From the NCBI RefSeq assembly GCF_963676935.1, contig NZ_OY781470.1:2948680-3012679 (forward strand): DNA of 64,000 nt, given 5' to 3'. How positions within the stretch are numbered: position 1 is the stretch's first letter; each line of letters starts with the position of its first letter. The position numbers and the translations under genes are program-made. Shown in pieces: positions 1 through 64,000 of this stretch. Source of the DNA: Halarcobacter sp. (GTDB taxonomy: Bacteria > Campylobacterota > Campylobacteria > Campylobacterales > Arcobacteraceae). The notes below the pieces were generated by a model. It ran no database searches, had not been told where the DNA came from, and was given only the letters and a program-made list of their open reading frames with translations.

Positions 1-13
1 ATAAAGGTGTTTT

Positions 14-931
14 ATGAATTATCAAAAAGTTCTTGAAGAGATTAAAGAAGAGATTATACCTTTTTTAAAAAAAGGGAAAGTAGCTGATTATATTCCAGCT
101 TTAGCAAAAGTTGAAGTAGATGATTTTGCTATGAGTATTATAAAACTTGATGGAACAGAGTATAATATAGGTTCATGCCAAAAACTTTTTTCTATACAAA
201 GTATTTCAAAAGTTTTTAGTTTTACTCTATCCCTTGATTTATATGGAAAAGATTTATATAAAAGAGTTGGTCATGAACCTTCAGGAAACCCTTTTAACTC
301 TTTAATTCAACTTGAATATGAAAAAGGAATACCAAGAAACCCTTTTATAAATGCAGGGGCAATAGTTACAACTGATACCTTAGTTTCAAAATATAAACAA
401 AATACATTTCCTACTATTTTAGAATTTATAAAAAAAGTATCAGGATGTCAAACTATAAATTTTGACCAAGATATCTATAAATCTGAACTTGAACATGGAT
501 ATAGAAATCTTGCTTTAATAAATATGATGAAAAGTTTTAATAATATTGAAAATAATACAAACGATGTTATTGAAACTTATTTTAAACAGTGTTCAATAAT
601 GATGAATACTAAACAGCTTGCAAAATCGATGCTTTTCCTTGCAAATCATGGAACAATTCCAAATACAAATGAAGCTATAGTAACAGAACCTCAAGCAAAA
701 AGGATAAACTCTTTAATGCTAACTTGTGGCCATTATGATGCTTCAGGAGATTTTGCTTTTCATGTGGGACTTCCGGGTAAAAGTGGCGTTGGTGGAGGAA
801 TAGTTGCAGTAGTTCCTCAAAAAATGGCAATTTGTGTTTATTCACCAAAGTTAAACAAACAAGGAAACTCTTTAGTTGGAACAAAAGCTTTAGAGCTATT
901 TACTACAAAAACAAATCTTTCTATATTTTAA
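14..931 (+). CDS. glsA: Glutaminase (GlsA family)
   Basis: Hydrolyses L-glutamine to glutamate and ammonia in the cytoplasm. The 305-residue length is the family norm for serine-dependent glutaminases of the beta-lactamase-like fold. The Ser-x-x-Lys catalytic pair is visible in QSISK (S63 and K66), and the family blocks GNPFNS, NPFINAGAI and GKSGVGGGI are all present. The ATG at 14 sits just after an AGG-containing ribosome site at the window edge, so the start is credible although the promoter is outside the window. It is followed by about 85 bases without a gene and then a different operon, so it is probably the last gene of its unit. Family assignment is firm. Confidence 0.95.
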   Translation: MNYQKVLEEIKEEIIPFLKKGKVADYIPALAKVEVDDFAMSIIKLDGTEYNIGSCQKLFSIQSISKVFSFTLSLDLYGKDLYKRVGHEPSGNPFNSLIQLEYEKGIPRNPFINAGAIVTTDTLVSKYKQNTFPTILEFIKKVSGCQTINFDQDIYKSELEHGYRNLALINMMKSFNNIENNTNDVIETYFKQCSIMMNTKQLAKSMLFLANHGTIPNTNEAIVTEPQAKRINSLMLTCGHYDASGDFAFHVGLPGKSGVGGGIVAVVPQKMAICVYSPKLNKQGNSLVGTKALELFTTKTNLSIF

Positions 932-1017
932 TCAAATATGAATTTTATTTCATATTAAATTCATAATCTTTTCATCAATTTCTTGTAAATTTACAAAAAT
1001 TGGATGAAAGGATTTTT

Positions 1018-2100
1018 TTGTTTATACTTGCAATTAAAGCTTTAAAAGCAAACAAATTAAAAACAATATTAATATTTATTAGTCTTATCTTTTCTATCAC
1101 ATCAATATTTTTAATTAGCTCTATCTCAAATGGAGTTATATCTATGTATTCAAATATGTTAAAAAGTGATGGAGATATTATAATAACTCAAGCAAAAATC
1201 TCTGATACCTTTTTTTCAAATGTAGATGTCAAACTATTAGAAAAAATAGATAAGTTAGAAAATGTAAAAAAAACCTCTGCAATAATTGTTGGAGCAAGCC
1301 CAGTTGAAAAGCTTCCTATTGTTGCAGTTTATGGTATGTCTGATAATAGATTTGAAAACTATAAACTTATAAAAGGCACTTACCCAAAACTAAATGAAGT
1401 ATTAGTTGGTAACTCTATTTATGAATCTTTAAAAAACAAAAACAGTATTCAAATAGCAGACAAAACTTTTAATGTTTCTGGTGTTTTTAAAAGTGATATT
1501 GGATTTGAAAATGGTGGAGTTGTTTTAAAACTTGAAGATGCAAGTAAAATTTTTAACAAAAGTGCTTCTATGTTAATGGTAAACAGTAAGATAGATTCAA
1601 ATATTGAAAATCTAGTAAAAGATATAGAAAACCTGAGTAAAGATATAGAAGTAAAATCTACTCAAAATTTTGTGGATAATTATAATCAATTTAAAATTAT
1701 CAAAACCTCATCAAACCTTATTGGTCTAATCTCTTTTTGTATGGGTCTTTTAGGGATTGTAAGTATCATGAGTATCACAATAAATCAAAGAAAAACTGAA
1801 TTTGGTATAAAAAGAGCAATTGGAATCTCAACTAAAAAAATTGTTTCACAAATAATCTTAGAAAGTTCAATTTTAGGAATACTAAGTTTTATTAGTTCTT
1901 TTTTTATCTCTTATATTGCACTAGCACTAATAAAAAACTCTTCACTTTTTCATGGATATGTAAATGGAGAAATATCTTCTACCCTTGCAATATATCTATT
2001 TATTTGTTCACTATCAATGGCTATTTTAGGTTCAATTATTCCTGCAATAAATGCTTCAAGAATTGACCCTATTATTCTTATGCAAGGGGATAAAATATGA
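1018..2100 (+). CDS. ABC transporter permease, FtsX/MacB type
   Basis: Membrane subunit of a MacB/LolCDE-like ABC system. An N-terminal membrane segment (about residues 10-35) is followed by a roughly 200-residue extracytoplasmic domain and three C-terminal membrane segments, the last ending in the PAINASRIDPI block typical of FtsX permeases. A TTG at 1000 extends the frame by six codons but has no ribosome site. The TTG at 1018 has AAAGGA five bases upstream and gives the usual FILAIKALKANK N-terminus, so I chose it. The stop overlaps the ATPase start by four bases (ATGA). The substrate is unknown; the operon context suggests assembly or export for a redox complex, which is inference. Confidence 0.85.
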   Translation: MFILAIKALKANKLKTILIFISLIFSITSIFLISSISNGVISMYSNMLKSDGDIIITQAKISDTFFSNVDVKLLEKIDKLENVKKTSAIIVGASPVEKLPIVAVYGMSDNRFENYKLIKGTYPKLNEVLVGNSIYESLKNKNSIQIADKTFNVSGVFKSDIGFENGGVVLKLEDASKIFNKSASMLMVNSKIDSNIENLVKDIENLSKDIEVKSTQNFVDNYNQFKIIKTSSNLIGLISFCMGLLGIVSIMSITINQRKTEFGIKRAIGISTKKIVSQIILESSILGILSFISSFFISYIALALIKNSSLFHGYVNGEISSTLAIYLFICSLSMAILGSIIPAINASRIDPIILMQGDKI

Positions 2101-2723
2101 TACTAAAAGCAGATAATATTTCCCATGATTATAATGGTGACAAAGCTTTAAACAAAGTCTCTCTTGAGATAAAAGAAGCCGAGTTTGTGTGCTTAATAGG
2201 TGAGAGTGGTAGTGGTAAAACAACTTTATTGTCTGTGTTATCTACCCTACTTAAACCAAAAGAGGGAACACTATTTTTTGAAGGTAGTAGTTATTCAACT
2301 ATAAAAAACATAGATGAATTTAGACAAAAAAACATAGGTTTTATTTTTCAATTTCATTATCTAATAAACTATTTAAACCTATTTGAAAATATAAAACTTG
2401 CAAACCCTAAAGCTAGTGATGATGAGATTTTAAAAATACTTTCAATCTTAAATATAAAAACATTAAAAAACAAGTTTCCAACAGAGATTTCTGGAGGACA
2501 AAGACAAAGAGCTGCAATAGCAAGAGCTTTAATAAACAATCCAAAAATACTTTTTGCTGATGAGCCAACGGGTAATTTAGATTCTAAAAATGCACAAAAA
2601 GTTTTTGAACTATTTAAAGAGTTGTCAAAAAATGGAACTACAATTATTGTTGCAACACATAACAAAGAGCTTGCTAAAACAGCAGATACAATTTACGAGG
2701 TAAAAGATGGACAAATTAGATAA
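2097..2723 (+). CDS. ABC transporter ATP-binding protein, LolD/MacB type
   Basis: ATPase partner of the preceding FtsX-type permease. At 208 residues it is a single nucleotide-binding domain with Walker A GESGSGKTT near residue 37, signature SGGQRQR, Walker B ILFADEPTGNLDS and the switch histidine in VATHN. The sequence is closest in style to the LolD/MacB/FtsE group rather than to importer ATPases. It overlaps the permease by four bases and the downstream oxidase-like gene by 17 bases, so the three are translationally coupled. No substrate-binding or membrane-fusion protein gene lies beside it. Confidence 0.9.
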   Translation: MILKADNISHDYNGDKALNKVSLEIKEAEFVCLIGESGSGKTTLLSVLSTLLKPKEGTLFFEGSSYSTIKNIDEFRQKNIGFIFQFHYLINYLNLFENIKLANPKASDDEILKILSILNIKTLKNKFPTEISGGQRQRAAIARALINNPKILFADEPTGNLDSKNAQKVFELFKELSKNGTTIIVATHNKELAKTADTIYEVKDGQIR

Positions 2724-4275
2724 CTTTAGTTTTTTTATTAATAAACATTTCAAGATTTCATTAATATTTTTATTTTTAGGGATGGTTTTTGGAATTTTCT
2801 ATTCATTAAATTTATTAGGATTTTATATTGATTCTCAAACACTAATCCCAGCAAGCATGAGATCACTACATATTAGTTTAATGCTTTATGGTTTTGTTCC
2901 ATTAATGCTTTCATATCTTCCTTTTTTATTGATAAATAAAGAGGGTGTAAAAAGTGAAGTGGGATTACAATATCTAAACCTTTATACAATATTTTGGTAT
3001 ATATTTTTAGTTTTTATGATTAGTTCAATCCTTTTTGGGAATACTAGAGGACTAGCATTTTATGACTTCCCATATGAGTTAAATTTCATACTTGCCATAT
3101 CTGGAGTTTTTTATATTATTGCCCTTATTAAATATATAAAAGCCTATGAGACCATTCCCCTATGGATAAAAGTTTGTCTAAGAATTACTATTATTGCACC
3201 TATTGCTTTACTTATATTAATGAATCCTACAATTGGACAAGTTGAAAGTACAATTTCAGGACCCCATGGAGATAACACTTTAGGTATGAGTTTAGCTTTA
3301 ATCCCTATTTATTACCTTATTATAAAACTGCTAAACAAAGGTGAATTTAAAGCTAGATGGAATGTTCTTTGGATTATTCCAACTATATTTTATGCTTTTT
3401 CTGTTTTATATAGAAGTTTTATAGGACACTTAAGTTATGAGCAAGAGTGGTTTTTCCAATGGCTAACTTTTCTTTATGTACCGATATTATATAGATGGTA
3501 TAAGGATTCAAACATAGAAAAATTTGCTAAAAAAGCACTTCTTATATCAATACTTGCTTTTCTTTTTGTAGATATTGAAGGGAATATTTTATTTATACCT
3601 GAACTTAGATGGCTTTTTCATAGAAATGATTTAATTATTGCCCATGCTCATGTAGCTATGGGAATTGGTGTATTTTTTATGGTAATTGCAATGTTTGTTA
3701 ACTATATTAAAGAACTTAAAAAAACTATTTTTTATACCCTTTATCTAATTGGATTATTAGGGATATTTACAGTTTTAAGTATCTCTGGACTTATTCAAGC
3801 AGAAATATTTCAAGCAGATATTTATAATTTATGGATAGCAAGAAGTATTTTTGGAGTTATTGCACTTATATCACTATTTAGTTTTATTACTTTTAAATTC
3901 AAATTTACTTTACTTCAAAAATATAATCTCTTAGGGGTATTAGCTGATGGAGTAGGTGGTATTTTTTTACTTTTATTAAGTAGTTTTCTATATCCACTTA
4001 TTGGTTTTAAATTTGCTGGAAGTTACGAATATATTGTATTTGCTTTTGTAAGTATTACAGGGGTAATTCATTACTTAGCTCTCACAAATAAAGTGCATGA
4101 GATCATCTTAACAAAACTTACAGTTATTACAAGAGTTTTTATAAGTTCAGTTTTTTTTGCTCTTTTTTATAACAAAACTTTAGGTGTAGAAGCTTTATTA
4201 ATATCTTTATTTGATGTTTTATTTGCTTCTACATTTTTATTTATTTTCAAAAAGGAATTATTATGCCAAAAATAG
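2707..4275 (+). CDS. Divergent haem-copper oxidase subunit I-like membrane protein (CcoN/NorB-like)
   Basis: A 522-residue protein with about 12 membrane segments. Blocks match CcoN in order: R52-S-L-H55 in helix II (low-spin haem ligand), PHGDNTLGM with H187 where CcoN has its GHN copper-ligand motif, GHLSYEQEW with H241 where CcoN has a His-His pair, then DIEGN (E291) and HRNDLIIAHAH with H305, H313 and H315 matching the CcoN helix-X haem ligands. Only one histidine is present where two copper ligands are expected, so the active site may be altered. No CcoO, CcoP or NorC gene is adjacent. The start overlaps the ATPase gene by 17 bases, with GAGG upstream. It could be a diverged nitric oxide or oxygen reductase, or a sensor. 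Homology is well supported; activity is inferred. Confidence 0.7.
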   Translation: MDKLDNFSFFINKHFKISLIFLFLGMVFGIFYSLNLLGFYIDSQTLIPASMRSLHISLMLYGFVPLMLSYLPFLLINKEGVKSEVGLQYLNLYTIFWYIFLVFMISSILFGNTRGLAFYDFPYELNFILAISGVFYIIALIKYIKAYETIPLWIKVCLRITIIAPIALLILMNPTIGQVESTISGPHGDNTLGMSLALIPIYYLIIKLLNKGEFKARWNVLWIIPTIFYAFSVLYRSFIGHLSYEQEWFFQWLTFLYVPILYRWYKDSNIEKFAKKALLISILAFLFVDIEGNILFIPELRWLFHRNDLIIAHAHVAMGIGVFFMVIAMFVNYIKELKKTIFYTLYLIGLLGIFTVLSISGLIQAEIFQADIYNLWIARSIFGVIALISLFSFITFKFKFTLLQKYNLLGVLADGVGGIFLLLLSSFLYPLIGFKFAGSYEYIVFAFVSITGVIHYLALTNKVHEIILTKLTVITRVFISSVFFALFYNKTLGVEALLISLFDVLFASTFLFIFKKELLCQK

Positions 4276-5240
4276 CACTTATATTTTTTATTGCATTTGA
4301 ATTATGTTACTACTTACTTATAGCACAAACAGGTATTGTTGAATATTTTGCCTCAAATATCTATTATATAGCTCCTCTGCCAATAGGTGGAATTATTGGT
4401 TCAATTTTGTGTTATAAAATCTCTTTATCAAATGATAAAAAAATCAAAATTTTTCTAATGATGCAATTAATATTAACTTTCTTCTATCCTAATTATTCAC
4501 CTATTACACTCTTTATTCTTGGGATAAGTGTTGGAGCATTAGCTCCTCTTTTAATTAATGAATTAAAGAAAGCTTCAACTGTAGATTTAGGATTAGCTCT
4601 TGCTATCTCTTATAGTGTAGGAACTTTACTTTTTAATTATGATCCTGCAAAAAGAGAGTTTATTGCAATTATATTTACAGTTATAGTTTTAATCTGCTCA
4701 TATTTTTTGCAAAAAATTAAAACAAATAAAGAGATTAAAAATTTTACTCCATATCCCATCTTTGTGATGGTTTTATGGATATTTTTAGATTCTGCTTTAT
4801 TTGAAACTTTATCAAGAGATTTAAGTGTATCTATCTGGAGAGATGGCTTCACTTTTGAGATTATAGTTTTTCACATAATTGGAGTTATTGCAGCACTTAA
4901 ATTAAATATTCAAAGAATGGAAAATGAGTTATTTATAATGATACTTTTTGCACTAAGTTATCTTTTTTATTTTTTACAAGAACCCCTTGCGTTATCAGTT
5001 ATATACCCTTTTGTAATCTCTTATTACAATGTAAATATTTTAAGAAGCTTAGTAAAAAAACCTCTAAAGAAAATAGCCTTATATATGGTATTTATAGGTT
5101 GGATTGCTTCAGGGATGGGATTATTTATAGCTTTAGAAAACTTAACAATTTTTGTTCCATTTATTTTTTTAATAGCATTTATAAAAATAATAAATTCACA
5201 AAAAAACCTACTTATAAAGGAGAAAAAATGTATAAATTAG
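4263..5240 (+). CDS. Polytopic membrane protein of unknown function
   Basis: I do not recognise this family with confidence. The 325 residues form about ten hydrophobic helices in pairs, with a short basic loop near the middle (KTNKEIKN), which loosely resembles a major-facilitator-like half-repeat arrangement. No haem or metal motif is visible. It overlaps the oxidase-like gene by 13 bases and the next gene by 13 bases, so it is embedded in the coupled operon and probably works with its neighbours, for example as an accessory or transporter subunit. That role is inference only. Confidence 0.6.
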   Translation: MPKIALIFFIAFELCYYLLIAQTGIVEYFASNIYYIAPLPIGGIIGSILCYKISLSNDKKIKIFLMMQLILTFFYPNYSPITLFILGISVGALAPLLINELKKASTVDLGLALAISYSVGTLLFNYDPAKREFIAIIFTVIVLICSYFLQKIKTNKEIKNFTPYPIFVMVLWIFLDSALFETLSRDLSVSIWRDGFTFEIIVFHIIGVIAALKLNIQRMENELFIMILFALSYLFYFLQEPLALSVIYPFVISYYNVNILRSLVKKPLKKIALYMVFIGWIASGMGLFIALENLTIFVPFIFLIAFIKIINSQKNLLIKEKKCIN

Positions 5241-5755
5241 TGTTTGTTTTATTATTTACTGTAGTTTTTGCAAATGCAAATAGTCTTAGTTTAGTTAAGG
5301 GGAAGATTCAAGCCCATACGGAAGTTTTTGGAGATAGTACTATTAATCCCCAAACAGAAAATATTGTTACAGAATTAGAAAAAAGTGATTCTTTAGAATC
5401 AATAAAAGGTAAGTTTGAAATAGAAGCTATCTCTTTAATTAGTGATAATAAAGATAGAGATAAACATATGTATGAGGTCTTAAATGTAGAGAACTCTCCC
5501 AAAATTGTTTTTATTTTAAACTCTATTTCAAAACAAGAAGATAGTTATCTACTTTCAGGAATATTGATTTTAAATAATATCAGTAAACCTATCACCTCTA
5601 AAGCTACAATAAAAGAAGTTGAAAAAAATATAAACCTAAATGGTGATTTTTCAATTAAGTTAACTGATTTTGGTATGGAACCTCCTACAATGTTCTTTTT
5701 AACGGTAAGAGATCAAATAGATATAAAATATGATTTTAACTTCAAGGATAACTAA
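5228..5755 (+). CDS. YceI-like secreted protein
   Basis: A 175-residue protein beginning with a clear signal peptide (MYKLVFVLLFTVVFANA). The body has the alternating beta-strand pattern and the closing F-x-I-K-L-x-DFG and IKYDF strands of YceI-type lipocalin-like domains, which bind isoprenoid or amphiphilic ligands in the periplasm. The open frame extends upstream to 5099, but only the ATG at 5228 has a ribosome site (AAAGGAG) and a signal peptide directly after it. It overlaps the upstream gene by 13 bases and shares TAATG with the next gene. YceI proteins often sit beside b-type cytochromes, and this operon ends in one. Confidence 0.7.
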   Translation: MYKLVFVLLFTVVFANANSLSLVKGKIQAHTEVFGDSTINPQTENIVTELEKSDSLESIKGKFEIEAISLISDNKDRDKHMYEVLNVENSPKIVFILNSISKQEDSYLLSGILILNNISKPITSKATIKEVEKNINLNGDFSIKLTDFGMEPPTMFFLTVRDQIDIKYDFNFKDN

Positions 5756-6210
5756 TGTTAAAAAACATACTAGTTTTAACCCTTATTTCATCAATATATC
5801 TTTTTGCTAACAGTTTTAAAGTTGGAGATGATATAGGACATTTTTCATTACCCAATCAGTTTGATGAAAAGAAAGATGTGGATTCTAAAATTCAAACTAT
5901 TATTGTCTCTTTTGAGAAAGATACGGGAAAAGATATAAATACATTTCTTGCTTCAAAAAAAGCAGATTTTTTAAATAAACACCATGCTGTTTTCATAGCC
6001 AATATTTCAGGTATGCCATCAATTATTACAAAGCTTTTTGCTATGCCAAAAATGAGAGATTATAAACACTCTATACTTTTAATCTATGATGATGCAGATG
6101 ATAGGTTTGTAAATAAAGAGGAAAAGTCAACTCTTTATAAACTTGAAAATGGTGTTATAAAATCTATTTCCTATATCACCAAAGATGACTTAGAAGAGGT
6201 TTTTAAATAA
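5755..6210 (+). CDS. Secreted thioredoxin-fold-like protein without cysteines
   Basis: A 151-residue protein with a signal peptide (about residues 1-18) and the opening FKVGDDIGHFSLPNQFD, which resembles the start of thioredoxin/peroxiredoxin domains. There is no cysteine anywhere, so it cannot act as a thiol redox enzyme. A clear paralogue lies at 27005-27439, sharing the GDD, DQF/NQF, VSF/IVF, LF-x-x-PK and YS/HS-I positions. It starts on the last base of the YceI stop codon (TAATG) and ends one base before the phosphoesterase gene. The function is unknown; a periplasmic binding or scaffold role for the operon is a guess. Confidence 0.65.
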   Translation: MLKNILVLTLISSIYLFANSFKVGDDIGHFSLPNQFDEKKDVDSKIQTIIVSFEKDTGKDINTFLASKKADFLNKHHAVFIANISGMPSIITKLFAMPKMRDYKHSILLIYDDADDRFVNKEEKSTLYKLENGVIKSISYITKDDLEEVFK

Positions 6211-6211
6211 G

Positions 6212-6919
6212 ATGAAACTACCACAAATAAATGAGGTTGTTGTTAATTCTAAAATAAAAGAGTTATCAATTCTTCATTTAAGTGATTTACATATAAATAA
6301 AAAAACCTCTACTAATAGTATAAATCAATTGGTAAAACTTTGTAATAGAAGTGAGGCTGATTTTATAGTTATTACAGGGGATATTATTGACTGCAAAGTA
6401 AAGTTTATAAAAGAGAGATTGGAATTACTAAATAAGATAGAGAAAAAGACCTATTATATAAGTGGTAATCATGATTTGTTTTATGGATTTAAAGAATTGA
6501 AAAATATTTTGACAAATTTAATCTGTTTAGACAATAACTATGAGATTTTACAGATAAAGGATAAAACTATAGCTATAGGTGGATTAAGTGATAGATTTTC
6601 AAAATTTTTTAGGGTAAAAAGAGAAGAGGATAAAATAGTGAAAATTCTAAGTAAATATGAAAACTCAATTTTTTTAGCACATCAACCAAAAGATTATATC
6701 TATGCACTCAAATCAAATAGTAAACTTTTTCTATGTGGGCATACCCATGGGGGACAAATATACCCTTTTCACTATGTAGTAAAACTTTTTCAACCCTTTC
6801 TTAATGGTCTTATTTATAAAAAAGATACTGCCATTTATGTTAGTAAGGGGATAGGAAATTGGGGAATTGATTTTAGGTTTAAAGCTAATAATGAAATTAG
6901 TTTACTAAAATTAAGGTAA
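6212..6919 (+). CDS. Calcineurin-like metallophosphoesterase
   Basis: The 235-residue protein shows every metal-binding block of the calcineurin-like phosphoesterase family: LSDLHI near residue 24, ITGDIID, SGNHD, LAHQP and CGHTHGGQ. This order and the GHTHGGQ ending fit the YkuE/YaeI branch, whose members act on lipid pyrophosphates such as UDP-diacylglucosamine or on unknown phosphoesters. It lacks the N-terminal membrane anchor seen in several relatives. It follows the thioredoxin-like gene after one base and precedes the response regulator by nine bases. Enzyme class is sure; the substrate cannot be told. Confidence 0.85.
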   Translation: MKLPQINEVVVNSKIKELSILHLSDLHINKKTSTNSINQLVKLCNRSEADFIVITGDIIDCKVKFIKERLELLNKIEKKTYYISGNHDLFYGFKELKNILTNLICLDNNYEILQIKDKTIAIGGLSDRFSKFFRVKREEDKIVKILSKYENSIFLAHQPKDYIYALKSNSKLFLCGHTHGGQIYPFHYVVKLFQPFLNGLIYKKDTAIYVSKGIGNWGIDFRFKANNEISLLKLR

Positions 6920-6928
6920 AATAATTTT

Positions 6929-7597
6929 ATGAAAATATTAATTATCGAAGATGACGAAAAAATCATAAACTTTTTAAAAAGAGGACTTGAGGAAGAATCT
7001 TATAGTGTAGATTTTTCTAAAAATGGAGAAGAAGGCTTATACCTAGCTAGTGTAAACACTTATGATTTGATACTACTTGATATTATGTTACCTTTAATTG
7101 ATGGAATAGAAGTTTGCAAAAGGCTTAGAACATCAAATATTACTACTCCAATTATCATGTTAACGGCAAAAGATAGTGTAGAAGATACCATAAAAGGTTT
7201 GGATATAGGAGCAAATGATTACCTTCCTAAACCTTTCTCTTTTTCAGAACTTCTTGCAAGAATGAGAGTTCAACTAAGATCAAATAATCAACAACAAACA
7301 AAACTCAAAATAGCTGACTTAGAACTTGATTTACTTTCAAAAACAGCAAAAAGAGCAAATAACAATATCACACTTACAGCAAAAGAGTTTGCACTTTTAG
7401 AGTATTTAATAAAAAATAAAAACAAAGTTCTTTCAGAAACAGTTTTAGGTTCAATGTTAAACAATATGGATGAGATAAATATAAGTAATGTAGTTAATGT
7501 TTATATTTACAGATTAAGGAACAAAATAGATAAACCATATGAAAAAAAGCTTATAAAAACAGTTAGAGGAATGGGGTTTAGAATAAGTGATGAATAA
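6929..7597 (+). CDS. OmpR-family response regulator
   Basis: A 222-residue two-domain regulator. The receiver domain has the acidic pair E8-D9-D10, the phosphoacceptor D51 in LLDIMLP and the conserved lysine in LPKPF. The C-terminal winged helix (about residues 125-220) ends in the typical KTVRGMGFRI. It overlaps the next gene, a histidine kinase, by eight bases, so the pair forms one two-component system. Its position between the redox genes and cytochrome b561 suggests that it controls this operon, which is inference. Confidence 0.92.
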   Translation: MKILIIEDDEKIINFLKRGLEEESYSVDFSKNGEEGLYLASVNTYDLILLDIMLPLIDGIEVCKRLRTSNITTPIIMLTAKDSVEDTIKGLDIGANDYLPKPFSFSELLARMRVQLRSNNQQQTKLKIADLELDLLSKTAKRANNNITLTAKEFALLEYLIKNKNKVLSETVLGSMLNNMDEINISNVVNVYIYRLRNKIDKPYEKKLIKTVRGMGFRISDE

Positions 7598-8951
7598 TTT
7601 AAGTATCAAAAGAAAACTGTTAATTTATAATATAATTATCCAAACATTTATATTAATAATATTAGCCTTATCAATATATAAGACCCTTCAAATTTCAACA
7701 TTGGATAAAATAGAAACCTCTTTAAAAGTTATTGTTTTAGATATTGTAGATGATTTAGTAAAACACCAAGACAATTACCTAATTGTTGATTTCAATGAAG
7801 AGAAAGAATATAAATTTAAACCACTTTATATAAGATTAATAGATAAAAATCAGAAAATATTAAAATCTACCTATTTCCCTGATGAAATTCATAAGAACTT
7901 TCGAAAACTTTCAAAAGATATTATTAATTTTAAAAAATTTGATAATTATATCCTTAGTGAAATCAAATTCTCAATGTTAAAAGATGATTATGTACTTCAA
8001 GTTGCTACTGATTATAAAATATTAAATGAAACCATGCAAAATCTTTTTTATATTTTAATATTTATTATCCCTATAATTTTAATTTTTTCCATTACAGGGG
8101 GATATTTTTTAGTTTACAAATCATTTAAACCTATTGAAGAGATTTTAAATAATCTAAAAAATATCAACTCAACAACCCTCTCAAAAAGACTTACAACTAG
8201 TCAAAAACAAGATGAGATAAATATGCTGGCAATTGAGATTAATTCCCTTTTAGAAAGGCTTGAAATCTCATTTGAAAAAATAAATCAATTTAGCTCTGAT
8301 GCATCCCATGAACTTAAAACTCCCCTTACTATTATTAGAGGGGAAATAGAGATAACACTTAGAAAAGATAGAGATTCAAGTGAATATAAAAAGAGTCTTC
8401 AAACCTGTTTAAATGAAGTGATGATTATCCAACAAACAATAGATGATTTACTATTTTTAGCAAAAAAAGAAAACACTTCAAACAATCTTGAAGATGTATA
8501 TATTGATGAGATTACATTTGAAGCAGTTAAAGAGTTAAAACCCTTTGCCAATATTAGAGCAATTGATTTAAAAACTCAGATCAATGACGTTTTTCAAGTT
8601 AAAGGTTATAGTAAGTTACTAAAAATAGCTATAAAAAATATTCTAAAAAATGCAATAACTTACAGCTACAAAGAATCCTCAGTGGAGATAAAGAACTCTA
8701 TTGAAGATGGCAACTATGTTATTACCATAAGTGATAAAGGTATAGGAATACCAAAAGATGAACAAAAAAAGATTTTTGAAAAATTTTATAGAACAGATAA
8801 AAGTAGAAATAAAGAGTCAGGTGGTACTGGTCTTGGAATGTCTATTGTGGAAAAAATCACAAAACTTCATAATGCAAAAATAGAATTATCTAGTGAAGAA
8901 AAAAAAGGAACTACTGTAAAGTTTATTTTTAAAGGAAATATAGATGAATAA
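7590..8951 (+). CDS. Sensor histidine kinase
   Basis: A 453-residue membrane kinase partner of the preceding regulator. It has an N-terminal membrane helix (about 12-30), a periplasmic sensor of about 120 residues, a second helix (152-176), a HAMP linker, the H box SSDASHELKTPLT with H240, and the ATPase N, G1 and G2 boxes (KNILKNAITYS, DKGIGIP, GGTGLGMSI). A GTG at 7587 adds one residue; the ATG at 7590 is the simpler start. The stop overlaps the b561 start by eight bases. No known ligand-binding motif is seen in the sensor region. Confidence 0.92.
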   Translation: MNNLSIKRKLLIYNIIIQTFILIILALSIYKTLQISTLDKIETSLKVIVLDIVDDLVKHQDNYLIVDFNEEKEYKFKPLYIRLIDKNQKILKSTYFPDEIHKNFRKLSKDIINFKKFDNYILSEIKFSMLKDDYVLQVATDYKILNETMQNLFYILIFIIPIILIFSITGGYFLVYKSFKPIEEILNNLKNINSTTLSKRLTTSQKQDEINMLAIEINSLLERLEISFEKINQFSSDASHELKTPLTIIRGEIEITLRKDRDSSEYKKSLQTCLNEVMIIQQTIDDLLFLAKKENTSNNLEDVYIDEITFEAVKELKPFANIRAIDLKTQINDVFQVKGYSKLLKIAIKNILKNAITYSYKESSVEIKNSIEDGNYVITISDKGIGIPKDEQKKIFEKFYRTDKSRNKESGGTGLGMSIVEKITKLHNAKIELSSEEKKGTTVKFIFKGNIDE

Positions 8952-9606
8952 AAACTATATCTGGACACTACCCACACGAGTATTTCACTCAAGTTTTGTA
9001 CTACTTATAGTTATTTGTTATTTAACAGGAGATGATGATACAATTTTAATCCATGCTATTTCAGGTTATCTTTTACTTGTTACTCTATTTTTTAGATTTG
9101 GATGGGGATTTTTTGGTCCAAAATATTCAAAGTTTAAAGATTTTGCCTTAGATACAAAAAAAGCAAAAGAGTTTGCAAAAAATATCTTTAGTCCAAAAGA
9201 GTTTTATAATGGACATAACCCTTTAGCTTCCTATGTAATGATAAGTATGTTAATAGTAGTTACTATAATAATATTTACAGGAAGTTTAACTTATGGTTCC
9301 CAAGAAGCAAAAGGTTTTTTTGGCTTCTTAGAAAAAATCAAAACCTATAAACATATCCATGAGTTTTTTGCAAATTTTCTTTACCTTCTTATTTTCTTAC
9401 ATCTTAGTGGAATTGCAATGGATAGATTACTACATAAAGAGAATCAAACTCTAAAATCTATAATAAATGGTTTTAAGTATGGCAAAGAAAAAATAGAAGT
9501 AAGATTAAATATTTTTCAAAAACTTTATGCTTTTTTATTTTTAATTATATTTTTTAGTTTTTTAATATATTTAATAGTAGATAAAACAAACCCTTTTATC
9601 TATTAA
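8944..9606 (+). CDS. Cytochrome b561-family membrane protein
   Basis: A 220-residue four-helix b-type cytochrome of the bacterial b561/hydrogenase-b group. Histidines suitable for two haems occur in TRVFHSSF (H15), LIHAISGY, NGHNPLASY and the last helices (HIHEFF, FLHLSG). It is a paralogue of the b561 domain at 13307, sharing the WTLPTRVFH start and GPKYS, GHNP-ASYVM and GYK/GFK blocks, but stops after a last helix without the diheme tail. Its start lies inside the kinase gene. It probably passes quinol electrons to a periplasmic partner; none is encoded directly beside it. Confidence 0.85.
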   Translation: MNKNYIWTLPTRVFHSSFVLLIVICYLTGDDDTILIHAISGYLLLVTLFFRFGWGFFGPKYSKFKDFALDTKKAKEFAKNIFSPKEFYNGHNPLASYVMISMLIVVTIIIFTGSLTYGSQEAKGFFGFLEKIKTYKHIHEFFANFLYLLIFLHLSGIAMDRLLHKENQTLKSIINGFKYGKEKIEVRLNIFQKLYAFLFLIIFFSFLIYLIVDKTNPFIY

Positions 9607-9607
9607 T

Positions 9608-10576
9608 CTACTCTTTTGATTTTGTTAATAAAATAAGTCCTGTAACTGTAACTATTAAACCTACAAAACCTGTAGCGTTTGGTAAGGCTGCATTTAAAAA
9701 TAAAAGCTCTCCAACTAAAGCAAAAAATACTTCCCCTGACTGTGTAGCATCCACAAGCATTAGTTTACTTGAAGTATCTGCATGATTCCTTGCATATAAA
9801 AAAAGTGAAGTAGCTATAACTCCTGATAATAAAGTCACAATAGCTACATTGATATATTGTGATGTTGAAGGTACAGTTGCATCTGTAGTAAAATATAAGA
9901 CTATCCATAAAGGAAAACTTCCTAGAGTTAGCAAAAACACTTTTACAAAAGTGTTATTTAAAACCTTATAGTCTTTATTTTTATCTATTCTTTTCTTTTT
10001 CTCTTCCCAAACCAATTGATTACCAAAAGGGTAACAAAAAGATGCCACTAAAACAGGTAAAAAACCTAAAAGAAGTGGCTCAATATTATTTATATCAAAA
10101 TGACTAATATTTACTAAAGTGATGCCTACAAATATTATTAAAGTAAAAATCCAAATCTTTTTTGATAATTTTTTACCAAAAAAAGATAAAACAAAAAGTG
10201 AGGAGATAAGTGTAATCTGCCAAGTTGTTGCCACCACCCAAGCAGGTGAAAAATCTGCTGCATAACATAGAAGAGAATAAAAACATCCAAAACCAATAGT
10301 TCCAGCAATTGTCCAAAATCTAAAATTATCAATATACTCTTTTAAAACAGCTTTGAAATATGAAATTCCTCTAAAAATAATAAAACCTATACTAAAAAAT
10401 AAGATAAGATAAACAAGCCTTAAAGAACCAGAAAAATACCAATGTCCCCCATCTAAAGAGATTGCTCTATTTATTAAAAAGGTAGCTGTAAAAAATATTG
10501 CAGCTAAAAGTCCAACAATTAAAAGGAATACAGTAGTATGGGTATAACTATCAATAATATCTTTAATTTTATTCAA
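9608..10576 (-). CDS. EmrE-type multidrug efflux transporter family protein (DMT superfamily)
   Basis: A 322-residue membrane protein with about ten helices, of the length and layout of the multidrug-resistance-efflux family within the drug/metabolite superfamily. Recognisable stretches are the N-terminal FFTATFLINRAISL, the central YPFGNQLVW and the C-terminal DATQSGEVFFALVGE. The start is a TTG with AAGGAA seven bases upstream. Its 3' end is one base from the b561 gene on the other strand, so the two units converge without room for a separate terminator. The substrate is unknown. Confidence 0.75.
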   Translation of the reverse strand: MNKIKDIIDSYTHTTVFLLIVGLLAAIFFTATFLINRAISLDGGHWYFSGSLRLVYLILFFSIGFIIFRGISYFKAVLKEYIDNFRFWTIAGTIGFGCFYSLLCYAADFSPAWVVATTWQITLISSLFVLSFFGKKLSKKIWIFTLIIFVGITLVNISHFDINNIEPLLLGFLPVLVASFCYPFGNQLVWEEKKKRIDKNKDYKVLNNTFVKVFLLTLGSFPLWIVLYFTTDATVPSTSQYINVAIVTLLSGVIATSLFLYARNHADTSSKLMLVDATQSGEVFFALVGELLFLNAALPNATGFVGLIVTVTGLILLTKSKE

Positions 10577-10639
10577 TTTAATTTCCTTAAAGTTGTTTGA
10601 TTTGATTAAAAAAAAACAGAATTGTACTATATTGTTGTT

Positions 10640-10653
10640 AAAATGATCATTTT
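10640..10653. promoter_or_regulatory. Perfect 14-bp palindrome in a divergent promoter region
   Basis: AAAATGATCATTTT is a perfect palindrome between the efflux gene (minus) and the HD-GYP gene (plus). It is flanked on both sides by the direct repeat TTGTTAAAAT, which overlaps it on the left. This could be an operator for either gene, but palindromes of this kind arise by chance in AT-rich DNA. Confidence 0.3.
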
Positions 10654-10715
10654 TTGTTAAAATAAGATTTATATTTAAATATAATCCAATAAATAATTAT
10701 ATACCTAGGATCACT

Positions 10716-12293
10716 GTGAACATAAAAAAAATAGTAACACTTACATTTGTTGTAATTATTCTTCTTATTTTGGCAACATTTTTCCTAAATGCTGTTTTAC
10801 TTACTAAATTGGAAGAAAATAACCAATCAAGAAAAGAGATATCTAAACTTGTTTTGATGCAAGAGAATATGAACATACTTGTTAAAGATGCGACTACAAC
10901 AACTAATAAAAAAGAATTATATGATACAAAAAAAGAGTTTCATAAATATGAAAAAATGTTTGAAGAGTTAAAAAACAAATTAATAATAAAAGATAAAGAT
11001 GATTTTTTAGATTTTTTTATAAAAGATATTCATAAAAATTCAAAAATTTTAAATCACTTAGCATTACTCTCAAAATCTGAAAAAGAGATAGAAAAGAATT
11101 TTGACAATATATATAATTTACAATTAGAACAAATAGAATTAAAAAATCTTTTTTCAGAAAATTATCCAAAAGAAAATATTTTAAGAACAAACCTAGAACA
11201 AGATATTCTAAAAACTAAAAATATAAGATTAATAAAAAGTTTTTCTGACATAAAATATTACAGTAAAGAGGTTCTTTTTCAATATAAAGAAAAAGAATAT
11301 TTAGATACTTGGATTGAAAAAATTGAATCCCTTAGCAACTCTTATGAAAATAGAAAAATAAAAGATTATTTAGAAATAGTTAAAGTTATAGGTGATTATG
11401 TAATAAGACTTAATATTTTAGAACTAAATGAAAAATCTTTACAAAGAACTATATATGAAATTGTAAATAGAAATAAAGAGTTAAATCTAAAAATTGAAGA
11501 AGAGATAGAAACTATAACCTCAGAATTTATCGCTAATACTTTCACTTTTATGATAATACTACTTTTAATTACTATTTTAATAATTATTTTTCTATCAATA
11601 AAAGTAAATAAAAATGTAGCCTTAAGTTTTAATGAAGTTGAAAATAAAGTACAAGAGGGATTAAGTACAATAAAAAACCTAAATAAGGAGATTGAAGAGA
11701 CCCAAAGAGAAGTTGTTTTTACTATGGGTGCTATTGGTGAAACCAGAAGTAAAGAAACAGGAAATCATGTAAAAAGAGTTGCTGAGTATTCAAAACTTCT
11801 TGCTTTATATGTTGGTTTACCTGAAAAAGAAGCAGAGATGTTAAAACAAGCAAGTCCTATGCATGATATTGGGAAAGTGGCTATCCCTGATGCCATTTTA
11901 AATAAACCTGGGCGTTTTGATGAAAAAGAAAGAAAAATTATGGATACCCATGCAAAATTAGGATTTGAGATGTTAAAACATTCAAATAGACCTCTTCTTA
12001 AATGTGCTTCCACTGTAGCCCTTGAACACCATGAGAAGTGGGATGGAACAGGATATCCTAGAAAACTAAAAGGGGAAGATATTCATATATATGGAAGGAT
12101 TACTGCTTTAGCCGATGTATTTGATGCTTTAGGTAGTGATAGATGTTATAAAAAAGCTTGGGATGATGAAAGAATCTTTAATCTTTTTAGAGAGGAACGT
12201 GGAAAACATTTTGATCCAAAACTTATAGATATCTTTTTTGAACATTTAGACGAATTTTTAAAAATACGAGAAACTTTTAAAGACAATTTGTAA
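10716..12293 (+). CDS. Membrane-bound HD-GYP domain phosphodiesterase
   Basis: A 525-residue protein with an N-terminal membrane helix (about 8-29), a helical periplasmic sensor of about 240 residues, a second helix (about 272-294), a coiled-coil linker and a C-terminal HD-GYP domain. The catalytic blocks are complete: the first metal histidine in GNHVKRV, MHDIGK, the HHEKWDGTGYP signature and DVFDAL. HD-GYP enzymes break down cyclic di-GMP. The start is GTG with AGGA upstream. The gene stands alone, so its sensor input is unknown. Domain calls are firm and substrate follows from the family. Confidence 0.9.
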   Translation: MNIKKIVTLTFVVIILLILATFFLNAVLLTKLEENNQSRKEISKLVLMQENMNILVKDATTTTNKKELYDTKKEFHKYEKMFEELKNKLIIKDKDDFLDFFIKDIHKNSKILNHLALLSKSEKEIEKNFDNIYNLQLEQIELKNLFSENYPKENILRTNLEQDILKTKNIRLIKSFSDIKYYSKEVLFQYKEKEYLDTWIEKIESLSNSYENRKIKDYLEIVKVIGDYVIRLNILELNEKSLQRTIYEIVNRNKELNLKIEEEIETITSEFIANTFTFMIILLLITILIIIFLSIKVNKNVALSFNEVENKVQEGLSTIKNLNKEIEETQREVVFTMGAIGETRSKETGNHVKRVAEYSKLLALYVGLPEKEAEMLKQASPMHDIGKVAIPDAILNKPGRFDEKERKIMDTHAKLGFEMLKHSNRPLLKCASTVALEHHEKWDGTGYPRKLKGEDIHIYGRITALADVFDALGSDRCYKKAWDDERIFNLFREERGKHFDPKLIDIFFEHLDEFLKIRETFKDNL

Positions 12294-12370
12294 AGAAATT
12301 GTCAAGAACATTCCCACTTACACTTTATACTCTTCTTTTATAATTTCAATAGAAATAAAAAGGAGAAGAG

Positions 12371-12772
12371 ATGAAAAAGATAATTATTCCTGCACTTATT
12401 GCAACTCTTTCATTTAGTAGTGTGATAGATAACTACTTAACTAATCTAAAAAATGAAGTTATAAAAGTAGAACCAAACTTTAAAGGCTTTGATCTAAAAA
12501 GAGGTGAAAAGATATTTACCTCTACACATATGGGGAAAAAAGGTAAAGAGGTTTCATGTACATCGTGTCATGGAATAGATTTAACAAAATCCCATGAAAA
12601 CTTTTTTACTGCAAAGATTATTGAACCACTATCACCAAAAATAAACCCTAAAAGACTGACTAAAGAGAAAAAAATAAGAAAATGGCTCAAAAGAAATTTT
12701 AATGATGTCTACAATAGAGAAGGCACAGCAAAAGAAAAAGGTGATGTACTTACTTACATCATGTCAAAATAA
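12371..12772 (+). CDS. SHP-like monohaem cytochrome c (DUF1924)
   Basis: A 133-residue secreted cytochrome with a signal peptide (about residues 1-17) and one haem site C63-T-S-C66-H67. The C-terminal half, with RKWLKRNFNDVYNREGTAKE and KGDVLTYI, is diagnostic of the DUF1924/SHP family first described in Rhodobacter sphaeroides, where a distal Asn is the sixth haem ligand and O2 can bind. N109 is in the right place. The two cysteines usual in this segment (RNC and REC) are here F110 and G118. A strong ribosome site (AAAAAGGAG) precedes the ATG, and a TATAAT-like box lies near 12339. It heads a cluster with DHC and b561-DHC, as in known SHP operons. Confidence 0.82.
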   Translation: MKKIIIPALIATLSFSSVIDNYLTNLKNEVIKVEPNFKGFDLKRGEKIFTSTHMGKKGKEVSCTSCHGIDLTKSHENFFTAKIIEPLSPKINPKRLTKEKKIRKWLKRNFNDVYNREGTAKEKGDVLTYIMSK

Positions 12773-12783
12773 AGGAGGATAAA

Positions 12784-13296
12784 ATGAGATTAATATTTTT
12801 ATTTACCATTTTTATATCAACTCTTTTTGCAGATTGGTATAGTTATAAAAAACCTGGAGTTGCTCCTGTTCAAAATAAACTTTATATAAATGAATGTGCA
12901 GCTTGTCACTTTGCATACCAGCCAGGACTTTTGCCAAGTAATTCTTGGAAAAAAATGATGGCTGGTTTAGATAATCACTTTGGCGTTGATGCAACACTGC
13001 TTGATGAAGATTTTAAAGTTATATCAAAATATTTAGATGATAATAGTGCCCAAAAAGCTTTAGCTTATAAAAGAAGTAAAAAAATAGCTAGAACAATGAG
13101 AAATGATGGAAGTATAATTGCCATTAGTAAAACACCCTATTTTATAAAAGAACATAGAGAGATTCCAAAAAGATTTATTAATCAAAAAAAGGTAAAAGGG
13201 CTTTTTAATTGTACAGCTTGTCATACAACTGCACAAAAAGGGATTTATTCAGAAAGGGATATTTTAATTCCAAATTATGGTAAATGGGATGATTAA
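12784..13296 (+). CDS. Diheme cytochrome c (DHC family)
   Basis: A 170-residue secreted protein with a 16-residue signal peptide ending LFA and two haem sites, CAACH near residue 38 and CTACH near 142. The LPSNSWKKMMAGLDNHFG block and the KTPYFIKEHREIPKRF block are typical of DHC proteins, the electron donors of SHP. It follows the SHP gene by 11 bases with AAAGGAGG at its start, and precedes the b561 gene by ten bases. It probably shuttles electrons between the membrane b561 and SHP, which is family knowledge applied here. Confidence 0.88.
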   Translation: MRLIFLFTIFISTLFADWYSYKKPGVAPVQNKLYINECAACHFAYQPGLLPSNSWKKMMAGLDNHFGVDATLLDEDFKVISKYLDDNSAQKALAYKRSKKIARTMRNDGSIIAISKTPYFIKEHREIPKRFINQKKVKGLFNCTACHTTAQKGIYSERDILIPNYGKWDD

Positions 13297-13306
13297 GGAG
13301 AGTTCT

Positions 13307-14074
13307 ATGAAATCTTATATTTGGACACTTCCAACAAGAGTGTTTCATTGGTTATTTGCAACATCTATTTTATTGGCTTTCTTAACTGATGATGACAATC
13401 TTTTAACCTATCATGCAATAATTGGTTATTCAATTTTTATTCTTTTAGGTTTTCGATTTTTTTGGGGAATTGCTGGACCTAAATACTCTAGATTTAGTGA
13501 TTTTCCATTAAGTATAAAAGCTTTAAAAGAATTTTTATCAAATATTTTTTCACATAAAGAGTATGCAGGACATAATCCTGCTGCTTCATATGTAATGATT
13601 GCAATGTTTGTAGTAACTGCTTTAACTATTATAAGTGGTGTTTTAACATTTGGTATTCAAGAAGGAAAAGGTTTATTATCTTTTCTAAATAATTCTTATT
13701 ATAAAGAGATGGAGATATTTGAAGAGATACATGAATTTTGTTCAACCCTTTTAATTATATTAATTGTTGCCCATATTGGAGGAGTTTTAAGCGATAGATT
13801 ACTCAAGCCTGAGACACAAACACTAAATTCAATTTTTACAGGTTATAAAACTTTAAATATAGTAAAAAATGTAAAATTAAATATTTTTCAAAAAGCCTTA
13901 GGGTTTTTATTTTTGATTATTTTTATTTTATTTTTAGTTTTTAGTTTTACAAATCAAGGGAATTTACTTCTAGTTTCAAAATATGAACCCATAAATTATG
14001 AAAAGAAAAATGAGCTTTTTGTAAGTGAGTGTGCATCGTGCCACACTCTGTATCCCTCCAAATATCTTGCCTGA
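13307..14074 (+). CDS. Cytochrome b561 with a truncated diheme cytochrome tail (frameshifted fusion)
   Basis: Residues 1 to about 215 form a b561 domain with haem histidines in TRVFHWLF, TYHAIIGY, GHNPAASY and IHEF/VAHIGG. A last membrane helix leads into a DHC-like tail that carries its first haem site, ECASCHTLYPS, and then stops at 14074. The frame is open upstream to 13277, but the ATG at 13307 has AAGGAG seven bases before it and begins at MKSYIWTLPTRVFH, like the paralogue at 8944. The rest of the diheme domain continues in the next frame from about 14058. The intact product would be about 369 residues. Confidence 0.85.
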   Translation: MKSYIWTLPTRVFHWLFATSILLAFLTDDDNLLTYHAIIGYSIFILLGFRFFWGIAGPKYSRFSDFPLSIKALKEFLSNIFSHKEYAGHNPAASYVMIAMFVVTALTIISGVLTFGIQEGKGLLSFLNNSYYKEMEIFEEIHEFCSTLLIILIVAHIGGVLSDRLLKPETQTLNSIFTGYKTLNIVKNVKLNIFQKALGFLFLIIFILFLVFSFTNQGNLLLVSKYEPINYEKKNELFVSECASCHTLYPSKYLA

Positions 14075-14417
14075 AAAATCTTGGAAAATATTAATGTCAG
14101 ATTTAAAAAATCATTTTGGAGATGATGCTTCTTTAGATGAAGAAGATACTCAAAATATACTTAACTTTTTGCTGGAAAATAGTGCTGAAAAAAGTACAAA
14201 AGAGGCAAGTGTAAAGGTTTTGAACTCTATTAAAAATAAAGATATAATAACTATAACACAAACATCTTTTTGGAAAAAAGAACATAAAAATATTCCAAAA
14301 GAGATTTTTAAAAATAGTGAAGTAAAAACTAAAGCAAACTGCAGTGCTTGTCACATGGATATAGAAAAGGGTTTAATTGAAGATGATAAAATTAAAGATA
14401 TTAACAGTTTTATGTAG
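14058..14417 (+). pseudogene. C-terminal diheme cytochrome part of the frameshifted b561-DHC fusion
   Basis: This stretch, one frame ahead of the b561 gene, reads PNILPEKSWKILMSDLKNHFGDD and on to the second haem site CSACH near 14340. It aligns block by block with the stand-alone DHC at 12784 (GLLPSNSWKKMMAGLDNHFG and the KEH-x-x-IPK-x-F block). The frame runs upstream to a GTG at 14025, but the codons before 14058 make no sense as a protein start. An extra T at 14057 in TATCCCTCCA explains the break exactly. It may be a real mutation, a sequencing error, or a +1 slip at CCC-T. Confidence 0.8.
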
Positions 14418-14793
14418 TTTATTTTTGTTTACCTCTTTATATGCTAGTAAACACAATTTTGATTTTCACGAATACAAAAAAGAGCATATTCATAAAAATC
14501 TCGATTATTTAAATCTAAATGAGAATCAGCTTGAAAAGATAAAAAAAACTCTAATCAAATATAGAAAGAAATATGCAAAATATACTAAAAAAAGAGCTTC
14601 TAAAGAGTTAAGATTAAAAGAACTTTTCAAAGCAGACAACTTTAATGAAGAAAAATATGAAGATATATTAGAAGATATATTAGAAGATGAAATAGAATTA
14701 GAAATAAAAGTATTAAAAAAAATTCATTCTATTTTAACACCTGAACAAAGGGAAAAATTTTCTTTTTATCTAAAGGAGTGGAGAGTTGAATAA
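14377..14793 (+). CDS. Spy/CpxP-like periplasmic protein
   Basis: A 138-residue secreted, highly charged helical protein: signal peptide to about residue 23, then long helices and the LTPEQREKF motif of the LTxxQ (Spy/CpxP) family, which senses or chaperones at the envelope and often modulates a two-component kinase. The TTG at 14377 has AAAAGGG five bases upstream; the ATG at 14383 is an alternative start two codons later. It begins inside the end of the broken DHC frame and overlaps the regulator gene by eight bases. A feedback role on the adjacent kinase is plausible by analogy with CpxP-CpxA. Confidence 0.75.
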   Translation: MKMIKLKILTVLCSLFLFTSLYASKHNFDFHEYKKEHIHKNLDYLNLNENQLEKIKKTLIKYRKKYAKYTKKRASKELRLKELFKADNFNEEKYEDILEDILEDEIELEIKVLKKIHSILTPEQREKFSFYLKEWRVE

Positions 14794-15454
14794 AAATGTT
14801 CTTTTAGTAGAAGATGACAAACAAATGGAGAGTTTTATATGTGAGTATTTAGAAGATTATGATTTTAACTGTACAAGTTTTCATGATCCAAAAGAAGCAT
14901 TAAAAGAGTTTGAAAAAAATTCTCTAAATTTTGATATTGTTATTTTAGATTTAATGCTTCCTAATATGGATGGGTTTGACCTTTTTAAAAAACTTAAAAA
15001 AACAAGAGATATTCCTGTAATTATATCTTCCGCAAGGGGAGATATTGGAAATAAAATCCATGGCTTTGAGTTGGGAGTTGATGATTATTTAGCCAAACCT
15101 TATGAACCCAGAGAATTAGTACTTAGAATTAACTCCATACTAAAAAAGAGCCACTCTTCCAAAATTAAAATTAATGAATTTATAATAGATAAATTAAATT
15201 ATGAAGTAAGTTTAAACAACTACCCTATAGAGTTTACAAAAATAGAATTTGATATTTTTATTTTTTTAATTGAAAACCTAAATAAAGTTTCATCAAGGGA
15301 GCAAATTCTTCATGCTACTTCTTTAGATGAAAATACAAAAAATAGAACCATTGACATGCACATCTCAAATATAAGATATAAGATAGGAGATGATCCTAAG
15401 GAATCAAAATATATCAAATCTGTTTGGGGCATTGGTTACAAATTTGTAGGATAA
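14786..15454 (+). CDS. OmpR-family response regulator
   Basis: A 222-residue regulator with receiver residues E9-D10-D11, phosphoacceptor D55 in VILDLMLP and the lysine in LAKPYEP, followed by a winged-helix DNA-binding domain ending KSVWGIGYKF. The start is TTG with AAAGGAG upstream, inside the Spy-like gene. The next gene, two bases away, encodes its kinase. It most likely controls the SHP-DHC-b561 cluster in front of it. Confidence 0.92.
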   Translation: MNKNVLLVEDDKQMESFICEYLEDYDFNCTSFHDPKEALKEFEKNSLNFDIVILDLMLPNMDGFDLFKKLKKTRDIPVIISSARGDIGNKIHGFELGVDDYLAKPYEPRELVLRINSILKKSHSSKIKINEFIIDKLNYEVSLNNYPIEFTKIEFDIFIFLIENLNKVSSREQILHATSLDENTKNRTIDMHISNIRYKIGDDPKESKYIKSVWGIGYKFVG

Positions 15455-15455
15455 A

Positions 15456-16646
15456 ATGAGTATTAGAAAAAAAATATCAATTTTATTTATAATTAGTCTT
15501 ATTTTAATGATAATAATAGGATTATGGATAGATAAAATCAATTCTCAAAGGATTGAAGATTTAGCAACTGACAAATATCTAAAAATATCAAATGAGATAT
15601 TTCTAAATATTGATGATAAAAATAAAATTGATGAGATTATAAAAAAATATGGACTTAAACAATTAGAAAAATCTGATAATACACTTAGTAGAATATATTA
15701 TAAAAAACATACCTTTGGATTTATATCTATTTCACAAATACCCTTTGAAGATGAATTTATAATTCACATAAAATATTTAGATGATGAATATATATTAAAA
15801 AGCCAAGATGAAAGAAACATAAATGAAAAACTAACTCTAAATATCTTAGTATTTTTAGATATATTTGTTCTAATAATCATATTTTTATATATACTAAAAC
15901 TTCTATCACCACTTAAAAAAATCACAAAAGAGATTGATCACTTTTCAAATGGAGATTTCTCTTGTAGAATAGATATAAATTCAAATGATGAGATTGGTAC
16001 ATTAGCTAATACTTTTAATTCAATGGCAAAAAACTTGGAAGAATTAATTAAAACAAGAGAAGACCTATTAAGAGATATAGGGCATGAACTTAGAACCCCT
16101 ATAGCAAAAGGGAAGTTTGTTATTGAGAAATTTAATCCTTCCCAAAATAAAGAGCTTTTAAAAAGAATCTTTTTAGATTTGGAAACTCTTACTAATGAAC
16201 TAATTCAATTGGAAAAATTAAACTCTTCAAATCTAAATTTCACAAAATTTAGTGCTGAAACACTAATTTTAGAAGCATTAAATAAATTGTATATAAAAGA
16301 TGAATCAAAAGTAAAATTACATATTTCTGATGATTTTAAGATTTATGCTGATTTAGAGTATTTAAGTATTGCTTTAAAAAATCTAATTGACAATGCTTTA
16401 AAATATACTACTAATTATCCAATAAAAATTGAAGCTGTTGAAAATAAAATTATCGTAAAAAATAGTGCAGATAAACTTTCAAAAGATATTGAGCATTATT
16501 TAAAACCTTTTATTCAAGAATCTTCCCAAAGAGACGGGTTTGGTCTTGGTCTAAGTATTGTTAATAAAATCCTGGTTAAACATAAATTTGAATTGGAATA
16601 TTCATATAAAAATAAAGAAAATATCTTTACTATACATATAAAATAA
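15456..16646 (+). CDS. Sensor histidine kinase, CpxA/ArsS-like
   Basis: A 396-residue kinase with membrane helices at about 7-24 and 127-147, a periplasmic sensor of about 100 residues, HAMP, H box RDIGHELRTPIAK with H210, N box KNLIDNALKYT and G2 box GFGLGLSI. The G1 box region is short and atypical (NSADKLSKDIEHYL), as in ArsS/RssA-like Campylobacterota kinases. The ATG lies two bases after the regulator stop. Together with the Spy-like protein this looks like an envelope or redox stress circuit. Confidence 0.9.
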   Translation: MSIRKKISILFIISLILMIIIGLWIDKINSQRIEDLATDKYLKISNEIFLNIDDKNKIDEIIKKYGLKQLEKSDNTLSRIYYKKHTFGFISISQIPFEDEFIIHIKYLDDEYILKSQDERNINEKLTLNILVFLDIFVLIIIFLYILKLLSPLKKITKEIDHFSNGDFSCRIDINSNDEIGTLANTFNSMAKNLEELIKTREDLLRDIGHELRTPIAKGKFVIEKFNPSQNKELLKRIFLDLETLTNELIQLEKLNSSNLNFTKFSAETLILEALNKLYIKDESKVKLHISDDFKIYADLEYLSIALKNLIDNALKYTTNYPIKIEAVENKIIVKNSADKLSKDIEHYLKPFIQESSQRDGFGLGLSIVNKILVKHKFELEYSYKNKENIFTIHIK

Positions 16647-16693
16647 TTAATATTGTAATCAACTAATCCACTTTTTTCTGTCATAATATAATT

Positions 16694-17545
16694 ATGAGTT
16701 TTATATATATGTTTTTATCAGCCTTTTTAGAAAGTTTTTTATACAAAAAAATTAATAGTTATGAAAATAGAAATTTTCAGTCATTTTTGATGTTTTTAAT
16801 CTCATCAATTATACTTTTGATAATCTATTCTTTCATGTATGATTTTAATAAAGAAGATTTTTCATTTATTTATGAATGGAAATTTTATCTTCTAAACCTA
16901 TTAGAACTTTTTGTATTTTATCTATATAGAGAAAACTATCATCAAAATAGTGACAACTACACTATGATAAATATGTTTGTATTTTCAACAATTTATCTTA
17001 TGCCTATACTTGCTTTTTTCTATAATTCAATATTTATATTTAATAAAAATCTTGATATACAATATGATTCTTTTTTTGAAGCTACAGTTTTTAGTTTTAT
17101 TTTATTTGCTTTAACTCTTTTTTATTATGTTGATAAAATTAAAAATAAAAAGATAAAAAACCTCCCCTTGCTTTTACTTTTATTGTTTACACTACTTAAT
17201 ACCATGTATTTTTCTGTCAAAATTGTACAAACTTACAATGGCTTTTTGGTTTATTCATTTATTCAATTTCTTATTGCTATAAATTTTTTTATTCTAAGTA
17301 GAAAGGAATCAAAAACAATTACTCTTAAAAAGATTCTACTTTATACAGTTTGGCCATTTATATATTTTTTGTACTTTATTGCAGCTTCTTTGATTGCAGT
17401 TGAATTTATTACAATTTTCAAAAGAGTTTCACAAATTATTGCTGCAATGATTATAGATAAAAAAGTGATTATAAAAGATGCTATCTTAATTGCAATGATA
17501 ATATTTATAAGCATTCTATTTTATTTGTATAAGGTTAAAATATGA
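16694..17545 (+). CDS. Membrane protein of unknown function, possibly DMT-like
   Basis: A 283-residue protein with about nine or ten hydrophobic helices. The spacing of helices and the closing segment, with a helical hairpin around RVSQIIAAMIIDKKVI, recall drug/metabolite (EamA-like) transporters, in which this region reads as a conserved helix before the last two helices. No diagnostic motif is certain. It overlaps the glycosyltransferase gene by four bases, so the two are co-expressed. A lipid or sugar carrier role is only a guess from that neighbour. Confidence 0.6.
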   Translation: MSFIYMFLSAFLESFLYKKINSYENRNFQSFLMFLISSIILLIIYSFMYDFNKEDFSFIYEWKFYLLNLLELFVFYLYRENYHQNSDNYTMINMFVFSTIYLMPILAFFYNSIFIFNKNLDIQYDSFFEATVFSFILFALTLFYYVDKIKNKKIKNLPLLLLLLFTLLNTMYFSVKIVQTYNGFLVYSFIQFLIAINFFILSRKESKTITLKKILLYTVWPFIYFLYFIAASLIAVEFITIFKRVSQIIAAMIIDKKVIIKDAILIAMIIFISILFYLYKVKI

Positions 17546-18678
17546 AAATATATCTATTTACTGATACATTTTATGATACAAATGGTACTTCAACTTTTAT
17601 TGAAGATATTGCAAGGATGAGCCAGCTTCATAATATAAATTTAAAAGTCTTTTTTTCAAATCAAAAAACACCCTCTTCTTTTTACAAAAATGTAACGAGT
17701 GTAAAAAAAATTGCTAAGTTTAAGATGCCTTTTTATCCCCAATTTTCACTTATTTTTCCAAGTTATTTTCAAATAAAAAAACTATTAAGGGAAGAAAAAC
17801 CTGATATTATTCATATCTCCACACCAGGTCCTTTAGGTTTTTGCGCCCAAAGAGCTGCAAAAAAACTTGCTATCCCTATTGTAGGAACATACCATACAAA
17901 TCACCCCTCATATATTTATGAAAATACTCACTCAAAGTTTTTAGAAAATATTTCAAAAAGGGTATTAATCAATTTTTATAAGGACTTTTCCCTTGTTTTC
18001 ACCCGCTCAAAAGAGAATAAAAAGTTGATGATAAATGATATAAAAATTGACTCATCTAAAATAAAAAAAATCCCTATAGGTATAAATCTTCAAAAATTTA
18101 ACAATATAAATCATGGAAAATACCTAATAGAAAAATATAAAATAAAAGAGAAAGTAAAATTTCTTTATGTGGGAAGATTAACTGATGAAAAAAATATTAA
18201 ATTTTTAATAGATACTTGGAATGAGTTAATAGAAGAAAAGAGATTAGATGCTGCACTTATAATGGTAGGTGCTGGCAAATACTTAAATTATCCCCTTAAA
18301 AATGCTTACTATTTTGGTGAAATGCAAAAAGAGGAACTTTTAAGTGTTTATACTATAAGTGATGTTTTTCTTTTCCCTTCAATAACTGATACTTTAGGGC
18401 AAGTTGTAATAGAAGCTCAAATTTCAGGATTACCTGCCATTGTTTCAAATATTGGTGGTCCAAAAGAGATTATAAAAAAAGAACCAAAAAGTGGAATTGT
18501 AAAAAAAATTGATAAAGAAAAATGGAAAAAAGCTATAACAAAATTATACGAAAAAAAGCAATTTAGAAAAAAACTCTCAAAAGCTTCTAAAAAGAAAAAA
18601 CACAGATACGATATCCTTAAAAGCTTTGAATATTTTATTGATATTCATCAGAAAGTACTTACTAAAGATAAAGTATAA
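17542..18678 (+). CDS. Glycosyltransferase, GT4 family
   Basis: A 378-residue GT-B glycosyltransferase. The N-terminal domain has TDTFYDTNGTSTFIEDI and the HISTPGPLGFCA and GTYHTNHP blocks of the plant SQD2/MgtA-like GT4 branch. The C-terminal domain has YVGRLTDEKN, the E-x7-E-type donor site in PSITDTLGQVVIEAQISGLPAI, and GGPKEI. Relatives transfer mannose or sulfoquinovose to lipids. There is no signal peptide, so it acts at the cytoplasmic membrane face. It is coupled to the preceding membrane-protein gene. The sugar donor is not determinable from sequence alone. Confidence 0.85.
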   Translation: MKIYLFTDTFYDTNGTSTFIEDIARMSQLHNINLKVFFSNQKTPSSFYKNVTSVKKIAKFKMPFYPQFSLIFPSYFQIKKLLREEKPDIIHISTPGPLGFCAQRAAKKLAIPIVGTYHTNHPSYIYENTHSKFLENISKRVLINFYKDFSLVFTRSKENKKLMINDIKIDSSKIKKIPIGINLQKFNNINHGKYLIEKYKIKEKVKFLYVGRLTDEKNIKFLIDTWNELIEEKRLDAALIMVGAGKYLNYPLKNAYYFGEMQKEELLSVYTISDVFLFPSITDTLGQVVIEAQISGLPAIVSNIGGPKEIIKKEPKSGIVKKIDKEKWKKAITKLYEKKQFRKKLSKASKKKKHRYDILKSFEYFIDIHQKVLTKDKV

Positions 18679-18702
18679 TCACAACAAAAAAGAAAGGTTT
18701 AG

Positions 18703-19311
18703 ATGACTGCATTAGAAATAGCAGATATCGTAGGAATAATATCTTTTGCAATTAGTGGTTTTTTAATTGCTGTACATATGAAATTAGACATTTTAGGAAT
18801 ATTTATTTCCTCTTTTTTAACTGCCTTTGGTGGAGGAATGGTTAGAGATGTTATTGCCAATAAAACCCCATATATATTTACAAACAATCTACCTATAATA
18901 TTAGTTTTATCTACACTTGTTATTGCAATAGTTTTTAAACTTCATAAAATACCCGATTTAGAAGGGAAATTAGCTTTTGTATTAACAGATACAATAGGCT
19001 TAGTCTCTTTTGCTATTTCAGGAGCTTTAATAGCTATGAAATCAGATTTTAATATGATTGGTATTGTTCTACTTTCACTTTTAACAGCAATTGGTGGAGG
19101 AACACTTAGAGATGTAGTAATAAATAGAATTCCCGCTGTACTTATGAGTGATTTTTATGGTGCAATTGCCATAATCATCTCTTTTGTAATAATTGCCGCT
19201 GATTCTTTCTATGAGATAAACAAAATCACCCTTCTTTCCATATTTATATTTGGTGTAATATTAAGATTAATTGCTTACAAAAAAAGATGGCATCTACCAA
19301 CTTTATCCTAA
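18703..19311 (+). CDS. TRIC-type cation channel family protein (UPF0126/YicG)
   Basis: A 202-residue protein made of two similar three-helix repeats plus a seventh helix. Each repeat carries the family hallmark, FGGGMVRDV in the first and IGGGTLRDV in the second, after an ISFAISG/VSFAISG opening. Bacterial members form trimeric cation channels; some annotations link them to glycine transport, and a glycine cleavage operon lies just downstream on the other strand, which may be coincidence. It converges with lpdA, leaving ten bases between the genes. Confidence 0.85.
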   Translation: MTALEIADIVGIISFAISGFLIAVHMKLDILGIFISSFLTAFGGGMVRDVIANKTPYIFTNNLPIILVLSTLVIAIVFKLHKIPDLEGKLAFVLTDTIGLVSFAISGALIAMKSDFNMIGIVLLSLLTAIGGGTLRDVVINRIPAVLMSDFYGAIAIIISFVIIAADSFYEINKITLLSIFIFGVILRLIAYKKRWHLPTLS

Positions 19312-19321
19312 GAAGATTATT

Positions 19322-20674
19322 TTAATGCCAAAAAACCTCCAAAGTAGATTCACTAAGTGTTGGATGGGCAAAAATCATTTTTGATAAATCTTTTAAAGTA
19401 AGTTTTGCATTTATGACAACTAAAAATTGATGTATCAACTCAGTTGCTTCATTTCCTACAATACCAGCTCCTAAAATAGTTTCAGCCTCTTCATCATAGA
19501 TGATTTTTATAAACCCACTATCATCACCTTTTATTTTAGCTTTTGCACTTGTTTTAAAAAACACTTTTTTTGTTTTAAATTTTACACCTTGCTCTTTTAA
19601 AGAGTATTCACTTTCCCCTATTGATGCAACTTGTGGAGAGCAAAAAGTAACAGATGGGAAAATAGCTTTTTGAGGTAAGGCTTCATGGTTTAAAATTTTG
19701 TTTGCAACCCTTTTTGCTTCATAATAAGCCACATGGGCTAAAGCAGGAGATCTTATAACATCACCTATTGCATATACTTTTTTATTAGTTTCTGATTGTA
19801 AATTTGAGTCCACCTCAACAAAACCATTGTCACTTGCTACATTTGCTTTTCCCAGATTTAGCTCATTTGTATTAGGAACTCTTCCAATAGAGATTAAAAC
19901 CTTATCAAATTTTAACACCTCTTGTTTTTTCCCTAAATCAAGTGTAACTTGAACCCCATCTTCTAAAACCTCATATTCAATAATATTTGCTTTTACATCA
20001 ACTTTTATTCCACTTCTCTCAAACTCTCTTTTGATGGTTTTTCCCATATCATCATCTTCTATAGGAAGAAGCTTTGGTGTAAACTCTGCAATATGTGTTT
20101 TAACTCCTAGTGAGTGAAAAAATGTAGCAAACTCACACCCAATAGCTCCACCACCAACTATTAAAATAGATTCAGGTAGTTTATCAAGGGTAAAAACCTC
20201 TTTAGAAGAGATGATTTTATCTTTATCTATTTTCATCAATGGATGTTCCCTATGATTAGAACCAGTTGCTATTATAAACTCAGAGGCTTCTATAATCTCA
20301 TCACCTACTTGAATAGAGTTTTCATCTACAAATGAAGCAAGACCATATTTAATCTCAACTTTTGCTTTTTTTAGTTTTTTAAAAATTCCAGTTTTTGTAT
20401 CACAAATAAGTCTACAACTATTGCTTTTAAGTTTTTCCATATCAAAACTATTTAAAGTAAAATCAACTCCACACTCTTTGAAATATGAGGCTTTTTTTGT
20501 ATATATTGCACTTTCTAAAAAGTTTTTGGCTGGAATACATCCCCAGTTTAAACAAGTTCCACCTAAATGCTCTTCATCTTTTTCTATTAAACATACAGAT
20601 TTTCCACCCTCACCTAAAAGTGAAGCTATCTCATATCCTGCTGGTCCTGCTCCTATTACTATTACATCATACAT
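19322..20674 (-). CDS. lpdA: Dihydrolipoyl dehydrogenase (L-protein)
   Basis: A 450-residue FAD-dependent disulfide reductase that reoxidises dihydrolipoyl groups with NAD+. It has the N-terminal GAGPAGYE nucleotide fold, the redox pair in GGTCLNWGCIPAK (C41 and C46), the second nucleotide fold VGGGAIGCEFA, and the C-terminal HAHPTLSE with the catalytic His-Glu pair (AHPTLSE). It is the last gene of the gcvT-gcvH-gcvPA-gcvPB-lipA-lpdA unit and follows lipA after one base, so it most likely serves the glycine cleavage system. Confidence 0.95.
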   Translation of the reverse strand: MYDVIVIGAGPAGYEIASLLGEGGKSVCLIEKDEEHLGGTCLNWGCIPAKNFLESAIYTKKASYFKECGVDFTLNSFDMEKLKSNSCRLICDTKTGIFKKLKKAKVEIKYGLASFVDENSIQVGDEIIEASEFIIATGSNHREHPLMKIDKDKIISSKEVFTLDKLPESILIVGGGAIGCEFATFFHSLGVKTHIAEFTPKLLPIEDDDMGKTIKREFERSGIKVDVKANIIEYEVLEDGVQVTLDLGKKQEVLKFDKVLISIGRVPNTNELNLGKANVASDNGFVEVDSNLQSETNKKVYAIGDVIRSPALAHVAYYEAKRVANKILNHEALPQKAIFPSVTFCSPQVASIGESEYSLKEQGVKFKTKKVFFKTSAKAKIKGDDSGFIKIIYDEEAETILGAGIVGNEATELIHQFLVVINAKLTLKDLSKMIFAHPTLSESTLEVFWH

Positions 20675-20675
20675 A

Positions 20676-21566
20676 TTACTCTCCTACATACTCATGTGCT
20701 AAATATGAACTTCTTGTATATGGACTTGAATGAACATACTCAAAGCCTAAATCTAAAGCTATCTGTTTATATTTTTCAAATTGTGAAGGTCTAACATACT
20801 CAACAACTCTTTGAAACTCATTTGATGGTGCCAAATATTGACCAATACTTAAGTAATCACACCCTACATCTCTTAGGTCTTTAAATACTTGTATCATCTC
20901 TTCTTGGGTTTCACCAAGTCCAACCATAAGTGCCGTTTTTGTTTTTGCAGTTTTAGGTGCTAAGGTCTTTAGTTTTTTTAGAACTTGTAGTGACCTTTTA
21001 TAATTTGCTGCTTTTCTTATCTTATAAAGGCTTGGAACTGTTTCCATATTGTGTCCTAATACAAGTGCTCCACTATTTGCAACAAGTTTTAAAGAGTCTA
21101 GACTTCCTTGAAAATCAGGGATTAAAAGCTCAACTTTAGTATCTGGTAACTCTTTTATTATATTTTGAGTTACTTCATAAAACTGTTTTGCTCCTCCATC
21201 TTTTAAATCATCCCTAGCTGGACTTGTGATAACCACATATTTAAGACCGAGTAATTTAACAGAACTTGTTACTTGCTCTATCTCTTTTTTATTTACTTCA
21301 AGAGGTTTTCCTGTTGCCACATTACAATAAGAGCATCTTCTAGTACAAATTGCCCCAAGGATTAGAAAAGTTGCATTCTTTTTAGAGAAACACTCACTTA
21401 TATTTGGACACTTTGCCTCTTGACAAATTGTATGGATACCAACATTATTTAGAAGTTGATCCATCTCTTTTTGTGCTCCAAATTGAAGTTTTTTTCTTAG
21501 CCACTCTGGTTTTCTGCCATTGTCACTATTTTTAATAAAATCTCTAGTATTCATCTTCTTAGTCAT
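20676..21566 (-). CDS. lipA: Lipoyl synthase
   Basis: A 296-residue radical-SAM enzyme that inserts two sulfurs into octanoyl groups on GcvH and other lipoyl domains. Both iron-sulfur motifs are visible: CxxxxCxxxxxC as CQEAKCPNISEC and the radical-SAM CxxxCxxC as CTRRCSYC. The C-terminal SSYLAHEYV carries the conserved serine ligand in an RSSY motif. It lies between gcvPB and lpdA, supplying the cofactor for the H-protein encoded in the same unit. A weak hairpin in front of it may tune its expression. Confidence 0.96.
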   Translation of the reverse strand: MTKKMNTRDFIKNSDNGRKPEWLRKKLQFGAQKEMDQLLNNVGIHTICQEAKCPNISECFSKKNATFLILGAICTRRCSYCNVATGKPLEVNKKEIEQVTSSVKLLGLKYVVITSPARDDLKDGGAKQFYEVTQNIIKELPDTKVELLIPDFQGSLDSLKLVANSGALVLGHNMETVPSLYKIRKAANYKRSLQVLKKLKTLAPKTAKTKTALMVGLGETQEEMIQVFKDLRDVGCDYLSIGQYLAPSNEFQRVVEYVRPSQFEKYKQIALDLGFEYVHSSPYTRSSYLAHEYVGE

Positions 21567-21592
21567 CTCTAATCCTTTTTAATGTCCCGTTT

Positions 21593-21614
21593 AAAAGAGC
21601 AACGTGTTGCCCTT
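21593..21614 (-). terminator. Weak terminator-like hairpin between gcvPB and lipA
   Basis: On the minus strand AAGGGCAACACGTTGCTCTTTT forms a short stem (GCAA/TTGC extended by AAG-x-G/CTCTT) followed by a T run. It lies in the 51-base gap between gcvPB and lipA and might partly end transcription, lowering lipA-lpdA expression relative to gcv genes. The stem is small and imperfect. Confidence 0.35.
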
Positions 21615-21617
21615 ATA

Positions 21618-23069
21618 TTAGCAGTCAAAACAAACATCAAGTTCTTTTATAGCTCTTGTATCATCAGGTCTACATACACCCAATGTTTTTGGATACTCTT
21701 TGAAGGCTGTTGCATCTTCATGTGCCAACTTAACAGCCTCAATCATCCTGTCACAAAACTCATCTATAATTTGTTTATTTTCTGTTTCAGTTGGCTCTAT
21801 CATAATTGCCTCTTTTACAATTAAAGGGAAATAAACAGTTGGTGCATGAAGACCAAAATCTAGAAGATATTTTGCTATATCCATTGCTGTTACTTTATAC
21901 TCTTTGGCAAGTGTTTTAGCAGAGAATACACACTCATGCATACATAAAGTATCATAAGGCATATCAAAATAATCCCTTAATCTCATTCTTATATAGTTGG
22001 CATTTAATACAGCTTTTGAGCTGGCATTTTTCATCCCATTTCCACCTAAAACTGTCATATAAACAATTGCTCTTAAAGAGATTCCATAATTTCCAAAAAA
22101 GGGTGAGATTTTTCCAATTGAATCACTTCCACCCTTTGAAAATTGATACTCTCCATCAACTTTTTTTATTCCAAGATCTGGCAAAAATGGTTTTAATTTT
22201 TCATTTACTCCAACAGGACCAGAACCTGGCCCTCCACCACCATGTGGAGTTGCAAAGGTTTTATGAACATTTATATGAATAACATCAAAACCGATATCTC
22301 CTGGTCTTGCCACACCCATGATAGCATTCATATTTGCTCCATCATAATACATCATTGCACCATACTCATGAGCTAAAGAGCAAATCTCTTTTATCTTTTT
22401 ATTATAAATACCCAAAGTGTTTGGAACTGTAAGCATTACAGCTGCTACTTCATCAGAGATTTTTCCTTTAAAAGCATCAAAATCCATAGCTCCATTTTCA
22501 TCAGATTTAATAGTAATAACCTCATATCCAACCATCGCTGCTGTTGCTGGATTTGTTCCATGGGAAGAGTCTGGAACAATTACATATTTTCTTTTATCTC
22601 CTTTGCTTTCATGATATTTATGAATCATCATAATACCAAGCATCTCACCATGAGCTCCAGCTTGTGGAGTTGTTGTAAAAGCACTCATCCCAGTAACTGC
22701 ACAAAGCTTTTGCTCCAACATATCTACAACCTCAAGTGCCCCTTGTACATCTTCACTCATATTATTTGTAATCAAATGTGGATGAAGTCCTGTAAAACCT
22801 TCAAGTGCTGCTACTCTTTCAGCTATTTTTGGATTATACTTCATAGTACAAGAACCAAGTGGATAGAAGTTTTTATCAATAGCAAAGTTTTTTGTTGACA
22901 AATTTGTAAAGTGTCTAACCACATCAAACTCACTAAGCTCTGGTAGTTGTGCTTTAGTTTCCCTTGTAAACTCTTTTTTGATTTCACTTTTTGGAACATC
23001 AAGTTTAGGTAAAGATATACCTTTTCTTCCCTCTTGGCTCTTATGAAATATAGTTAATACCTTACTCAT
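21618..23069 (-). CDS. gcvPB: Glycine dehydrogenase (decarboxylating) subunit 2
   Basis: A 483-residue PLP enzyme, the C-terminal half of the split P-protein. The cofactor lysine is in NVHKTFATPHGGGGPG, and SSHGTNPATAAMVGY and DGANMNAIMGVARPGDIGFD are typical P-protein blocks. With GcvPA it decarboxylates glycine and passes the aminomethyl group to lipoyl-GcvH. It overlaps gcvPA by four bases, which fits equal subunit synthesis. The two-subunit P-protein is usual in this phylum and in Gram-positives. Confidence 0.96.
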   Translation of the reverse strand: MSKVLTIFHKSQEGRKGISLPKLDVPKSEIKKEFTRETKAQLPELSEFDVVRHFTNLSTKNFAIDKNFYPLGSCTMKYNPKIAERVAALEGFTGLHPHLITNNMSEDVQGALEVVDMLEQKLCAVTGMSAFTTTPQAGAHGEMLGIMMIHKYHESKGDKRKYVIVPDSSHGTNPATAAMVGYEVITIKSDENGAMDFDAFKGKISDEVAAVMLTVPNTLGIYNKKIKEICSLAHEYGAMMYYDGANMNAIMGVARPGDIGFDVIHINVHKTFATPHGGGGPGSGPVGVNEKLKPFLPDLGIKKVDGEYQFSKGGSDSIGKISPFFGNYGISLRAIVYMTVLGGNGMKNASSKAVLNANYIRMRLRDYFDMPYDTLCMHECVFSAKTLAKEYKVTAMDIAKYLLDFGLHAPTVYFPLIVKEAIMIEPTETENKQIIDEFCDRMIEAVKLAHEDATAFKEYPKTLGVCRPDDTRAIKELDVCFDC

Positions 23070-24409
23070 GCTTGTACTCCTAAAATTTGAGCTAAAGATT
23101 TAACAAACGAATCCATTTGCTCTTTTGTTCTTTTCTCTGTCACTGTTACTAAAATAGAGTTTTCAAAACCTTCAAAAAGGTTACCAAGATTTATCCCTGC
23201 ATAAAAACCTTTGTTACTCATAGCTTCAAGTAAATCTGTAGCATCGCAAGGGGTTTTTATAACAAATTCATTAAAGGTTTCGCCACTATTAAAAATCTCT
23301 ACATCTTTTAGTTTTAAAAGTTCATTTTTTAGATATTCACTTTTACTATGGCAAGTTGAAGCTAACTCTTCAAAACCCTCTTTTCCAAGAAGTGAAAGGA
23401 AAATTGTACTTCTTAAAGCCAATAGATTTTGATTTGAACAAATATTTGAAGTTGCTCTGTGTCTTCTAATATGTTGCTCCCTTGCTTGCATTGTTAAAAC
23501 AAATATCTCTTTACCATCTTTATCTAAAGTTTTACCAATAATTCTTCCAGGTAGAGCTCTAATAAAATCTTGTTTTGTAGCAATTAGTCCAAATGATGGT
23601 CCACCAAAAGAAAGATAGTTTCCTAAGCATTGTCCATCTGCTGCAACTATATCAACACCCATTGAAGCAGGATCTTTTAATACTCCTAATGAAACTGCAT
23701 AAGCAGACATTACAGCTATTGCTTTATTTTCATGGAGTTTTTTTATTATCTTTTCATAAGAGTTTATTGAACCTAAAAAATTTGGGTTTTGGAATAAAAA
23801 ACCACCCACGCTATCATCTATTTTTGATTCAATAGTTTCATAATCACTGTGGTCACCATTTAAAGGTATGATTTCAACCTCTATATCTCTAAATTTTAAG
23901 TAAGTTTGAACAACTTTGATATAAATTGGATTTACTCCACCATCAACTAAAATTTTATCTCTTTTAGAGATTCTAACAGCCATAAGTGCAGCTTCAGCCA
24001 AAGCAGTTGCACCATCGTACATAGAGGCATTTGACACATCCATTCCTGTTAGTTTACATACTAAGCTTTGATATTCATACAATACTTGCAGTGTTCCTTG
24101 TGAAGCTTCTGCTTGATATGGAGTATATGCTGTATAAAACTCTGCACGTCCAGATAAAGCATCAACTGCACTTGGAACTATATGGTCATAGTAACCACCA
24201 CCTAAAAAGATAGTTTTATCAGTTACATTTTTTGAAGCTAATGTTTTAAACTTCTCAAATGTTGTAAACTCATCTAAACCATCTTCTATATCTAATGAAT
24301 CTATTCTAAGATTACTTGGCACAGAATCAAAAAGTTGATGCTCCTGTTGTAAACCTATAGTTTCAAGCATCTGTTTTATTTCTGTTTTAGTATGGGGAGT
24401 ATATGGCAT
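23066..24409 (-). CDS. gcvPA: Glycine dehydrogenase (decarboxylating) subunit 1
   Basis: A 447-residue N-terminal half of the split P-protein. The family opening YTPHTKTEIKQML, the FLGGGYYDHIVPSAVD block, the AYTPYQAEASQGTLQ block and the SNICSNQNLLAL stretch are all clear. It lacks the PLP lysine, which lies in GcvPB, as expected for this subunit. It begins nine bases after gcvH and overlaps gcvPB. Confidence 0.96.
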   Translation of the reverse strand: MPYTPHTKTEIKQMLETIGLQQEHQLFDSVPSNLRIDSLDIEDGLDEFTTFEKFKTLASKNVTDKTIFLGGGYYDHIVPSAVDALSGRAEFYTAYTPYQAEASQGTLQVLYEYQSLVCKLTGMDVSNASMYDGATALAEAALMAVRISKRDKILVDGGVNPIYIKVVQTYLKFRDIEVEIIPLNGDHSDYETIESKIDDSVGGFLFQNPNFLGSINSYEKIIKKLHENKAIAVMSAYAVSLGVLKDPASMGVDIVAADGQCLGNYLSFGGPSFGLIATKQDFIRALPGRIIGKTLDKDGKEIFVLTMQAREQHIRRHRATSNICSNQNLLALRSTIFLSLLGKEGFEELASTCHSKSEYLKNELLKLKDVEIFNSGETFNEFVIKTPCDATDLLEAMSNKGFYAGINLGNLFEGFENSILVTVTEKRTKEQMDSFVKSLAQILGVQA

Positions 24410-24418
24410 ATTTATCTC

Positions 24419-24784
24419 CTACAATGATTCAGTATATTCGTTATAAGATGTTTCATCCATAAGGTTTTCAAGTTCACTCTCATCTGAAATAATCATTTTA
24501 TAAATCCAGTTTACATTTGCATCTTGGTTTAAAAGTTCTGGTGTATCAAGTAAAGCTTCATTTACTTCTGTAATAGTTCCTGAAACTGGAGTATAAATAT
24601 CACTTGCAGCTTTTACTGACTCAATAAAAGCAACACTATCTTCAGCACTAACCTCCTCATCAACTTCTGGCAACTCTAAAAATGTAATATCACCTAATTG
24701 TTCAATTGCATATTTAGAAATTCCAACAACACCATTTTCTCCATCAACTTCAACCCACTCATGCTCTTGACTAAATTTTTTCAT
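24419..24784 (-). CDS. gcvH: Glycine cleavage system H protein
   Basis: A 121-residue carrier protein whose lipoyl group swings the aminomethyl intermediate among the P, T and L proteins. The lipoylated lysine is in FIESVKAASDIYTPVSG, and the N-terminal FSQEHEWVEVDG is diagnostic. The length is slightly below the usual 125-130 residues but complete. It lies between gcvT and gcvPA with gaps of about ten bases. Confidence 0.96.
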   Translation of the reverse strand: MKKFSQEHEWVEVDGENGVVGISKYAIEQLGDITFLELPEVDEEVSAEDSVAFIESVKAASDIYTPVSGTITEVNEALLDTPELLNQDANVNWIYKMIISDESELENLMDETSYNEYTESL

Positions 24785-24796
24785 ATTATCTCCTTC

Positions 24797-25882
24797 TTAT
24801 TTTTTTATAAATGGCAAAGAGGCTTTGTTTGCCTCTATTGCTCCCCTGCTCATATTAGATGTGTCTCTTAATTCAAAACTACTATTCCCATCAAATTTAT
24901 CAACATCAACCATAACTAAACCTATTCCAACATTTAAAGTTGGAGAAAAAGCAGCAGAAGTTACAAAACCTATTTTTTTGTCATCTTGATAAGCTTCAAA
25001 ATCTTTTCTTGCACTTCTTCTTGAAGTTGTTTTAAAAGGGATTAACAATCTTTTTACACCCTGCTCTTTTTGTTTTGCTAAGGCTTCACATCCAACATAT
25101 TCCCTTTGTAGATTTACAAACATAGAAAGATTTGCTTCAAGTGGTGTAATCTCTTCAGTTAAATCGTTTCCATAAAGACTATAACCCATCTCAAGCCTTA
25201 AAGCATCCCTTGCTCCAAGTCCAGCTGGTTTTACACCTTCTGTATTTATTAAAGTATCCCAGATCTCTACTGCTGTAGAAGCATCAACATAAAGTTCAAA
25301 TCCTAACTCTCCCGTATATCCAGTACGACTCAATAAACAATCCTCTCCAAAAATTTTAGTTTGAACAAAAGAGAAGAAACCTAAATCATCTAGATTTATA
25401 TCAAAATATTTTTGTAAAACTTTTTTTGAGTGTGGACCTTGAACATCCAGTTTAGAAACCTCTTTAGACCTATCATCTAAAGAACCAGTTTTTAGTCTGC
25501 TTGTAATAGTTTTAAAATCGATTGCAGCCCTTGAAGCATTTACTACAATCATAAGTTCATCAACACTAAGTCTATAAATAATAAGATCATCAATAACCCC
25601 ACCTTTCTCATTTAACAAAAAGCCATATTTACATTTTCCTATTTTTAGCGCATCAATATTTATAGATGTTGCTTCATTTATCCCTGAAGTTTTTATATCA
25701 CCTTTAAAAAAAAACTCCCCCATATGGGAAGTATCAAAAAGTGCAACATCATTTCTACAATAACCATGTTCAGCTATGATTCCCTCAAACTGTATAGGCA
25801 TTTCCCATCCAGCAAAAGGAACCATCTTACACTTTGTTTCTAATTGTTTTTCATAAAGTGCCGTTTTTAATAGATTTTCCAT
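24797..25882 (-). CDS. gcvT: Aminomethyltransferase (T-protein)
   Basis: A 361-residue folate-dependent enzyme that releases ammonia from the aminomethyl-lipoyl intermediate and makes methylene-tetrahydrofolate. Family blocks are MPIQFEGI, LFDTSHMGE, NEKGGVIDDLIIYRL, SRTGYTGELGFELY and the catalytic aspartate region within this order. It is the first gene of the operon, preceded by AAAAGGTAAAAG and a leader with short inverted repeats. I see no glycine riboswitch in that leader. Confidence 0.95.
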   Translation of the reverse strand: MENLLKTALYEKQLETKCKMVPFAGWEMPIQFEGIIAEHGYCRNDVALFDTSHMGEFFFKGDIKTSGINEATSINIDALKIGKCKYGFLLNEKGGVIDDLIIYRLSVDELMIVVNASRAAIDFKTITSRLKTGSLDDRSKEVSKLDVQGPHSKKVLQKYFDINLDDLGFFSFVQTKIFGEDCLLSRTGYTGELGFELYVDASTAVEIWDTLINTEGVKPAGLGARDALRLEMGYSLYGNDLTEEITPLEANLSMFVNLQREYVGCEALAKQKEQGVKRLLIPFKTTSRRSARKDFEAYQDDKKIGFVTSAAFSPTLNVGIGLVMVDVDKFDGNSSFELRDTSNMSRGAIEANKASLPFIKK

Positions 25883-26254
25883 CTTTTACCTTTTAAATTG
25901 TTCCACAATTTCAAGGGAACCTTTATTTTTTAACTTCTTTTAACAAGATAAACAAGTTATCTTTAAAGAAGCAAACCTAAAGAGCTTAAGAATAAAGCTA
26001 AAAGTTTTTATGATTATATTTTAAAAGAGAAAAGGGGCAAAAAAGTATCAAAAAAATTACTCTTTGCAATTTTGTTGTTTAGGATTTATACAGATATTAA
26101 ATCCTAATAAATAAATAATCAAAATATTATTAGTTCTATTTATGATTTAATTATAAGTAAATCTAATGATAGTTTAAGTTTTATATAAGAATATAAAATG
26201 TATACTTTCATTATCCAAAGGAAAAAAATTATCCTTTGATATAAATTATAAGGA
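25883..26254. promoter_or_regulatory. Divergent promoter region between gcvT and the peroxiredoxin gene
   Basis: This 372-base gap has no gene. It holds: AAATTGT-TCC-ACAATTT at 25895-25911, overlapping an alternative stem GTTCC/GGAAC at 25900-25920, both in the gcvT leader; AAGATAA/TTATCTT at 25945-25963; AGGATTTA/TAAATCCT at 26081-26105; and near the peroxiredoxin start TATCC-AAAGGA/TCCTTTGATA at about 26212-26241. TATAAAAT near 26191 is a possible -10 box for the peroxiredoxin gene. No tandem glycine aptamer is recognisable. Confidence 0.5.
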
Positions 26255-26260
26255 GTGATT

Positions 26261-26965
26261 ATGGCTTGCGATACAGGTGCAAAACCAATTGAAAAAAAAG
26301 AAGAATCAAGTGAAAATCAAAATATTATAGAAAATAAAAAGGAAGAAAAAATGAGTTCAAGTTTAGTATTAAGAAAAGTACCAGAGTTTAAAATGGAAGC
26401 ATACGATGCAAAATCAGGACACTATACAGAAGTTAGTAGTGAAGATTACAAAGGTAAATGGCACGTAGTTTGTTTTTATCCAGCAGACTTTACATTTGTT
26501 TGTCCAACAGAAATTGCAGCTATGAATGCAAAATATGATGAATTCCAAGAGTTAGGTGTAGAGATTTTAGCTGTATCAACTGATACAAAATTTTCTCACA
26601 AAAGATTTGTAGAAACAGAACCTTTATTAGAAGGATTAAAACTAACTATTGGTGCTGATTCAACAGGTGCTGTAAGTCGAGCATTTGGTGTTATGATTGA
26701 AGAAGAAGGTATAGCTTTAAGAGGAAGATTTTTAATCAACCCAGAAGGAACTGTAGTAGCTCAAGAGGTTCAAGCACCAATGGTTGGAAGAAACGTAAAT
26801 GAGTTCTTAAGACAAGTAAAAGCTTGGCAACATGCAGAAAAAACTGGTGAAGTTTGTCCAGCTGGATGGGTTCCAGGTAAGAAAACACTTCCAGTTAACA
26901 CTGATGTTGAGCAAATGACAGGTAGAGTTGGTGATTATATCACTGTTGAAGAGATTATGTCATAA
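26261..26965 (+). CDS. Peroxiredoxin, AhpC-type 2-Cys
   Basis: Thiol peroxidase that reduces hydrogen peroxide and organic peroxides. The peroxidatic cysteine is in FYPADFTFVCPTE and the resolving cysteine in GEVCPAGWVPG, the typical 2-Cys AhpC/Prx1 layout. The ATG at 26261, with AAGGAG five bases upstream, gives 234 residues, including an unusual N-terminal extension of about 30 charged residues with a third cysteine (MACDTG). A second ATG at 26351 with its own AAGGAA site gives the usual family start MSSSLVLRKVPEF. Both forms may be made. It is monocistronic up to a strong terminator. Confidence 0.93.
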   Translation: MACDTGAKPIEKKEESSENQNIIENKKEEKMSSSLVLRKVPEFKMEAYDAKSGHYTEVSSEDYKGKWHVVCFYPADFTFVCPTEIAAMNAKYDEFQELGVEILAVSTDTKFSHKRFVETEPLLEGLKLTIGADSTGAVSRAFGVMIEEEGIALRGRFLINPEGTVVAQEVQAPMVGRNVNEFLRQVKAWQHAEKTGEVCPAGWVPGKKTLPVNTDVEQMTGRVGDYITVEEIMS

Positions 26966-26991
26966 AAAGGTTAGTTTTTACTAACCTTTTT
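26964..26991 (+). terminator. Rho-independent terminator after the peroxiredoxin gene
   Basis: A perfect 12-bp stem, AAAAAGGTTAGT (26964-26975) with ACTAACCTTTTT (26980-26991) and a TTTT loop, starts inside the stop codon. A-tract and T-tract on both sides make it functional in principle on both strands. Confidence 0.88.
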
Positions 26992-27004
26992 AAACGGAGT
27001 AAAT

Positions 27005-27439
27005 ATGAAAATTTTAATAACACTATTTTTATTTATAAATTTGAGCTTTGCATCAAGCCTAAAAATTGGTGATGATTTGTCAAGTTTAAAGGTTGAAGAT
27101 CAATTTGATAAAATACTAGAAATAAATAAAAATATAAAAAAAATAATAATAGTTTTTTCGAAAGATAAAGGGGATGAAATAAAAAGTTTTTTAGAAACAA
27201 ATCCAAATTATTTAAAAACAAACAATGCTTTATATTTTGCAGATGTTAGCGCTGCACCAGGATTTGTTACAAATTTATTTATGGTTCCAAAATTTAAAAA
27301 ATATAATTATTCTATAGGACTAATAAGAGATGAAAAAGTAGCTGAAAGTTTTCCAAAAAAAGATGAAAATAATCTAACAATTATAGAACTAGAAGAAAAC
27401 AAAATCTCCTCTATCAAATATGAGAAAAGCCTAAAATAG
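27005..27439 (+). CDS. Secreted thioredoxin-fold-like protein without cysteines (paralogue of 5755-6210)
   Basis: A 144-residue protein with a signal peptide ending about residue 17 (LSFAS), followed by LKIGDDLSSLKVEDQFD, the same opening as the protein at 5755. Later matches include IIIVFSKDKG, FADVSAAPGFVTNLFMVPK and YNYSIGLI. It has no cysteine, so thiol chemistry is excluded. It follows the peroxiredoxin terminator, which suggests a separate or read-through transcript. The function is unknown; its place beside a peroxidase and its paralogue's place beside redox proteins hint at an oxidative-stress role. Confidence 0.65.
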   Translation: MKILITLFLFINLSFASSLKIGDDLSSLKVEDQFDKILEINKNIKKIIIVFSKDKGDEIKSFLETNPNYLKTNNALYFADVSAAPGFVTNLFMVPKFKKYNYSIGLIRDEKVAESFPKKDENNLTIIELEENKISSIKYEKSLK

Positions 27440-27445
27440 GTTTTT
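27425..27445 (+). terminator. Terminator-like hairpin at the end of the thioredoxin-like gene
   Basis: AAAAGCCTA and TAGGTTTTT pair across AAA, with one G-T wobble, and end in a T run. The hairpin overlaps the stop codon of the gene at 27005-27439. Confidence 0.6.
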
Positions 27446-27456
27446 CTTATTTAACT

Positions 27457-27515
27457 TAATAGTTGCGGTCGTAAATAATCTGTTACTAACTAAATTTTAT
27501 AGACCGCAACTATTA
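27457..27515. repeat. 14-bp perfect inverted repeat with a 31-base spacer
   Basis: TAATAGTTGCGGTC at 27457-27470 is perfectly repeated in inverted orientation at 27502-27515. The arms are more G+C-rich than their surroundings. It lies between two convergent genes, so it may be a bidirectional terminator with a large loop, or the ends of a tiny decayed mobile element. Confidence 0.7.
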
Positions 27516-27517
27516 GG

Positions 27518-28192
27518 CTACAATATTTTATACCCTGCTGCATATATATTTTCAATTGTATCTTTAGGAAGTTTTTTTCTAAGACGCTTGATTATATCTT
27601 TTAGTTTTGAACTATGTTCTAAATCTATAATATCATCCCAAAGGTAAAGTGCTATCTCATCACTTGAAAACACCTTATCTTTTTTTGATGTAAGCAATTC
27701 TATTAGAAGTGTTTCATGCTTAGTAAGCTTTATTTCATTGTTTTCAAAAAATAGTATTTTAGAGCTCTTATTCCATTTTAAACCATTTTTAAAGTATAAG
27801 TATTCATTTTCATTGTTTAATTGTTTAAACTGCTTTGTAGCTTCATTTAAAGCTTTTTTCAACTCCATTCTTGAGATTGGTTTTGGAAGATATTTTGTTA
27901 GATTTAATTCAGCTGCAAATAAAAGTTTATCTTGTTCTAAGTGTGCTGTTAAGATTATAACTCTTGTTAGATTATCTTCTTCTCTAATTTGTTTTGTTAG
28001 TTCAAGACCATTTAGTATAGGCATATTTATATCAAGAAGCATAATATTTGGTTTATATTGTTTATAAACATCTAAAGCTTCTTTTCCATTTGAAACAATA
28101 TAAACCTCTTTAAAATATCTTTTTAGATACCTTCCATAGTTTTCCCTTGTTTCTAATTCATCTTCTGCGTATAAAAGAGTCAAACTATTCAT
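27518..28192 (-). CDS. Response regulator with winged-helix output
   Basis: A 224-residue regulator. The receiver has E10-D11, the phosphoacceptor D54 in MLLDINMP and the lysine in YLPKPIS. The C-terminal part (about 130-224) is a compact OmpR-like winged helix with LTKHETLLIELLTSKKDKVFS and a short ending, AAGYKIL. It overlaps the upstream kinase gene by eight bases and forms a two-component pair with it. Such short pairs are common in Arcobacter-like genomes; the target is unknown. Confidence 0.88.
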   Translation of the reverse strand: MNSLTLLYAEDELETRENYGRYLKRYFKEVYIVSNGKEALDVYKQYKPNIMLLDINMPILNGLELTKQIREEDNLTRVIILTAHLEQDKLLFAAELNLTKYLPKPISRMELKKALNEATKQFKQLNNENEYLYFKNGLKWNKSSKILFFENNEIKLTKHETLLIELLTSKKDKVFSSDEIALYLWDDIIDLEHSSKLKDIIKRLRKKLPKDTIENIYAAGYKIL

Positions 28193-29045
28193 TCTCTTCC
28201 TTAGATAATATAATAGAAAATTTAGCTCCTAAATTTTCATTTTCAACTTTTAGTTCCCCATGCATAGATTTTTCAACTATCATTTTTGCCATACAAAGTC
28301 CATGACCAGTCCCTTGTGAGTGTGGTTTTGTTGTAAAGTATGGGTCAAAAATTTTTTCAAAAAACTCTTGGGGTATTCCACCGCCGTTATCACTTATCTC
28401 TAAATAAGCTTTATTGTCAACTATTCCTATAAAAATTTGGATTTTTGGATTTTCTATATTGTTATCTACTAAAACATCTTTTGCATTATTAAGTATTACT
28501 AAAATAGCTTGTACAAACTCTTTTTTTACACCTAGTACTTTTGAATCCTCTTGAATCTCAAATTTACACTCAATTTGTTTTGATTCAAAAAGTTTATATA
28601 CAAGTGCAAAAGCAGTATCAAAAGCCTCTTTTATATAAAAAACCTCTTTTTCCTCATTTGGTTGTAAATAGTTATTAAAACTCTCAATAGTATCTGACAT
28701 ATAAAAGGTTAATTTCTCTATCTCATTTAGATGCTCTTCTAATTTTTCACTATCAAGTTTTTTATCTTCAAAATCTGCTTCTATATTTGCAACTACAGAA
28801 TTTATTTGTGAAAGGGGCTGTTTCCATTGATGGGCTATATGAGCTAAAGTTTCCCCAACTGCCGCAAGTTTTGATTGGGCAATTAAAAGTTTATCTTTAT
28901 CTCTTAATTCATTAAGTTGTTTATTTACCTCTTTTTCTAATTTTTTATTATAACTTATTTTTGAAATTATAAAAAATACAAGTGCTAAGGCAAAAATTAT
29001 AAATATAAATACATAATGTTGATTTTGAAGAGCTAGATCAAACAT
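28185..29045 (-). CDS. Sensor histidine kinase with a short membrane anchor
   Basis: A 286-residue kinase with one N-terminal membrane helix (about 12-30), a coiled-coil segment and the kinase core: H box [15 protein letters not shown] with H72, N box [14 protein letters not shown]1 DNGGGIP and G2 [10 protein letters not shown]. The HQW-K/R-QPL form is the HATPase subgroup typical of Campylobacterota. It has almost no periplasmic loop, so it may sense within the membrane or through another protein. A TTG at 29051 could add two residues. It is paired with the regulator gene that follows. Confidence 0.88.
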
Positions 29046-29057
29046 TATCAATCACAT

Positions 29058-29633
29058 CTATTTTATAACTTTTTGTAGTGCTTCTACAATAGCTTTTGAT
29101 TCTAAAGATTTAATTTTATTTTCTAGTGATTCTACAGTCTCAGTATTAGAAATATCTAACATTTTTTGTAATATATATTCACCCTCATCATAATTTTCAT
29201 TTACGAAATGAATAGTACAACCAGATTCTTTTTCTTTTGCTTCAATAACTGCTTTATGTACATTTGTTCCAAACATTCCTTTTCCACCAAATTTTGGTAA
29301 AAGTGCTGGATGGGAATTTATAATTTTATTTTCATAAGTACTAATAAGATTTTTTTCCAATTTTTTCATAAATCCAGATAAAAAGATGAAATCAACTTTA
29401 AACTCAAGCATAAGATTTGTAATTTTTTCATCTAAATTTTCATCTGGAAATTTTTTTGAATTTATTATAAAATTTGGCACATTTTTATTTTCTGCTTTTT
29501 TTAATACATTTGCATCACTATTGTTTGATATTACAAGTACAACTTGCGCATCTAAAATTTTTTCTTCACACGCTTTTTGTATAGTTTCAAAGCCACTACC
29601 ATTGTGTGAGGCTAAAATTCCAATTCTTTTCAT
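29058..29633 (-). CDS. purN: Phosphoribosylglycinamide formyltransferase
   Basis: A 191-residue enzyme of purine synthesis that formylates GAR with 10-formyl-tetrahydrofolate. The folate and active-site blocks are visible: N-terminal ILASHNGSGFETI, INSHPALLPKFGGKGMFG with the catalytic Asn and His, and SGCTIHFVNENYDEGEYI with the catalytic Asp. The opening ILASHNGSG replaces the more usual VLxSGxGSN. It lies between a kinase gene and ruvC on the minus strand. The assignment is sound. Confidence 0.9.
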   Translation of the reverse strand: MKRIGILASHNGSGFETIQKACEEKILDAQVVLVISNNSDANVLKKAENKNVPNFIINSKKFPDENLDEKITNLMLEFKVDFIFLSGFMKKLEKNLISTYENKIINSHPALLPKFGGKGMFGTNVHKAVIEAKEKESGCTIHFVNENYDEGEYILQKMLDISNTETVESLENKIKSLESKAIVEALQKVIK

Positions 29634-29692
29634 TTTTTTCCCTATAAATTTATGAGGCGAATTATAACAATATTTTTTTAAATCCCAAAACT

Positions 29693-30160
29693 CTATTTTA
29701 ATCTTTGAGAATGAGTAAGTGCTATTGCTATTGCATCTGTAATATCTAATGGTTTTATCTCTTTTTTTATTCCAAGTAATCTTTTTACCATAAAAGCTAC
29801 TTGCTCTTTTTGTGCTTTTCCATTTCCGGTAACTGCTTGTTTAACTTGCAAAGGCGTATATTCTGCAAAATGTCCAAACTCTTGTAAAACTTTTAAAGAG
29901 ATTGCACCTCTAAATTGTGCTAGTTTAATAACTGTTTTTGGATTAAAAGCATAAAACATATCCTCTATTGCAACTTCATTAATATCATATTTTTTAAAAA
30001 TCATTTCAAGCCCTTCACACATCTCCACAATCTGTTCTTGAAGGATTTTTGTTTTAATTTTAATCAAGCCTGCTTCTATCAATTTCACATTATTTCCCAC
30101 TTTTTCAATAACTGCATATCCACAGTTTCTTGTTCCCGGGTCAATTCCTAATATTTTCAA
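29693..30160 (-). CDS. ruvC: Crossover junction endodeoxyribonuclease RuvC
   Basis: Resolves Holliday junctions with RuvAB. The catalytic acidic residues lie in [27 protein letters not shown] and the C-terminal [12 protein letters not shown]. The open frame runs upstream to 30238, but the family starts at MKILGIDPG, which corresponds to a TTG at 30160, giving 155 residues, the usual length. The longer form would place 26 extra residues over a DnaA-box cluster and is unlikely. ruvC next to dnaA is a conserved Campylobacterota arrangement. Confidence 0.93.
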
Positions 30161-30349
30161 CTTTTCACATTTCCTTAATTTTAAACTATTCACACTATGT
30201 AAGTGCTCTATAATCGTACATTTTACATAAATATTCACTTAAGTTCAAAAAGTTCTTCACATTATAAAAAATTTTTATTCACCTGTGAAAAACTTTTAAA
30301 GTTTATTTAGATATAATCTATCAATTTATATATAAAGAGTAAGTATTTA
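30160..30349. other. oriC part 1: DnaA-box cluster upstream of dnaA
   Basis: Six TTCAC-core DnaA-box candidates lie within about 130 bases: plus-strand cores near 30164, 30189, 30234, 30257 and 30278 (the last as TTATTCACC) and a minus-strand core near 30285 (TTTTTCACA). An AT-only stretch, with TTATATATAAAG, follows toward dnaA near 30320-30335. The order ruvC-[boxes]-dnaA-[boxes]-dnaN matches the bipartite origins known for this phylum. Confidence 0.75.
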
Positions 30350-31657
30350 ATGACAAGTAAAGAGTTTTTAACTATTATTAAAAAAGAAGCTAATCCAACA
30401 GATTATAAAAGATATCTAAAACAATTAAGCTACAAAAAAATTTCTTCTGATGATAAACTAGCAGTATTTGAAGTTTCAAATAGATATCTAGCATCTTGGA
30501 TAAAAAGTAAATACAAGCCTTTAATTCAGCACTGTTTTGAAATCTATGATGGTACTAAACCAGATATTGAAATAAAAATAACAGGTGAAAAGAAAAGTAA
30601 AAAAGAGATAATTTCAGAAAAAGCAAAAAGTGAAGCAACTGAAAGTACTATCCTAAACCCTTCATATACATTTGATTCTTTTGTTTTAGGAAGTTCTAAC
30701 CAAATGGCATATAATGCCTCTTTGGCAGTATCGGAAAAACCAGGTATTCAATACAATCCTTTATTTATTTATGGTGGAACTGGACTTGGTAAAACTCACC
30801 TTTTACAATCTATTGGTAATGATGCAATTGAAAAAGGTAAAACTGTAATCTACGTAACAATTGAACAGTTTATGAACGATTTTACCTTCTCAATCAAAAA
30901 TAAAAATATGGAACATTTTAGAAGTAAATACCGAAAATGCGATGTTTTATTAATAGATGATATCCAATTTTTAAGTGGGAAAGAGCAAACTCAAGAGGAA
31001 TTTTTTCACACCTTTAATGAACTTCATAATGCAAAAAAACAAATAGTGATGACAAGTGATAGACTTCCTTCACAAATTGCAGGTTTAGTTGATAGATTAA
31101 AATCAAGATTTGAATGGGGACTTACAGCAGATATCCAAATTCCAGGTCTTGAAACAAAAATTGCGATTATTGAAAAGAAAAGTGAATTAAACGGTATTAA
31201 TCTAAGTAGAGAAATCGTAAACTACATAGCTACTAACTTAGATAATTCTATTAGAGAAATAGAGGGTGTTCTAATCAAACTAAATGCAAGTGCTTCACTA
31301 CTTAATCAAGAGATAAATTTAGAACTTGCTCAAAATCTTTTAAAAGAACAAATTAAAGAAAAAAAAGAAAATATCAAATTACCTGATATAATATCACTTG
31401 TAGCAAATGAATTAAATATCAAACCAAGTGATATAAAATCTAAGAAAAGAACTGCTACAGTAGCAAATGCTAGAAGAGTAGTAATATATCTTGCTAGAGA
31501 ATTAACTCATAACTCTATGCCAGATATTGCTAAATTTTTAGGTATGAAAGATCATAGTTCAATATCTAAAAATATTCAAAAAACAAATGAGTTAATAGAA
31601 ACGGATGAAAACTTTAAATTAATCATCCAAAATCTAAAAAATAAAATCATACATTAA
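30350..31657 (+). CDS. dnaA: Chromosomal replication initiator DnaA
   Basis: A 435-residue AAA+ protein that binds DnaA boxes and opens the origin. It shows an N-terminal helicase-loading domain (1 to about 80), Walker A GGTGLGKTH at 142-150, Walker B VLLIDDIQFLSG, the sensor region VDRLKSRFEWGL, and the C-terminal DNA-binding signature with RRVVIYLARELT and KDHSSISKNI. Length and domain order are normal. It is flanked on both sides by DnaA-box clusters and followed by dnaN and gyrB. Confidence 0.98.
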   Translation: MTSKEFLTIIKKEANPTDYKRYLKQLSYKKISSDDKLAVFEVSNRYLASWIKSKYKPLIQHCFEIYDGTKPDIEIKITGEKKSKKEIISEKAKSEATESTILNPSYTFDSFVLGSSNQMAYNASLAVSEKPGIQYNPLFIYGGTGLGKTHLLQSIGNDAIEKGKTVIYVTIEQFMNDFTFSIKNKNMEHFRSKYRKCDVLLIDDIQFLSGKEQTQEEFFHTFNELHNAKKQIVMTSDRLPSQIAGLVDRLKSRFEWGLTADIQIPGLETKIAIIEKKSELNGINLSREIVNYIATNLDNSIREIEGVLIKLNASASLLNQEINLELAQNLLKEQIKEKKENIKLPDIISLVANELNIKPSDIKSKKRTATVANARRVVIYLARELTHNSMPDIAKFLGMKDHSSISKNIQKTNELIETDENFKLIIQNLKNKIIH

Positions 31658-31823
31658 GGAGTGGAAAAAAAAGTTTAAAGTAAAAGTGTGAAAAGGTGTG
31701 AACTATTAAGAGTGTTTATTCACATACACAAAGTACCAAGAATAGATACCGTAAGTAATGTTTTCATCTTTTCACATTGTCTACTACTTCCACTAATTAA
31801 TATAAATAAATAGGAGCTAATAA
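31658..31823. other. oriC part 2: DnaA-box cluster between dnaA and dnaN
   Basis: Four candidate boxes lie in 166 bases: minus-strand CTTTTCACA (about 31687-31695) and TAGTTCACA (31697-31705), and plus-strand TTATTCACA (31716-31724, a classic box) and CTTTTCACA (31768-31776). An AT-rich stretch before the dnaN ribosome site (about 31793-31812) could serve as an unwinding element. The dnaN promoter must also lie here. Confidence 0.78.
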
Positions 31824-32894
31824 ATGAAGTTCATAATAACAAAAAGCATATTTGAAAATATTGTCTCGTCAATGCAACCTTTTTTAGAAAAAAAAGATGC
31901 AAGTTCTATTACTTCACATATATACTTAGAAGTAAATAATTCTAAATTAACATTAAAAGCAACAGATTATGAAATAGGACTAGAATGTACTATTGAATCT
32001 ATTACTGAAGCTATATATGGAAAAGCCACAGTAAATGGTTCAAATCTACTTGGTATTATTAAAAGATTAAAAGATGCAGATATTATTATTGAAACTGCAG
32101 ATAACAATCTTATTATTAAACAAAACAAGTCTACATTTAAACTTCCTATGTATGATGCAGATGAATATCCATCTCTTAACTTACAAAATGATTTAAAACA
32201 TTTAGAGATATCTACTATTAATTTAATTAATTCTATTAGAAAAATTACTCCTGCAATTGATAACAATAATCCAAAATTTGAATTAAATGGTGCATTAATT
32301 GATATCAAAAGTTCAAAAATAAATTTTGTATCAACTGACACTAGAAGATTAGCAATTTCTCATTTACAAAATATTTCAAATGCCGAAGCACAATTTATTA
32401 TTCCTAAAAAAGCTATCATAGAAATTCAAAAACTGTTTTTAGATGAAGCAAATGTGATGTATGATGAAAACAATTTAATTGTTTCTAATTCAAATATGAA
32501 ATTTTTTACAAAACTTATTAATGGAAGATTTCCAGATTATGAAAGAATTATTCCACAAAGTTTAAAATACAATATGACTATTCCTAAAAGTATGTTAGTA
32601 GAATCTATAAAATTAGTAACTTCACTATTCTCAAATATTAAAATTACTTTTAGACCACACTCTATTGTATTTGAATCATTAGATGAGGATACAGAGTCTA
32701 AAACTCAAATTGATATTGAATTAAATATTGATCAAGAGTTTTATCTTGCAGTAAATGCAAAATATATGCTTGACTTTTTAAGTCAAACAAACAACGAAGA
32801 TGTTAAGATTGGATTCAATGAATCAAATTTACCATTCTATTTAGAAGATGAAAAATTCTTTACAATTGTAATGCCAATCGTTTTAGAAAAATAA
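31824..32894 (+). CDS. dnaN: DNA polymerase III beta subunit (sliding clamp)
   Basis: A 356-residue processivity clamp. The three-domain repeat layout, the N-terminal MKFIITKSIFENIVS, the central STDTRRLAI block (typical TDTHRLA) and the C-terminal VMPIVLEK (typical IMPMRL) identify it. An AGGAG site precedes the ATG. It lies between the second part of the origin and gyrB, the standard order. Confidence 0.97.
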   Translation: MKFIITKSIFENIVSSMQPFLEKKDASSITSHIYLEVNNSKLTLKATDYEIGLECTIESITEAIYGKATVNGSNLLGIIKRLKDADIIIETADNNLIIKQNKSTFKLPMYDADEYPSLNLQNDLKHLEISTINLINSIRKITPAIDNNNPKFELNGALIDIKSSKINFVSTDTRRLAISHLQNISNAEAQFIIPKKAIIEIQKLFLDEANVMYDENNLIVSNSNMKFFTKLINGRFPDYERIIPQSLKYNMTIPKSMLVESIKLVTSLFSNIKITFRPHSIVFESLDEDTESKTQIDIELNIDQEFYLAVNAKYMLDFLSQTNNEDVKIGFNESNLPFYLEDEKFFTIVMPIVLEK

Positions 32895-32900
32895 ATTTAA

Positions 32901-35237
<2,337 letters not shown>

Positions 35238-35239
35238 AT

Positions 35240-35265
35240 AAAAAAGAGGTTATCTCCTCTTTTTT
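35240..35265 (+). terminator. Rho-independent terminator after gyrB
   Basis: AAAAAAGAGG (35240-35249) pairs perfectly with CCTCTTTTTT (35256-35265) around a six-base loop, three bases after the gyrB stop, ending in a T run. Confidence 0.9.
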
Positions 35266-35303
35266 ACTTTCCTATCAAATATTCTCAATATATTTGGAGA
35301 TTT

Positions 35304-35822
35304 ATGAAAAACAAAAAATTTTTATCTTATGAAGCTAAGATAATTTTAGGTGTAATAATACTTATTACAATTATATTATTGCCATTTAGTATTTCTGATT
35401 ATTTTTTTTCAGTTGAAAATAGTTTAAAAAATTTTTATACTAAATATTTAGAAAAGTATCCTTTATGGATAGATATATTAGTACTTGTTTCTCCTGTGTT
35501 AATTTATACATTAATTGTTGAAATAAGAAAAAATAGATCAGATTATAAAGAAGATATTATTTATAATGTTAAATGGAAATGGGAATGGTCAAGGGATAAA
35601 ATAGTTAATTTACAATGTTTTTGTCCAATTTGTGATGAAGAATTGTATTATGATAATTTATATAATGAAAATAATTTAAAACTTCAAAAATTAGATTTTA
35701 TTTGTGATAAATGTAATAAAGTTGTAACATCAATACCCTATAGTAACAATGTTTCAAGATCATCTTTAAATATTAAAAAAGAGATAGAAAGAGTAATTAG
35801 AAAAAAAATGATGAAGATATAA
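35304..35822 (+). CDS. Small membrane protein with a C-terminal zinc-ribbon-like motif
   Basis: I do not recognise a named family. The 172 residues contain two membrane helices (about 11-32 and 52-72) and a soluble C-terminal domain with two CxxC pairs, CPICDEELYYD and FICDKCNK, about 30 residues apart, which is a typical zinc-ribbon spacing. The last 30 residues are basic. It stands alone between the gyrB terminator and a sulfurtransferase gene. A membrane-anchored regulator or nucleic-acid-binding role is conceivable but unsupported. Confidence 0.7.
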   Translation: MKNKKFLSYEAKIILGVIILITIILLPFSISDYFFSVENSLKNFYTKYLEKYPLWIDILVLVSPVLIYTLIVEIRKNRSDYKEDIIYNVKWKWEWSRDKIVNLQCFCPICDEELYYDNLYNENNLKLQKLDFICDKCNKVVTSIPYSNNVSRSSLNIKKEIERVIRKKMMKI

Positions 35823-35884
35823 TTATATATTCATTATTTTAAAATATTTTTTATGATAAAATTTTATTATAATAAGGGAATTAA

Positions 35885-36757
35885 ATGAATTTTTTAAAAT
35901 ATTTTTTAGTTTTATGTCTTTTTTTGACTCAATTATTTTCATCTGAATTAAAAACAAATGAAGAAATTCCTGCAATTGTCAGTGTAAATTGGTTAAAAAC
36001 AAATTATAATAATCCAAATTTAGTAATTGTTGATTTAAGGGATAAAGAGGAATATCTAAAAGGGCATATTAAAAATGCAGTAAATATCCCAGGATTAAAA
36101 TCTTTATTTGATGAAAAATTCATGATGCCAAAACTTGATTTTTTAAGAAATTTAATGAGTAACGCAGGTATAGATAGTACAAGTAAAGTAGTTGCTTATG
36201 ACAATGGTGATTTTATTTGGGCTGCAAGATTTTATTGGATATTGGAAACATTAGGACATGACGAGGTTGGTCTTTTAAAAGTTGCTTATGGACCACTTAT
36301 AGAAAAAGAGTTTACTATTTCAAATGATGAATATAAACCAAAAAAGAAAGAGTTTATTCCTAGAGTTGACAATGAAAAAATCCAAACTAAACTTAGTACT
36401 CTTTTAGCAATTGGTAAAAAAACTATTATTGATGGTAGAAAAAGGTCTCATTATGAAGGGAAAGAGTCTTTAGCAAAAAGATTTGGTCATATTCCAACTG
36501 CTAAAAATTATGCTTGTACACAAAACTATCAAGTAACAGAAAATGGTAATGCAATGAAGGATTTAGACCAATTAAAAGAGGTTTATAAAGATGTTTCAAA
36601 AGATAAAGAGATAATTCTATATTGTGATGGTGGTGCAGAAGCTGCGTTAAACTATATTGTACTTCAAGAATTGGGTTACAATGTATCTGTTTATGACGGT
36701 TCTTGGCTTGAATGGGGGAATGATAAAGAAGTTCCTATTGAAAATCCATCAAAGTAG
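35885..36757 (+). CDS. Periplasmic two-domain rhodanese (sulfurtransferase)
   Basis: A 290-residue protein with a signal peptide (about 1-20) and two rhodanese domains. The N-terminal domain has VIVDLRDKEEYLKGHI but no catalytic cysteine; the C-terminal domain has IIDGRKRSHYEG and the active-site loop YCDGGAEAA with the cysteine near residue 247. The loop is C-x-G-G where classic thiosulfate sulfurtransferases have CRKG and mercaptopyruvate enzymes CGSG, so the sulfur donor is uncertain. It starts about 60 bases after the previous gene and ends seven bases before a kinase gene. Confidence 0.85.
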   Translation: MNFLKYFLVLCLFLTQLFSSELKTNEEIPAIVSVNWLKTNYNNPNLVIVDLRDKEEYLKGHIKNAVNIPGLKSLFDEKFMMPKLDFLRNLMSNAGIDSTSKVVAYDNGDFIWAARFYWILETLGHDEVGLLKVAYGPLIEKEFTISNDEYKPKKKEFIPRVDNEKIQTKLSTLLAIGKKTIIDGRKRSHYEGKESLAKRFGHIPTAKNYACTQNYQVTENGNAMKDLDQLKEVYKDVSKDKEIILYCDGGAEAALNYIVLQELGYNVSVYDGSWLEWGNDKEVPIENPSK

Positions 36758-36764
36758 TTAAAAT

Positions 36765-38585
36765 ATGCAATATAAAGGCTCTATTAAAAAACGACTAACA
36801 TCAATAATTGTTTCAGTTACAATTTTAACTGCTTTAATAGGGTATAGTAGTTTTGTATACTGGTATATGACTAACCAATATAACAATGTATTAAAACTTT
36901 CAAAATCTGTAGCTTTAGTATTAGGACAAGATATTGCAAAACTAGTATTGTTAAATGATATATCAGTTGCAGCCGATATTACTACAAAATTAAAATCATT
37001 TAAAAATTTAGATTCAATGGTATTATATAAATTAGATAATACTCCCATTTTACAATATTCGCAAAATGGAAAAAGTTTTGTAGTTGATAAATTACCTAAT
37101 ATGGAAAATAGAAATACTACAGTAGATAAACAATTTTTAAAATTATATGTAGATGCAAATTATCAAAATAACCATTTAGGATATATTCAATTTAAGTTTT
37201 CAATTAAATCAATTTATGATGTGATAAAAAAAGATATTTATTCAATTTTAACTATTTTATTAATAATGTTGATTTTTTCTTATATTTTGGCAACTCTTTC
37301 TGCAAGAAGATTTACCAAACCTATTTTAAAACTTGTGACATTTTTGGAAAATGTTGATTTTTCACACTCTTTAAATAAAGAGATTCATACTAGCGAAAAT
37401 AATGAATTTGGTAAGCTATATAATGAAGTAAATATTATGTTAGATAGACTGGAAAAAGCTAAATTGGAACTTCAAATAGCTGCTGCGGCTTTTGATACAC
37501 AAAATGGAATGGTTATTACAGATAAACATCAAAAAATATTAAAAGTTAATAAAGCCTTTACAAATATTACTGGATATACTGCTAAAGAAGCAGAAGGAAA
37601 AACTCCAAGCATACTTAAATCAGGTATGCATGGTGAAGAGTTTTATAAGAAAATGTACAAATCTTTACAATTAAATCATTTTTGGATGGGTGAAATTAAT
37701 AATAAACATAAAGATGGCACAGTTGTAAATGAGTTATTAATTATCCATTCAATAATAGATGATAACAATGAAGTTTTATATTATGTAAGTTCTTTTAGCG
37801 ATATAACCTTACAAAAAAGAGCAGAAGCAGAGTTAAAATTAAAAGAAGAGTTGTTAATACAAAAATCAAAAATGGCTTCTATGGGGCAAATGCTTGAGAA
37901 TATTGCTCATCAATGGAGACAACCTTTATCTATCATCTCTACAACATCAAGTGGACTTTTATTAAGAAAAGATATGGGTATGGAGATACCAAAAGAGGAT
38001 GAAGTTGCTGATTTAGAGAAAATTGGAGATACTGTTAAATATTTATCTCAAACAATTGAAGATTTTAGAAATTATTTTAATCCAAATAGAAATAAAGAGT
38101 TATTTAATTTAAAAGAGTGTTATGAAAAATCACTAAAACTTTTAAATACTAAATTTAGTGTATTAAATATAAAAGTTACTCAAAGACTTGAAGATGTAAA
38201 TGTATTAGGATACGAAAACGAATTTACTCAAGTAATAATGAATCTTTTGAATAATACAAAAGATGCCCTTGTTGAAAAAAATAAAGAGAATAGACTAATG
38301 TTTATATCTATTTATAAAGATAAAAATAATGCAATTTTTTCTGTTAAAGACAGTGGAGGAGGAATTCCTGCACATATTATGGATAAAATATTTGAACCAT
38401 ATTTTACAACTAAAGGTAAAGAGAAAGGTACAGGTATAGGTCTATATATGTCTAGAGAAATAGTAGAAAAACATATGGATGGAAAACTTGAACTTCAAAA
38501 TAAAAAATTTATTTATGAAGAAAAAGAGTATATTGGAGCCCATTTTAAAATCATCTTACCTTTAAAACAAAAAAACAAAAAATAA
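36765..38585 (+). CDS. PAS-domain sensor histidine kinase
   Basis: A 606-residue orphan kinase: membrane helix (about 11-34), periplasmic sensor of CHASE8 appearance (about 40-155), second helix (160-180), HAMP linker, PAS domain (about 237-350), H box [14 protein letters not shown] with H382, N box [14 protein letters not shown]1 DSGGGIP and G2 [11 protein letters not shown]. No response-regulator gene is adjacent, so its partner lies elsewhere. It begins seven bases after the rhodanese gene, so the two may share a transcript. Confidence 0.9.
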
Positions 38586-38662
38586 ATCTCTTACAATTTG
38601 TAATTAAATCCAATTAAATTTTTTTATTAGTATATACTTTCTAAAATTTTAAAGGAAGTATT

Positions 38663-39058
38663 TTGAATATTTGTGGAATAGAATTAAAAAGTAATCAATT
38701 AATATTAGCAGTTATAAAAGAAAATGAGTTTATAGATTTAAAAATAAAAAAAATAGTTTTAGAAGATGATGAAAAACAAGATGATATTAGAAAATTTTGT
38801 AATGAGTTCTTAGTTTTTTTAGAAAAAAACAATATTGAAAAAGTATATATAAAAAAAAGAGCAAAAAAGGGAAATTTTGCAGGTGGGGCCGTTACCTTTA
38901 AAATGGAAGGTTTAATACAATTAAATCCCTTATGTGAGGTTGAATTAATCTCAGCACAATCAATCTCATCTTTTGAGAAAAAAAATATCATTGAATATCC
39001 AGAAAAACTTATGAAATATCAAGAGCAAGCTTTTTTAACTGTTTATTCCCAAATATAA
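38663..39058 (+). CDS. DUF3010-family protein
   Basis: A 131-residue cytoplasmic protein that resembles the uncharacterised DUF3010 family, thought to have an RuvC/RNase-H-like fold: MNICGIELKSNQLIL corresponds to the first strand with a possible acidic site, and KVYIKKRAKKGNFAGGAVTFKMEG is its conserved core. The start is TTG with AAAGGAAG upstream. It is a single gene with a TATACT-like -10 box near 38630. No function is established for the family that I know of. Confidence 0.7.
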   Translation: MNICGIELKSNQLILAVIKENEFIDLKIKKIVLEDDEKQDDIRKFCNEFLVFLEKNNIEKVYIKKRAKKGNFAGGAVTFKMEGLIQLNPLCEVELISAQSISSFEKKNIIEYPEKLMKYQEQAFLTVYSQI

Positions 39059-39131
39059 AAAAGTTGTTATATAATTTATAAAATAAGAGATAAAATAGTT
39101 ATAATATTAACTTTTGAAAAAAGGTGTTTTT

Positions 39132-40661
39132 ATGAATGAACAAGAACCAATAGATAAAATAGAATTAGTATATTTAACAAAAGAAGACCATGAAGATATT
39201 GTAAAACTTATGGAAGATGAGTATAGATATCTTGATGATTCTGTATGGACACAAGAGGAGTTCTATTCTTTAATAGAAAAGTTTCCAGATGGTCAAGCTG
39301 GAATCAAAATAAATGATGAATTAGCGGGTTTTGCCTTAAGTATTATTGTTGATTACAGTAAATTTGATGATAGCCATAGTTATAAAGAGATTACTGGAAA
39401 TTATACTTTTGATACCCATGATGATAAGGGAAATCTACTTTATGGTGTTGATATTTTTATAAATAAAAAATATAGAGGCTTAAGACTTGGAAGAAGACTT
39501 TATGAGTTTAGAAAAGAGCTTTGTGAAGAGAAAAACCTAAAAGGTATTATTTTTGGTGGTAGAATTCCAAATTATTCTAAATATGCAGATAAAATATCCC
39601 CAAAAGAGTATATTCAAAAAGTAAAATCAAGAGAGATTTATGACCCAGTTTTAAATTTCCAATTGTCAAATGATTTTTATGTAAAAAGGGTTATAAAAAA
39701 CTATCTTGAAGGGGATATTCATAGTAAAGACTATGCTTGTCTTTTAAGATGGGATAATATCTATTACTCAAAACCTACAAAAGAGCCAATGTCTGAAAAA
39801 ACAGTTATTAGATTAGGACTTATTCAATGGCAAGTAAGACCTTATAATGATATAGAGGAGGTTTTAGAACAAGCAGAATATTTTGTAAACTCTATCTCCT
39901 CATATAGAAGTGATTTTGCCCTATTCCCTGAGTTTTTCAATGCTCCTTTAATGGCAAAATATAACCATCTAAGTGAAGCAGATGCAATTAGAAAACTAGC
40001 AGAATTTACTCCAAAGTTTGAAGAGGAGTTCTCAAAATTAGCAATATCTTATAATATAAATATCATAACAGGAAGTATGCCACAACTTGTTGATGGGGTT
40101 TTATATAATGTTGGATTTTTATGTAAAAGAGATGGTACGGTTGAAAAATACTCAAAAATTCATGTAACTCCAGATGAGGAAAAAGTTTGGGGTCTAAAAG
40201 GTTCAAATGAGATTAGAACTTTTGATACGGATTGTGGAAAAATTGGTGTATTGATTTGTTATGATTCAGAGTTCCCAGAGTTAAGTAGAATACTTGCCCA
40301 AGATGGGATGAATATTTTATTTGTACCATTTTTAACAGATACTCAAAATGGATACTCAAGAGTTAGAGTTTGTGCTCAAGCAAGGGCAGTAGAAAATGAG
40401 TGTTATGTGGCAATTGCAGGTTGCGTAGGAAATCTTCCTAAAGTTGCTAATATGGATATTCAATATGCCCAATCAGCAGTATTTACACCCTGTGACTTTG
40501 CCTTTCCTGCAAATGGTATCAAAGCAGAGTCAACACCAAATACTGAAATGATATTAATAGCTGATGTAGACTTAGAACTTTTAAATGAATTACATAATAT
40601 AGGAAGTGTAAATAATCTAAAAGATAGAAGAACTGATATATATGATGTAATTAGAAAATAA
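39132..40661 (+). CDS. Bifunctional GNAT acetyltransferase / carbon-nitrogen hydrolase
   Basis: A 509-residue fusion. The first 210 residues or so are a GNAT domain with the acetyl-CoA loop in KYRGLRLGRRLY. The rest is a nitrilase-superfamily domain with the complete Glu-Lys-Cys triad: FPEFF, SKIHVTPDE and LICYDSEFPE. The fusion is known in many bacteria but its substrate is not established; relatives hydrolyse amides. The frame opens at 39114, but the ATG at 39132 has AAAAGG upstream and is preferred. The VOC-family gene 13 bases downstream is probably co-transcribed. Confidence 0.88.
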   Translation: MNEQEPIDKIELVYLTKEDHEDIVKLMEDEYRYLDDSVWTQEEFYSLIEKFPDGQAGIKINDELAGFALSIIVDYSKFDDSHSYKEITGNYTFDTHDDKGNLLYGVDIFINKKYRGLRLGRRLYEFRKELCEEKNLKGIIFGGRIPNYSKYADKISPKEYIQKVKSREIYDPVLNFQLSNDFYVKRVIKNYLEGDIHSKDYACLLRWDNIYYSKPTKEPMSEKTVIRLGLIQWQVRPYNDIEEVLEQAEYFVNSISSYRSDFALFPEFFNAPLMAKYNHLSEADAIRKLAEFTPKFEEEFSKLAISYNINIITGSMPQLVDGVLYNVGFLCKRDGTVEKYSKIHVTPDEEKVWGLKGSNEIRTFDTDCGKIGVLICYDSEFPELSRILAQDGMNILFVPFLTDTQNGYSRVRVCAQARAVENECYVAIAGCVGNLPKVANMDIQYAQSAVFTPCDFAFPANGIKAESTPNTEMILIADVDLELLNELHNIGSVNNLKDRRTDIYDVIRK

Positions 40662-40674
40662 AAAAGGAGATTTT

Positions 40675-41067
40675 ATGTTTAAAATTAAATCTTTAGACCA
40701 TTTGGTTCTAACTGTAAAAGATATCGATAAAACTGTAGAGTTTTATACAAATATTTTAGGTATGGAAAAAGAGATTTTTAAAGAAACAAGAGTTGCTTTA
40801 AAATTTGGTCATCAGAAAATAAACCTACACCAACTAGGAAACGAATTTGAGCCAAAAGCACAAAATGTTAAAGAGGGAAGTTCTGATTTGTGTTTTATCA
40901 CTGAAACTAGTGTAGAAGAGTTTAAAAAGCATATTGAAGATAACAAAATAGAAGTTATTGAAGGGCCTGTAAAAAGAACAGGAGCAATGGGTGAGATTAA
41001 TTCTATTTATCTAAGAGATCCAGATGGAAATTTAATAGAGATTTCTAATTATATTTACAAAATATAA
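40675..41067 (+). CDS. VOC-family (glyoxalase/dioxygenase fold) protein
   Basis: A 130-residue single VOC domain. SLDHLVLTVKDIDKTVEFYTNILGM is the family opening with the metal histidine; a second histidine is in KINLHQ and the glutamate is in DPDGNLIEIS. Metal ligands are therefore complete, which suggests an active enzyme, perhaps glyoxalase-like or a ring-cleavage or fosfomycin-type enzyme. An AAAAGGAG site precedes the ATG. Substrate unknown. Confidence 0.85.
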   Translation: MFKIKSLDHLVLTVKDIDKTVEFYTNILGMEKEIFKETRVALKFGHQKINLHQLGNEFEPKAQNVKEGSSDLCFITETSVEEFKKHIEDNKIEVIEGPVKRTGAMGEINSIYLRDPDGNLIEISNYIYKI

Positions 41068-41097
41068 CTAAACTAATATAAAAATATATTAGTTTAG
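41068..41097. terminator. Bidirectional terminator between the VOC gene and lrgB
   Basis: A perfect 13-bp stem, CTAAACTAATATA (41068-41080) with TATATTAGTTTAG (41085-41097) and an AAAA loop, lies between two convergent genes and overlaps the lrgB stop codon. It is almost all A-T, so it is weaker than its length suggests. Confidence 0.7.
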
Positions 41098-41802
41098 AAA
41101 TCCTATTACAATGGGTAATAAAATAGCTGTAAATATTCCACAAAGACCCATAGCAAGTGCTCCGAAGGCTGCTGTCTTTTCTCCCATTTCTACAGCTCTT
41201 GCTGTACCTATTCCATGAGAGATTAAACCTAATGCAAAACCTTTTGAAGTATCGTGTTTTATTTTCATCACTTTAAAAACTAAACTTCCAAAAAGTGCTC
41301 CAATAATACCTGTAATAATCACAAATCCAACCGCTAAAGATGGAATTGCTCCTATTTGTTCTGAAGTAATTATTGCAATTGGTGCAGTTATAGATTTTGT
41401 TGTCATTGATAACATTGTACTTAAGCTTGCATCTAAAGACCAAAGTAATATAAGTGCTATAAATACAGAAAATGTTCCAGCTACAAAAAGAGTAATTACT
41501 ATAGGGAAAAAAAGTGATTTTATATATTTTAAATTTTTGTATAGAGGTAAAGCTAAAGCAACAGTTGCTGGTCCTAAAAAGAAATGTATTATCTCTACAG
41601 ATTTAAAATACTCTTTATAGGAAGTTCCTGTTATTAAAACAGCACTCATAATTAAAATATATGCTATTACAATTGGTTGTAGCAAAGTATGTTTATTTGC
41701 TTTTTCATAGATTATTATTCCTAATTTATATGAGCCAAGTGTAAAGATTAACCAAGTAAGAGGAGTTGAAGTGATATATTCCACTAATGCATCATAATTC
41801 AT
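41089..41802 (-). CDS. lrgB: LrgB/CidB-family membrane protein
   Basis: A 237-residue membrane protein with about seven helices. The stretches KSITAPIAI and SHGIGTARAVEMGEKTAAFGALAMGLCGI are hallmarks of LrgB. With LrgA it forms the system studied as a holin-antiholin-like pair and, in some bacteria and plants, as a pyruvate or glycolate exporter. It overlaps lrgA by 11 bases. In a glyoxylate-producing organism a glycolate role is worth noting but unproven. Confidence 0.92.
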   Translation of the reverse strand: MNYDALVEYITSTPLTWLIFTLGSYKLGIIIYEKANKHTLLQPIVIAYILIMSAVLITGTSYKEYFKSVEIIHFFLGPATVALALPLYKNLKYIKSLFFPIVITLFVAGTFSVFIALILLWSLDASLSTMLSMTTKSITAPIAIITSEQIGAIPSLAVGFVIITGIIGALFGSLVFKVMKIKHDTSKGFALGLISHGIGTARAVEMGEKTAAFGALAMGLCGIFTAILLPIVIGFLN

Positions 41803-42148
41803 TTTTATTCTCTTTTCTTATAGTTAAAATATCTATTAATTTTGCACTAAATGCAAGGGCAATAAGTGTTCCAAAAAATAGGGAAACTACAATTGCCCAA
41901 AACTCTTTTGAAATAGTGTCTACTTGTGTAATAATCCCCATTGCCGCAGGAATAAATAAAAGTGGTAGATATCTTAAATGTAAAAATGCTGCATTATCAA
42001 GTGAATGAAAACTTCCTTTTCTAATCATAAGAAAAAATAAAAGAAATACCATTCCTACAACTGGACCTGGTACAATTAAATCAAAAAATTTAACTACACA
42101 TCCCCCAAGAAATTGGAAGATTAGTAGTGTTATCAAACCTTTTAACAT
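41792..42148 (-). CDS. lrgA: LrgA/CidA-family membrane protein
   Basis: A 118-residue four-helix protein. The IPGPVVGMVF-like block (here LIVPGPVVGMVFLL) and LRYLPLLFIPAAMGII are the family signatures. It is the upstream half of the LrgAB pair and overlaps lrgB. The dehydrogenase gene upstream ends five bases away, so the three may share a transcript. Confidence 0.92.
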   Translation of the reverse strand: MLKGLITLLIFQFLGGCVVKFFDLIVPGPVVGMVFLLFFLMIRKGSFHSLDNAAFLHLRYLPLLFIPAAMGIITQVDTISKEFWAIVVSLFFGTLIALAFSAKLIDILTIRKENKNEL

Positions 42149-42153
42149 AAGTT

Positions 42154-43005
42154 TTAATCTTTAAACAATTGGTAAATTGAGCAGAAATCTTCTTCACCTT
42201 TACCATCTTTTTTCATTTTTCCAAACAATTCTTTAGGAACTGAAGCTGTAAATAATGGTTGATTTAAGCTATATGCTAAATCTTGAAGAGTATGTAAATC
42301 TTTGTAGATTGCATTGTTTGAGAAGTGTGCAGAAAAGTCCTCTTCTAAAAGTTTTTGTGTTTTTGCTTTTAATACAAGTGATTGTCCACCACCTACACCT
42401 AAGATTTCAAGTAGAGAACTTTTTTCAATATCACAAGCTTCACCTAATGCAGTACATTCAGCAATTGTAGCCATAAATGAACCAAGGCAAAGATTATTGA
42501 TAAGTTTCATTTTTGAAGCTTTCCCTTCATCTTTAAGATAAAATATCTCTTTACCAATTTTTTCTAATAGTGGTTTACAAGAGTCAAAAGTTTCTTTTTT
42601 ACCAGATGTAACTATTGTAACTAAACCTTGTAAAGCAGGTGCAACACTTCCAAAAACTGGTGATTCTAGATACTCTCCAGCTTTTTCATCTACAAGTTTG
42701 TGAAACTCTAATACTTTTTCGTAATGATTTGTAGTCAAGTCAATAATTGTTTTTCCTGTTAAATCAGCACTTAATAAACCATTTTCCATCTTAAATATAT
42801 TTTCAACTGCACTTGATTCAAATAAACATATAAATATTATGTCACATTTTTCAATTAGCTCTTTTGGTGAATCAACAATTGGATATCCTAAATGTTCAAC
42901 TTTTGATTTTGTTCTATTGTAAATTGTTAATTCTTCACCTGTGTCTGTAAGTCTTTTTGCAATAGCAGTTCCTAAATTACCTAATCCTATAAATCCTATA
43001 CTCAT
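42154..43005 (-). CDS. NAD(P)-dependent beta-hydroxyacid dehydrogenase family protein
   Basis: A 283-residue enzyme of the 3-hydroxyisobutyrate/tartronate-semialdehyde/glyoxylate reductase family. It has the N-terminal nucleotide fold GFIGLGNLGTAIAKRL, the TTNHYEKVLEF substrate region, ESPVFGSVAPALQG, and the catalytic lysine in KLINNLCLGS. The GLYR-type branch reduces glyoxylate or succinic semialdehyde. It has its own promoter region facing the small repeat protein at 43144 and is close upstream of lrgAB. The exact substrate cannot be assigned. Confidence 0.88.
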   Translation of the reverse strand: MSIGFIGLGNLGTAIAKRLTDTGEELTIYNRTKSKVEHLGYPIVDSPKELIEKCDIIFICLFESSAVENIFKMENGLLSADLTGKTIIDLTTNHYEKVLEFHKLVDEKAGEYLESPVFGSVAPALQGLVTIVTSGKKETFDSCKPLLEKIGKEIFYLKDEGKASKMKLINNLCLGSFMATIAECTALGEACDIEKSSLLEILGVGGGQSLVLKAKTQKLLEEDFSAHFSNNAIYKDLHTLQDLAYSLNQPLFTASVPKELFGKMKKDGKGEEDFCSIYQLFKD

Positions 43006-43143
43006 AATCTTCCTTTCCCTTTTTTAGAATTATAGTTAAATTTATTATAAATCTAATTTAGAACAAAAAAGAAAAAGATTATTAGATTAGAACTTTTATT
43101 TATTGGAATAATATTTGCATATATTTATTTAAAGGAGTCTATT

Positions 43144-43461
43144 ATGAGTATAAATGAGAAGACTATTTTTGAACAAATAAAAGTGGCAATAGCTAGTGAC
43201 AATATAAATACACTTAGAAAACTTTCTAATTCTGAGCATATGAATGTTCGCAGAGCCTTAGCTAAAAACAATAATATAGATGCATTTATTGCAAATAAAT
43301 TACTTTTTGATCCAGTATTAAATGTATCATATATAGCTTCACTAAATCCTAATATAACACAAAAAAGAGTTTTTGATGAAAAAATTTTGACACAATGTGT
43401 AAAATGTGATGTTGATGAATTAAAATTAGATTGTAACAATTGTCCACATTCTAAGAAATAA
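43144..43461 (+). CDS. Small HEAT-like repeat protein with paired CxxC motifs (paralogue of 47053-47385)
   Basis: A 105-residue protein not assigned to a named family. The core reads MNVRRALAKN-NNIDAFIANKL then DPVLNVSYIASLNP, two helix-loop-helix units like leucine-rich-variant/HEAT repeats. The C-terminus has CVKC and CNNC, a likely zinc site. A paralogue with the same core and CxxC pairs lies at 47053. AAAGGAG precedes the ATG. It converges with the LysE gene, overlapping by 11 bases. A protein- or nucleic-acid-binding role is inference. Confidence 0.75.
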   Translation: MSINEKTIFEQIKVAIASDNINTLRKLSNSEHMNVRRALAKNNNIDAFIANKLLFDPVLNVSYIASLNPNITQKRVFDEKILTQCVKCDVDELKLDCNNCPHSKK

Positions 43462-44086
43462 TTGTACCTATTAGTATTGAAGTACCAATACAAAATAAGA
43501 TTAAACCAGATATTTTTTCAATATGATTTGAGTATTTATCTAAAAAGTTTTTACTTTTTTTATTTGTAACTAGATAAACAATAAATATATCCCAAAAAAG
43601 TACAGCAAAAAACATCCAAGCTGCATAAAATGTTTGAACAAAAAATGGCGTACTATTTTGAATAGAGATTGAAAACATTGTAAAATAAAATATTGAATTT
43701 TTTGGATTTAATATGGCAGAAAAAAATCCCATAGAAAAGTATTTTAGAATATCTTTTTTATTTTTTTTCTTTTCAATCTTTTCTTCAAAAAGTTTTCTTT
43801 TTTTAGATTTAAGTAGTAATAACCCAATATATAAAAGATAAATAGACCCAAGAATCTTTATTATCATAAAAATCAATTCATTGTTTTTTATAAGAGTTAT
43901 TCCAAATAATGCAAGTAAAATATATACTAAATTTGCTATTGCAATTCCAGCAGATGTGACAATGCCACTTACTCTTCCATATTTTGAAGAGTTTGATAGA
44001 ATGATAAAAAAATCAACTCCTGGACTTAACAAGGCCATAAAGTGTGCAAGTGCAAGGGCTAAAAAACCCATTAAATAATTATCCAT
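43451..44086 (-). CDS. LysE-family amino acid exporter
   Basis: A 211-residue membrane protein with six helices and the LysE/RhtB signature SPGVDFFIILSNSSKYG near residue 20, plus LNPKNSIFYFTMF in the middle. Members export amino acids such as lysine, threonine or homoserine. The AraC-family gene lies 43 bases upstream in the same direction, a common pairing for such exporters. The central basic loop is unusually rich in lysine. Confidence 0.88.
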   Translation of the reverse strand: MDNYLMGFLALALAHFMALLSPGVDFFIILSNSSKYGRVSGIVTSAGIAIANLVYILLALFGITLIKNNELIFMIIKILGSIYLLYIGLLLLKSKKRKLFEEKIEKKKNKKDILKYFSMGFFSAILNPKNSIFYFTMFSISIQNSTPFFVQTFYAAWMFFAVLFWDIFIVYLVTNKKSKNFLDKYSNHIEKISGLILFCIGTSILIGTIIS

Positions 44087-44129
44087 AAATCCCCTTATTT
44101 TAAAGGGAATTATAGATTATATTTTTATT

Positions 44130-44954
44130 TTAATCTTGTACAAAATTGAGTTTATATTGATTTGGTGTAGTTGCAACTATTTTTAAAAAATTTCTATGGA
44201 AATGACTTTGGTCTGCAAATCCACACTCTAAAGCTGTATCTACTAAACTATTACCCTCTTTTAAATACTCTTTTGCTTTGTTTATTTTTAAATTTATTAA
44301 ATAAGCATGGGGTGTCATATTTAGTTTGTTTTTAAATAGTTTAATAATATAAAACTGGTTTAATTGAAATTCGTTTGATAATTCATCTAATGAGATATTC
44401 TTTTTATAGTTTTTTTGAATATACTCTTGTATCTTTTTAAACTTCATATCATCTTCATTAGTAGGTTTTTTATGAAAATCTTTTAAATAGCTTTTAAAAA
44501 GTTTTGTAAAAAAAAGAATTAACTCTTCCTCTTTTTCTTGGTATGTGATTTCACTAAAAATTGTTTTACACAAAGTTTTAAACTCTTCATAGGTGCTCAT
44601 ATCATCTAAAAACTCTTTTTTAAAGGGTATAAACTCTTCTATATCTTCACAAATAGTTTTTTGAATACCAAAACACCAGTTTTGATCTAAATAGAGCATA
44701 TAATAAAGATTTGGGGTTTTATCTATGGGATTACATGAATGAATCTCATTCGGATTTACTAAAGCTATCATCCCAATATCAAAATCATAAATTCTATCTT
44801 TATTTGTGTATACAGTTTTACCTTTTATATTTATACCAATTGACAAGGTATCATGTATGTGTTTTTTATAGTGTTTTGTATTATTTGAGTATCGAAGTTC
44901 TAAATAGGGTAAGTTTTCATCTGTAAAAATTTTTGTAAATATTTTTTCTTCCAT
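44130..44954 (-). CDS. AraC-family transcriptional regulator
   Basis: A 274-residue regulator with an N-terminal cupin-like ligand domain (KHYKKHIHDTLSIGI, then VNPNEIHSCNP) and a C-terminal double helix-turn-helix with ISLDELSNEFQLNQFYIIKLFK and ALECGFADQSHFHRNF. It likely controls the LysE-type exporter encoded next on the same strand, perhaps in response to an amino acid. The TTG at 44960 would add two residues; the ATG at 44954 is simpler. Confidence 0.9.
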   Translation of the reverse strand: MEEKIFTKIFTDENLPYLELRYSNNTKHYKKHIHDTLSIGINIKGKTVYTNKDRIYDFDIGMIALVNPNEIHSCNPIDKTPNLYYMLYLDQNWCFGIQKTICEDIEEFIPFKKEFLDDMSTYEEFKTLCKTIFSEITYQEKEEELILFFTKLFKSYLKDFHKKPTNEDDMKFKKIQEYIQKNYKKNISLDELSNEFQLNQFYIIKLFKNKLNMTPHAYLINLKINKAKEYLKEGNSLVDTALECGFADQSHFHRNFLKIVATTPNQYKLNFVQD

Positions 44955-45001
44955 ATGCAATTATATTGTGATTAATATTTATATATCTTTTAAATGAAAA
45001 A

Positions 45002-46369
45002 CTAGGAGTCAAAATTTGCTCCATAAGTTTTTACCCCTTGTTTTTTTAATGCATATGTCATATCTATAGTAAATTTTTGGTTAGACATTATAAACACAAC
45101 TTCAGGTTTATAGTGTTTAACTGCTTTTAGTGCTAAATTAATATAATTTGCTGTTTTAAAATTTTTTAATTCATTACTTGTAGTATCCAATATATGTAAA
45201 CCAATCTCATGATTTGAGATACTTTGAGTAAGTTTTGATAATAATTCTGTTGTAAACTCTTTATCTTGTGCTCTTCCAATCCATATTACATCCATTTTTG
45301 TTTTTTTATTTAATACCATACAAGGAATAATTGGAGCAATACCACCACCTGTTACAACTATTAGTACATGGTCATAAACGCTATGATTGTACATAAAACC
45401 TCTGTTTCTTTGTTTTTTAATAATGCACTTGTTTAGGGTATGTTGCCCTTTGTTTAGATCTTTAACGATTTTCTTTGTTCTATCTCCAGCGGGAGTTATA
45501 TATAAGGTTCTATTTTTTAAATCACTAAAATTTATCATAGAATCTCCAAATGGATGGTAATAACCATTTGCTAAGGTTATTTTTGAATAAGTACCAAATG
45601 ATGGTTTTCCAGAAATTTGTATCCCTATTACATGGGGTGCAGTGTGAACTATTTTTGGATATATCTTTTTTGTACCTATCCAAGGAGTAATTAGTAATAA
45701 AACTATTATGCATATTAAAAGAGATTGAGGCTTATATAATATTTGTGAAAGATTATTTCCTAATGCAAAGTTTATTTGTAAATAATAAATTGTTAGTAAA
45801 AATATAGCAATATAACCAAAATATCGATGTATATTTTCAAAGGTATTATGATATTTTCTTCTAAAAAATGCTAAAGAAGTTCCTATTATAATCATAAATA
45901 AAATTAAAAGGTTAATTCCAATTGAAAGATATTCAGGTGCTACCTTGTCTAGTGCATAACATAAATGTACAGTAAACCATACTAAAGCAGATACGGCCAT
46001 TATTTTATGTAAATATCCAATTGAGTTTGAAAGTTGATGAAATACATAATATTTCCCTCTTGCTCCTATAGTTTCAAATAGTATAAAATTTACAGTATTA
46101 TTTCTTGCAAGTACAGTTATTAATAAAGAAAAAATAGCAAATAGTGACGCTGAATCAATTTTATTTGTTGATTTAAAAAATATTAAAAAAAATATTAGAT
46201 TTATAAAAAGGGAGATAAAAAACCAAATAATAAAACAGTTCTTTTCATTGTATATTTGTCTTAGAAAACGAGATTTTAAATCAAAACTATATTCTGTAGG
46301 AGATTTAATAAATTCATTAATCTTAGTATTAAAAGAATTATATAATACAAGATTTTCCGAATTTCTCAT
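45002..46369 (-). CDS. Ferric-reductase-like transmembrane protein with NAD-binding-like domain
   Basis: A 455-residue protein. The N-terminal half has about six helices with histidines suited to two haems (YVFHQLSN, GYLHKIMA, FTVHLCYA, ENIHRYFGY), the ferric reductase/NOX pattern. The soluble C-terminal half has a flavin-domain-like PFGDSMINFS and the nucleotide-binding VVTGGGIAPIIPC. The FAD motif HPF[T/S] is replaced by HPFGDS and the overall form recalls the fungal TmpA-like branch, rare in bacteria. It stands alone between AraC and tautomerase genes. Electron acceptor unknown. Confidence 0.72.
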   Translation of the reverse strand: MRNSENLVLYNSFNTKINEFIKSPTEYSFDLKSRFLRQIYNEKNCFIIWFFISLFINLIFFLIFFKSTNKIDSASLFAIFSLLITVLARNNTVNFILFETIGARGKYYVFHQLSNSIGYLHKIMAVSALVWFTVHLCYALDKVAPEYLSIGINLLILFMIIIGTSLAFFRRKYHNTFENIHRYFGYIAIFLLTIYYLQINFALGNNLSQILYKPQSLLICIIVLLLITPWIGTKKIYPKIVHTAPHVIGIQISGKPSFGTYSKITLANGYYHPFGDSMINFSDLKNRTLYITPAGDRTKKIVKDLNKGQHTLNKCIIKKQRNRGFMYNHSVYDHVLIVVTGGGIAPIIPCMVLNKKTKMDVIWIGRAQDKEFTTELLSKLTQSISNHEIGLHILDTTSNELKNFKTANYINLALKAVKHYKPEVVFIMSNQKFTIDMTYALKKQGVKTYGANFDS

Positions 46370-46487
46370 TTAATTCCTTTACAATAAGTTTCATTATAAT
46401 ATTAGAATTTCATTTAAAGTTTATTTTAATATATCCTAACTAGATAAATTTTTTTATTATTTTACTTAAAGTTACAGTTTCTAATTG

Positions 46488-46880
46488 TTATACAAGAGGG
46501 TCTTCTCCTATTTTCCATTCTGATAAATATTTTTCTATTAAATGAAAATCTTCCCCTTTATGTTCTGTAAAAGTAATATATTGATTTTTATTTTCTATTT
46601 TTAATAGTGTATTAACTATACTCATAAATCTTAAAGCTAATTCTCTTCTTTGTTCTACAGTTCTACCTTCTCTGATATCAAGATTCATTAGACAAATATT
46701 ATCTAAATTGTTAGCTCGTCCTATAGATATAGAATACTTGTCATATTCTCTAATTGAAATAGCTATATGGTCAGTTTTTGTGTTCATAACTTCTGCAAAT
46801 GTATTCTGAATATCTATTATAAATTGCTCTTTTATACTATTTTCAATTTTTTTGTTAATTTCAAATTGTAAATGTGGCAT
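46488..46880 (-). CDS. Tautomerase-superfamily protein
   Basis: A 130-residue protein that keeps the catalytic N-terminal proline (MPHLQFEINKKI), the defining residue of the tautomerase superfamily. At about twice the length of 4-oxalocrotonate tautomerase it is a fused two-unit form, as in MSAD and cis-CaaD-like enzymes, with IAISIREYDKY at the first-unit end. The substrate is unknown. It is divergent from the repeat protein gene at 47053, with a palindrome between them. Confidence 0.82.
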   Translation of the reverse strand: MPHLQFEINKKIENSIKEQFIIDIQNTFAEVMNTKTDHIAISIREYDKYSISIGRANNLDNICLMNLDIREGRTVEQRRELALRFMSIVNTLLKIENKNQYITFTEHKGEDFHLIEKYLSEWKIGEDPLV

Positions 46881-46997
46881 TGATTATCCTTTTTATTAAT
46901 ATTATATCTATAAAGATTAAAGTGTTTTATATTTTAATATTACTATATAAATTTAAGTTAAATTTATGATTTGTTACCAAAATGTATTATTTTTTAA

Positions 46998-47015
46998 ACT
47001 GAACATAAGTTCAGT
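46998..47015. promoter_or_regulatory. Operator-like inverted repeat between tautomerase and repeat-protein genes
   Basis: ACTGAAC-ATAA-GTTCAGT, a perfect 7-bp inverted repeat with a four-base centre, lies 38 bases before the plus-strand gene at 47053 and about 120 bases before the tautomerase gene. Its size and symmetry suit a dimeric repressor. Confidence 0.45.
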
Positions 47016-47052
47016 AAGAATAAAATTAATTATTAAATTTTAAGGAAAAAAG

Positions 47053-47385
47053 ATGACAATGCATGAAAATACAAGAGATCATCAGCTTGAAAGAGCAACA
47101 GTAAGTAATGACCTTAAAGAGTTATGGATATTACATAAATCACCATCAATGAATGTTAGAAGAGCTGTTGCAAAAAATATTAATATTGACTCAAAAATAG
47201 CAAATAATCTTGCTTTGGATCCTGTATTAAATGTTAGTTATATAGCATCAAAAAATCCAAAATGTGAATTGAAAAGAGATTTCTGTGATACTATAATTAC
47301 TGCTTGTGTTGATTGTTTAAAAGATGAAAGAGATTTAATTTGTACTGGATGTGAGAAAATAACTAACGCATCACTTACTTTTTGA
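47053..47385 (+). CDS. Small HEAT-like repeat protein with paired CxxC motifs (paralogue of 43144-43461)
   Basis: A 110-residue protein that shares with the protein at 43144 the core MNVRRAVAKN-INIDSKIANNL then DPVLNVSYIASKNP and the C-terminal CVDC and CTGC pairs. The amino-terminal half has another unit, LKELWILHKSPS. AAGGAA precedes the ATG at 47053; a second ATG at 47059 is possible. It converges with the EamA-type gene, overlapping by 15 bases. The conservation between paralogues shows that these are real proteins; the function is unknown. Confidence 0.75.
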   Translation: MTMHENTRDHQLERATVSNDLKELWILHKSPSMNVRRAVAKNINIDSKIANNLALDPVLNVSYIASKNPKCELKRDFCDTIITACVDCLKDERDLICTGCEKITNASLTF

Positions 47386-48234
47386 GTTTAGTATAGCAAT
47401 AGCTATTCCAAACAGTATTAAATCTGTTGATAAAAACAGTTTAAAAGTAAATAGTTCATCTAAAATAAATACACTTAAAAAGATTGATAGTGGTGGAACT
47501 ATTAATTGAACAATACCAGATGTTACCATTGTAATTTTAGGTAATATATAATACCACATCAAATAACCTATTGAGGAAGTTATTCCACCAGAAAGAAATG
47601 CCAAAAAAACTCCATAGAAATTAAAATTAATACTTTCAACAAATATAAGATAATAAACAATACTAATAAATGTAGCCTTTAAAAAATTGTCACTTGTATG
47701 TGTTAACGCAGTTTTTGTATTTTTACCAAGTATTGTATAAAATGCCCAGGCTATACCTGATACTATCATTAGTATTGCATGAAATATAGAAATATTTAGT
47801 TTTTCATCCGGTAATAATAAATAAATAAGTCCCATAAAAGCAAAACTTAGACCAAGCAGTTTTTGTTTTGTTATTACTTCTTTTTTTATAATAGCAACAA
47901 GCATTATAAGTAGTTGTACTACTGCGAAAAGTATTAAAGTTCCTATCCCTGCATCCAAATTAATATATGCATATGAAAATGTTAAGGCATAAATAAATAA
48001 AAAACTAGAGCTAAACCAATTGCTCTTTAGTTTTAAATCGATTGTTTTATTTTTGAAAAAAAAGATAATAAATAAAGTAATAGTTCCAAATAATAATCTA
48101 AAAAAAGTAAAACTATAGGCATCAATATTATTATTAAGTAAGGCAGCTCTTGCTAATAAAGAGCTGGTTGAAAAGAAAAATAGTGTAATAACTATTAAGA
48201 AAAAAAGCTTTAGTGATGAAAGCTTTTCTTCCAT
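47371..48234 (-). CDS. EamA-type drug/metabolite transporter
   Basis: A 287-residue protein with ten helices in two EamA repeats (FFSTSSLLARAALLNN near the start, GIAWAFYTILGK and GGITSSIGYLMWYYILPKITMVTSGIVQLIVPP in the second). The last helix ends in a short basic tail. It is the downstream member of a likely two-gene unit with the flavoprotein gene, three bases away. Substrate unknown. Confidence 0.88.
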   Translation of the reverse strand: MEEKLSSLKLFFLIVITLFFFSTSSLLARAALLNNNIDAYSFTFFRLLFGTITLFIIFFFKNKTIDLKLKSNWFSSSFLFIYALTFSYAYINLDAGIGTLILFAVVQLLIMLVAIIKKEVITKQKLLGLSFAFMGLIYLLLPDEKLNISIFHAILMIVSGIAWAFYTILGKNTKTALTHTSDNFLKATFISIVYYLIFVESINFNFYGVFLAFLSGGITSSIGYLMWYYILPKITMVTSGIVQLIVPPLSIFLSVFILDELFTFKLFLSTDLILFGIAIAILNSKSK

Positions 48235-48237
48235 AAT

Positions 48238-49266
48238 TTATGCCTTGAATTGCGGGTTGTTTTCAAAAAACTCTTCAACTTTTTGAGTATGTGAATAGAT
48301 TTTCCCACTTTTTTGTAAATAAGAGTTTACTATATGATAACCATGATTAAGTGCAGCTGCTATTGAACCACCTGTATTAAAAGCAATATCTCCAGCTACA
48401 TACAAACCTTGAATATTTGTTTCGTAATGTTCATTGTAAATAGGTTTACCCTTTTCGTCCACTTCTATTCCCACTTTTTTTAGAAAGTCAATAGGAGCTG
48501 TTCCACCTATTGCATAAACAATTCTATCATAAATAGTATAGTAGCCATCATTAAAATTTACTTTTACTTTCCCATGTTCATTTTCTAAAGATAAAATGTC
48601 TGTATCCATTCTAAGCCTTAGTTTCTCTTGACCATTATATTGGTAAAGAATATCTTCATTTTCTGGGTTTAATCTTGTAAACTCATCTTTTCTATAAACT
48701 AAAGTTACTATATTTCCTTCGTCTGCTAGTTCATAGGCATATTCAGCAGCACTGTTTCCTCCACCAACTACAAGTATTTTTTCACCCTCATTACATTTAT
48801 CTAAATTAAAGTTTACAAACTCTTTTATAGATGGTGGGATTTTATATACAGGTTTATTTGGTTTTCCCATTTTACCAATAGTTATCACAACTGCTTTTGC
48901 TTTAAAACCTTTTGTTGCAGTGGTTACCATAAATAAGTCATTATCTTCGTTTTTTATGATATTTTCAACTTCAGTATTAAAAGCAGTATCAATTTTTTCT
49001 TCATCTAAGAGTTTGTCAAAAAAATCAAGAGTGGTTTCTTTTGTCCCATCCATAAAAGGAATATTTCCTTCAATATTAATAGTTTGCCCCTTCCAATCCT
49101 TATCAACACGCTTATTATCTTTATAAAATTTTCTTATAGTACTAGAATGATTGTCTGCTTTGTCAATAAGCAAAATATTTTCGATTCCATGAACTGCTGC
49201 TTCAACTGCTGTTCCTATACCTCCTGGTCCACCACCTACAATTAATAAATCATATACAGTTTTCAT
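48238..49266 (-). CDS. YpdA-like NAD(P)H-dependent flavoprotein reductase
   Basis: A 342-residue two-dinucleotide-domain flavoprotein: FAD site LIVGGGPGGIGTAVEA, NAD(P) site ILVVGGGNSAAEYAYEL and the C-terminal GLYVAGDIAFNTGGSI. There is no CxxC redox pair, which excludes a classic thioredoxin reductase. The layout fits YpdA/bacillithiol-disulfide-reductase-like or ferredoxin-NADP reductase-like enzymes. Bacillithiol is not known from this phylum, so another substrate is likely. An inverted repeat in its promoter suggests specific regulation. Confidence 0.8.
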   Translation of the reverse strand: MKTVYDLLIVGGGPGGIGTAVEAAVHGIENILLIDKADNHSSTIRKFYKDNKRVDKDWKGQTINIEGNIPFMDGTKETTLDFFDKLLDEEKIDTAFNTEVENIIKNEDNDLFMVTTATKGFKAKAVVITIGKMGKPNKPVYKIPPSIKEFVNFNLDKCNEGEKILVVGGGNSAAEYAYELADEGNIVTLVYRKDEFTRLNPENEDILYQYNGQEKLRLRMDTDILSLENEHGKVKVNFNDGYYTIYDRIVYAIGGTAPIDFLKKVGIEVDEKGKPIYNEHYETNIQGLYVAGDIAFNTGGSIAAALNHGYHIVNSYLQKSGKIYSHTQKVEEFFENNPQFKA

Positions 49267-49290
49267 AAATAACTCCTAATAAAGTTTTTA

Positions 49291-49320
49291 TGAGTATACT
49301 ATAATAAATACTTATACTCA
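49291..49320. promoter_or_regulatory. Inverted repeat in the promoter of the YpdA-like gene
   Basis: TGAGTATA (49291-49298) and TATACTCA (49313-49320) form a perfect 8-bp inverted repeat with a 14-base AT-only centre containing TATAAT. It lies 25 bases upstream of the flavoprotein start on the minus strand and also faces queF. Confidence 0.45.
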
Positions 49321-49436
49321 ATTTTATTTTACTATGATACATTATTGATATAAAAATAGTATAATAAAATCTGTAAGTGAATTTTGGATAAAATAATATC
49401 TTTAATGAAAAAATAACATAAAGAGGATTTATAATA

Positions 49437-49814
49437 ATGAAATATGGTGAAAAAGAGATTGTTGATTTTGATATTAACAATGAAGAAAATTTTTGGCCAA
49501 ATACAAATGAAAAAAGCTATACAATAAATATAGAACTTCCAGAGTTTATGGCAAAATGTCCAAGAAGTGGATACCCTGATTTTGCAACTATCAAATTGGA
49601 ATATATCCCAGAAAAACTAGTAATTGAGTTAAAAGCACTTAAAATATATATAAATACATTTATGTATAGAGAAGTTTCTCATGAAAATGTTGCAAATGAG
49701 ATATTTGATACACTTTATGAGAAGTTAAAACCTAGATATATGAAAGTTATAGCTGACTTTAAACCACGTGGAAATGTGCATACTGTAATTGAAATAGATA
49801 GTGACAAAATGTAA
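49437..49814 (+). CDS. queF: NADPH-dependent 7-cyano-7-deazaguanine reductase
   Basis: A 125-residue type I QueF that reduces preQ0 to preQ1 in queuosine tRNA modification. The catalytic cysteine is in MAKCPRSGYPDFATI, and the motif ELKALKIYI and the FKPRGNVHT block match the family. An AGAGGA site precedes the ATG. No preQ1 riboswitch is recognisable upstream. It is followed nine bases later by a helix-turn-helix gene. Confidence 0.95.
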   Translation: MKYGEKEIVDFDINNEENFWPNTNEKSYTINIELPEFMAKCPRSGYPDFATIKLEYIPEKLVIELKALKIYINTFMYREVSHENVANEIFDTLYEKLKPRYMKVIADFKPRGNVHTVIEIDSDKM

Positions 49815-49823
49815 GGATTTTCT

Positions 49824-50450
49824 TTGGAGAGATTGGTAACTACTGCACAAGCTGCTGAAATACTTGGATTATCTCTCCAAGGAGTACACTATAGAATAAG
49901 AAAAAAACAATTAAAATCTTTAAAAAAATCTGGTAAAACATACGTTTATATTAATGAATCCCAAGAACCCAAACTAAAAGAAGAACCAACTATTGAACTT
50001 AAAGAGTTTATTCCAAATGAAACTATAAAAGAGATAGTAAAAGCAAAAGATGAACAAATAGAAATATTGAAAAAATCTATTAAATGGATGAAAAAACAGT
50101 ATGGTTCAGAGATTATTAGACTTGAAAAAAATCAAAAAAGAATTATTGGAGTTTTTAATAGAGAAATAGAGCTACTACAAAGTGCTTTTAATGAGATGCG
50201 TTCAATATATAAGCCTCAATTAGAATTTAATCAACAGCAAGCTCAAAATACATATAAACAAAATATACAAAAAGAAAAATTTATTACACTACAAAATTTT
50301 TCAGTATTTATGAAAAAACATAATAAAACATCTGAAGATATTAAACTTATTATTCTAAAAGCTATAAAAAACCAAGATGAAAGATTTATTTATAATAAAA
50401 AAGATAAAAAACTTTTGATTTTAAATGAGGATTTTTCTGATTTGATTTGA
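49824..50450 (+). CDS. Helix-turn-helix DNA-binding protein with coiled coil
   Basis: A 208-residue protein: MerR/excisionase-like helix-turn-helix at the N-terminus (TTAQAAEILGLSLQGVHYRIRKKQLKS cut here as two motifs, AAEILGLS and VHYRIRKKQL), a coiled coil (about 65-120), and a C-terminal domain of about 60 residues ending in DFSDLI. The start is TTG with AAGGA upstream. Its end touches the terminator of the SRP RNA gene on the other strand. It resembles conserved Campylobacterota regulators of unknown target; no partner gene is obvious. Confidence 0.7.
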   Translation: MERLVTTAQAAEILGLSLQGVHYRIRKKQLKSLKKSGKTYVYINESQEPKLKEEPTIELKEFIPNETIKEIVKAKDEQIEILKKSIKWMKKQYGSEIIRLEKNQKRIIGVFNREIELLQSAFNEMRSIYKPQLEFNQQQAQNTYKQNIQKEKFITLQNFSVFMKKHNKTSEDIKLIILKAIKNQDERFIYNKKDKKLLILNEDFSDLI

Positions 50451-50475
50451 AAAGAAGTGCATAAAAGCACTCTTC
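50451..50475 (-). terminator. Terminator of the SRP RNA gene
   Basis: On the minus strand the stem GTGC/GCAC, extended by GAA/TTC with a small bulge and a TTTTAT loop, is followed by TTCTTTT. It lies directly at the 3' end of the SRP RNA and just after the helix-turn-helix stop codon on the other strand. Confidence 0.65.
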
Positions 50476-50573
50476 TCCAGGTACCCAAACACACCATAAA
50501 TAGAGGTGCCTTGCTATGTTCCCATCCTGGGGCTTTGTCTCTAAAAACGATTGTAAGGGGCTAAAGAAGAGCA
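50466..50573 (-). ncRNA. ffs: Signal recognition particle RNA (4.5S-type)
   Basis: The minus strand holds the SRP domain IV: CCCCAGG-AUG-GGAA-CAU-AGCAAGGC, with the GGAA tetraloop (50519-50522), a three-pair helix, and the symmetric loop of CAGG against AGCA that binds the Ffh M domain. Below it AGAG pairs with CUCU and GCC with GGC, and the ends close with CUCUUCU (50565-50571) against AGAAGAG (50470-50476). The size, about 108 bases, fits the small bacterial form. The region is clearly richer in G+C than its surroundings and has no open frame of its own. Exact ends are approximate. Confidence 0.88.
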
Positions 50574-50601
50574 CAAAAAGTATCTAGATACTCTTTGTGC
50601 T
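50570..50601. repeat. 32-base near-perfect palindrome at the 5' edge of the SRP RNA gene
   Basis: AGCACAAA...TTTGTGCT, centred on TCTAGA, is a palindrome with a single mismatched pair. It lies immediately upstream of the SRP RNA on the minus strand and overlaps its first bases. It may be a promoter-proximal operator, a processed leader hairpin or a terminator lacking a clear T run. Confidence 0.6.
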
Positions 50602-50683
50602 ATTCTTTAAAAGGTTGTAATTCTATCTTAAAGAAACTTAAAGTTTAAATAAATAGAATATTTACTTTTAAAAAAGGTATTTT

Positions 50684-51094
50684 ATGGTCTATATGACTCT
50701 GTTTTTCTCTGCTTTTTTATCTGCTACATTTTTTCCTTTTGGAAGTGAGGCAGTACTAATTTATGATATTTTACAAGGCTACAATATCTATTATCTTCTT
50801 TTCTTTGCAACCTTAGGAAACACCTTAGGTTCAGTAGTAAACTACTTCTTAGGCTTAAAAGGGGAAGAGTTTTTAGAAAGAAAGAACTTACTTAAAAGGG
50901 AAAAAATTGATAAATATATAAAGTTTTTTTCAAAATATGGTGGGGTAACACTTCTTTTAGCTTGGGCTCCAATTATTGGAGACCCTATTACTTTTATAGC
51001 TGGGATTTTAAAGTATGATTTTAAAAAATTTTTACTTTTAGTTGCCATTTCAAAGTTTTCAAGATATCTATTTTTGACTCTTGTTACTTTATAA
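50684..51094 (+). CDS. YqaA/DedA-like small membrane protein
   Basis: A 136-residue protein with four hydrophobic segments and the VTT/DedA-type blocks FPFGSEAVL, ATLGNTLGSVVNYFLG and APIIGDPITFIAG, which identify the YqaA branch. DedA relatives flip lipids or act in membrane homeostasis; for YqaA the role is unclear. It converges with ureG, overlapping by six bases. An AAAAAAGG site precedes the ATG. Confidence 0.85.
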   Translation: MVYMTLFFSAFLSATFFPFGSEAVLIYDILQGYNIYYLLFFATLGNTLGSVVNYFLGLKGEEFLERKNLLKREKIDKYIKFFSKYGGVTLLLAWAPIIGDPITFIAGILKYDFKKFLLLVAISKFSRYLFLTLVTL

Positions 51095-51676
51095 TAAAGC
51101 CTCTATCCACTCTTTTAGTCTATTGAAGCTTTCTTCATCTTTGTTTGTTAGAAAAAGGCTTGGTTTATTTTTTCTATTGTTCTTAACATCCTCTTTCATT
51201 TGCTCTAAATCAACATTTACATAAGGGCAAAGATCTGTTTTATTTATAACTAAAAGATCTGAGAAAAGAAGTCCTGCCCCTTTTTTTCTAGGGATATCTC
51301 CACCTTGAGCCACATCTATAACATAAAGGTAATAATCGATTAATTCATATGAGAAGGTTGCACTTAAATTATCTCCACCACTCTCTACAAATATAATATC
51401 AGGGTTGAACTTCTCTTCTAACTCTTCAACTGCTTTTTGATTCATGGAAATATCATCTCTAATTGCTGTGTGTGGACAACCACCAGTTTCTACACCTATG
51501 ATTTGCTCATTATTTATATCAAGTTTCTCTTTTAAGTAGTTTGCATCTTCTGTTGTGTATATATCGTTTGTAACAATTCCTAAAGTGTATTTATTTTTTA
51601 GAATATTTGTTAATTTTTCTATAATAGATGTTTTCCCACTTCCAACTGGTCCTGCTATTCCTATTTTTATCGACAT
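51089..51676 (-). CDS. ureG: Urease accessory GTPase UreG
   Basis: A 195-residue SIMIBI GTPase that powers nickel delivery to urease. It has the P-loop IAGPVGSGKTSIIE, the metal-binding CPH in ETGGCPHTAIRDD, FVESGGDNL and the guanine motif VINKTDL. It is the last gene of the ureAB-C-E-F-G run and is separated from ureF by 13 bases. Confidence 0.96.
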   Translation of the reverse strand: MSIKIGIAGPVGSGKTSIIEKLTNILKNKYTLGIVTNDIYTTEDANYLKEKLDINNEQIIGVETGGCPHTAIRDDISMNQKAVEELEEKFNPDIIFVESGGDNLSATFSYELIDYYLYVIDVAQGGDIPRKKGAGLLFSDLLVINKTDLCPYVNVDLEQMKEDVKNNRKNKPSLFLTNKDEESFNRLKEWIEALL

Positions 51677-51689
51677 TAAATTATTCCTT

Positions 51690-52364
51690 TTATGTTGTAA
51701 ACATTTTTGGTTCTAGGTTTAAGTGGCTAAAAATAACCTCTTCAAACAGAGGATTAAAATTGCTTACTTTTGTAGAACTTTGCTTTATTTTTTCTTCTAA
51801 AACTCCATCAAAACTAAATAAAATTTGTTGAATCTCTGAGGGTTTTATTCTTGAGATTTTTAAACTTGCACTTGCTATATTGATTAAACTCTTTTTAGCC
51901 CAAAGTAGTAAAAATGTATCTTCATCAAGTCCTAATTCATAGGCATAAGAACTTAAAATAAATAGTTCGTTTCCATATGTTTCTTTGTTTTGAACTTTTT
52001 TAAAATACTCTTTTACAATACTATTTTTTATATCAAAATCTATATGTTTTAAATAGTTCTCTCCTAAATCCTTTGAAGCTTTTGCCCACTCAAAACTTAA
52101 CATAGAAGCAAACTTTTTATCCTCTTTTAAAAGGTGTTTTAGTTTATCTTCTTTAAGTAGAGTAAATACCTTTTTTACAATAGTAAATTCCATCTTTTGG
52201 TATTGATCTTCGATGATATTTTTTAAAAATATTTTTAAACTATTTTTATCATTTATAAAACCTAAAACCACATGAGGTTCAAGTCCAAAAGAGTGAACAA
52301 AAGCTCCCGATGGAAAGATTCCATCAAGTAGCTGTATAAATCTACTTAATGCTTTGGTGTTCAT
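51690..52364 (-). CDS. ureF: Urease accessory protein UreF
   Basis: A 224-residue all-helical chaperone that gates GTP hydrolysis by UreG and docks on urease with UreD. SRFIQLLDGIFPSGAFVHSFGLE is the clear family opening. The frame continues upstream to 52391 into ureE; the ATG at 52364, one base after the ureE stop, gives the usual N-terminus. Neither start has a strong ribosome site, which suggests coupling to ureE. Confidence 0.93.
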   Translation of the reverse strand: MNTKALSRFIQLLDGIFPSGAFVHSFGLEPHVVLGFINDKNSLKIFLKNIIEDQYQKMEFTIVKKVFTLLKEDKLKHLLKEDKKFASMLSFEWAKASKDLGENYLKHIDFDIKNSIVKEYFKKVQNKETYGNELFILSSYAYELGLDEDTFLLLWAKKSLINIASASLKISRIKPSEIQQILFSFDGVLEEKIKQSSTKVSNFNPLFEEVIFSHLNLEPKMFTT

Positions 52365-52365
52365 C

Positions 52366-52800
52366 TTAGTGACTGTGGTGTGCATTTCCATTTGGTTTGA
52401 AAATAGCTTTTGTTTTTTTAATCTCTACCTTATCAATAGACTCACAAGCTTTTATAATATCAGCTGTAGAGATATCTTCTAAAATAGTGATTTTGTAATC
52501 CTCTATACAAATAGGTTGGTGTCTATTTCCTATCTCATAAGCAATTCTTGCAAATGTAATATGGTCACTAAAGGTAAGAATATAAATATTATCTTCAGAT
52601 TTAGAAACTTTTATTTTATATCCATCTTCACAAACTAAAATGTCATTTTCATGAAGGTGCGTGTATTTAGCTTTTACTATAAACTCAACACCCTCTTTTG
52701 TAACTGCACATAGGTTTGGTTTTTGCATATCAAACCAGTCTAAAAGTACACTATCTTGTACTTCAATATCTCTTTTAATCTCTATTACTTTTTTTATCAT
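52366..52800 (-). CDS. ureE: Urease accessory nickel chaperone UreE
   Basis: A 144-residue nickel carrier with the N-terminal peptide-binding domain and C-terminal metal domain, where YEIGNRHQPICIED carries the conserved interface histidine. The tail ends NAHHSH, a short histidine-rich metal-binding end. It is separated from ureC by a 105-base gap with two hairpins, so its expression may be set apart from the structural genes. Confidence 0.94.
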   Translation of the reverse strand: MIKKVIEIKRDIEVQDSVLLDWFDMQKPNLCAVTKEGVEFIVKAKYTHLHENDILVCEDGYKIKVSKSEDNIYILTFSDHITFARIAYEIGNRHQPICIEDYKITILEDISTADIIKACESIDKVEIKKTKAIFKPNGNAHHSH

Positions 52801-52817
52801 TCATCTATCCTTAAAAA

Positions 52818-52837
52818 TGTCCCATCTTTAAGGGACC
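52818..52837 (-). promoter_or_regulatory. Hairpin in front of ureE
   Basis: On the minus strand GTCCC pairs with GGGAC across eight bases, followed by ATTTTTA and then the AAGGA ribosome site of ureE. It looks like a weak terminator or an RNA processing or stability element. Confidence 0.4.
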
Positions 52838-52882
52838 TATAATTTAATGAAGCCTTGTGCTCGCACTCTCTTTAAAAACTTT

Positions 52883-52908
52883 TAATAGAACAACTTCTTG
52901 TTCTATTA
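52883..52908 (-). terminator. Strong hairpin overlapping the ureC stop codon
   Basis: TAATAGAACAA (52883-52893) and TTGTTCTATTA (52898-52908) pair perfectly over 11 bp with a four-base loop. On the minus strand it includes the ureC stop and is followed by AAAGTTTTT. It could end part of the transcripts after ureC or protect the upstream message. Confidence 0.6.
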
Positions 52909-54609
52909 GAATAAGAAATATTTCTTAGCCATTGGTAACTCTTCTTGGAAAGATGATTCTATAATCTCACCATTAACTTTTACATCATAAGTTTCTGGGT
53001 CAACTTCAATATCCCCAATAAAGTTATTTAACTTCATATCTTTTTTACCAATATTTCTAGTATTTTTAACTGGTAACATAACTTTTTTAGTATCTAATTG
53101 TTCCTCTAAACCTTTATCAATTGCTAAATGGGAAACAAAAATAGCACTAGTGTTTGCAGCAGCTTTCCCTAAACTTCCAAACATAGGTCTATACATATTT
53201 GGTTCAGGGGTTGGAATAGAAGCATTTGAATCCCCCATCATAGCTAATGCTATAAATCCACCTTTTATAATAAGTTCTGGTTTAACACCAAAAAATGCAG
53301 GTGTCCAAAGGACTAAATCAGCCATTTTACCAATTTCAACACTTCCCACATGCTCATCAATACCACAAGCAATAGCTGGGTTTATAGTGTATTTTGCTAT
53401 AAATCTTTTGATTCTTTCATTATCTGCTTTTTCATTATCACCTGCTAAAGCGCCCCTTTGTTTTTTCATAGAGTCTGCAACTTGCCAAGTTCTTGTGATA
53501 ACTTCACCTACTCTTCCCATGGCCTGAGAATCACTACTTGTAATAGATATTGCTCCAATGTCGTGTAACACATCTTCAGCGGCAATAGTTTTACCTCTAA
53601 TTCTACTTTCTGCAAAACTTACATCTTCAGGAATTTTTGCACTTAAATGGTGACAAACCATAAGCATATCAAGGTGCTCTTCAATAGTGTTTTTTGTATA
53701 TGGTAAAGTTGGGTTTGTACTTGATGGTAAGATATTCTCTAAACCTGCAACTTTCATAATATCAGGTGCGTGACCACCTCCAGCACCTTCAGAGTGGAAA
53801 GTGTGAATAGTTCTTCCACCAAAGGCATTAACTGTATTATCTACAAATCCTGATTCATTAAGTGTATCAGTATGAATTGCAACTTGTACATCAAAATCAT
53901 CTGCAACTTTTAGGCAAGTATCAATAGCGTTTGGAGTTGTTCCCCAGTCTTCATGAAGTTTTAATCCCATGGCTCCAGCTTCTATTTGAACCTTTAAAGC
54001 CTCATAGTTTGAACTATTTCCTTTCCCCATAAAACCAAAATTTAGTGGTAAATCATCAACAGATTCAATCATTTTATGGATATTAAATTCACCTGGAGTA
54101 CAAGTTGTAGCATTTGTTCCTGTATTTGGACCAGTTCCCCCACCAATCATAGTGGTTACTCCACTTGCTAAGGCTTCATCTATTTGACCTGGACTTATAA
54201 AGTGAATGTGTGAATCTATTCCCCCAGCAGTTATAATTTTCCCCTCTGCAGATAGAATCTCTGTATTTGCACCTATCTCTAAACCCTCAGTGATACCATC
54301 AGTGTTGTATGGATTTCCAGATTTCCCTATGGCTGAAATTTTTCCATCTTTGATTCCAATATCAGCTTTGTAAATACCTGTATAATCAATAATTACAGCA
54401 TTTGTGATAATCAAATCAGCAGTTTCCACAGCAAGGGGTGATTGACTCATCCCATCCCTAATGGTTTTACCACCACCAAATTTTGATTCTTCACCATAGG
54501 TAGTGTAGTCTTTTTCAATTTTTGCTACTAAAGAGGTATCAGCTAATCTAAATCTATCACCAGTTGTTGGTCCATACATTGAGGCATATTTTGTTTTACT
54601 TATCTTCAT
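52906..54609 (-). CDS. ureC: Urease alpha subunit
   Basis: A 567-residue catalytic subunit hydrolysing urea to ammonia and carbamate with two nickel ions. All metal residues are visible: [12 protein letters not shown] (two His), the carbamylated lysine in [32 protein letters not shown], the flap cysteine/His region MVCHHL and the aspartate in [10 protein letters not shown]. Its start overlaps the ureAB stop by four bases. In Helicobacter naming this subunit is called UreB. Confidence 0.97.
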
Positions 54610-55289
54610 ACTCTACTCCCTATAAACTCTTCAAGGTTTTTCATAGCTTTTTCTTTAGTCTCTTTTTCATCAAGGTAACCATTTACAAGACCATTAAATC
54701 CTGCAATATATCTTTTCCCATTAAAAGGTACTACTTCAATCTCTTTTTTACTTCCTGGTTCAAATCTAACAGAAGTTCCACTTAGGATATTTAATCTTTG
54801 ACCATAAGCTTTTTCTCTGTCAAAATCTAAAAAGGCATTAGTTTCAAAGAAATGGTAGTGTGAACCAACTTGAATTGGTCTATCTCCCACATTTTCCACT
54901 TCAATAGTAGTTACATCATAATTGGCATTTAGCTCAATCTCTCCTTCATCGATAAAGTATTCCCCTGGAGTTATGTGGGATTTTGTAACAGGGATAGGGT
55001 TATGTACTGTTACAAGCTTTGTACCATCATCAAAAGTAGCTTCTGTTTGTACCATGTGCATCATAGAAGCAACACCTGGCATAATATCATCTGCACTTAA
55101 AACTTTAGTTGCATCAACCATAAGTTGGGCAACACTTTTACCATCCCTAGCCCCTTCAAGTATAAAAGAACTGATAATTGCACAAGCCTCAGGATAGTTT
55201 AGTTTAAGTCCTCTTTCTTTTCTCTCCCAAGCTAGCTTGGAAGCTGTATAAATAAGCAGTTTTTCTTGCTCACGATTGGTTAAAAACAT
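54606..55289 (-). CDS. ureAB: Urease fused gamma and beta subunit
   Basis: A 227-residue fusion, the form found in Helicobacter and Arcobacter. Residues 1 to about 100 are the gamma subunit ([18 protein letters not shown] and [21 protein letters not shown], here as two blocks) and the rest is the beta subunit ([40 protein letters not shown]). AAAGGGGAGG precedes the ATG. No ureD gene is found in front of it, where Arcobacter butzleri has one; the preceding gene is malate synthase. Confidence 0.96.
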
Positions 55290-55376
55290 CAGATGCCTCC
55301 CCTTTATTTTTCTTTATTATATTATCTAAAATGAAAAGCTTATTATTTTTCCAGTTGTATAAATTATATGCACTAA
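55290..55376 (-). promoter_or_regulatory. Likely urease promoter region
   Basis: The 87-base gap between malate synthase and ureAB holds, on the minus strand, GCATATAATTT and GATAATATAAT as -10-like boxes and a very strong ribosome site (AAAGGGGAGG) six bases before the start. AATTATAT occurs twice near the malate synthase end. Urease may therefore be transcribed both from here and by read-through. Confidence 0.5.
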
Positions 55377-57542
55377 TTATATAATTTGAGCTTTATATTC
55401 TCTTCTATATTTATGTAAAAGAGGTTCAGTATAACCTGATGGTTGCTCTTTTCCCTCAAAAATAAGTGCACAAGCTGCTTTAAAGGCATATCCATCATAT
55501 GAAGGTGCCATATTTATATAACTTGAGTCATTTTCATTTTGTTTATCAACAACTTTTGCCATCTGTTTTAAAGATTCCAACACTTCCTCTTTTGAAGTGA
55601 TTTTATGCTCAATCCAGTTTGCTAAATGTTGAGAAGAGATTCTAAGTGTTGCCCTATCTTCCATAAGTGCTACATTATTTATATCTGGAACTTTTGAACA
55701 TCCAATTCCAGCATCAATCCATCTTACAACATATCCTAAGATACTTTGGCAGTTGTTATCAATCTCATTTTTGATTGTCTCTTTTGATAAAGTCTCTTTT
55801 AGTAATGGAATAGTTAAAAGTTCATCTACACTTGCTCTTCTTTTCCCTTTAAGTTCATTTTGAATACTAAATACATCAACTTTATGGTAGTGAATTGAGT
55901 GTAAAGTTGCAGCTGTAGGAGATGGTACCCAAGCAGTATTTGCTCCTGATTTTGGGTGAGATATTTTTTCATCCATCATTTTAGCCATCTCATCTGGCAT
56001 AGCCCACATCCCTTTTCCAATTTGAGAGAAACCTTGAAGTCCACACTCCAAACCAATATCAACATTCCACGTCTCATAAGCTTTTATCCAAGTTTCACTT
56101 TTCATCTTTGTTTTTGGTGTCATGGCACCAGCTAACATTGAAGTATGAATCTCATCACCTGTTCTATCTAAGAATCCTGTGTTGATAAATACAACTCTTT
56201 TAGTAGCTTGTCTAATACACTCTTTTAGGTTTATAGTTGTTCTTCTCTCCTCATCCATAATACCAATTTTTATAGTGTTTTTGGGAAGATTTAGAGTTTT
56301 TTCAACTTTATCAAATAGTTTAACGGCAAAGGCAACCTCCTCTGGTCCGTGCATTTTTGGTTTTACTATATAAATAGATTTTGTTCTACTATTTTTTTTC
56401 TCATTTTTATTAGTTAAATCAGGAATCGCAGCTAAAGTTGTAATCATGCAATCCATAATCCCTTCAAATACTTCATTTCCATCTTTATCCAAAATAGCTG
56501 GATTTGTCATAAGATGACCAACATTTCTAATGAAAAGTAGACTTCTCCCATGCAAAGTTAACTCTTTGTCATCCAAAGTTTTATATTTTTTATCACTATT
56601 TAGTTTTCTAGTAACTGTTTTTCCACCCTTTTCAAAGCTATCTTCTAAGTCGCCTTTCATAAGACCGAACCAGTTTCTATAAACTTCAACTTTATCTTGG
56701 GCATCCACTGCAGCAATAGAGTCTTCACAATCCATAATAGTAGAAACAGCAGCTTCTACAACTATATCTTTTACCCCTGCAATATCAAGTTTTCCAATAA
56801 AGCTATCTTTATCAAACTCAACTATTACATGAAGGTTGTTGTTTTTAAAAACTATTGATCTAGGGTTTTCTTTCTCCCCTTCGTATGCAACAAATTTTGA
56901 ATCATCTTTTAAAGTAGTTGTAATATTTTTAAGAATAATTTTTAATTTGTTATCTACAATTTTATAAGATCTTGCATCTTTGTGGCTTCCCTCTTTTAAA
57001 GGAGCAACTGTGTCTAAATGCTCTTTTGCATAGTTTACAACTGCTTCTCCTCTTTTTTCATTGTACTCTTTTGTGATGGCTAATTCACCATTTGTAGGGA
57101 TTACATCTGTTCCATATAAAGCATCGTATAAACTTCCCCATCTAGCATTTGCAGCATTTAAAGCAAATCTAGCATTTTTTACAGGTACCACAAGTTGTGG
57201 TCCCGCTTGAAGTTTTATCTCTTCATCTACATTTGAAGTTTCAACTTTGAAATCCTCTTTTTCTTCAACTAAATAAGCAATCTGCTTTAAAAAGTTTTTA
57301 TATTCAGTAAGACTATTTTCATCATATTTATTATTTATATGCCATGAATCAATTAGTGTTTGAAAGGCATCTCTTTTTTTTAATAAAGCTTTATTTTCAG
57401 GTGTCAATTCCTCAATAGTATTTTCAAAGTTTTTCCAAAAAAGCTCTTTAGAGATTGTTGTTATTGGTAAAATCTCTTCATTGATTAATTCATAAAGAGA
57501 TTTATCTACTGTTAAATTTCCCTCTAATACTTTATATTCCAT
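55377..57542 (-). CDS. glcB: Malate synthase G
   Basis: A 721-residue single-chain enzyme that condenses glyoxylate with acetyl-CoA to malate. The length is that of isoform G, and NARFALNAANARWGSLYDALYGT, MDCEDSIAAVDAQDK, and VKPKMHGPEEVAF with IGIMDEERRTT are the expected blocks (given here in parts). It lies between the NCS1 permease and urease, 12 bases from the permease gene. Placed here it removes the glyoxylate made from ureidoglycolate. No isocitrate lyase gene is seen. Confidence 0.95.
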   Translation of the reverse strand: MEYKVLEGNLTVDKSLYELINEEILPITTISKELFWKNFENTIEELTPENKALLKKRDAFQTLIDSWHINNKYDENSLTEYKNFLKQIAYLVEEKEDFKVETSNVDEEIKLQAGPQLVVPVKNARFALNAANARWGSLYDALYGTDVIPTNGELAITKEYNEKRGEAVVNYAKEHLDTVAPLKEGSHKDARSYKIVDNKLKIILKNITTTLKDDSKFVAYEGEKENPRSIVFKNNNLHVIVEFDKDSFIGKLDIAGVKDIVVEAAVSTIMDCEDSIAAVDAQDKVEVYRNWFGLMKGDLEDSFEKGGKTVTRKLNSDKKYKTLDDKELTLHGRSLLFIRNVGHLMTNPAILDKDGNEVFEGIMDCMITTLAAIPDLTNKNEKKNSRTKSIYIVKPKMHGPEEVAFAVKLFDKVEKTLNLPKNTIKIGIMDEERRTTINLKECIRQATKRVVFINTGFLDRTGDEIHTSMLAGAMTPKTKMKSETWIKAYETWNVDIGLECGLQGFSQIGKGMWAMPDEMAKMMDEKISHPKSGANTAWVPSPTAATLHSIHYHKVDVFSIQNELKGKRRASVDELLTIPLLKETLSKETIKNEIDNNCQSILGYVVRWIDAGIGCSKVPDINNVALMEDRATLRISSQHLANWIEHKITSKEEVLESLKQMAKVVDKQNENDSSYINMAPSYDGYAFKAACALIFEGKEQPSGYTEPLLHKYRREYKAQII

Positions 57543-57553
57543 AATTTCCCTTT

Positions 57554-58978
57554 TTAGTTAAATGCTAATTGTTCTTCTGTTACATTTTTTGCTAGTCCTA
57601 GATGAATTATCCCACCTAGAATTGCACCAATAATCCAACCATAACCATTTAGTGAACTTAATGCGTCAACCCATACCGTACATATTGAGAAGATTGCACC
57701 AATTGAAAATGCAATGATTGTATTTTTATTCCAACCTTTATCATAATAATATTCACTATTTTCACTCTCATCATATAAAGCATCTATATTTAATTTTTGT
57801 TTTTTTATAAAATAGTAATCAACAACTAAAATTCCATATAAAGGAGCTAGTGTTGCACCAAGAGTGTTCACTATTGGACTAATTCCAACTTGACTAATAA
57901 AACTAACCCAAAATGCACCAATTATAAGTGCAAATAGTGATGTAATAACTCCAGATTTTTTAAAAGAAAGTTTTTTTGGTGCAAGATTTGAGATACCATT
58001 AACAGCAGGAATAAAGTTTGCAACAAGGTTAATACCAACAGTTGCTGTAAAAAATGTAATTGCAGCAATTAAACTTAAAATTGTACTATCAGCTTTTTCA
58101 ACAATATCCATAGGATTTGTTAGTTTTTCTCCAAATACTACAACAGAACCAGCAGTAATCAAAAGTGCTAAAGCAGAAAAAAATACCATATTAAATGGTA
58201 ATCCAACTAGATTTCCTATAACCATAGATTTATTATCTTTTGCATATCTTGAGAAATCACTAAAGTTAATCATTACAGCAGCAAAATAAGCAATCATAGT
58301 TCCCAAAATTGCAAAGAAACCATTGATTTCACTACTTAAATCTGAGCCTTTATTTGAAAAAATATTGTTTGCCACATTAAATAAATCTCCTCCAGATTTA
58401 CTCCATAAAACAACTAATAAGCCAATCATAATAATATAAACAAAAGGTGCTGCAAAGTTTAAGAACTTTGATACCCAAGACATCCCTTTTGAAAAAATAA
58501 CCATTTGAAGTATCCATACAACAAAAAATGATAACCAACCAATTGCATCTATTCCAAAAAATTTTGTTTCAAGGTGAATACCTGTTAAAGCTGTAATTAA
58601 AAGGTGTAGGGCGGTTGAAGCAAAATATGTTTGTACTCCAAACCAAAACACTGCAACAACAGCTCTTATTATAGCTGATACTTTTGCCCCATTTACACCC
58701 ATACTAGATCTTGCTAATACTGGATATGGAATCCCATAATCAACACCAGCTTTACCTGAAATATTGACTAAAAATGTAACCAACAATCCTGCAACAATCA
58801 GTGCAAAAAAGGCAGTCCAACCTGTTACTCCATAATTTATGAATAGTGAGGCAACTAAGGTATATCCAAAAAGACTTTGTATATCATTTGCCCATATATT
58901 TGACACTTCAAACCATTTCCAACTTTTTTCACTCTTTTTTGTAGGTGACAACGAGTCACTATTTACATCTTGTATCAT
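57554..58978 (-). CDS. NCS1-family permease, probably for allantoin
   Basis: A 474-residue transporter with 12 helices of the nucleobase-cation-symport-1 family (cytosine, uracil, allantoin, hydantoin). Helix 1 motif WFEVSNIWANDIQSLFGYTL, GIPYPVLARSSMGVNGA and SDFSRYAKDNKSM are the signature blocks. The start ATG at 58978 has GGGATG upstream; a start at 58984 adds two residues. The long leader carries large hairpins. The context of allantoin genes makes allantoin the best substrate guess. Confidence 0.88.
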   Translation of the reverse strand: MIQDVNSDSLSPTKKSEKSWKWFEVSNIWANDIQSLFGYTLVASLFINYGVTGWTAFFALIVAGLLVTFLVNISGKAGVDYGIPYPVLARSSMGVNGAKVSAIIRAVVAVFWFGVQTYFASTALHLLITALTGIHLETKFFGIDAIGWLSFFVVWILQMVIFSKGMSWVSKFLNFAAPFVYIIMIGLLVVLWSKSGGDLFNVANNIFSNKGSDLSSEINGFFAILGTMIAYFAAVMINFSDFSRYAKDNKSMVIGNLVGLPFNMVFFSALALLITAGSVVVFGEKLTNPMDIVEKADSTILSLIAAITFFTATVGINLVANFIPAVNGISNLAPKKLSFKKSGVITSLFALIIGAFWVSFISQVGISPIVNTLGATLAPLYGILVVDYYFIKKQKLNIDALYDESENSEYYYDKGWNKNTIIAFSIGAIFSICTVWVDALSSLNGYGWIIGAILGGIIHLGLAKNVTEEQLAFN

Positions 58979-59005
58979 AATCATCCCTATGTATTTTTTC
59001 CATGG

Positions 59006-59044
59006 GCACTACAAAAAAGGCAATAAAATATTGTTTTGTAGTGC
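59006..59044 (-). promoter_or_regulatory. Nested stem-loop in the leader of the NCS1 permease gene
   Basis: GCACTACAAAA (59006-59016) pairs perfectly with TTTTGTAGTGC (59034-59044), and CAATA/TATTG (59021-59033) forms an inner stem, separated by a four-base bulge. It ends about 27 bases before the permease start. It may be an RNA control element or an operator. Confidence 0.55.
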
Positions 59045-59114
59045 AAACTAAAGTATTTTCTCTCTCATTATTCTTCTTTTTAATATATCTTTATTTATAA
59101 TCACGCTGGCGAAA

Positions 59115-59158
59115 GCGACTTTTTTATGGATATATAAAAATTGAAATAAAAAAGTCAC
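59115..59158. repeat. 13-bp inverted repeat between allA and the NCS1 permease gene
   Basis: GCGACTTTTTTAT (59115-59127) and ATAAAAAAGTCAC (59146-59158) pair at 12 of 13 positions around an 18-base AT-rich loop. It lies 34 bases after the ureidoglycolate lyase stop. Together with the stem at 59006 it fills much of this 213-base gap. It may mark the end of the puuE-alc-allA transcript. Confidence 0.5.
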
Positions 59159-59191
59159 TTATGGGGGTTTAATATTAATATCACTCATAAA

Positions 59192-59710
59192 TCACTCTTT
59201 TATTAGAAAAATCTCTTTTTCTTTAATTTCATATTCAATACACTCAACAATTTTGCTTTGCTTTTGATTTTTATCTGTTCTATCAATTACGATGAACTCC
59301 TCTTTATCTTTGAGGCAAATTAATGGAAAATGCCAAACCCCTCTATTGTAATGAACCCCTTGATCTCCGTTTGTTACAAAAGCCTCTATTGTTGAAAAGT
59401 CAGGCTTCCCCTCACCTAAAGCAACAACACATAAAAATGGCTCTTTACTTCTTGGCATAAAGGTTTGGGAAAAGTATGGGTGTTTCTCTAACATATTGAT
59501 GTGTAAAGGAAACTCTCTATTTTTACCTATATAGATATGTAAAGTTGAACTTCCATCTTTTTCATTTGCATCCATAGTACAAAGCTCATAAAATTTTTGG
59601 GCATAACCATTATTTATGATTTTTGAATCTCTGTTTTCCCAACTTACAACTTCTCCAAACTTTTCAAAAGCCTCTTTTGTAAGAGGTTTTGGCTTAAGTT
59701 CCATTCTCAT
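59192..59710 (-). CDS. allA: Ureidoglycolate lyase
   Basis: A 172-residue cupin enzyme that splits ureidoglycolate into glyoxylate and urea. PKPLTKEAFEKFGEVV, the THINMLEKHPYFSQTFMP-like block (here LHINMLEKHPYFSQTFMP) and VHYNRGVWHFPL are the family signatures with the conserved active-site lysine/histidine regions. It follows the allantoicase gene after one base and is the last gene of the puuE-alc-allA run. Confidence 0.95.
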   Translation of the reverse strand: MRMELKPKPLTKEAFEKFGEVVSWENRDSKIINNGYAQKFYELCTMDANEKDGSSTLHIYIGKNREFPLHINMLEKHPYFSQTFMPRSKEPFLCVVALGEGKPDFSTIEAFVTNGDQGVHYNRGVWHFPLICLKDKEEFIVIDRTDKNQKQSKIVECIEYEIKEKEIFLIKE

Positions 59711-59711
59711 C

Positions 59712-60710
59712 TTAAGCCTTTATCTCTTCTTTTTTAACAAATTTTCCAAACAGTTTAAGTCTTGAAACTCCACCATCTGGGAAAATATTTATTCTAATAT
59801 GTGTAATTGGTTTTTGATGCTTTAAAAAACTTTTATCAAAATAGTGTTTGTTGTGCATCTCTAATTTTTGAGGTGCAATTAACTCTTCCCAAAACATACT
59901 TTGTGTTACAACTGAATTATCTGTTGTTTCTTCTAAATAAGCTGCACTAATTGAAAACTTATCTGCAAAGTTTCCTTTGAAAAAGTTTGTATCAATCATG
60001 ATATTATCTATAATTGCAGGCTTAGCTAACTCAATAATTCCCCAATCAAATCCTGGTTCTCTTCTTCTTCTAGTCTCCCAACCATCACCCATATTAATAG
60101 CTTCTTCATCTTTTAATATATTTTTTAAAGGACCAAAAAACTCATTGTTTGTATAAATTGCCCGTGCCGCATTTCTCATAGATGCTACATTGATATTTTC
60201 TTGTTCATATAGTTTTTCATCAAAACAGATTTCACCAAAGGCTTTAAATCTTGCTATTCCACCATCTGGGTAAATATCTACTCTTAAATGGGTTAATTCA
60301 GTTTGAGAAAGGGAATTAAAATCGTGTTTTGTATGACCTTTTAAATCACTTTGAGTTAAAAGTTCAATCCATTCAACACTATCAATCTCTTCTAAAAATG
60401 TTTTATCATCTTTATTTTTTTCACAACAACCTTTTATAGAAATAGCTAGTGGATAGTTCCCTCTAAAGTGCGAGGTATCAACTAAAAATGCGTTGATTTT
60501 TGATAGGTTTCCTAGCTTTATAATACAATGGTCATTTCCACCATCTCTTCTTCTTCTAGTCTCCCAACCATCCATCCAATGACCGTTATCATCAAACTCA
60601 TCTTTAAATACAGCTTCTGTTTCAGCTAGCATTCTATTTGCACTTGCAAAAAATTCATCTGTTGTATATATTACTTCTGCACCTAATTCGCGACTTGCAA
60701 CATTTATCAT
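59712..60710 (-). CDS. alc: Allantoicase
   Basis: A 332-residue enzyme that hydrolyses allantoate to ureidoglycolate and urea. Its two homologous jelly-roll repeats are plain: each has GWETRRRR (near residues 48 and 210), a following D-x-I-I-x-L block, IDTN/VDTSHFRGN-type motif and the closing H-x-RI-x-FPDGGVSR or LRVDIYPDGGIAR. The length is usual for bacteria. It overlaps the allantoinase gene by four bases. Confidence 0.96.
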   Translation of the reverse strand: MINVASRELGAEVIYTTDEFFASANRMLAETEAVFKDEFDDNGHWMDGWETRRRRDGGNDHCIIKLGNLSKINAFLVDTSHFRGNYPLAISIKGCCEKNKDDKTFLEEIDSVEWIELLTQSDLKGHTKHDFNSLSQTELTHLRVDIYPDGGIARFKAFGEICFDEKLYEQENINVASMRNAARAIYTNNEFFGPLKNILKDEEAINMGDGWETRRRREPGFDWGIIELAKPAIIDNIMIDTNFFKGNFADKFSISAAYLEETTDNSVVTQSMFWEELIAPQKLEMHNKHYFDKSFLKHQKPITHIRINIFPDGGVSRLKLFGKFVKKEEIKA

Positions 60711-61627
60711 TTTGATCCCTTATTACTAAAATTCTCTATCCAATGGTTTGCAATATCACCTCTTGTTGCAAACCAAACATCATCAAAACCTTTTACATAC
60801 TCTAAAAATCTTCTCATAGCCATGATTCTTCCAGGTTTCCCTAAAATTCTGCAATGCATCCCTATAGACATCATTTTAGGAGTTTTACTTCCTTCAAGGT
60901 ATAAGGCATCAAAACTATCCTTTAGGTAGTTGTAAAACTGGTCACTATAAGAAAATCCACCAAAAACAAATCTCATGTCATTATTATCCATTGTATATGG
61001 AATTACTAGGTGTTCTTTTGTTGTAATCTCTGGTGCAAAATATGGTAAATCATCATTATATGCATCACTATCATATAAAAAACCACCCTCTTGAACTACT
61101 AGTTTTCGTGTATTTTCACTATCCCGTCCTGTATACCAACCAAGTGGTCTTGTGCCAATCATTTTCTCTAATATTTCAATACTTTTATAAAGGTGATCCC
61201 TTTCAATAGATTCTTCAATTGTTTGGTAGTTTATCCATCTATATCCATGGGAGCATATATCATAATTGTTAAGGGCAAGGTATTCAGCAAGTTTAGGGTT
61301 TCTAGCTACAGCCATAGCAACAGCAAAGATTGTAAGAGGGATATCAAAATCTTTGAAAAGTTCCAAGATTCTCCAAACCCCAACTCTAGAACCATATTCA
61401 TACAATGATTCCATAGATTTGTGTCTTTGATTATAAAAAGCTTGGGGATTGTTCATCTCTGATAAAAATATTTCGCTTGCTTCATCCCCATGTAAGATGC
61501 AGTTTTCTGCTCCCTCTTCGTAGTTTAAAACAAATTGTAAAGCTACTTTTGCATTATTTGGCCATTTTGGATTTATTGGGTTATTTGAGTAACCAATTAA
61601 ATCTCTTGGATAGTTATTGTTAATCAT
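60707..61627 (-). CDS. puuE: Allantoinase, PuuE type (polysaccharide-deacetylase fold)
   Basis: A 306-residue metal-independent allantoinase that opens the hydantoin ring to allantoate. NNYPRDLIGYSNNPINPKWP and VLNYEEGAENCILHGD are diagnostic for PuuE rather than the amidohydrolase AllB. ICSHGYRW and GWYTGRDSENTR fit the NodB-fold core. The frame opens at 61639, but the ATG at 61627 gives the usual MxxNYPRD start. It is the first gene of its operon, downstream of two tandem operator-like palindromes. Confidence 0.95.
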   Translation of the reverse strand: MINNNYPRDLIGYSNNPINPKWPNNAKVALQFVLNYEEGAENCILHGDEASEIFLSEMNNPQAFYNQRHKSMESLYEYGSRVGVWRILELFKDFDIPLTIFAVAMAVARNPKLAEYLALNNYDICSHGYRWINYQTIEESIERDHLYKSIEILEKMIGTRPLGWYTGRDSENTRKLVVQEGGFLYDSDAYNDDLPYFAPEITTKEHLVIPYTMDNNDMRFVFGGFSYSDQFYNYLKDSFDALYLEGSKTPKMMSIGMHCRILGKPGRIMAMRRFLEYVKGFDDVWFATRGDIANHWIENFSNKGSK

Positions 61628-61641
61628 TTTCTCTCTCATAA

Positions 61642-61660
61642 AAAAGCAAAAACTGCTTTT
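61642..61660 (-). promoter_or_regulatory. Terminator-like hairpin in the puuE leader
   Basis: On the minus strand AAAAGCA and TGCTTTT pair across GTTTT and are followed by a T run right before the start codons of puuE. The stem has only two G-C pairs. It could act as a weak attenuator or simply as an AT-rich coincidence. Confidence 0.3.
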
Positions 61661-61689
61661 AAAATTTATATATGAGAGTATTTTATCAG

Positions 61690-61714
61690 ATTGTCTACAA
61701 TCATTGTCTACAAT
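61690..61714. promoter_or_regulatory. Two tandem GntR-type operators upstream of puuE
   Basis: ATTGTCTACAAT occurs twice in tandem (61690-61701 and 61703-61714), one base apart. Each is a TTGT-N2-ACAA palindrome, the shape bound by GntR/FCD regulators. On the minus strand TAAAAT (61685-61680) follows five bases downstream as a -10-like box, so a bound protein would cover the -35 region of the puuE promoter. The regulator gene of that family starts 0.8 kb upstream. Confidence 0.75.
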
Positions 61715-61787
61715 TTTTGTTTATTTTTTATACATTTGTTTTAAAAATAGAGTAAGAAGGGTAAAACTAACTAAGTTATACAAATAA

Positions 61788-62474
61788 CTAGTTAGCAAAA
61801 AGAAATTTATTTTTTTTATTAATTGTATCTAAATCAAAATCTAAAACATCAAGACAGTGATCTAAATGTTCTAACATAACATTTTTTGCATTAGTAACAT
61901 TATTACTTTTTATTGTCTCAATTAAAACTCTATGTTCATCATATGAAGAAAACTCAGTATTTTCATCTTCATAAATTAAAGCAGCAAGGATACTTAAAGG
62001 GATTAAAGGTTTAAGGGCATTAATTAAAAATTCATTTTCACTTAATGCAGCCAAATTTAGATGGAAATCACAAGATGATTTAACATATTCCCCATTTCTA
62101 TTGGATAGTTTCAAGTACTCTTCTGTATCAATGTTTTCTAAAATTGATGATAGGTCTAAATTTTCCTTTGAATGTCTTTTTGTAACAATTTCAACAATAC
62201 CTGCTTCAATTATTTTTCTTGTTGTAAAAATATCTTTTGCCTTCTCTTCACTAAGCCAAACGACATTAAACCCTTGATTTTTTTTATAACTTAAAATTCC
62301 CATAGTTTGTAGTTTACTAAAGGCTTTTCTTACAACATCTCTACTTGTGTTTAACTCTTTTGCTAAAACACTTTCTGATAATTTAGTACCTGGTTGAAGA
62401 TTTTTTGTAAAAATTGCATCAAATATAAAGTTTACAATATTATCCTCTAAAGTAAATAAATCTTTTTTATCCAT
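61788..62474 (-). CDS. GntR-family transcriptional regulator, FadR/FCD subfamily
   Basis: A 228-residue regulator. The N-terminal winged helix has LQPGTKLSESVLAKELNTSRDVVRKAFSKLQ (seen as GTKLSESVLAKEL and SRDVVRKAF), and the C-terminal FCD helical domain has the metal/ligand residues in CDFHLNLAAL, YDEHRVLIE and MLEHLDHCL. FCD regulators bind small organic acids or ureides. Divided from puuE by the tandem palindromes, it is the likely regulator of the allantoin genes, as allantoin repressors in other bacteria are often of this type. Confidence 0.92.
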   Translation of the reverse strand: MDKKDLFTLEDNIVNFIFDAIFTKNLQPGTKLSESVLAKELNTSRDVVRKAFSKLQTMGILSYKKNQGFNVVWLSEEKAKDIFTTRKIIEAGIVEIVTKRHSKENLDLSSILENIDTEEYLKLSNRNGEYVKSSCDFHLNLAALSENEFLINALKPLIPLSILAALIYEDENTEFSSYDEHRVLIETIKSNNVTNAKNVMLEHLDHCLDVLDFDLDTINKKNKFLFAN

Positions 62475-62529
62475 TAAAAGTTTCTCCCACTTTTTTCCAT
62501 TTTGTGCTAGTTTATTATATTATAATTTA

Positions 62530-62561
62530 CATTCTAGTTTCTGTAAATAATAACCAGAATG
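62530..62561. promoter_or_regulatory. Inverted repeat upstream of the GntR regulator gene
   Basis: CATTCTAGTT (62530-62539) and AACCAGAATG (62552-62561) pair at nine of ten positions around a 12-base centre. It lies 56 bases before the GntR gene start on the minus strand. It does not resemble the puuE palindromes, so a different protein may bind it. Confidence 0.4.
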
Positions 62562-62626
62562 CAATTAATATAAACGGCACACCAAAATTTTACGTTAAAG
62601 CTATCTCATATAAAGTTAATGTTTTC

Positions 62627-63325
62627 TCACTTTTCAATAGGATAGGCATATGCATTTATTTTACTTGTCATTAGTTTTGCCCCAACCATTGATTCAGCCA
62701 TCTTAATTGCACATAAAACACCATCAACAACTGGAATATTACACCTTTTTGATAACTCAATTGTTAAATCAGCCATTCCCGCACACCCTAAAATAATAGC
62801 TTCGCAATTATCTTCTTTAACTGCTTTTAAAATTTCACTCTCTATTTTTTCCATTGCATTACAAGTGCCATCTTCTAAAGAAAGAACTGGAATATCAGCT
62901 GCTCTTACTTTTCTACAAAATTTATCCATACCATATTTATGTGATAACTCTTCTATAATTGGAATAGCTCTATTTAAAGTAGTTACCACCGAAAAACTAG
63001 AAGAAACAATTGATGTCATATGCATAGCTGCTTCACAAATACCTATAACTGGACCATCTACAAGCTCCCTTGCAGCTTCTAATCCTGGGTCATCAAAGCA
63101 AGCAACCACATATGCATCTGCACCCCACTCTTTTGCTTTTTTAATTTCATCCATAAGCCCCATTAAACTTTTTACTTCATCAAAATGTCCTTCAATACTT
63201 TTTGGAGTATTTATAGGATTTGAAGCCCAAATTTGGGTATCAGGATTTTTGAATTTTAAGGCAACCTCTTCACACTTTTTTGTCATAGATTCTGTAGAGT
63301 TTGGGTTTATAATTGCAAGTTTCAT
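62627..63325 (-). CDS. Asp/Glu/hydantoin racemase family protein, probable allantoin racemase
   Basis: A 232-residue enzyme of the family that includes hydantoin and allantoin (HpxA) racemases. The opening LAIINPNSTESMT is typical, and the two catalytic cysteines are in VACFDDPG and LGCAGMADL. PuuE and most allantoinases use only the (S) isomer, so a racemase lets the cell use both. It overlaps the ABC ATPase stop (TAATG). An arylmalonate-type or hydantoin racemase is the alternative. Confidence 0.82.
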   Translation of the reverse strand: MKLAIINPNSTESMTKKCEEVALKFKNPDTQIWASNPINTPKSIEGHFDEVKSLMGLMDEIKKAKEWGADAYVVACFDDPGLEAARELVDGPVIGICEAAMHMTSIVSSSFSVVTTLNRAIPIIEELSHKYGMDKFCRKVRAADIPVLSLEDGTCNAMEKIESEILKAVKEDNCEAIILGCAGMADLTIELSKRCNIPVVDGVLCAIKMAESMVGAKLMTSKINAYAYPIEK

Positions 63326-64000
63326 TAGTGGGTTCCTCCTAAGTATAGTTCAATTATTCGTTCATCGTGCATTAAATCTTTTGAGTTTCCACTTAATAAT
63401 ACTTCGCCAAGTTGCATTGCGTAGGCTCTATTTGAAACCTTTAGTGCCATTCTTGAGTTTTGTTCAACTAGGATAACAGAGACTTTATCCTCTTTATTAA
63501 TTTGTACAATTGATCTTGCAATATCTTGAACTAGTTTTGGGGCAATACCAAGACTTGGTTCATCCATTAGTAAAACTTTGGGTCTAGACATAAGAGCACG
63601 TCCAATAACCATCATTTGTTGCTCCCCTCCACTCATAGTGCTTGCTTGTTGTTTATATCTTTCTTTAAGTCTTGGAAACTTTTCTAAAACTTTTTCTAAA
63701 TCCTCTTTAATTCCATCTTTATCTTTTCTAGTAAAAGCACCCATTAAAAGATTATCCTTTACACTCATATAAGGAAATACTCTTCTTCCCTCAGGAGTCA
63801 TGGCAATACCTTTTTCAACTATTTTAGAAGGACTTACACCATTTAGACTTTCCCCATTGAAAATCACTTCACCTGAACTTGGTTTTTTAAGACCTGTTAT
63901 TGCTTTTAGAATTGAAGATTTTCCAGCTCCATTGGCTCCAATTAAAGTGATAGTTTCACCCTCTTCAAGAGTTAAATTTACTTTTTTTACTGCTCTTACT
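63325..64000 (-). CDS. ABC transporter ATP-binding protein, LivF type (5' end beyond the window)
   Basis: Incomplete at its 5' end: the frame is open to the last base of the window, and the visible 225 codons begin inside the domain. Walker A is GANGAGKSS near 63920, followed by Q-loop PEGRRVFPYMSVKDNL, signature MSGGEQQMM, Walker B VLLMDEPSLGIAP and VEQN. These are features of LivF-type ATPases of branched-chain amino acid-like importers. Coupled by TAATG to the racemase gene, it may import a ureide or urea rather than an amino acid; UrtE usually has a different Walker A (GRNGVGKT). Confidence 0.9.
   Translation of the reverse strand, partial: VRAVKKVNLTLEEGETITLIGANGAGKSSILKAITGLKKPSSGEVIFNGESLNGVSPSKIVEKGIAMTPEGRRVFPYMSVKDNLLMGAFTRKDKDGIKEDLEKVLEKFPRLKERYKQQASTMSGGEQQMMVIGRALMSRPKVLLMDEPSLGIAPKLVQDIARSIVQINKEDKVSVILVEQNSRMALKVSNRAYAMQLGEVLLSGNSKDLMHDERIIELYLGGTH

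Follow-up and report, generated by a model that had tools for sequence, protein, structure and literature searches.

The operon at 1018-9606 of the window, the 64,000-nucleotide stretch of Halarcobacter sp. DNA analyzed here, is built on a conserved gene module that is almost certainly real and apparently undescribed, and it very probably forms one regulon with phosphoethanolamine transferases. We read it, at a probability of about 0.4, as a stress-induced envelope-protection module in which a lipocalin and a cytochrome would protect lipids or quinones.

The ORF listing of the window gives ten ORFs on a single strand (Table 1). Their successive junctions, from g1 to g10, are -4, -17, -13, -13, -1, +1, +9, -11, and -8 bases, exactly matching an earlier sequence-only reading of ten coupled genes whose every junction overlaps or leaves a gap of at most nine bases. 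The TTG start of g1 at 1018 lies just 3' of GAAAGGA, whereas the longest possible ORF would begin at 1000; g5 starts with ATG at 5228. Terminator-like sites within the operon (three observed, 2.5 by chance) are not in excess. Profile matches also bear out the domain identities proposed in that reading: FtsX/MacB_PCD, ABC_tran, COX1, YceI, Metallophos, OmpR-type regulator, HisKA kinase, and b561.

Table 1. The operon and its upstream operator; g1 to g10 are numbered in order of transcription and "core" marks the recurring genes.
Feature	Position	Strand	Evidence and status
Operator ATGAA-N6-TTCAT-N6-TTCAT-N6-TTCAT	938..975	+	0 mismatches; four half-sites, 11-bp phase, first inverted
g1, FtsX/MacB-type ABC permease, 360 aa, TTG start	1018..2100	+	PF02687 6e-15, PF12704 5e-12; core
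g2, LolD/FtsE-like ABC ATPase	2097..2723	+	LolD 199 bits, under cut-off 308; core
g3, CcoN/NorB-like membrane protein	2707..4275	+	COX1 match, fold, kept haem His; core
g4, compact 12-TM MFS-fold protein, no known family	4263..5240	+	AF2 and Foldseek; core
g5, YceI-family periplasmic lipocalin, N-terminal signal-like segment	5228..5755	+	PF04264 5e-18; core
g6, probably secreted, cysteine-less protein	5755..6210	+	recurs with core, lost in some genomes
g7, metallophosphoesterase, YaeI-like	6212..6919	+	PF00149 3e-15; YaeI 82 bits, under cut-off 188
g8, OmpR-family response regulator, predicted binder of 938-975	6929..7597	+	PF00072, PF00486; presence tracks operator
g9, sensor histidine kinase	7587..8951	+	PF00512, PF02518
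g10, cytochrome b561, accessory, non-core	8944..9606	+	PF01292 1e-22

The sequence-only reading had treated all ten genes as a single coordinated, apparently undescribed unit, to be checked through the co-occurrence of g3 and g4. Both genes are found in the same 49 Arcobacteraceae genomes, belonging to 10 genera, and are adjacent in them; one additional fragmentary genome carries only a broken g4 copy. In nearly all of these genomes the genes are linked, and g1-g9 are kept together as a block across the family, a linkage far beyond chance. This block does not extend to g10. Besides the window, b561 directly follows the kinase only in a near-twin locus (L061) and two close relatives (L062 and L064); in three further genomes it shares the operator, standing apart from the operon behind a copy of its own (L069, L070, and L239), and most loci lack it. 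The ten-gene set thus holds for its first nine members and not for b561.

A core of six genes (g1-g6) recurs across Campylobacterota: genomes related to Sulfurimonas, Sulfuricurvum, or Sulfurovum carry it, as do, minus g6, those related to Sulfurospirillum; g6 otherwise accompanies the core and is lost in some genomes. The core occurs in at least four gene orders: g1-g2-g3-g4-g5-g6, g4-g5-g1-g2-g3-g6, g1-g2-g3-g6-g4-g5, and g6-g1-g2-g3-g4-g5. To this core the Arcobacteraceae add a metallophosphoesterase and a two-component system, with g7 also found in Sulfurospirillum and a few others. That the genes are unrelated and linked solely by a common promoter is scarcely credible: g7, g8-g9, and g10 are indeed separable, being absent or relocated in other genomes, but the rearranged yet intact clusters in several families already contradict this explanation for the core. 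A genome-wide scan with two exact peptide patterns, which reach no further than fairly close relatives, recognized no match outside Campylobacterota, and no relative of g3 was found on plasmids.

The g3 protein consists of a 12-TM oxidase core (residues 1-397) and a 4-TM C-terminal part, the latter without a family match. Its COX1 match (E 6e-7) falls under the Pfam gathering score, while its fold aligns with cNOR and cbb3 over residues 1-397 (VIA Z 23-25) and Foldseek retrieves CcoN/cNOR. A PDB sequence search with the single protein gave no match, and a g3 profile matched CcoN only, weakly. Like CcoN of cbb3 oxidases and NorB of cNOR, g3 combines the 12-TM COX1-type fold with low-spin and high-spin haem His ligands and a conserved His305. 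In a MAFFT alignment with CcoN, cNOR, and further NOR-like sequences, the haem ligands His55, His313, and His315 are kept in 20/20 members, whereas CuB/FeB ligands are absent from all 20: the TM6 His is replaced by Asp, with H187 two residues before that position, and the TM7 His-His is missing. The ligand comparison draws on this alignment, since hhalign runs against CcoN, cNOR, and qNOR, limited by the shallow depth of their alignments, returned only low probabilities. In further contrast to CcoN and NorB, g3 has no cytochrome c subunits, carries the extra C-terminal part, and is flanked by ABC and YceI genes.

Due to the missing CuB/FeB ligands, we do not class g3 as an oxidase or NO reductase, and the alternative terminal reductase suggested by the sequence-only reading is not borne out. 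In that scheme, g3 would reduce O2, NO, or another acceptor and the remaining genes would provide assembly and sensing. The oxidase/NO-reductase fold and haem ligands are in keeping with it, and a strictly conserved loop near the active-site region (G185-P-H-G-D-N-T) could bind another metal. However, neither a CcoO/CcoP/NorC-type cytochrome c subunit nor a CXXCH motif is encoded in the operon, and its operator is common to phosphoethanolamine-transferase genes. Judged from these sequence features, g3 is likely not a terminal reductase, and the scheme as a whole is improbable. Whether a genome has g3 is not explained by its total number of oxidases (PF00115); apart from g3, the genome of the window contains only one oxidase with this match. 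An in-frame TGA in several Sulfurimonas-type g3 genes raised the prospect of recoding, but tblastn revealed no stop within the aligned region, and the TGA is most likely an ordinary stop codon.

The g1-g2 pair, an export-type ABC system, agrees with the proposal that the operon has its own assembly or export system. As in LolCDE and MacB, an FtsX-type permease with a MacB periplasmic domain is combined with a LolD-like ATPase; unlike them, the pair scores below the LolD, LolCE, and MacB equivalog cut-offs and is linked to g3-g5 rather than to LolE, MacA, or TolC. The g4 model (AF2 pLDDT 93.5) adopts a 12-TM MFS fold, and its top Foldseek matches are mostly MFS transporters (best E 1.6e-4, TM 0.5-0.6); none of 42 members matches a Pfam MFS family. 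Domain searches found no family for either g4 or g6. The g5 protein is a YceI lipocalin by its Pfam match and by its relatives among solved YceI structures (1y0g, 7bwl, 5w2x, and 1wub). The g6 protein, as had been claimed, contains zero cysteines; sequence searches of PDB and Pfam gave no relative for it and so did not confirm the thioredoxin likeness proposed in the same reading. The g7 metallophosphoesterase weakly resembles LpxG and YaeI, both among its profile matches.

The operator matches without mismatch in the window, where 0.06 sites would be expected even at up to three mismatches, and a 5-Mb order-1 Markov control contained 0 operator-like sites (at most one mismatch) per Mb. Nearly all loci that have an orthologous regulator, one in Sulfurospirillum arcachonense among them, carry it 5' of g1 with at most one mismatch; it is missing where the regulator is lacking or no more than a distant relative (L104/L125, L142, other Sulfurospirillum, and Sulfurovum). 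Of the remaining full copies, most stand before phosphoethanolamine-transferase operons (EptA, CptA, PAP2, and DgkA) or a b561 gene. These are LTAsyn-EptA-PAP2-DgkA (genomes G000 and G068, and G054 as far as read), EptA-PAP2-DgkA (G010 and G011), LTAsyn (G033), CptA-type transferases (G054, G056, and G064), and b561 (G060, G065, and G066). The boxes in G036 and G091 go with a paralogous two-component pair, and that in G022 lies ahead of unrelated genes; a box by itself is therefore no proof that g8 is in control.

EptA and CptA pass their NCBIfam cut-offs (658 > 500 and 678 > 404, respectively). EptA, in most cases together with DgkA, neighbors the module in about a dozen loci; in L085, L087, and L090 it sits between g7 and g8. 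EptA occurs in 40/49 module-bearing and 19/55 other genomes (Fisher 1.4e-6, ignoring relatedness). As the operator is shared with these transferase operons, the regulator appears to be PmrAB-like and to control envelope modification. As in the PmrAB regulon of Salmonella and Acinetobacter, an OmpR-family regulator and kinase are combined with a repeat operator and downstream EptA and CptA. In contrast, the half-site is TTCAT instead of the YTTAAK of PmrAB, and a CcoN-like module has joined the regulon. The g8 protein scores 177 bits against the PmrA equivalog cut-off of 330 (best equivalog CopR/SilR-type, 254 against 279); we therefore say that g8-g9 appears to work like PmrAB, not that it is PmrAB. 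Literature searches linking Arcobacter with a phosphoethanolamine or lipid A response regulator found nothing, and A. butzleri eptA was met as an annotation only (PMC6477937). The operon is probably induced along with the genes that protect the outer membrane from antimicrobial peptides. Of the envelope redox sensor in the earlier reading, a regulated envelope system stands, while the placement of the operator mostly before phosphoethanolamine-transferase operons makes envelope charge or damage a more likely signal than redox state.

This regulon, together with an FtsX/MacB_PCD permease and ATPase beside a two-component system, is also compatible with a MacB/BceAB-like peptide pump detoxifying antimicrobial peptides, with the other genes in support. 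We consider this improbable: no MacA or TolC partner occurs among the ten genes, and the ABC pair accompanies g3-g5 even without the regulator.

In the envelope-protection model, g9 would resemble PmrB in sensing damage to the envelope or cationic compounds, and g8 would bind 938-975 and activate both this operon and the genes for phosphoethanolamine addition to lipid A and core. The g5 lipocalin may hold, on the periplasmic side, a quinone or another polyisoprenoid lipid. Drawing electrons from membrane quinol, g3, as a two-haem b cytochrome without CuB, could keep this lipid in its reduced state; b561 may contribute to the reduction. The ABC pair and g4 would carry the lipid between membrane and lipocalin, so that lipid damage would be quenched while the outer membrane is re-armored, as proposed for BcnA-LcoA in Burkholderia. 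The latter, a YceI lipocalin with a cytochrome b561 of the E. coli yceI-yceJ type, is induced by bactericidal antibiotics and proposed to quench lipid damage, and YceI relatives hold polyisoprenoids (PMC9113575). Both systems encode a secreted YceI lipocalin with a membrane b-type cytochrome (haem in g3 being predicted), and the antibiotic induction of BcnA-LcoA is paralleled here by an operator in common with polymyxin-type defense genes. They differ in that the main cytochrome here is the CcoN-like 16-TM protein, b561 being accessory, and in the addition of the ABC pair, the MFS-fold protein, and a small periplasmic protein. The analogy extends to one shared family (YceI) and the accessory b561; g3 is no b561, and the BcnA data come from another phylum. 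We found no literature on YceI with Sulfurospirillum, and a single paper on Arcobacter, YceI, and a cytochrome is unrelated to the operon. A redox function of lipocalin and cytochrome, drawn from this analogy, is tentative.

Alternatively, the ABC pair, the MFS-fold protein, and YceI might extract or flip a lipid (undecaprenyl phosphate, a phosphatidylethanolamine donor, or diacylglycerol) needed for or made by phosphoethanolamine transfer, with g3 structural or otherwise non-redox. Such lipid trafficking would suit the co-regulation and adjacency with EptA, DgkA, and PAP2, the LpxG/YaeI likeness of g7, and the polyisoprenoids held by YceI relatives (PMC9113575). We regard it as rather unlikely, since all three haem ligands of g3 are kept in every member aligned, making a purely structural role doubtful, and some loci have the core but no EptA close by. 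Among relatives of Sulfurimonas, of Sulfurovum, and mostly of Sulfurospirillum, the core genes lack the regulator and operator as well, so their function does not depend on this regulon.

The regulatory link is well supported, while the biochemistry is a guess that we hold to be doubtful. More speculative still, g3 may represent a new haem-copper superfamily branch that has lost its Cu/Fe site and passes electrons to a lipocalin-bound lipid in membrane-lipid chemistry rather than respiration, at the center of a previously undescribed six-protein envelope machine of Campylobacterota that in Arcobacteraceae is under a lipid A modification switch. The operator and gene linkage open the envelope-protection reading to direct tests by deletion and transcript analysis. 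If it is correct, an oxidase fold would have been re-used outside respiration, YceI lipocalins, whose role is still debated, would gain a concrete set of partners, and the Arcobacteraceae, a family that includes the food-borne A. butzleri, would have a candidate PmrAB-like regulon.

The ten genes at 1018–9606 (g1–g10) lie on one strand of a 3.1-Mb, single-contig genome, and their successive junctions measure -4, -17, -13, -13, -1, +1, +9, -11, and -8 bases, which bears out the tightly coupled layout proposed in the sequence-only reading. Start codons, as read from the ORFs, are ATG, except for TTG in g1 and GTG in g9, and no terminator above chance level was found inside the operon. The earlier domain calls agree with the domain search; two points are new, the weakness of the COX1 match for the CcoN-like g3 (29 bits; gathering score 34.8) and a compact, 12-helix MFS fold, as modeled, for g4.

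Among 104 genomes of the family, g3 occurs in 49 and g4 adjoins it in the identical 49, which answers the sequence-only reading's proposed co-occurrence check; a fiftieth, fragmentary genome contains a broken g4 alone. In one Aliarcobacter MAG (G024; L093/L117), g4 is split over two frames, either by assembly error or by a real break. Family loci keep, with few exceptions, the order FtsX-ATPase-g3-g4-YceI-(g6)-phosphoesterase-regulator-kinase; g6 is absent or relocated in some, the regulator pair is shifted ~1–3 kb away in L085, L087, L088, and L090, and no orthologous regulator-kinase pair adjoins the module in L104. Only four loci have b561 directly after the kinase: the window, its near-twin L061, and the close relatives L062 and L064. 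A genome-wide scan beyond the family with two peptide patterns recovered g1–g6 in Sulfurimonas/Sulfuricurvum and Sulfurovum relatives and g1–g5 in Sulfurospirillum. Besides Arcobacteraceae, the phosphoesterase (g7) is present in Sulfurospirillum and a few others. Outside the family the core (g1–g6) takes at least four different gene orders; because linkage outlasts this reshuffling, gene neighborhoods provide strong evidence that the core genes act jointly. The kinase beside the Sulfurospirillum L135 module is truncated, with no regulator found in that neighborhood, and several stops interrupt g3 in L253 (G444), where the module is therefore decaying.

The closest structural matches to the g3 model are cNOR and cbb3 CcoN (VIA Z 23–25 over residues 1–397; Foldseek E 2.5e-4), followed by a four-helix part (residues ~402–514) without a family match. 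When 20 g3 members are aligned jointly with CcoN, cNOR, and a further NOR-like set drawn from this bacterial family, the g3 members retain H55 and H315 (low-spin ligands), H313 (high-spin ligand), and the conserved H305. Asp189 replaces the TM6 His, with His187 two residues before it; the TM7 His-His is missing in 20 of 20 members; and a near-invariant loop, N173-P-x-x-G-Q-V-E...G-P-H-G-D-N-T, occupies the place of the CuB/FeB ligands, with low AF2 confidence (pLDDT <50 at residues 179–184 and 186–189). No CXXCH motif occurs among the g1–g10 products. By its modeled fold and aligned heme ligands, g3 is thus a member of the heme-copper superfamily, but it lacks the CuB/FeB ligands by which an oxidase or NO reductase is defined; with CXXCH also missing, the alternative terminal reductase offered earlier is not upheld.

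The YceI gene (g5) suggests, by analogy, a biochemistry of the kind found in Burkholderia, where BcnA (a YceI lipocalin) and LcoA (a b561) limit lipid peroxidation during polymyxin stress; ubiquinone-8 or other isoprenoids have been seen inside the barrels of YceI proteins (PMC9113575). Both systems encode a YceI lipocalin together with a membrane cytochrome, here a putative one. The cytochrome is b561 there, whereas here the copper-less CcoN relative g3 would serve the lipocalin, and b561 is co-regulated in some genomes through a shared putative operator. Loading or unloading of the lipocalin's lipid could fall to the FtsX/LolD-type ABC pair and the MFS-fold protein. Elsewhere in the window, a g6-like cysteine-less secreted protein is encoded just 3' of a peroxiredoxin-like gene, a position that hints at a peroxide-related role for g6-type proteins.

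The g1 upstream regions, otherwise of little similarity, share ATGAA-N6-TTCAT-N6-TTCAT-N6-TTCAT. This putative operator is present at ≤1 mismatch before nearly every g1 with an orthologous regulator close by; it was not found before g1 at L104/L125, where the regulator is only a 58% relative, at L142, or in other families. A Markov control gave 0 sites at ≤1 mismatch in 5 Mb. All 104 genomes were searched for matches, and the genes downstream give the rest of the putative regulon (see table). L237 (G036), L240 (G091), and L246 (G035) carry a paralogous two-component pair, its regulator ~52% identical. Its own operator resembles this one and includes a variant half-site, TTCAC; it lies upstream of a gene for a small secreted protein.

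Operator copies and other features (window coordinates unless a genome or locus is named; ORF reading for the peroxiredoxin-like, g6-like, and urease entries)
Feature	Location	Genes
Operator copy, window genome	G000:C1:1173445-1173482	precedes LTA-synthase-like protein, EptA, PAP2, DgkA
Operator copy	G068	precedes LTA-synthase-like protein, EptA, PAP2, DgkA
Operator copy	G054	order as in G000, as far as read
Operator copies	G010, G011	precede EptA-PAP2-DgkA
Operator copy	G033	precedes LTA-synthase-like gene
Operator copies	G054, G056, G064	precede CptA-type transferases
Operator copies	G060, G065, G066	precede b561
Operator copy	G061	precedes HD-domain protein
Boxes (exception)	G036, G091	precede paralogous two-component pair
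Box (exception)	G022	precedes unrelated genes
Second cluster	12371-16646	SHP/DUF1924 cytochrome, diheme cytochrome DHC, b561, second DHC, Spy/LTXXQ protein, response regulator, kinase
Peroxiredoxin-like gene	26255-26965	
g6-like gene	27005-27439	
Urease region	51089-63999	urease genes (~51089-55289), allantoin/purine-degradation-like genes, transporter
Truncated kinase	L135, 13861-14547	

Both EptA and CptA pass NCBIfam cut-offs. EptA, mostly with DgkA, is a neighbor of the module at roughly a dozen loci; in L085, L087, and L090 it sits inside the module, separating the phosphoesterase from the regulator. It occurs in 40 of 49 genomes with the module versus 19 of 55 without (raw counts that ignore kinship). 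The main rival to the BcnA-LcoA-like reading would be lipid trafficking linked to phosphoethanolamine transfer and diacylglycerol recycling. EptA also adjoins relatives of the second cluster in L065, L066, L077, and L089, so this cluster may be a further envelope-stress redox cluster. The urease region is, from its gene content, a possible nitrogen-scavenging region.

Classical PmrA targets include EptA and CptA, and here, too, their genes lie downstream of the operator. However, the half-site is TTCAT, as opposed to the direct repeat YTTAAK bound by Salmonella PmrA (PMC10927774), and g8 reaches 177 bits against the PmrA equivalog cut-off of 330. By analogy, g8–g9 would work like PmrAB, but for these two reasons we do not class them as PmrAB. 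The resemblance of the putative regulon to PmrAB targets places the operon in an envelope-defense response. Several families have the core genes but not the regulator, so the regulon would account for when the module is used in Arcobacteraceae rather than for its function.
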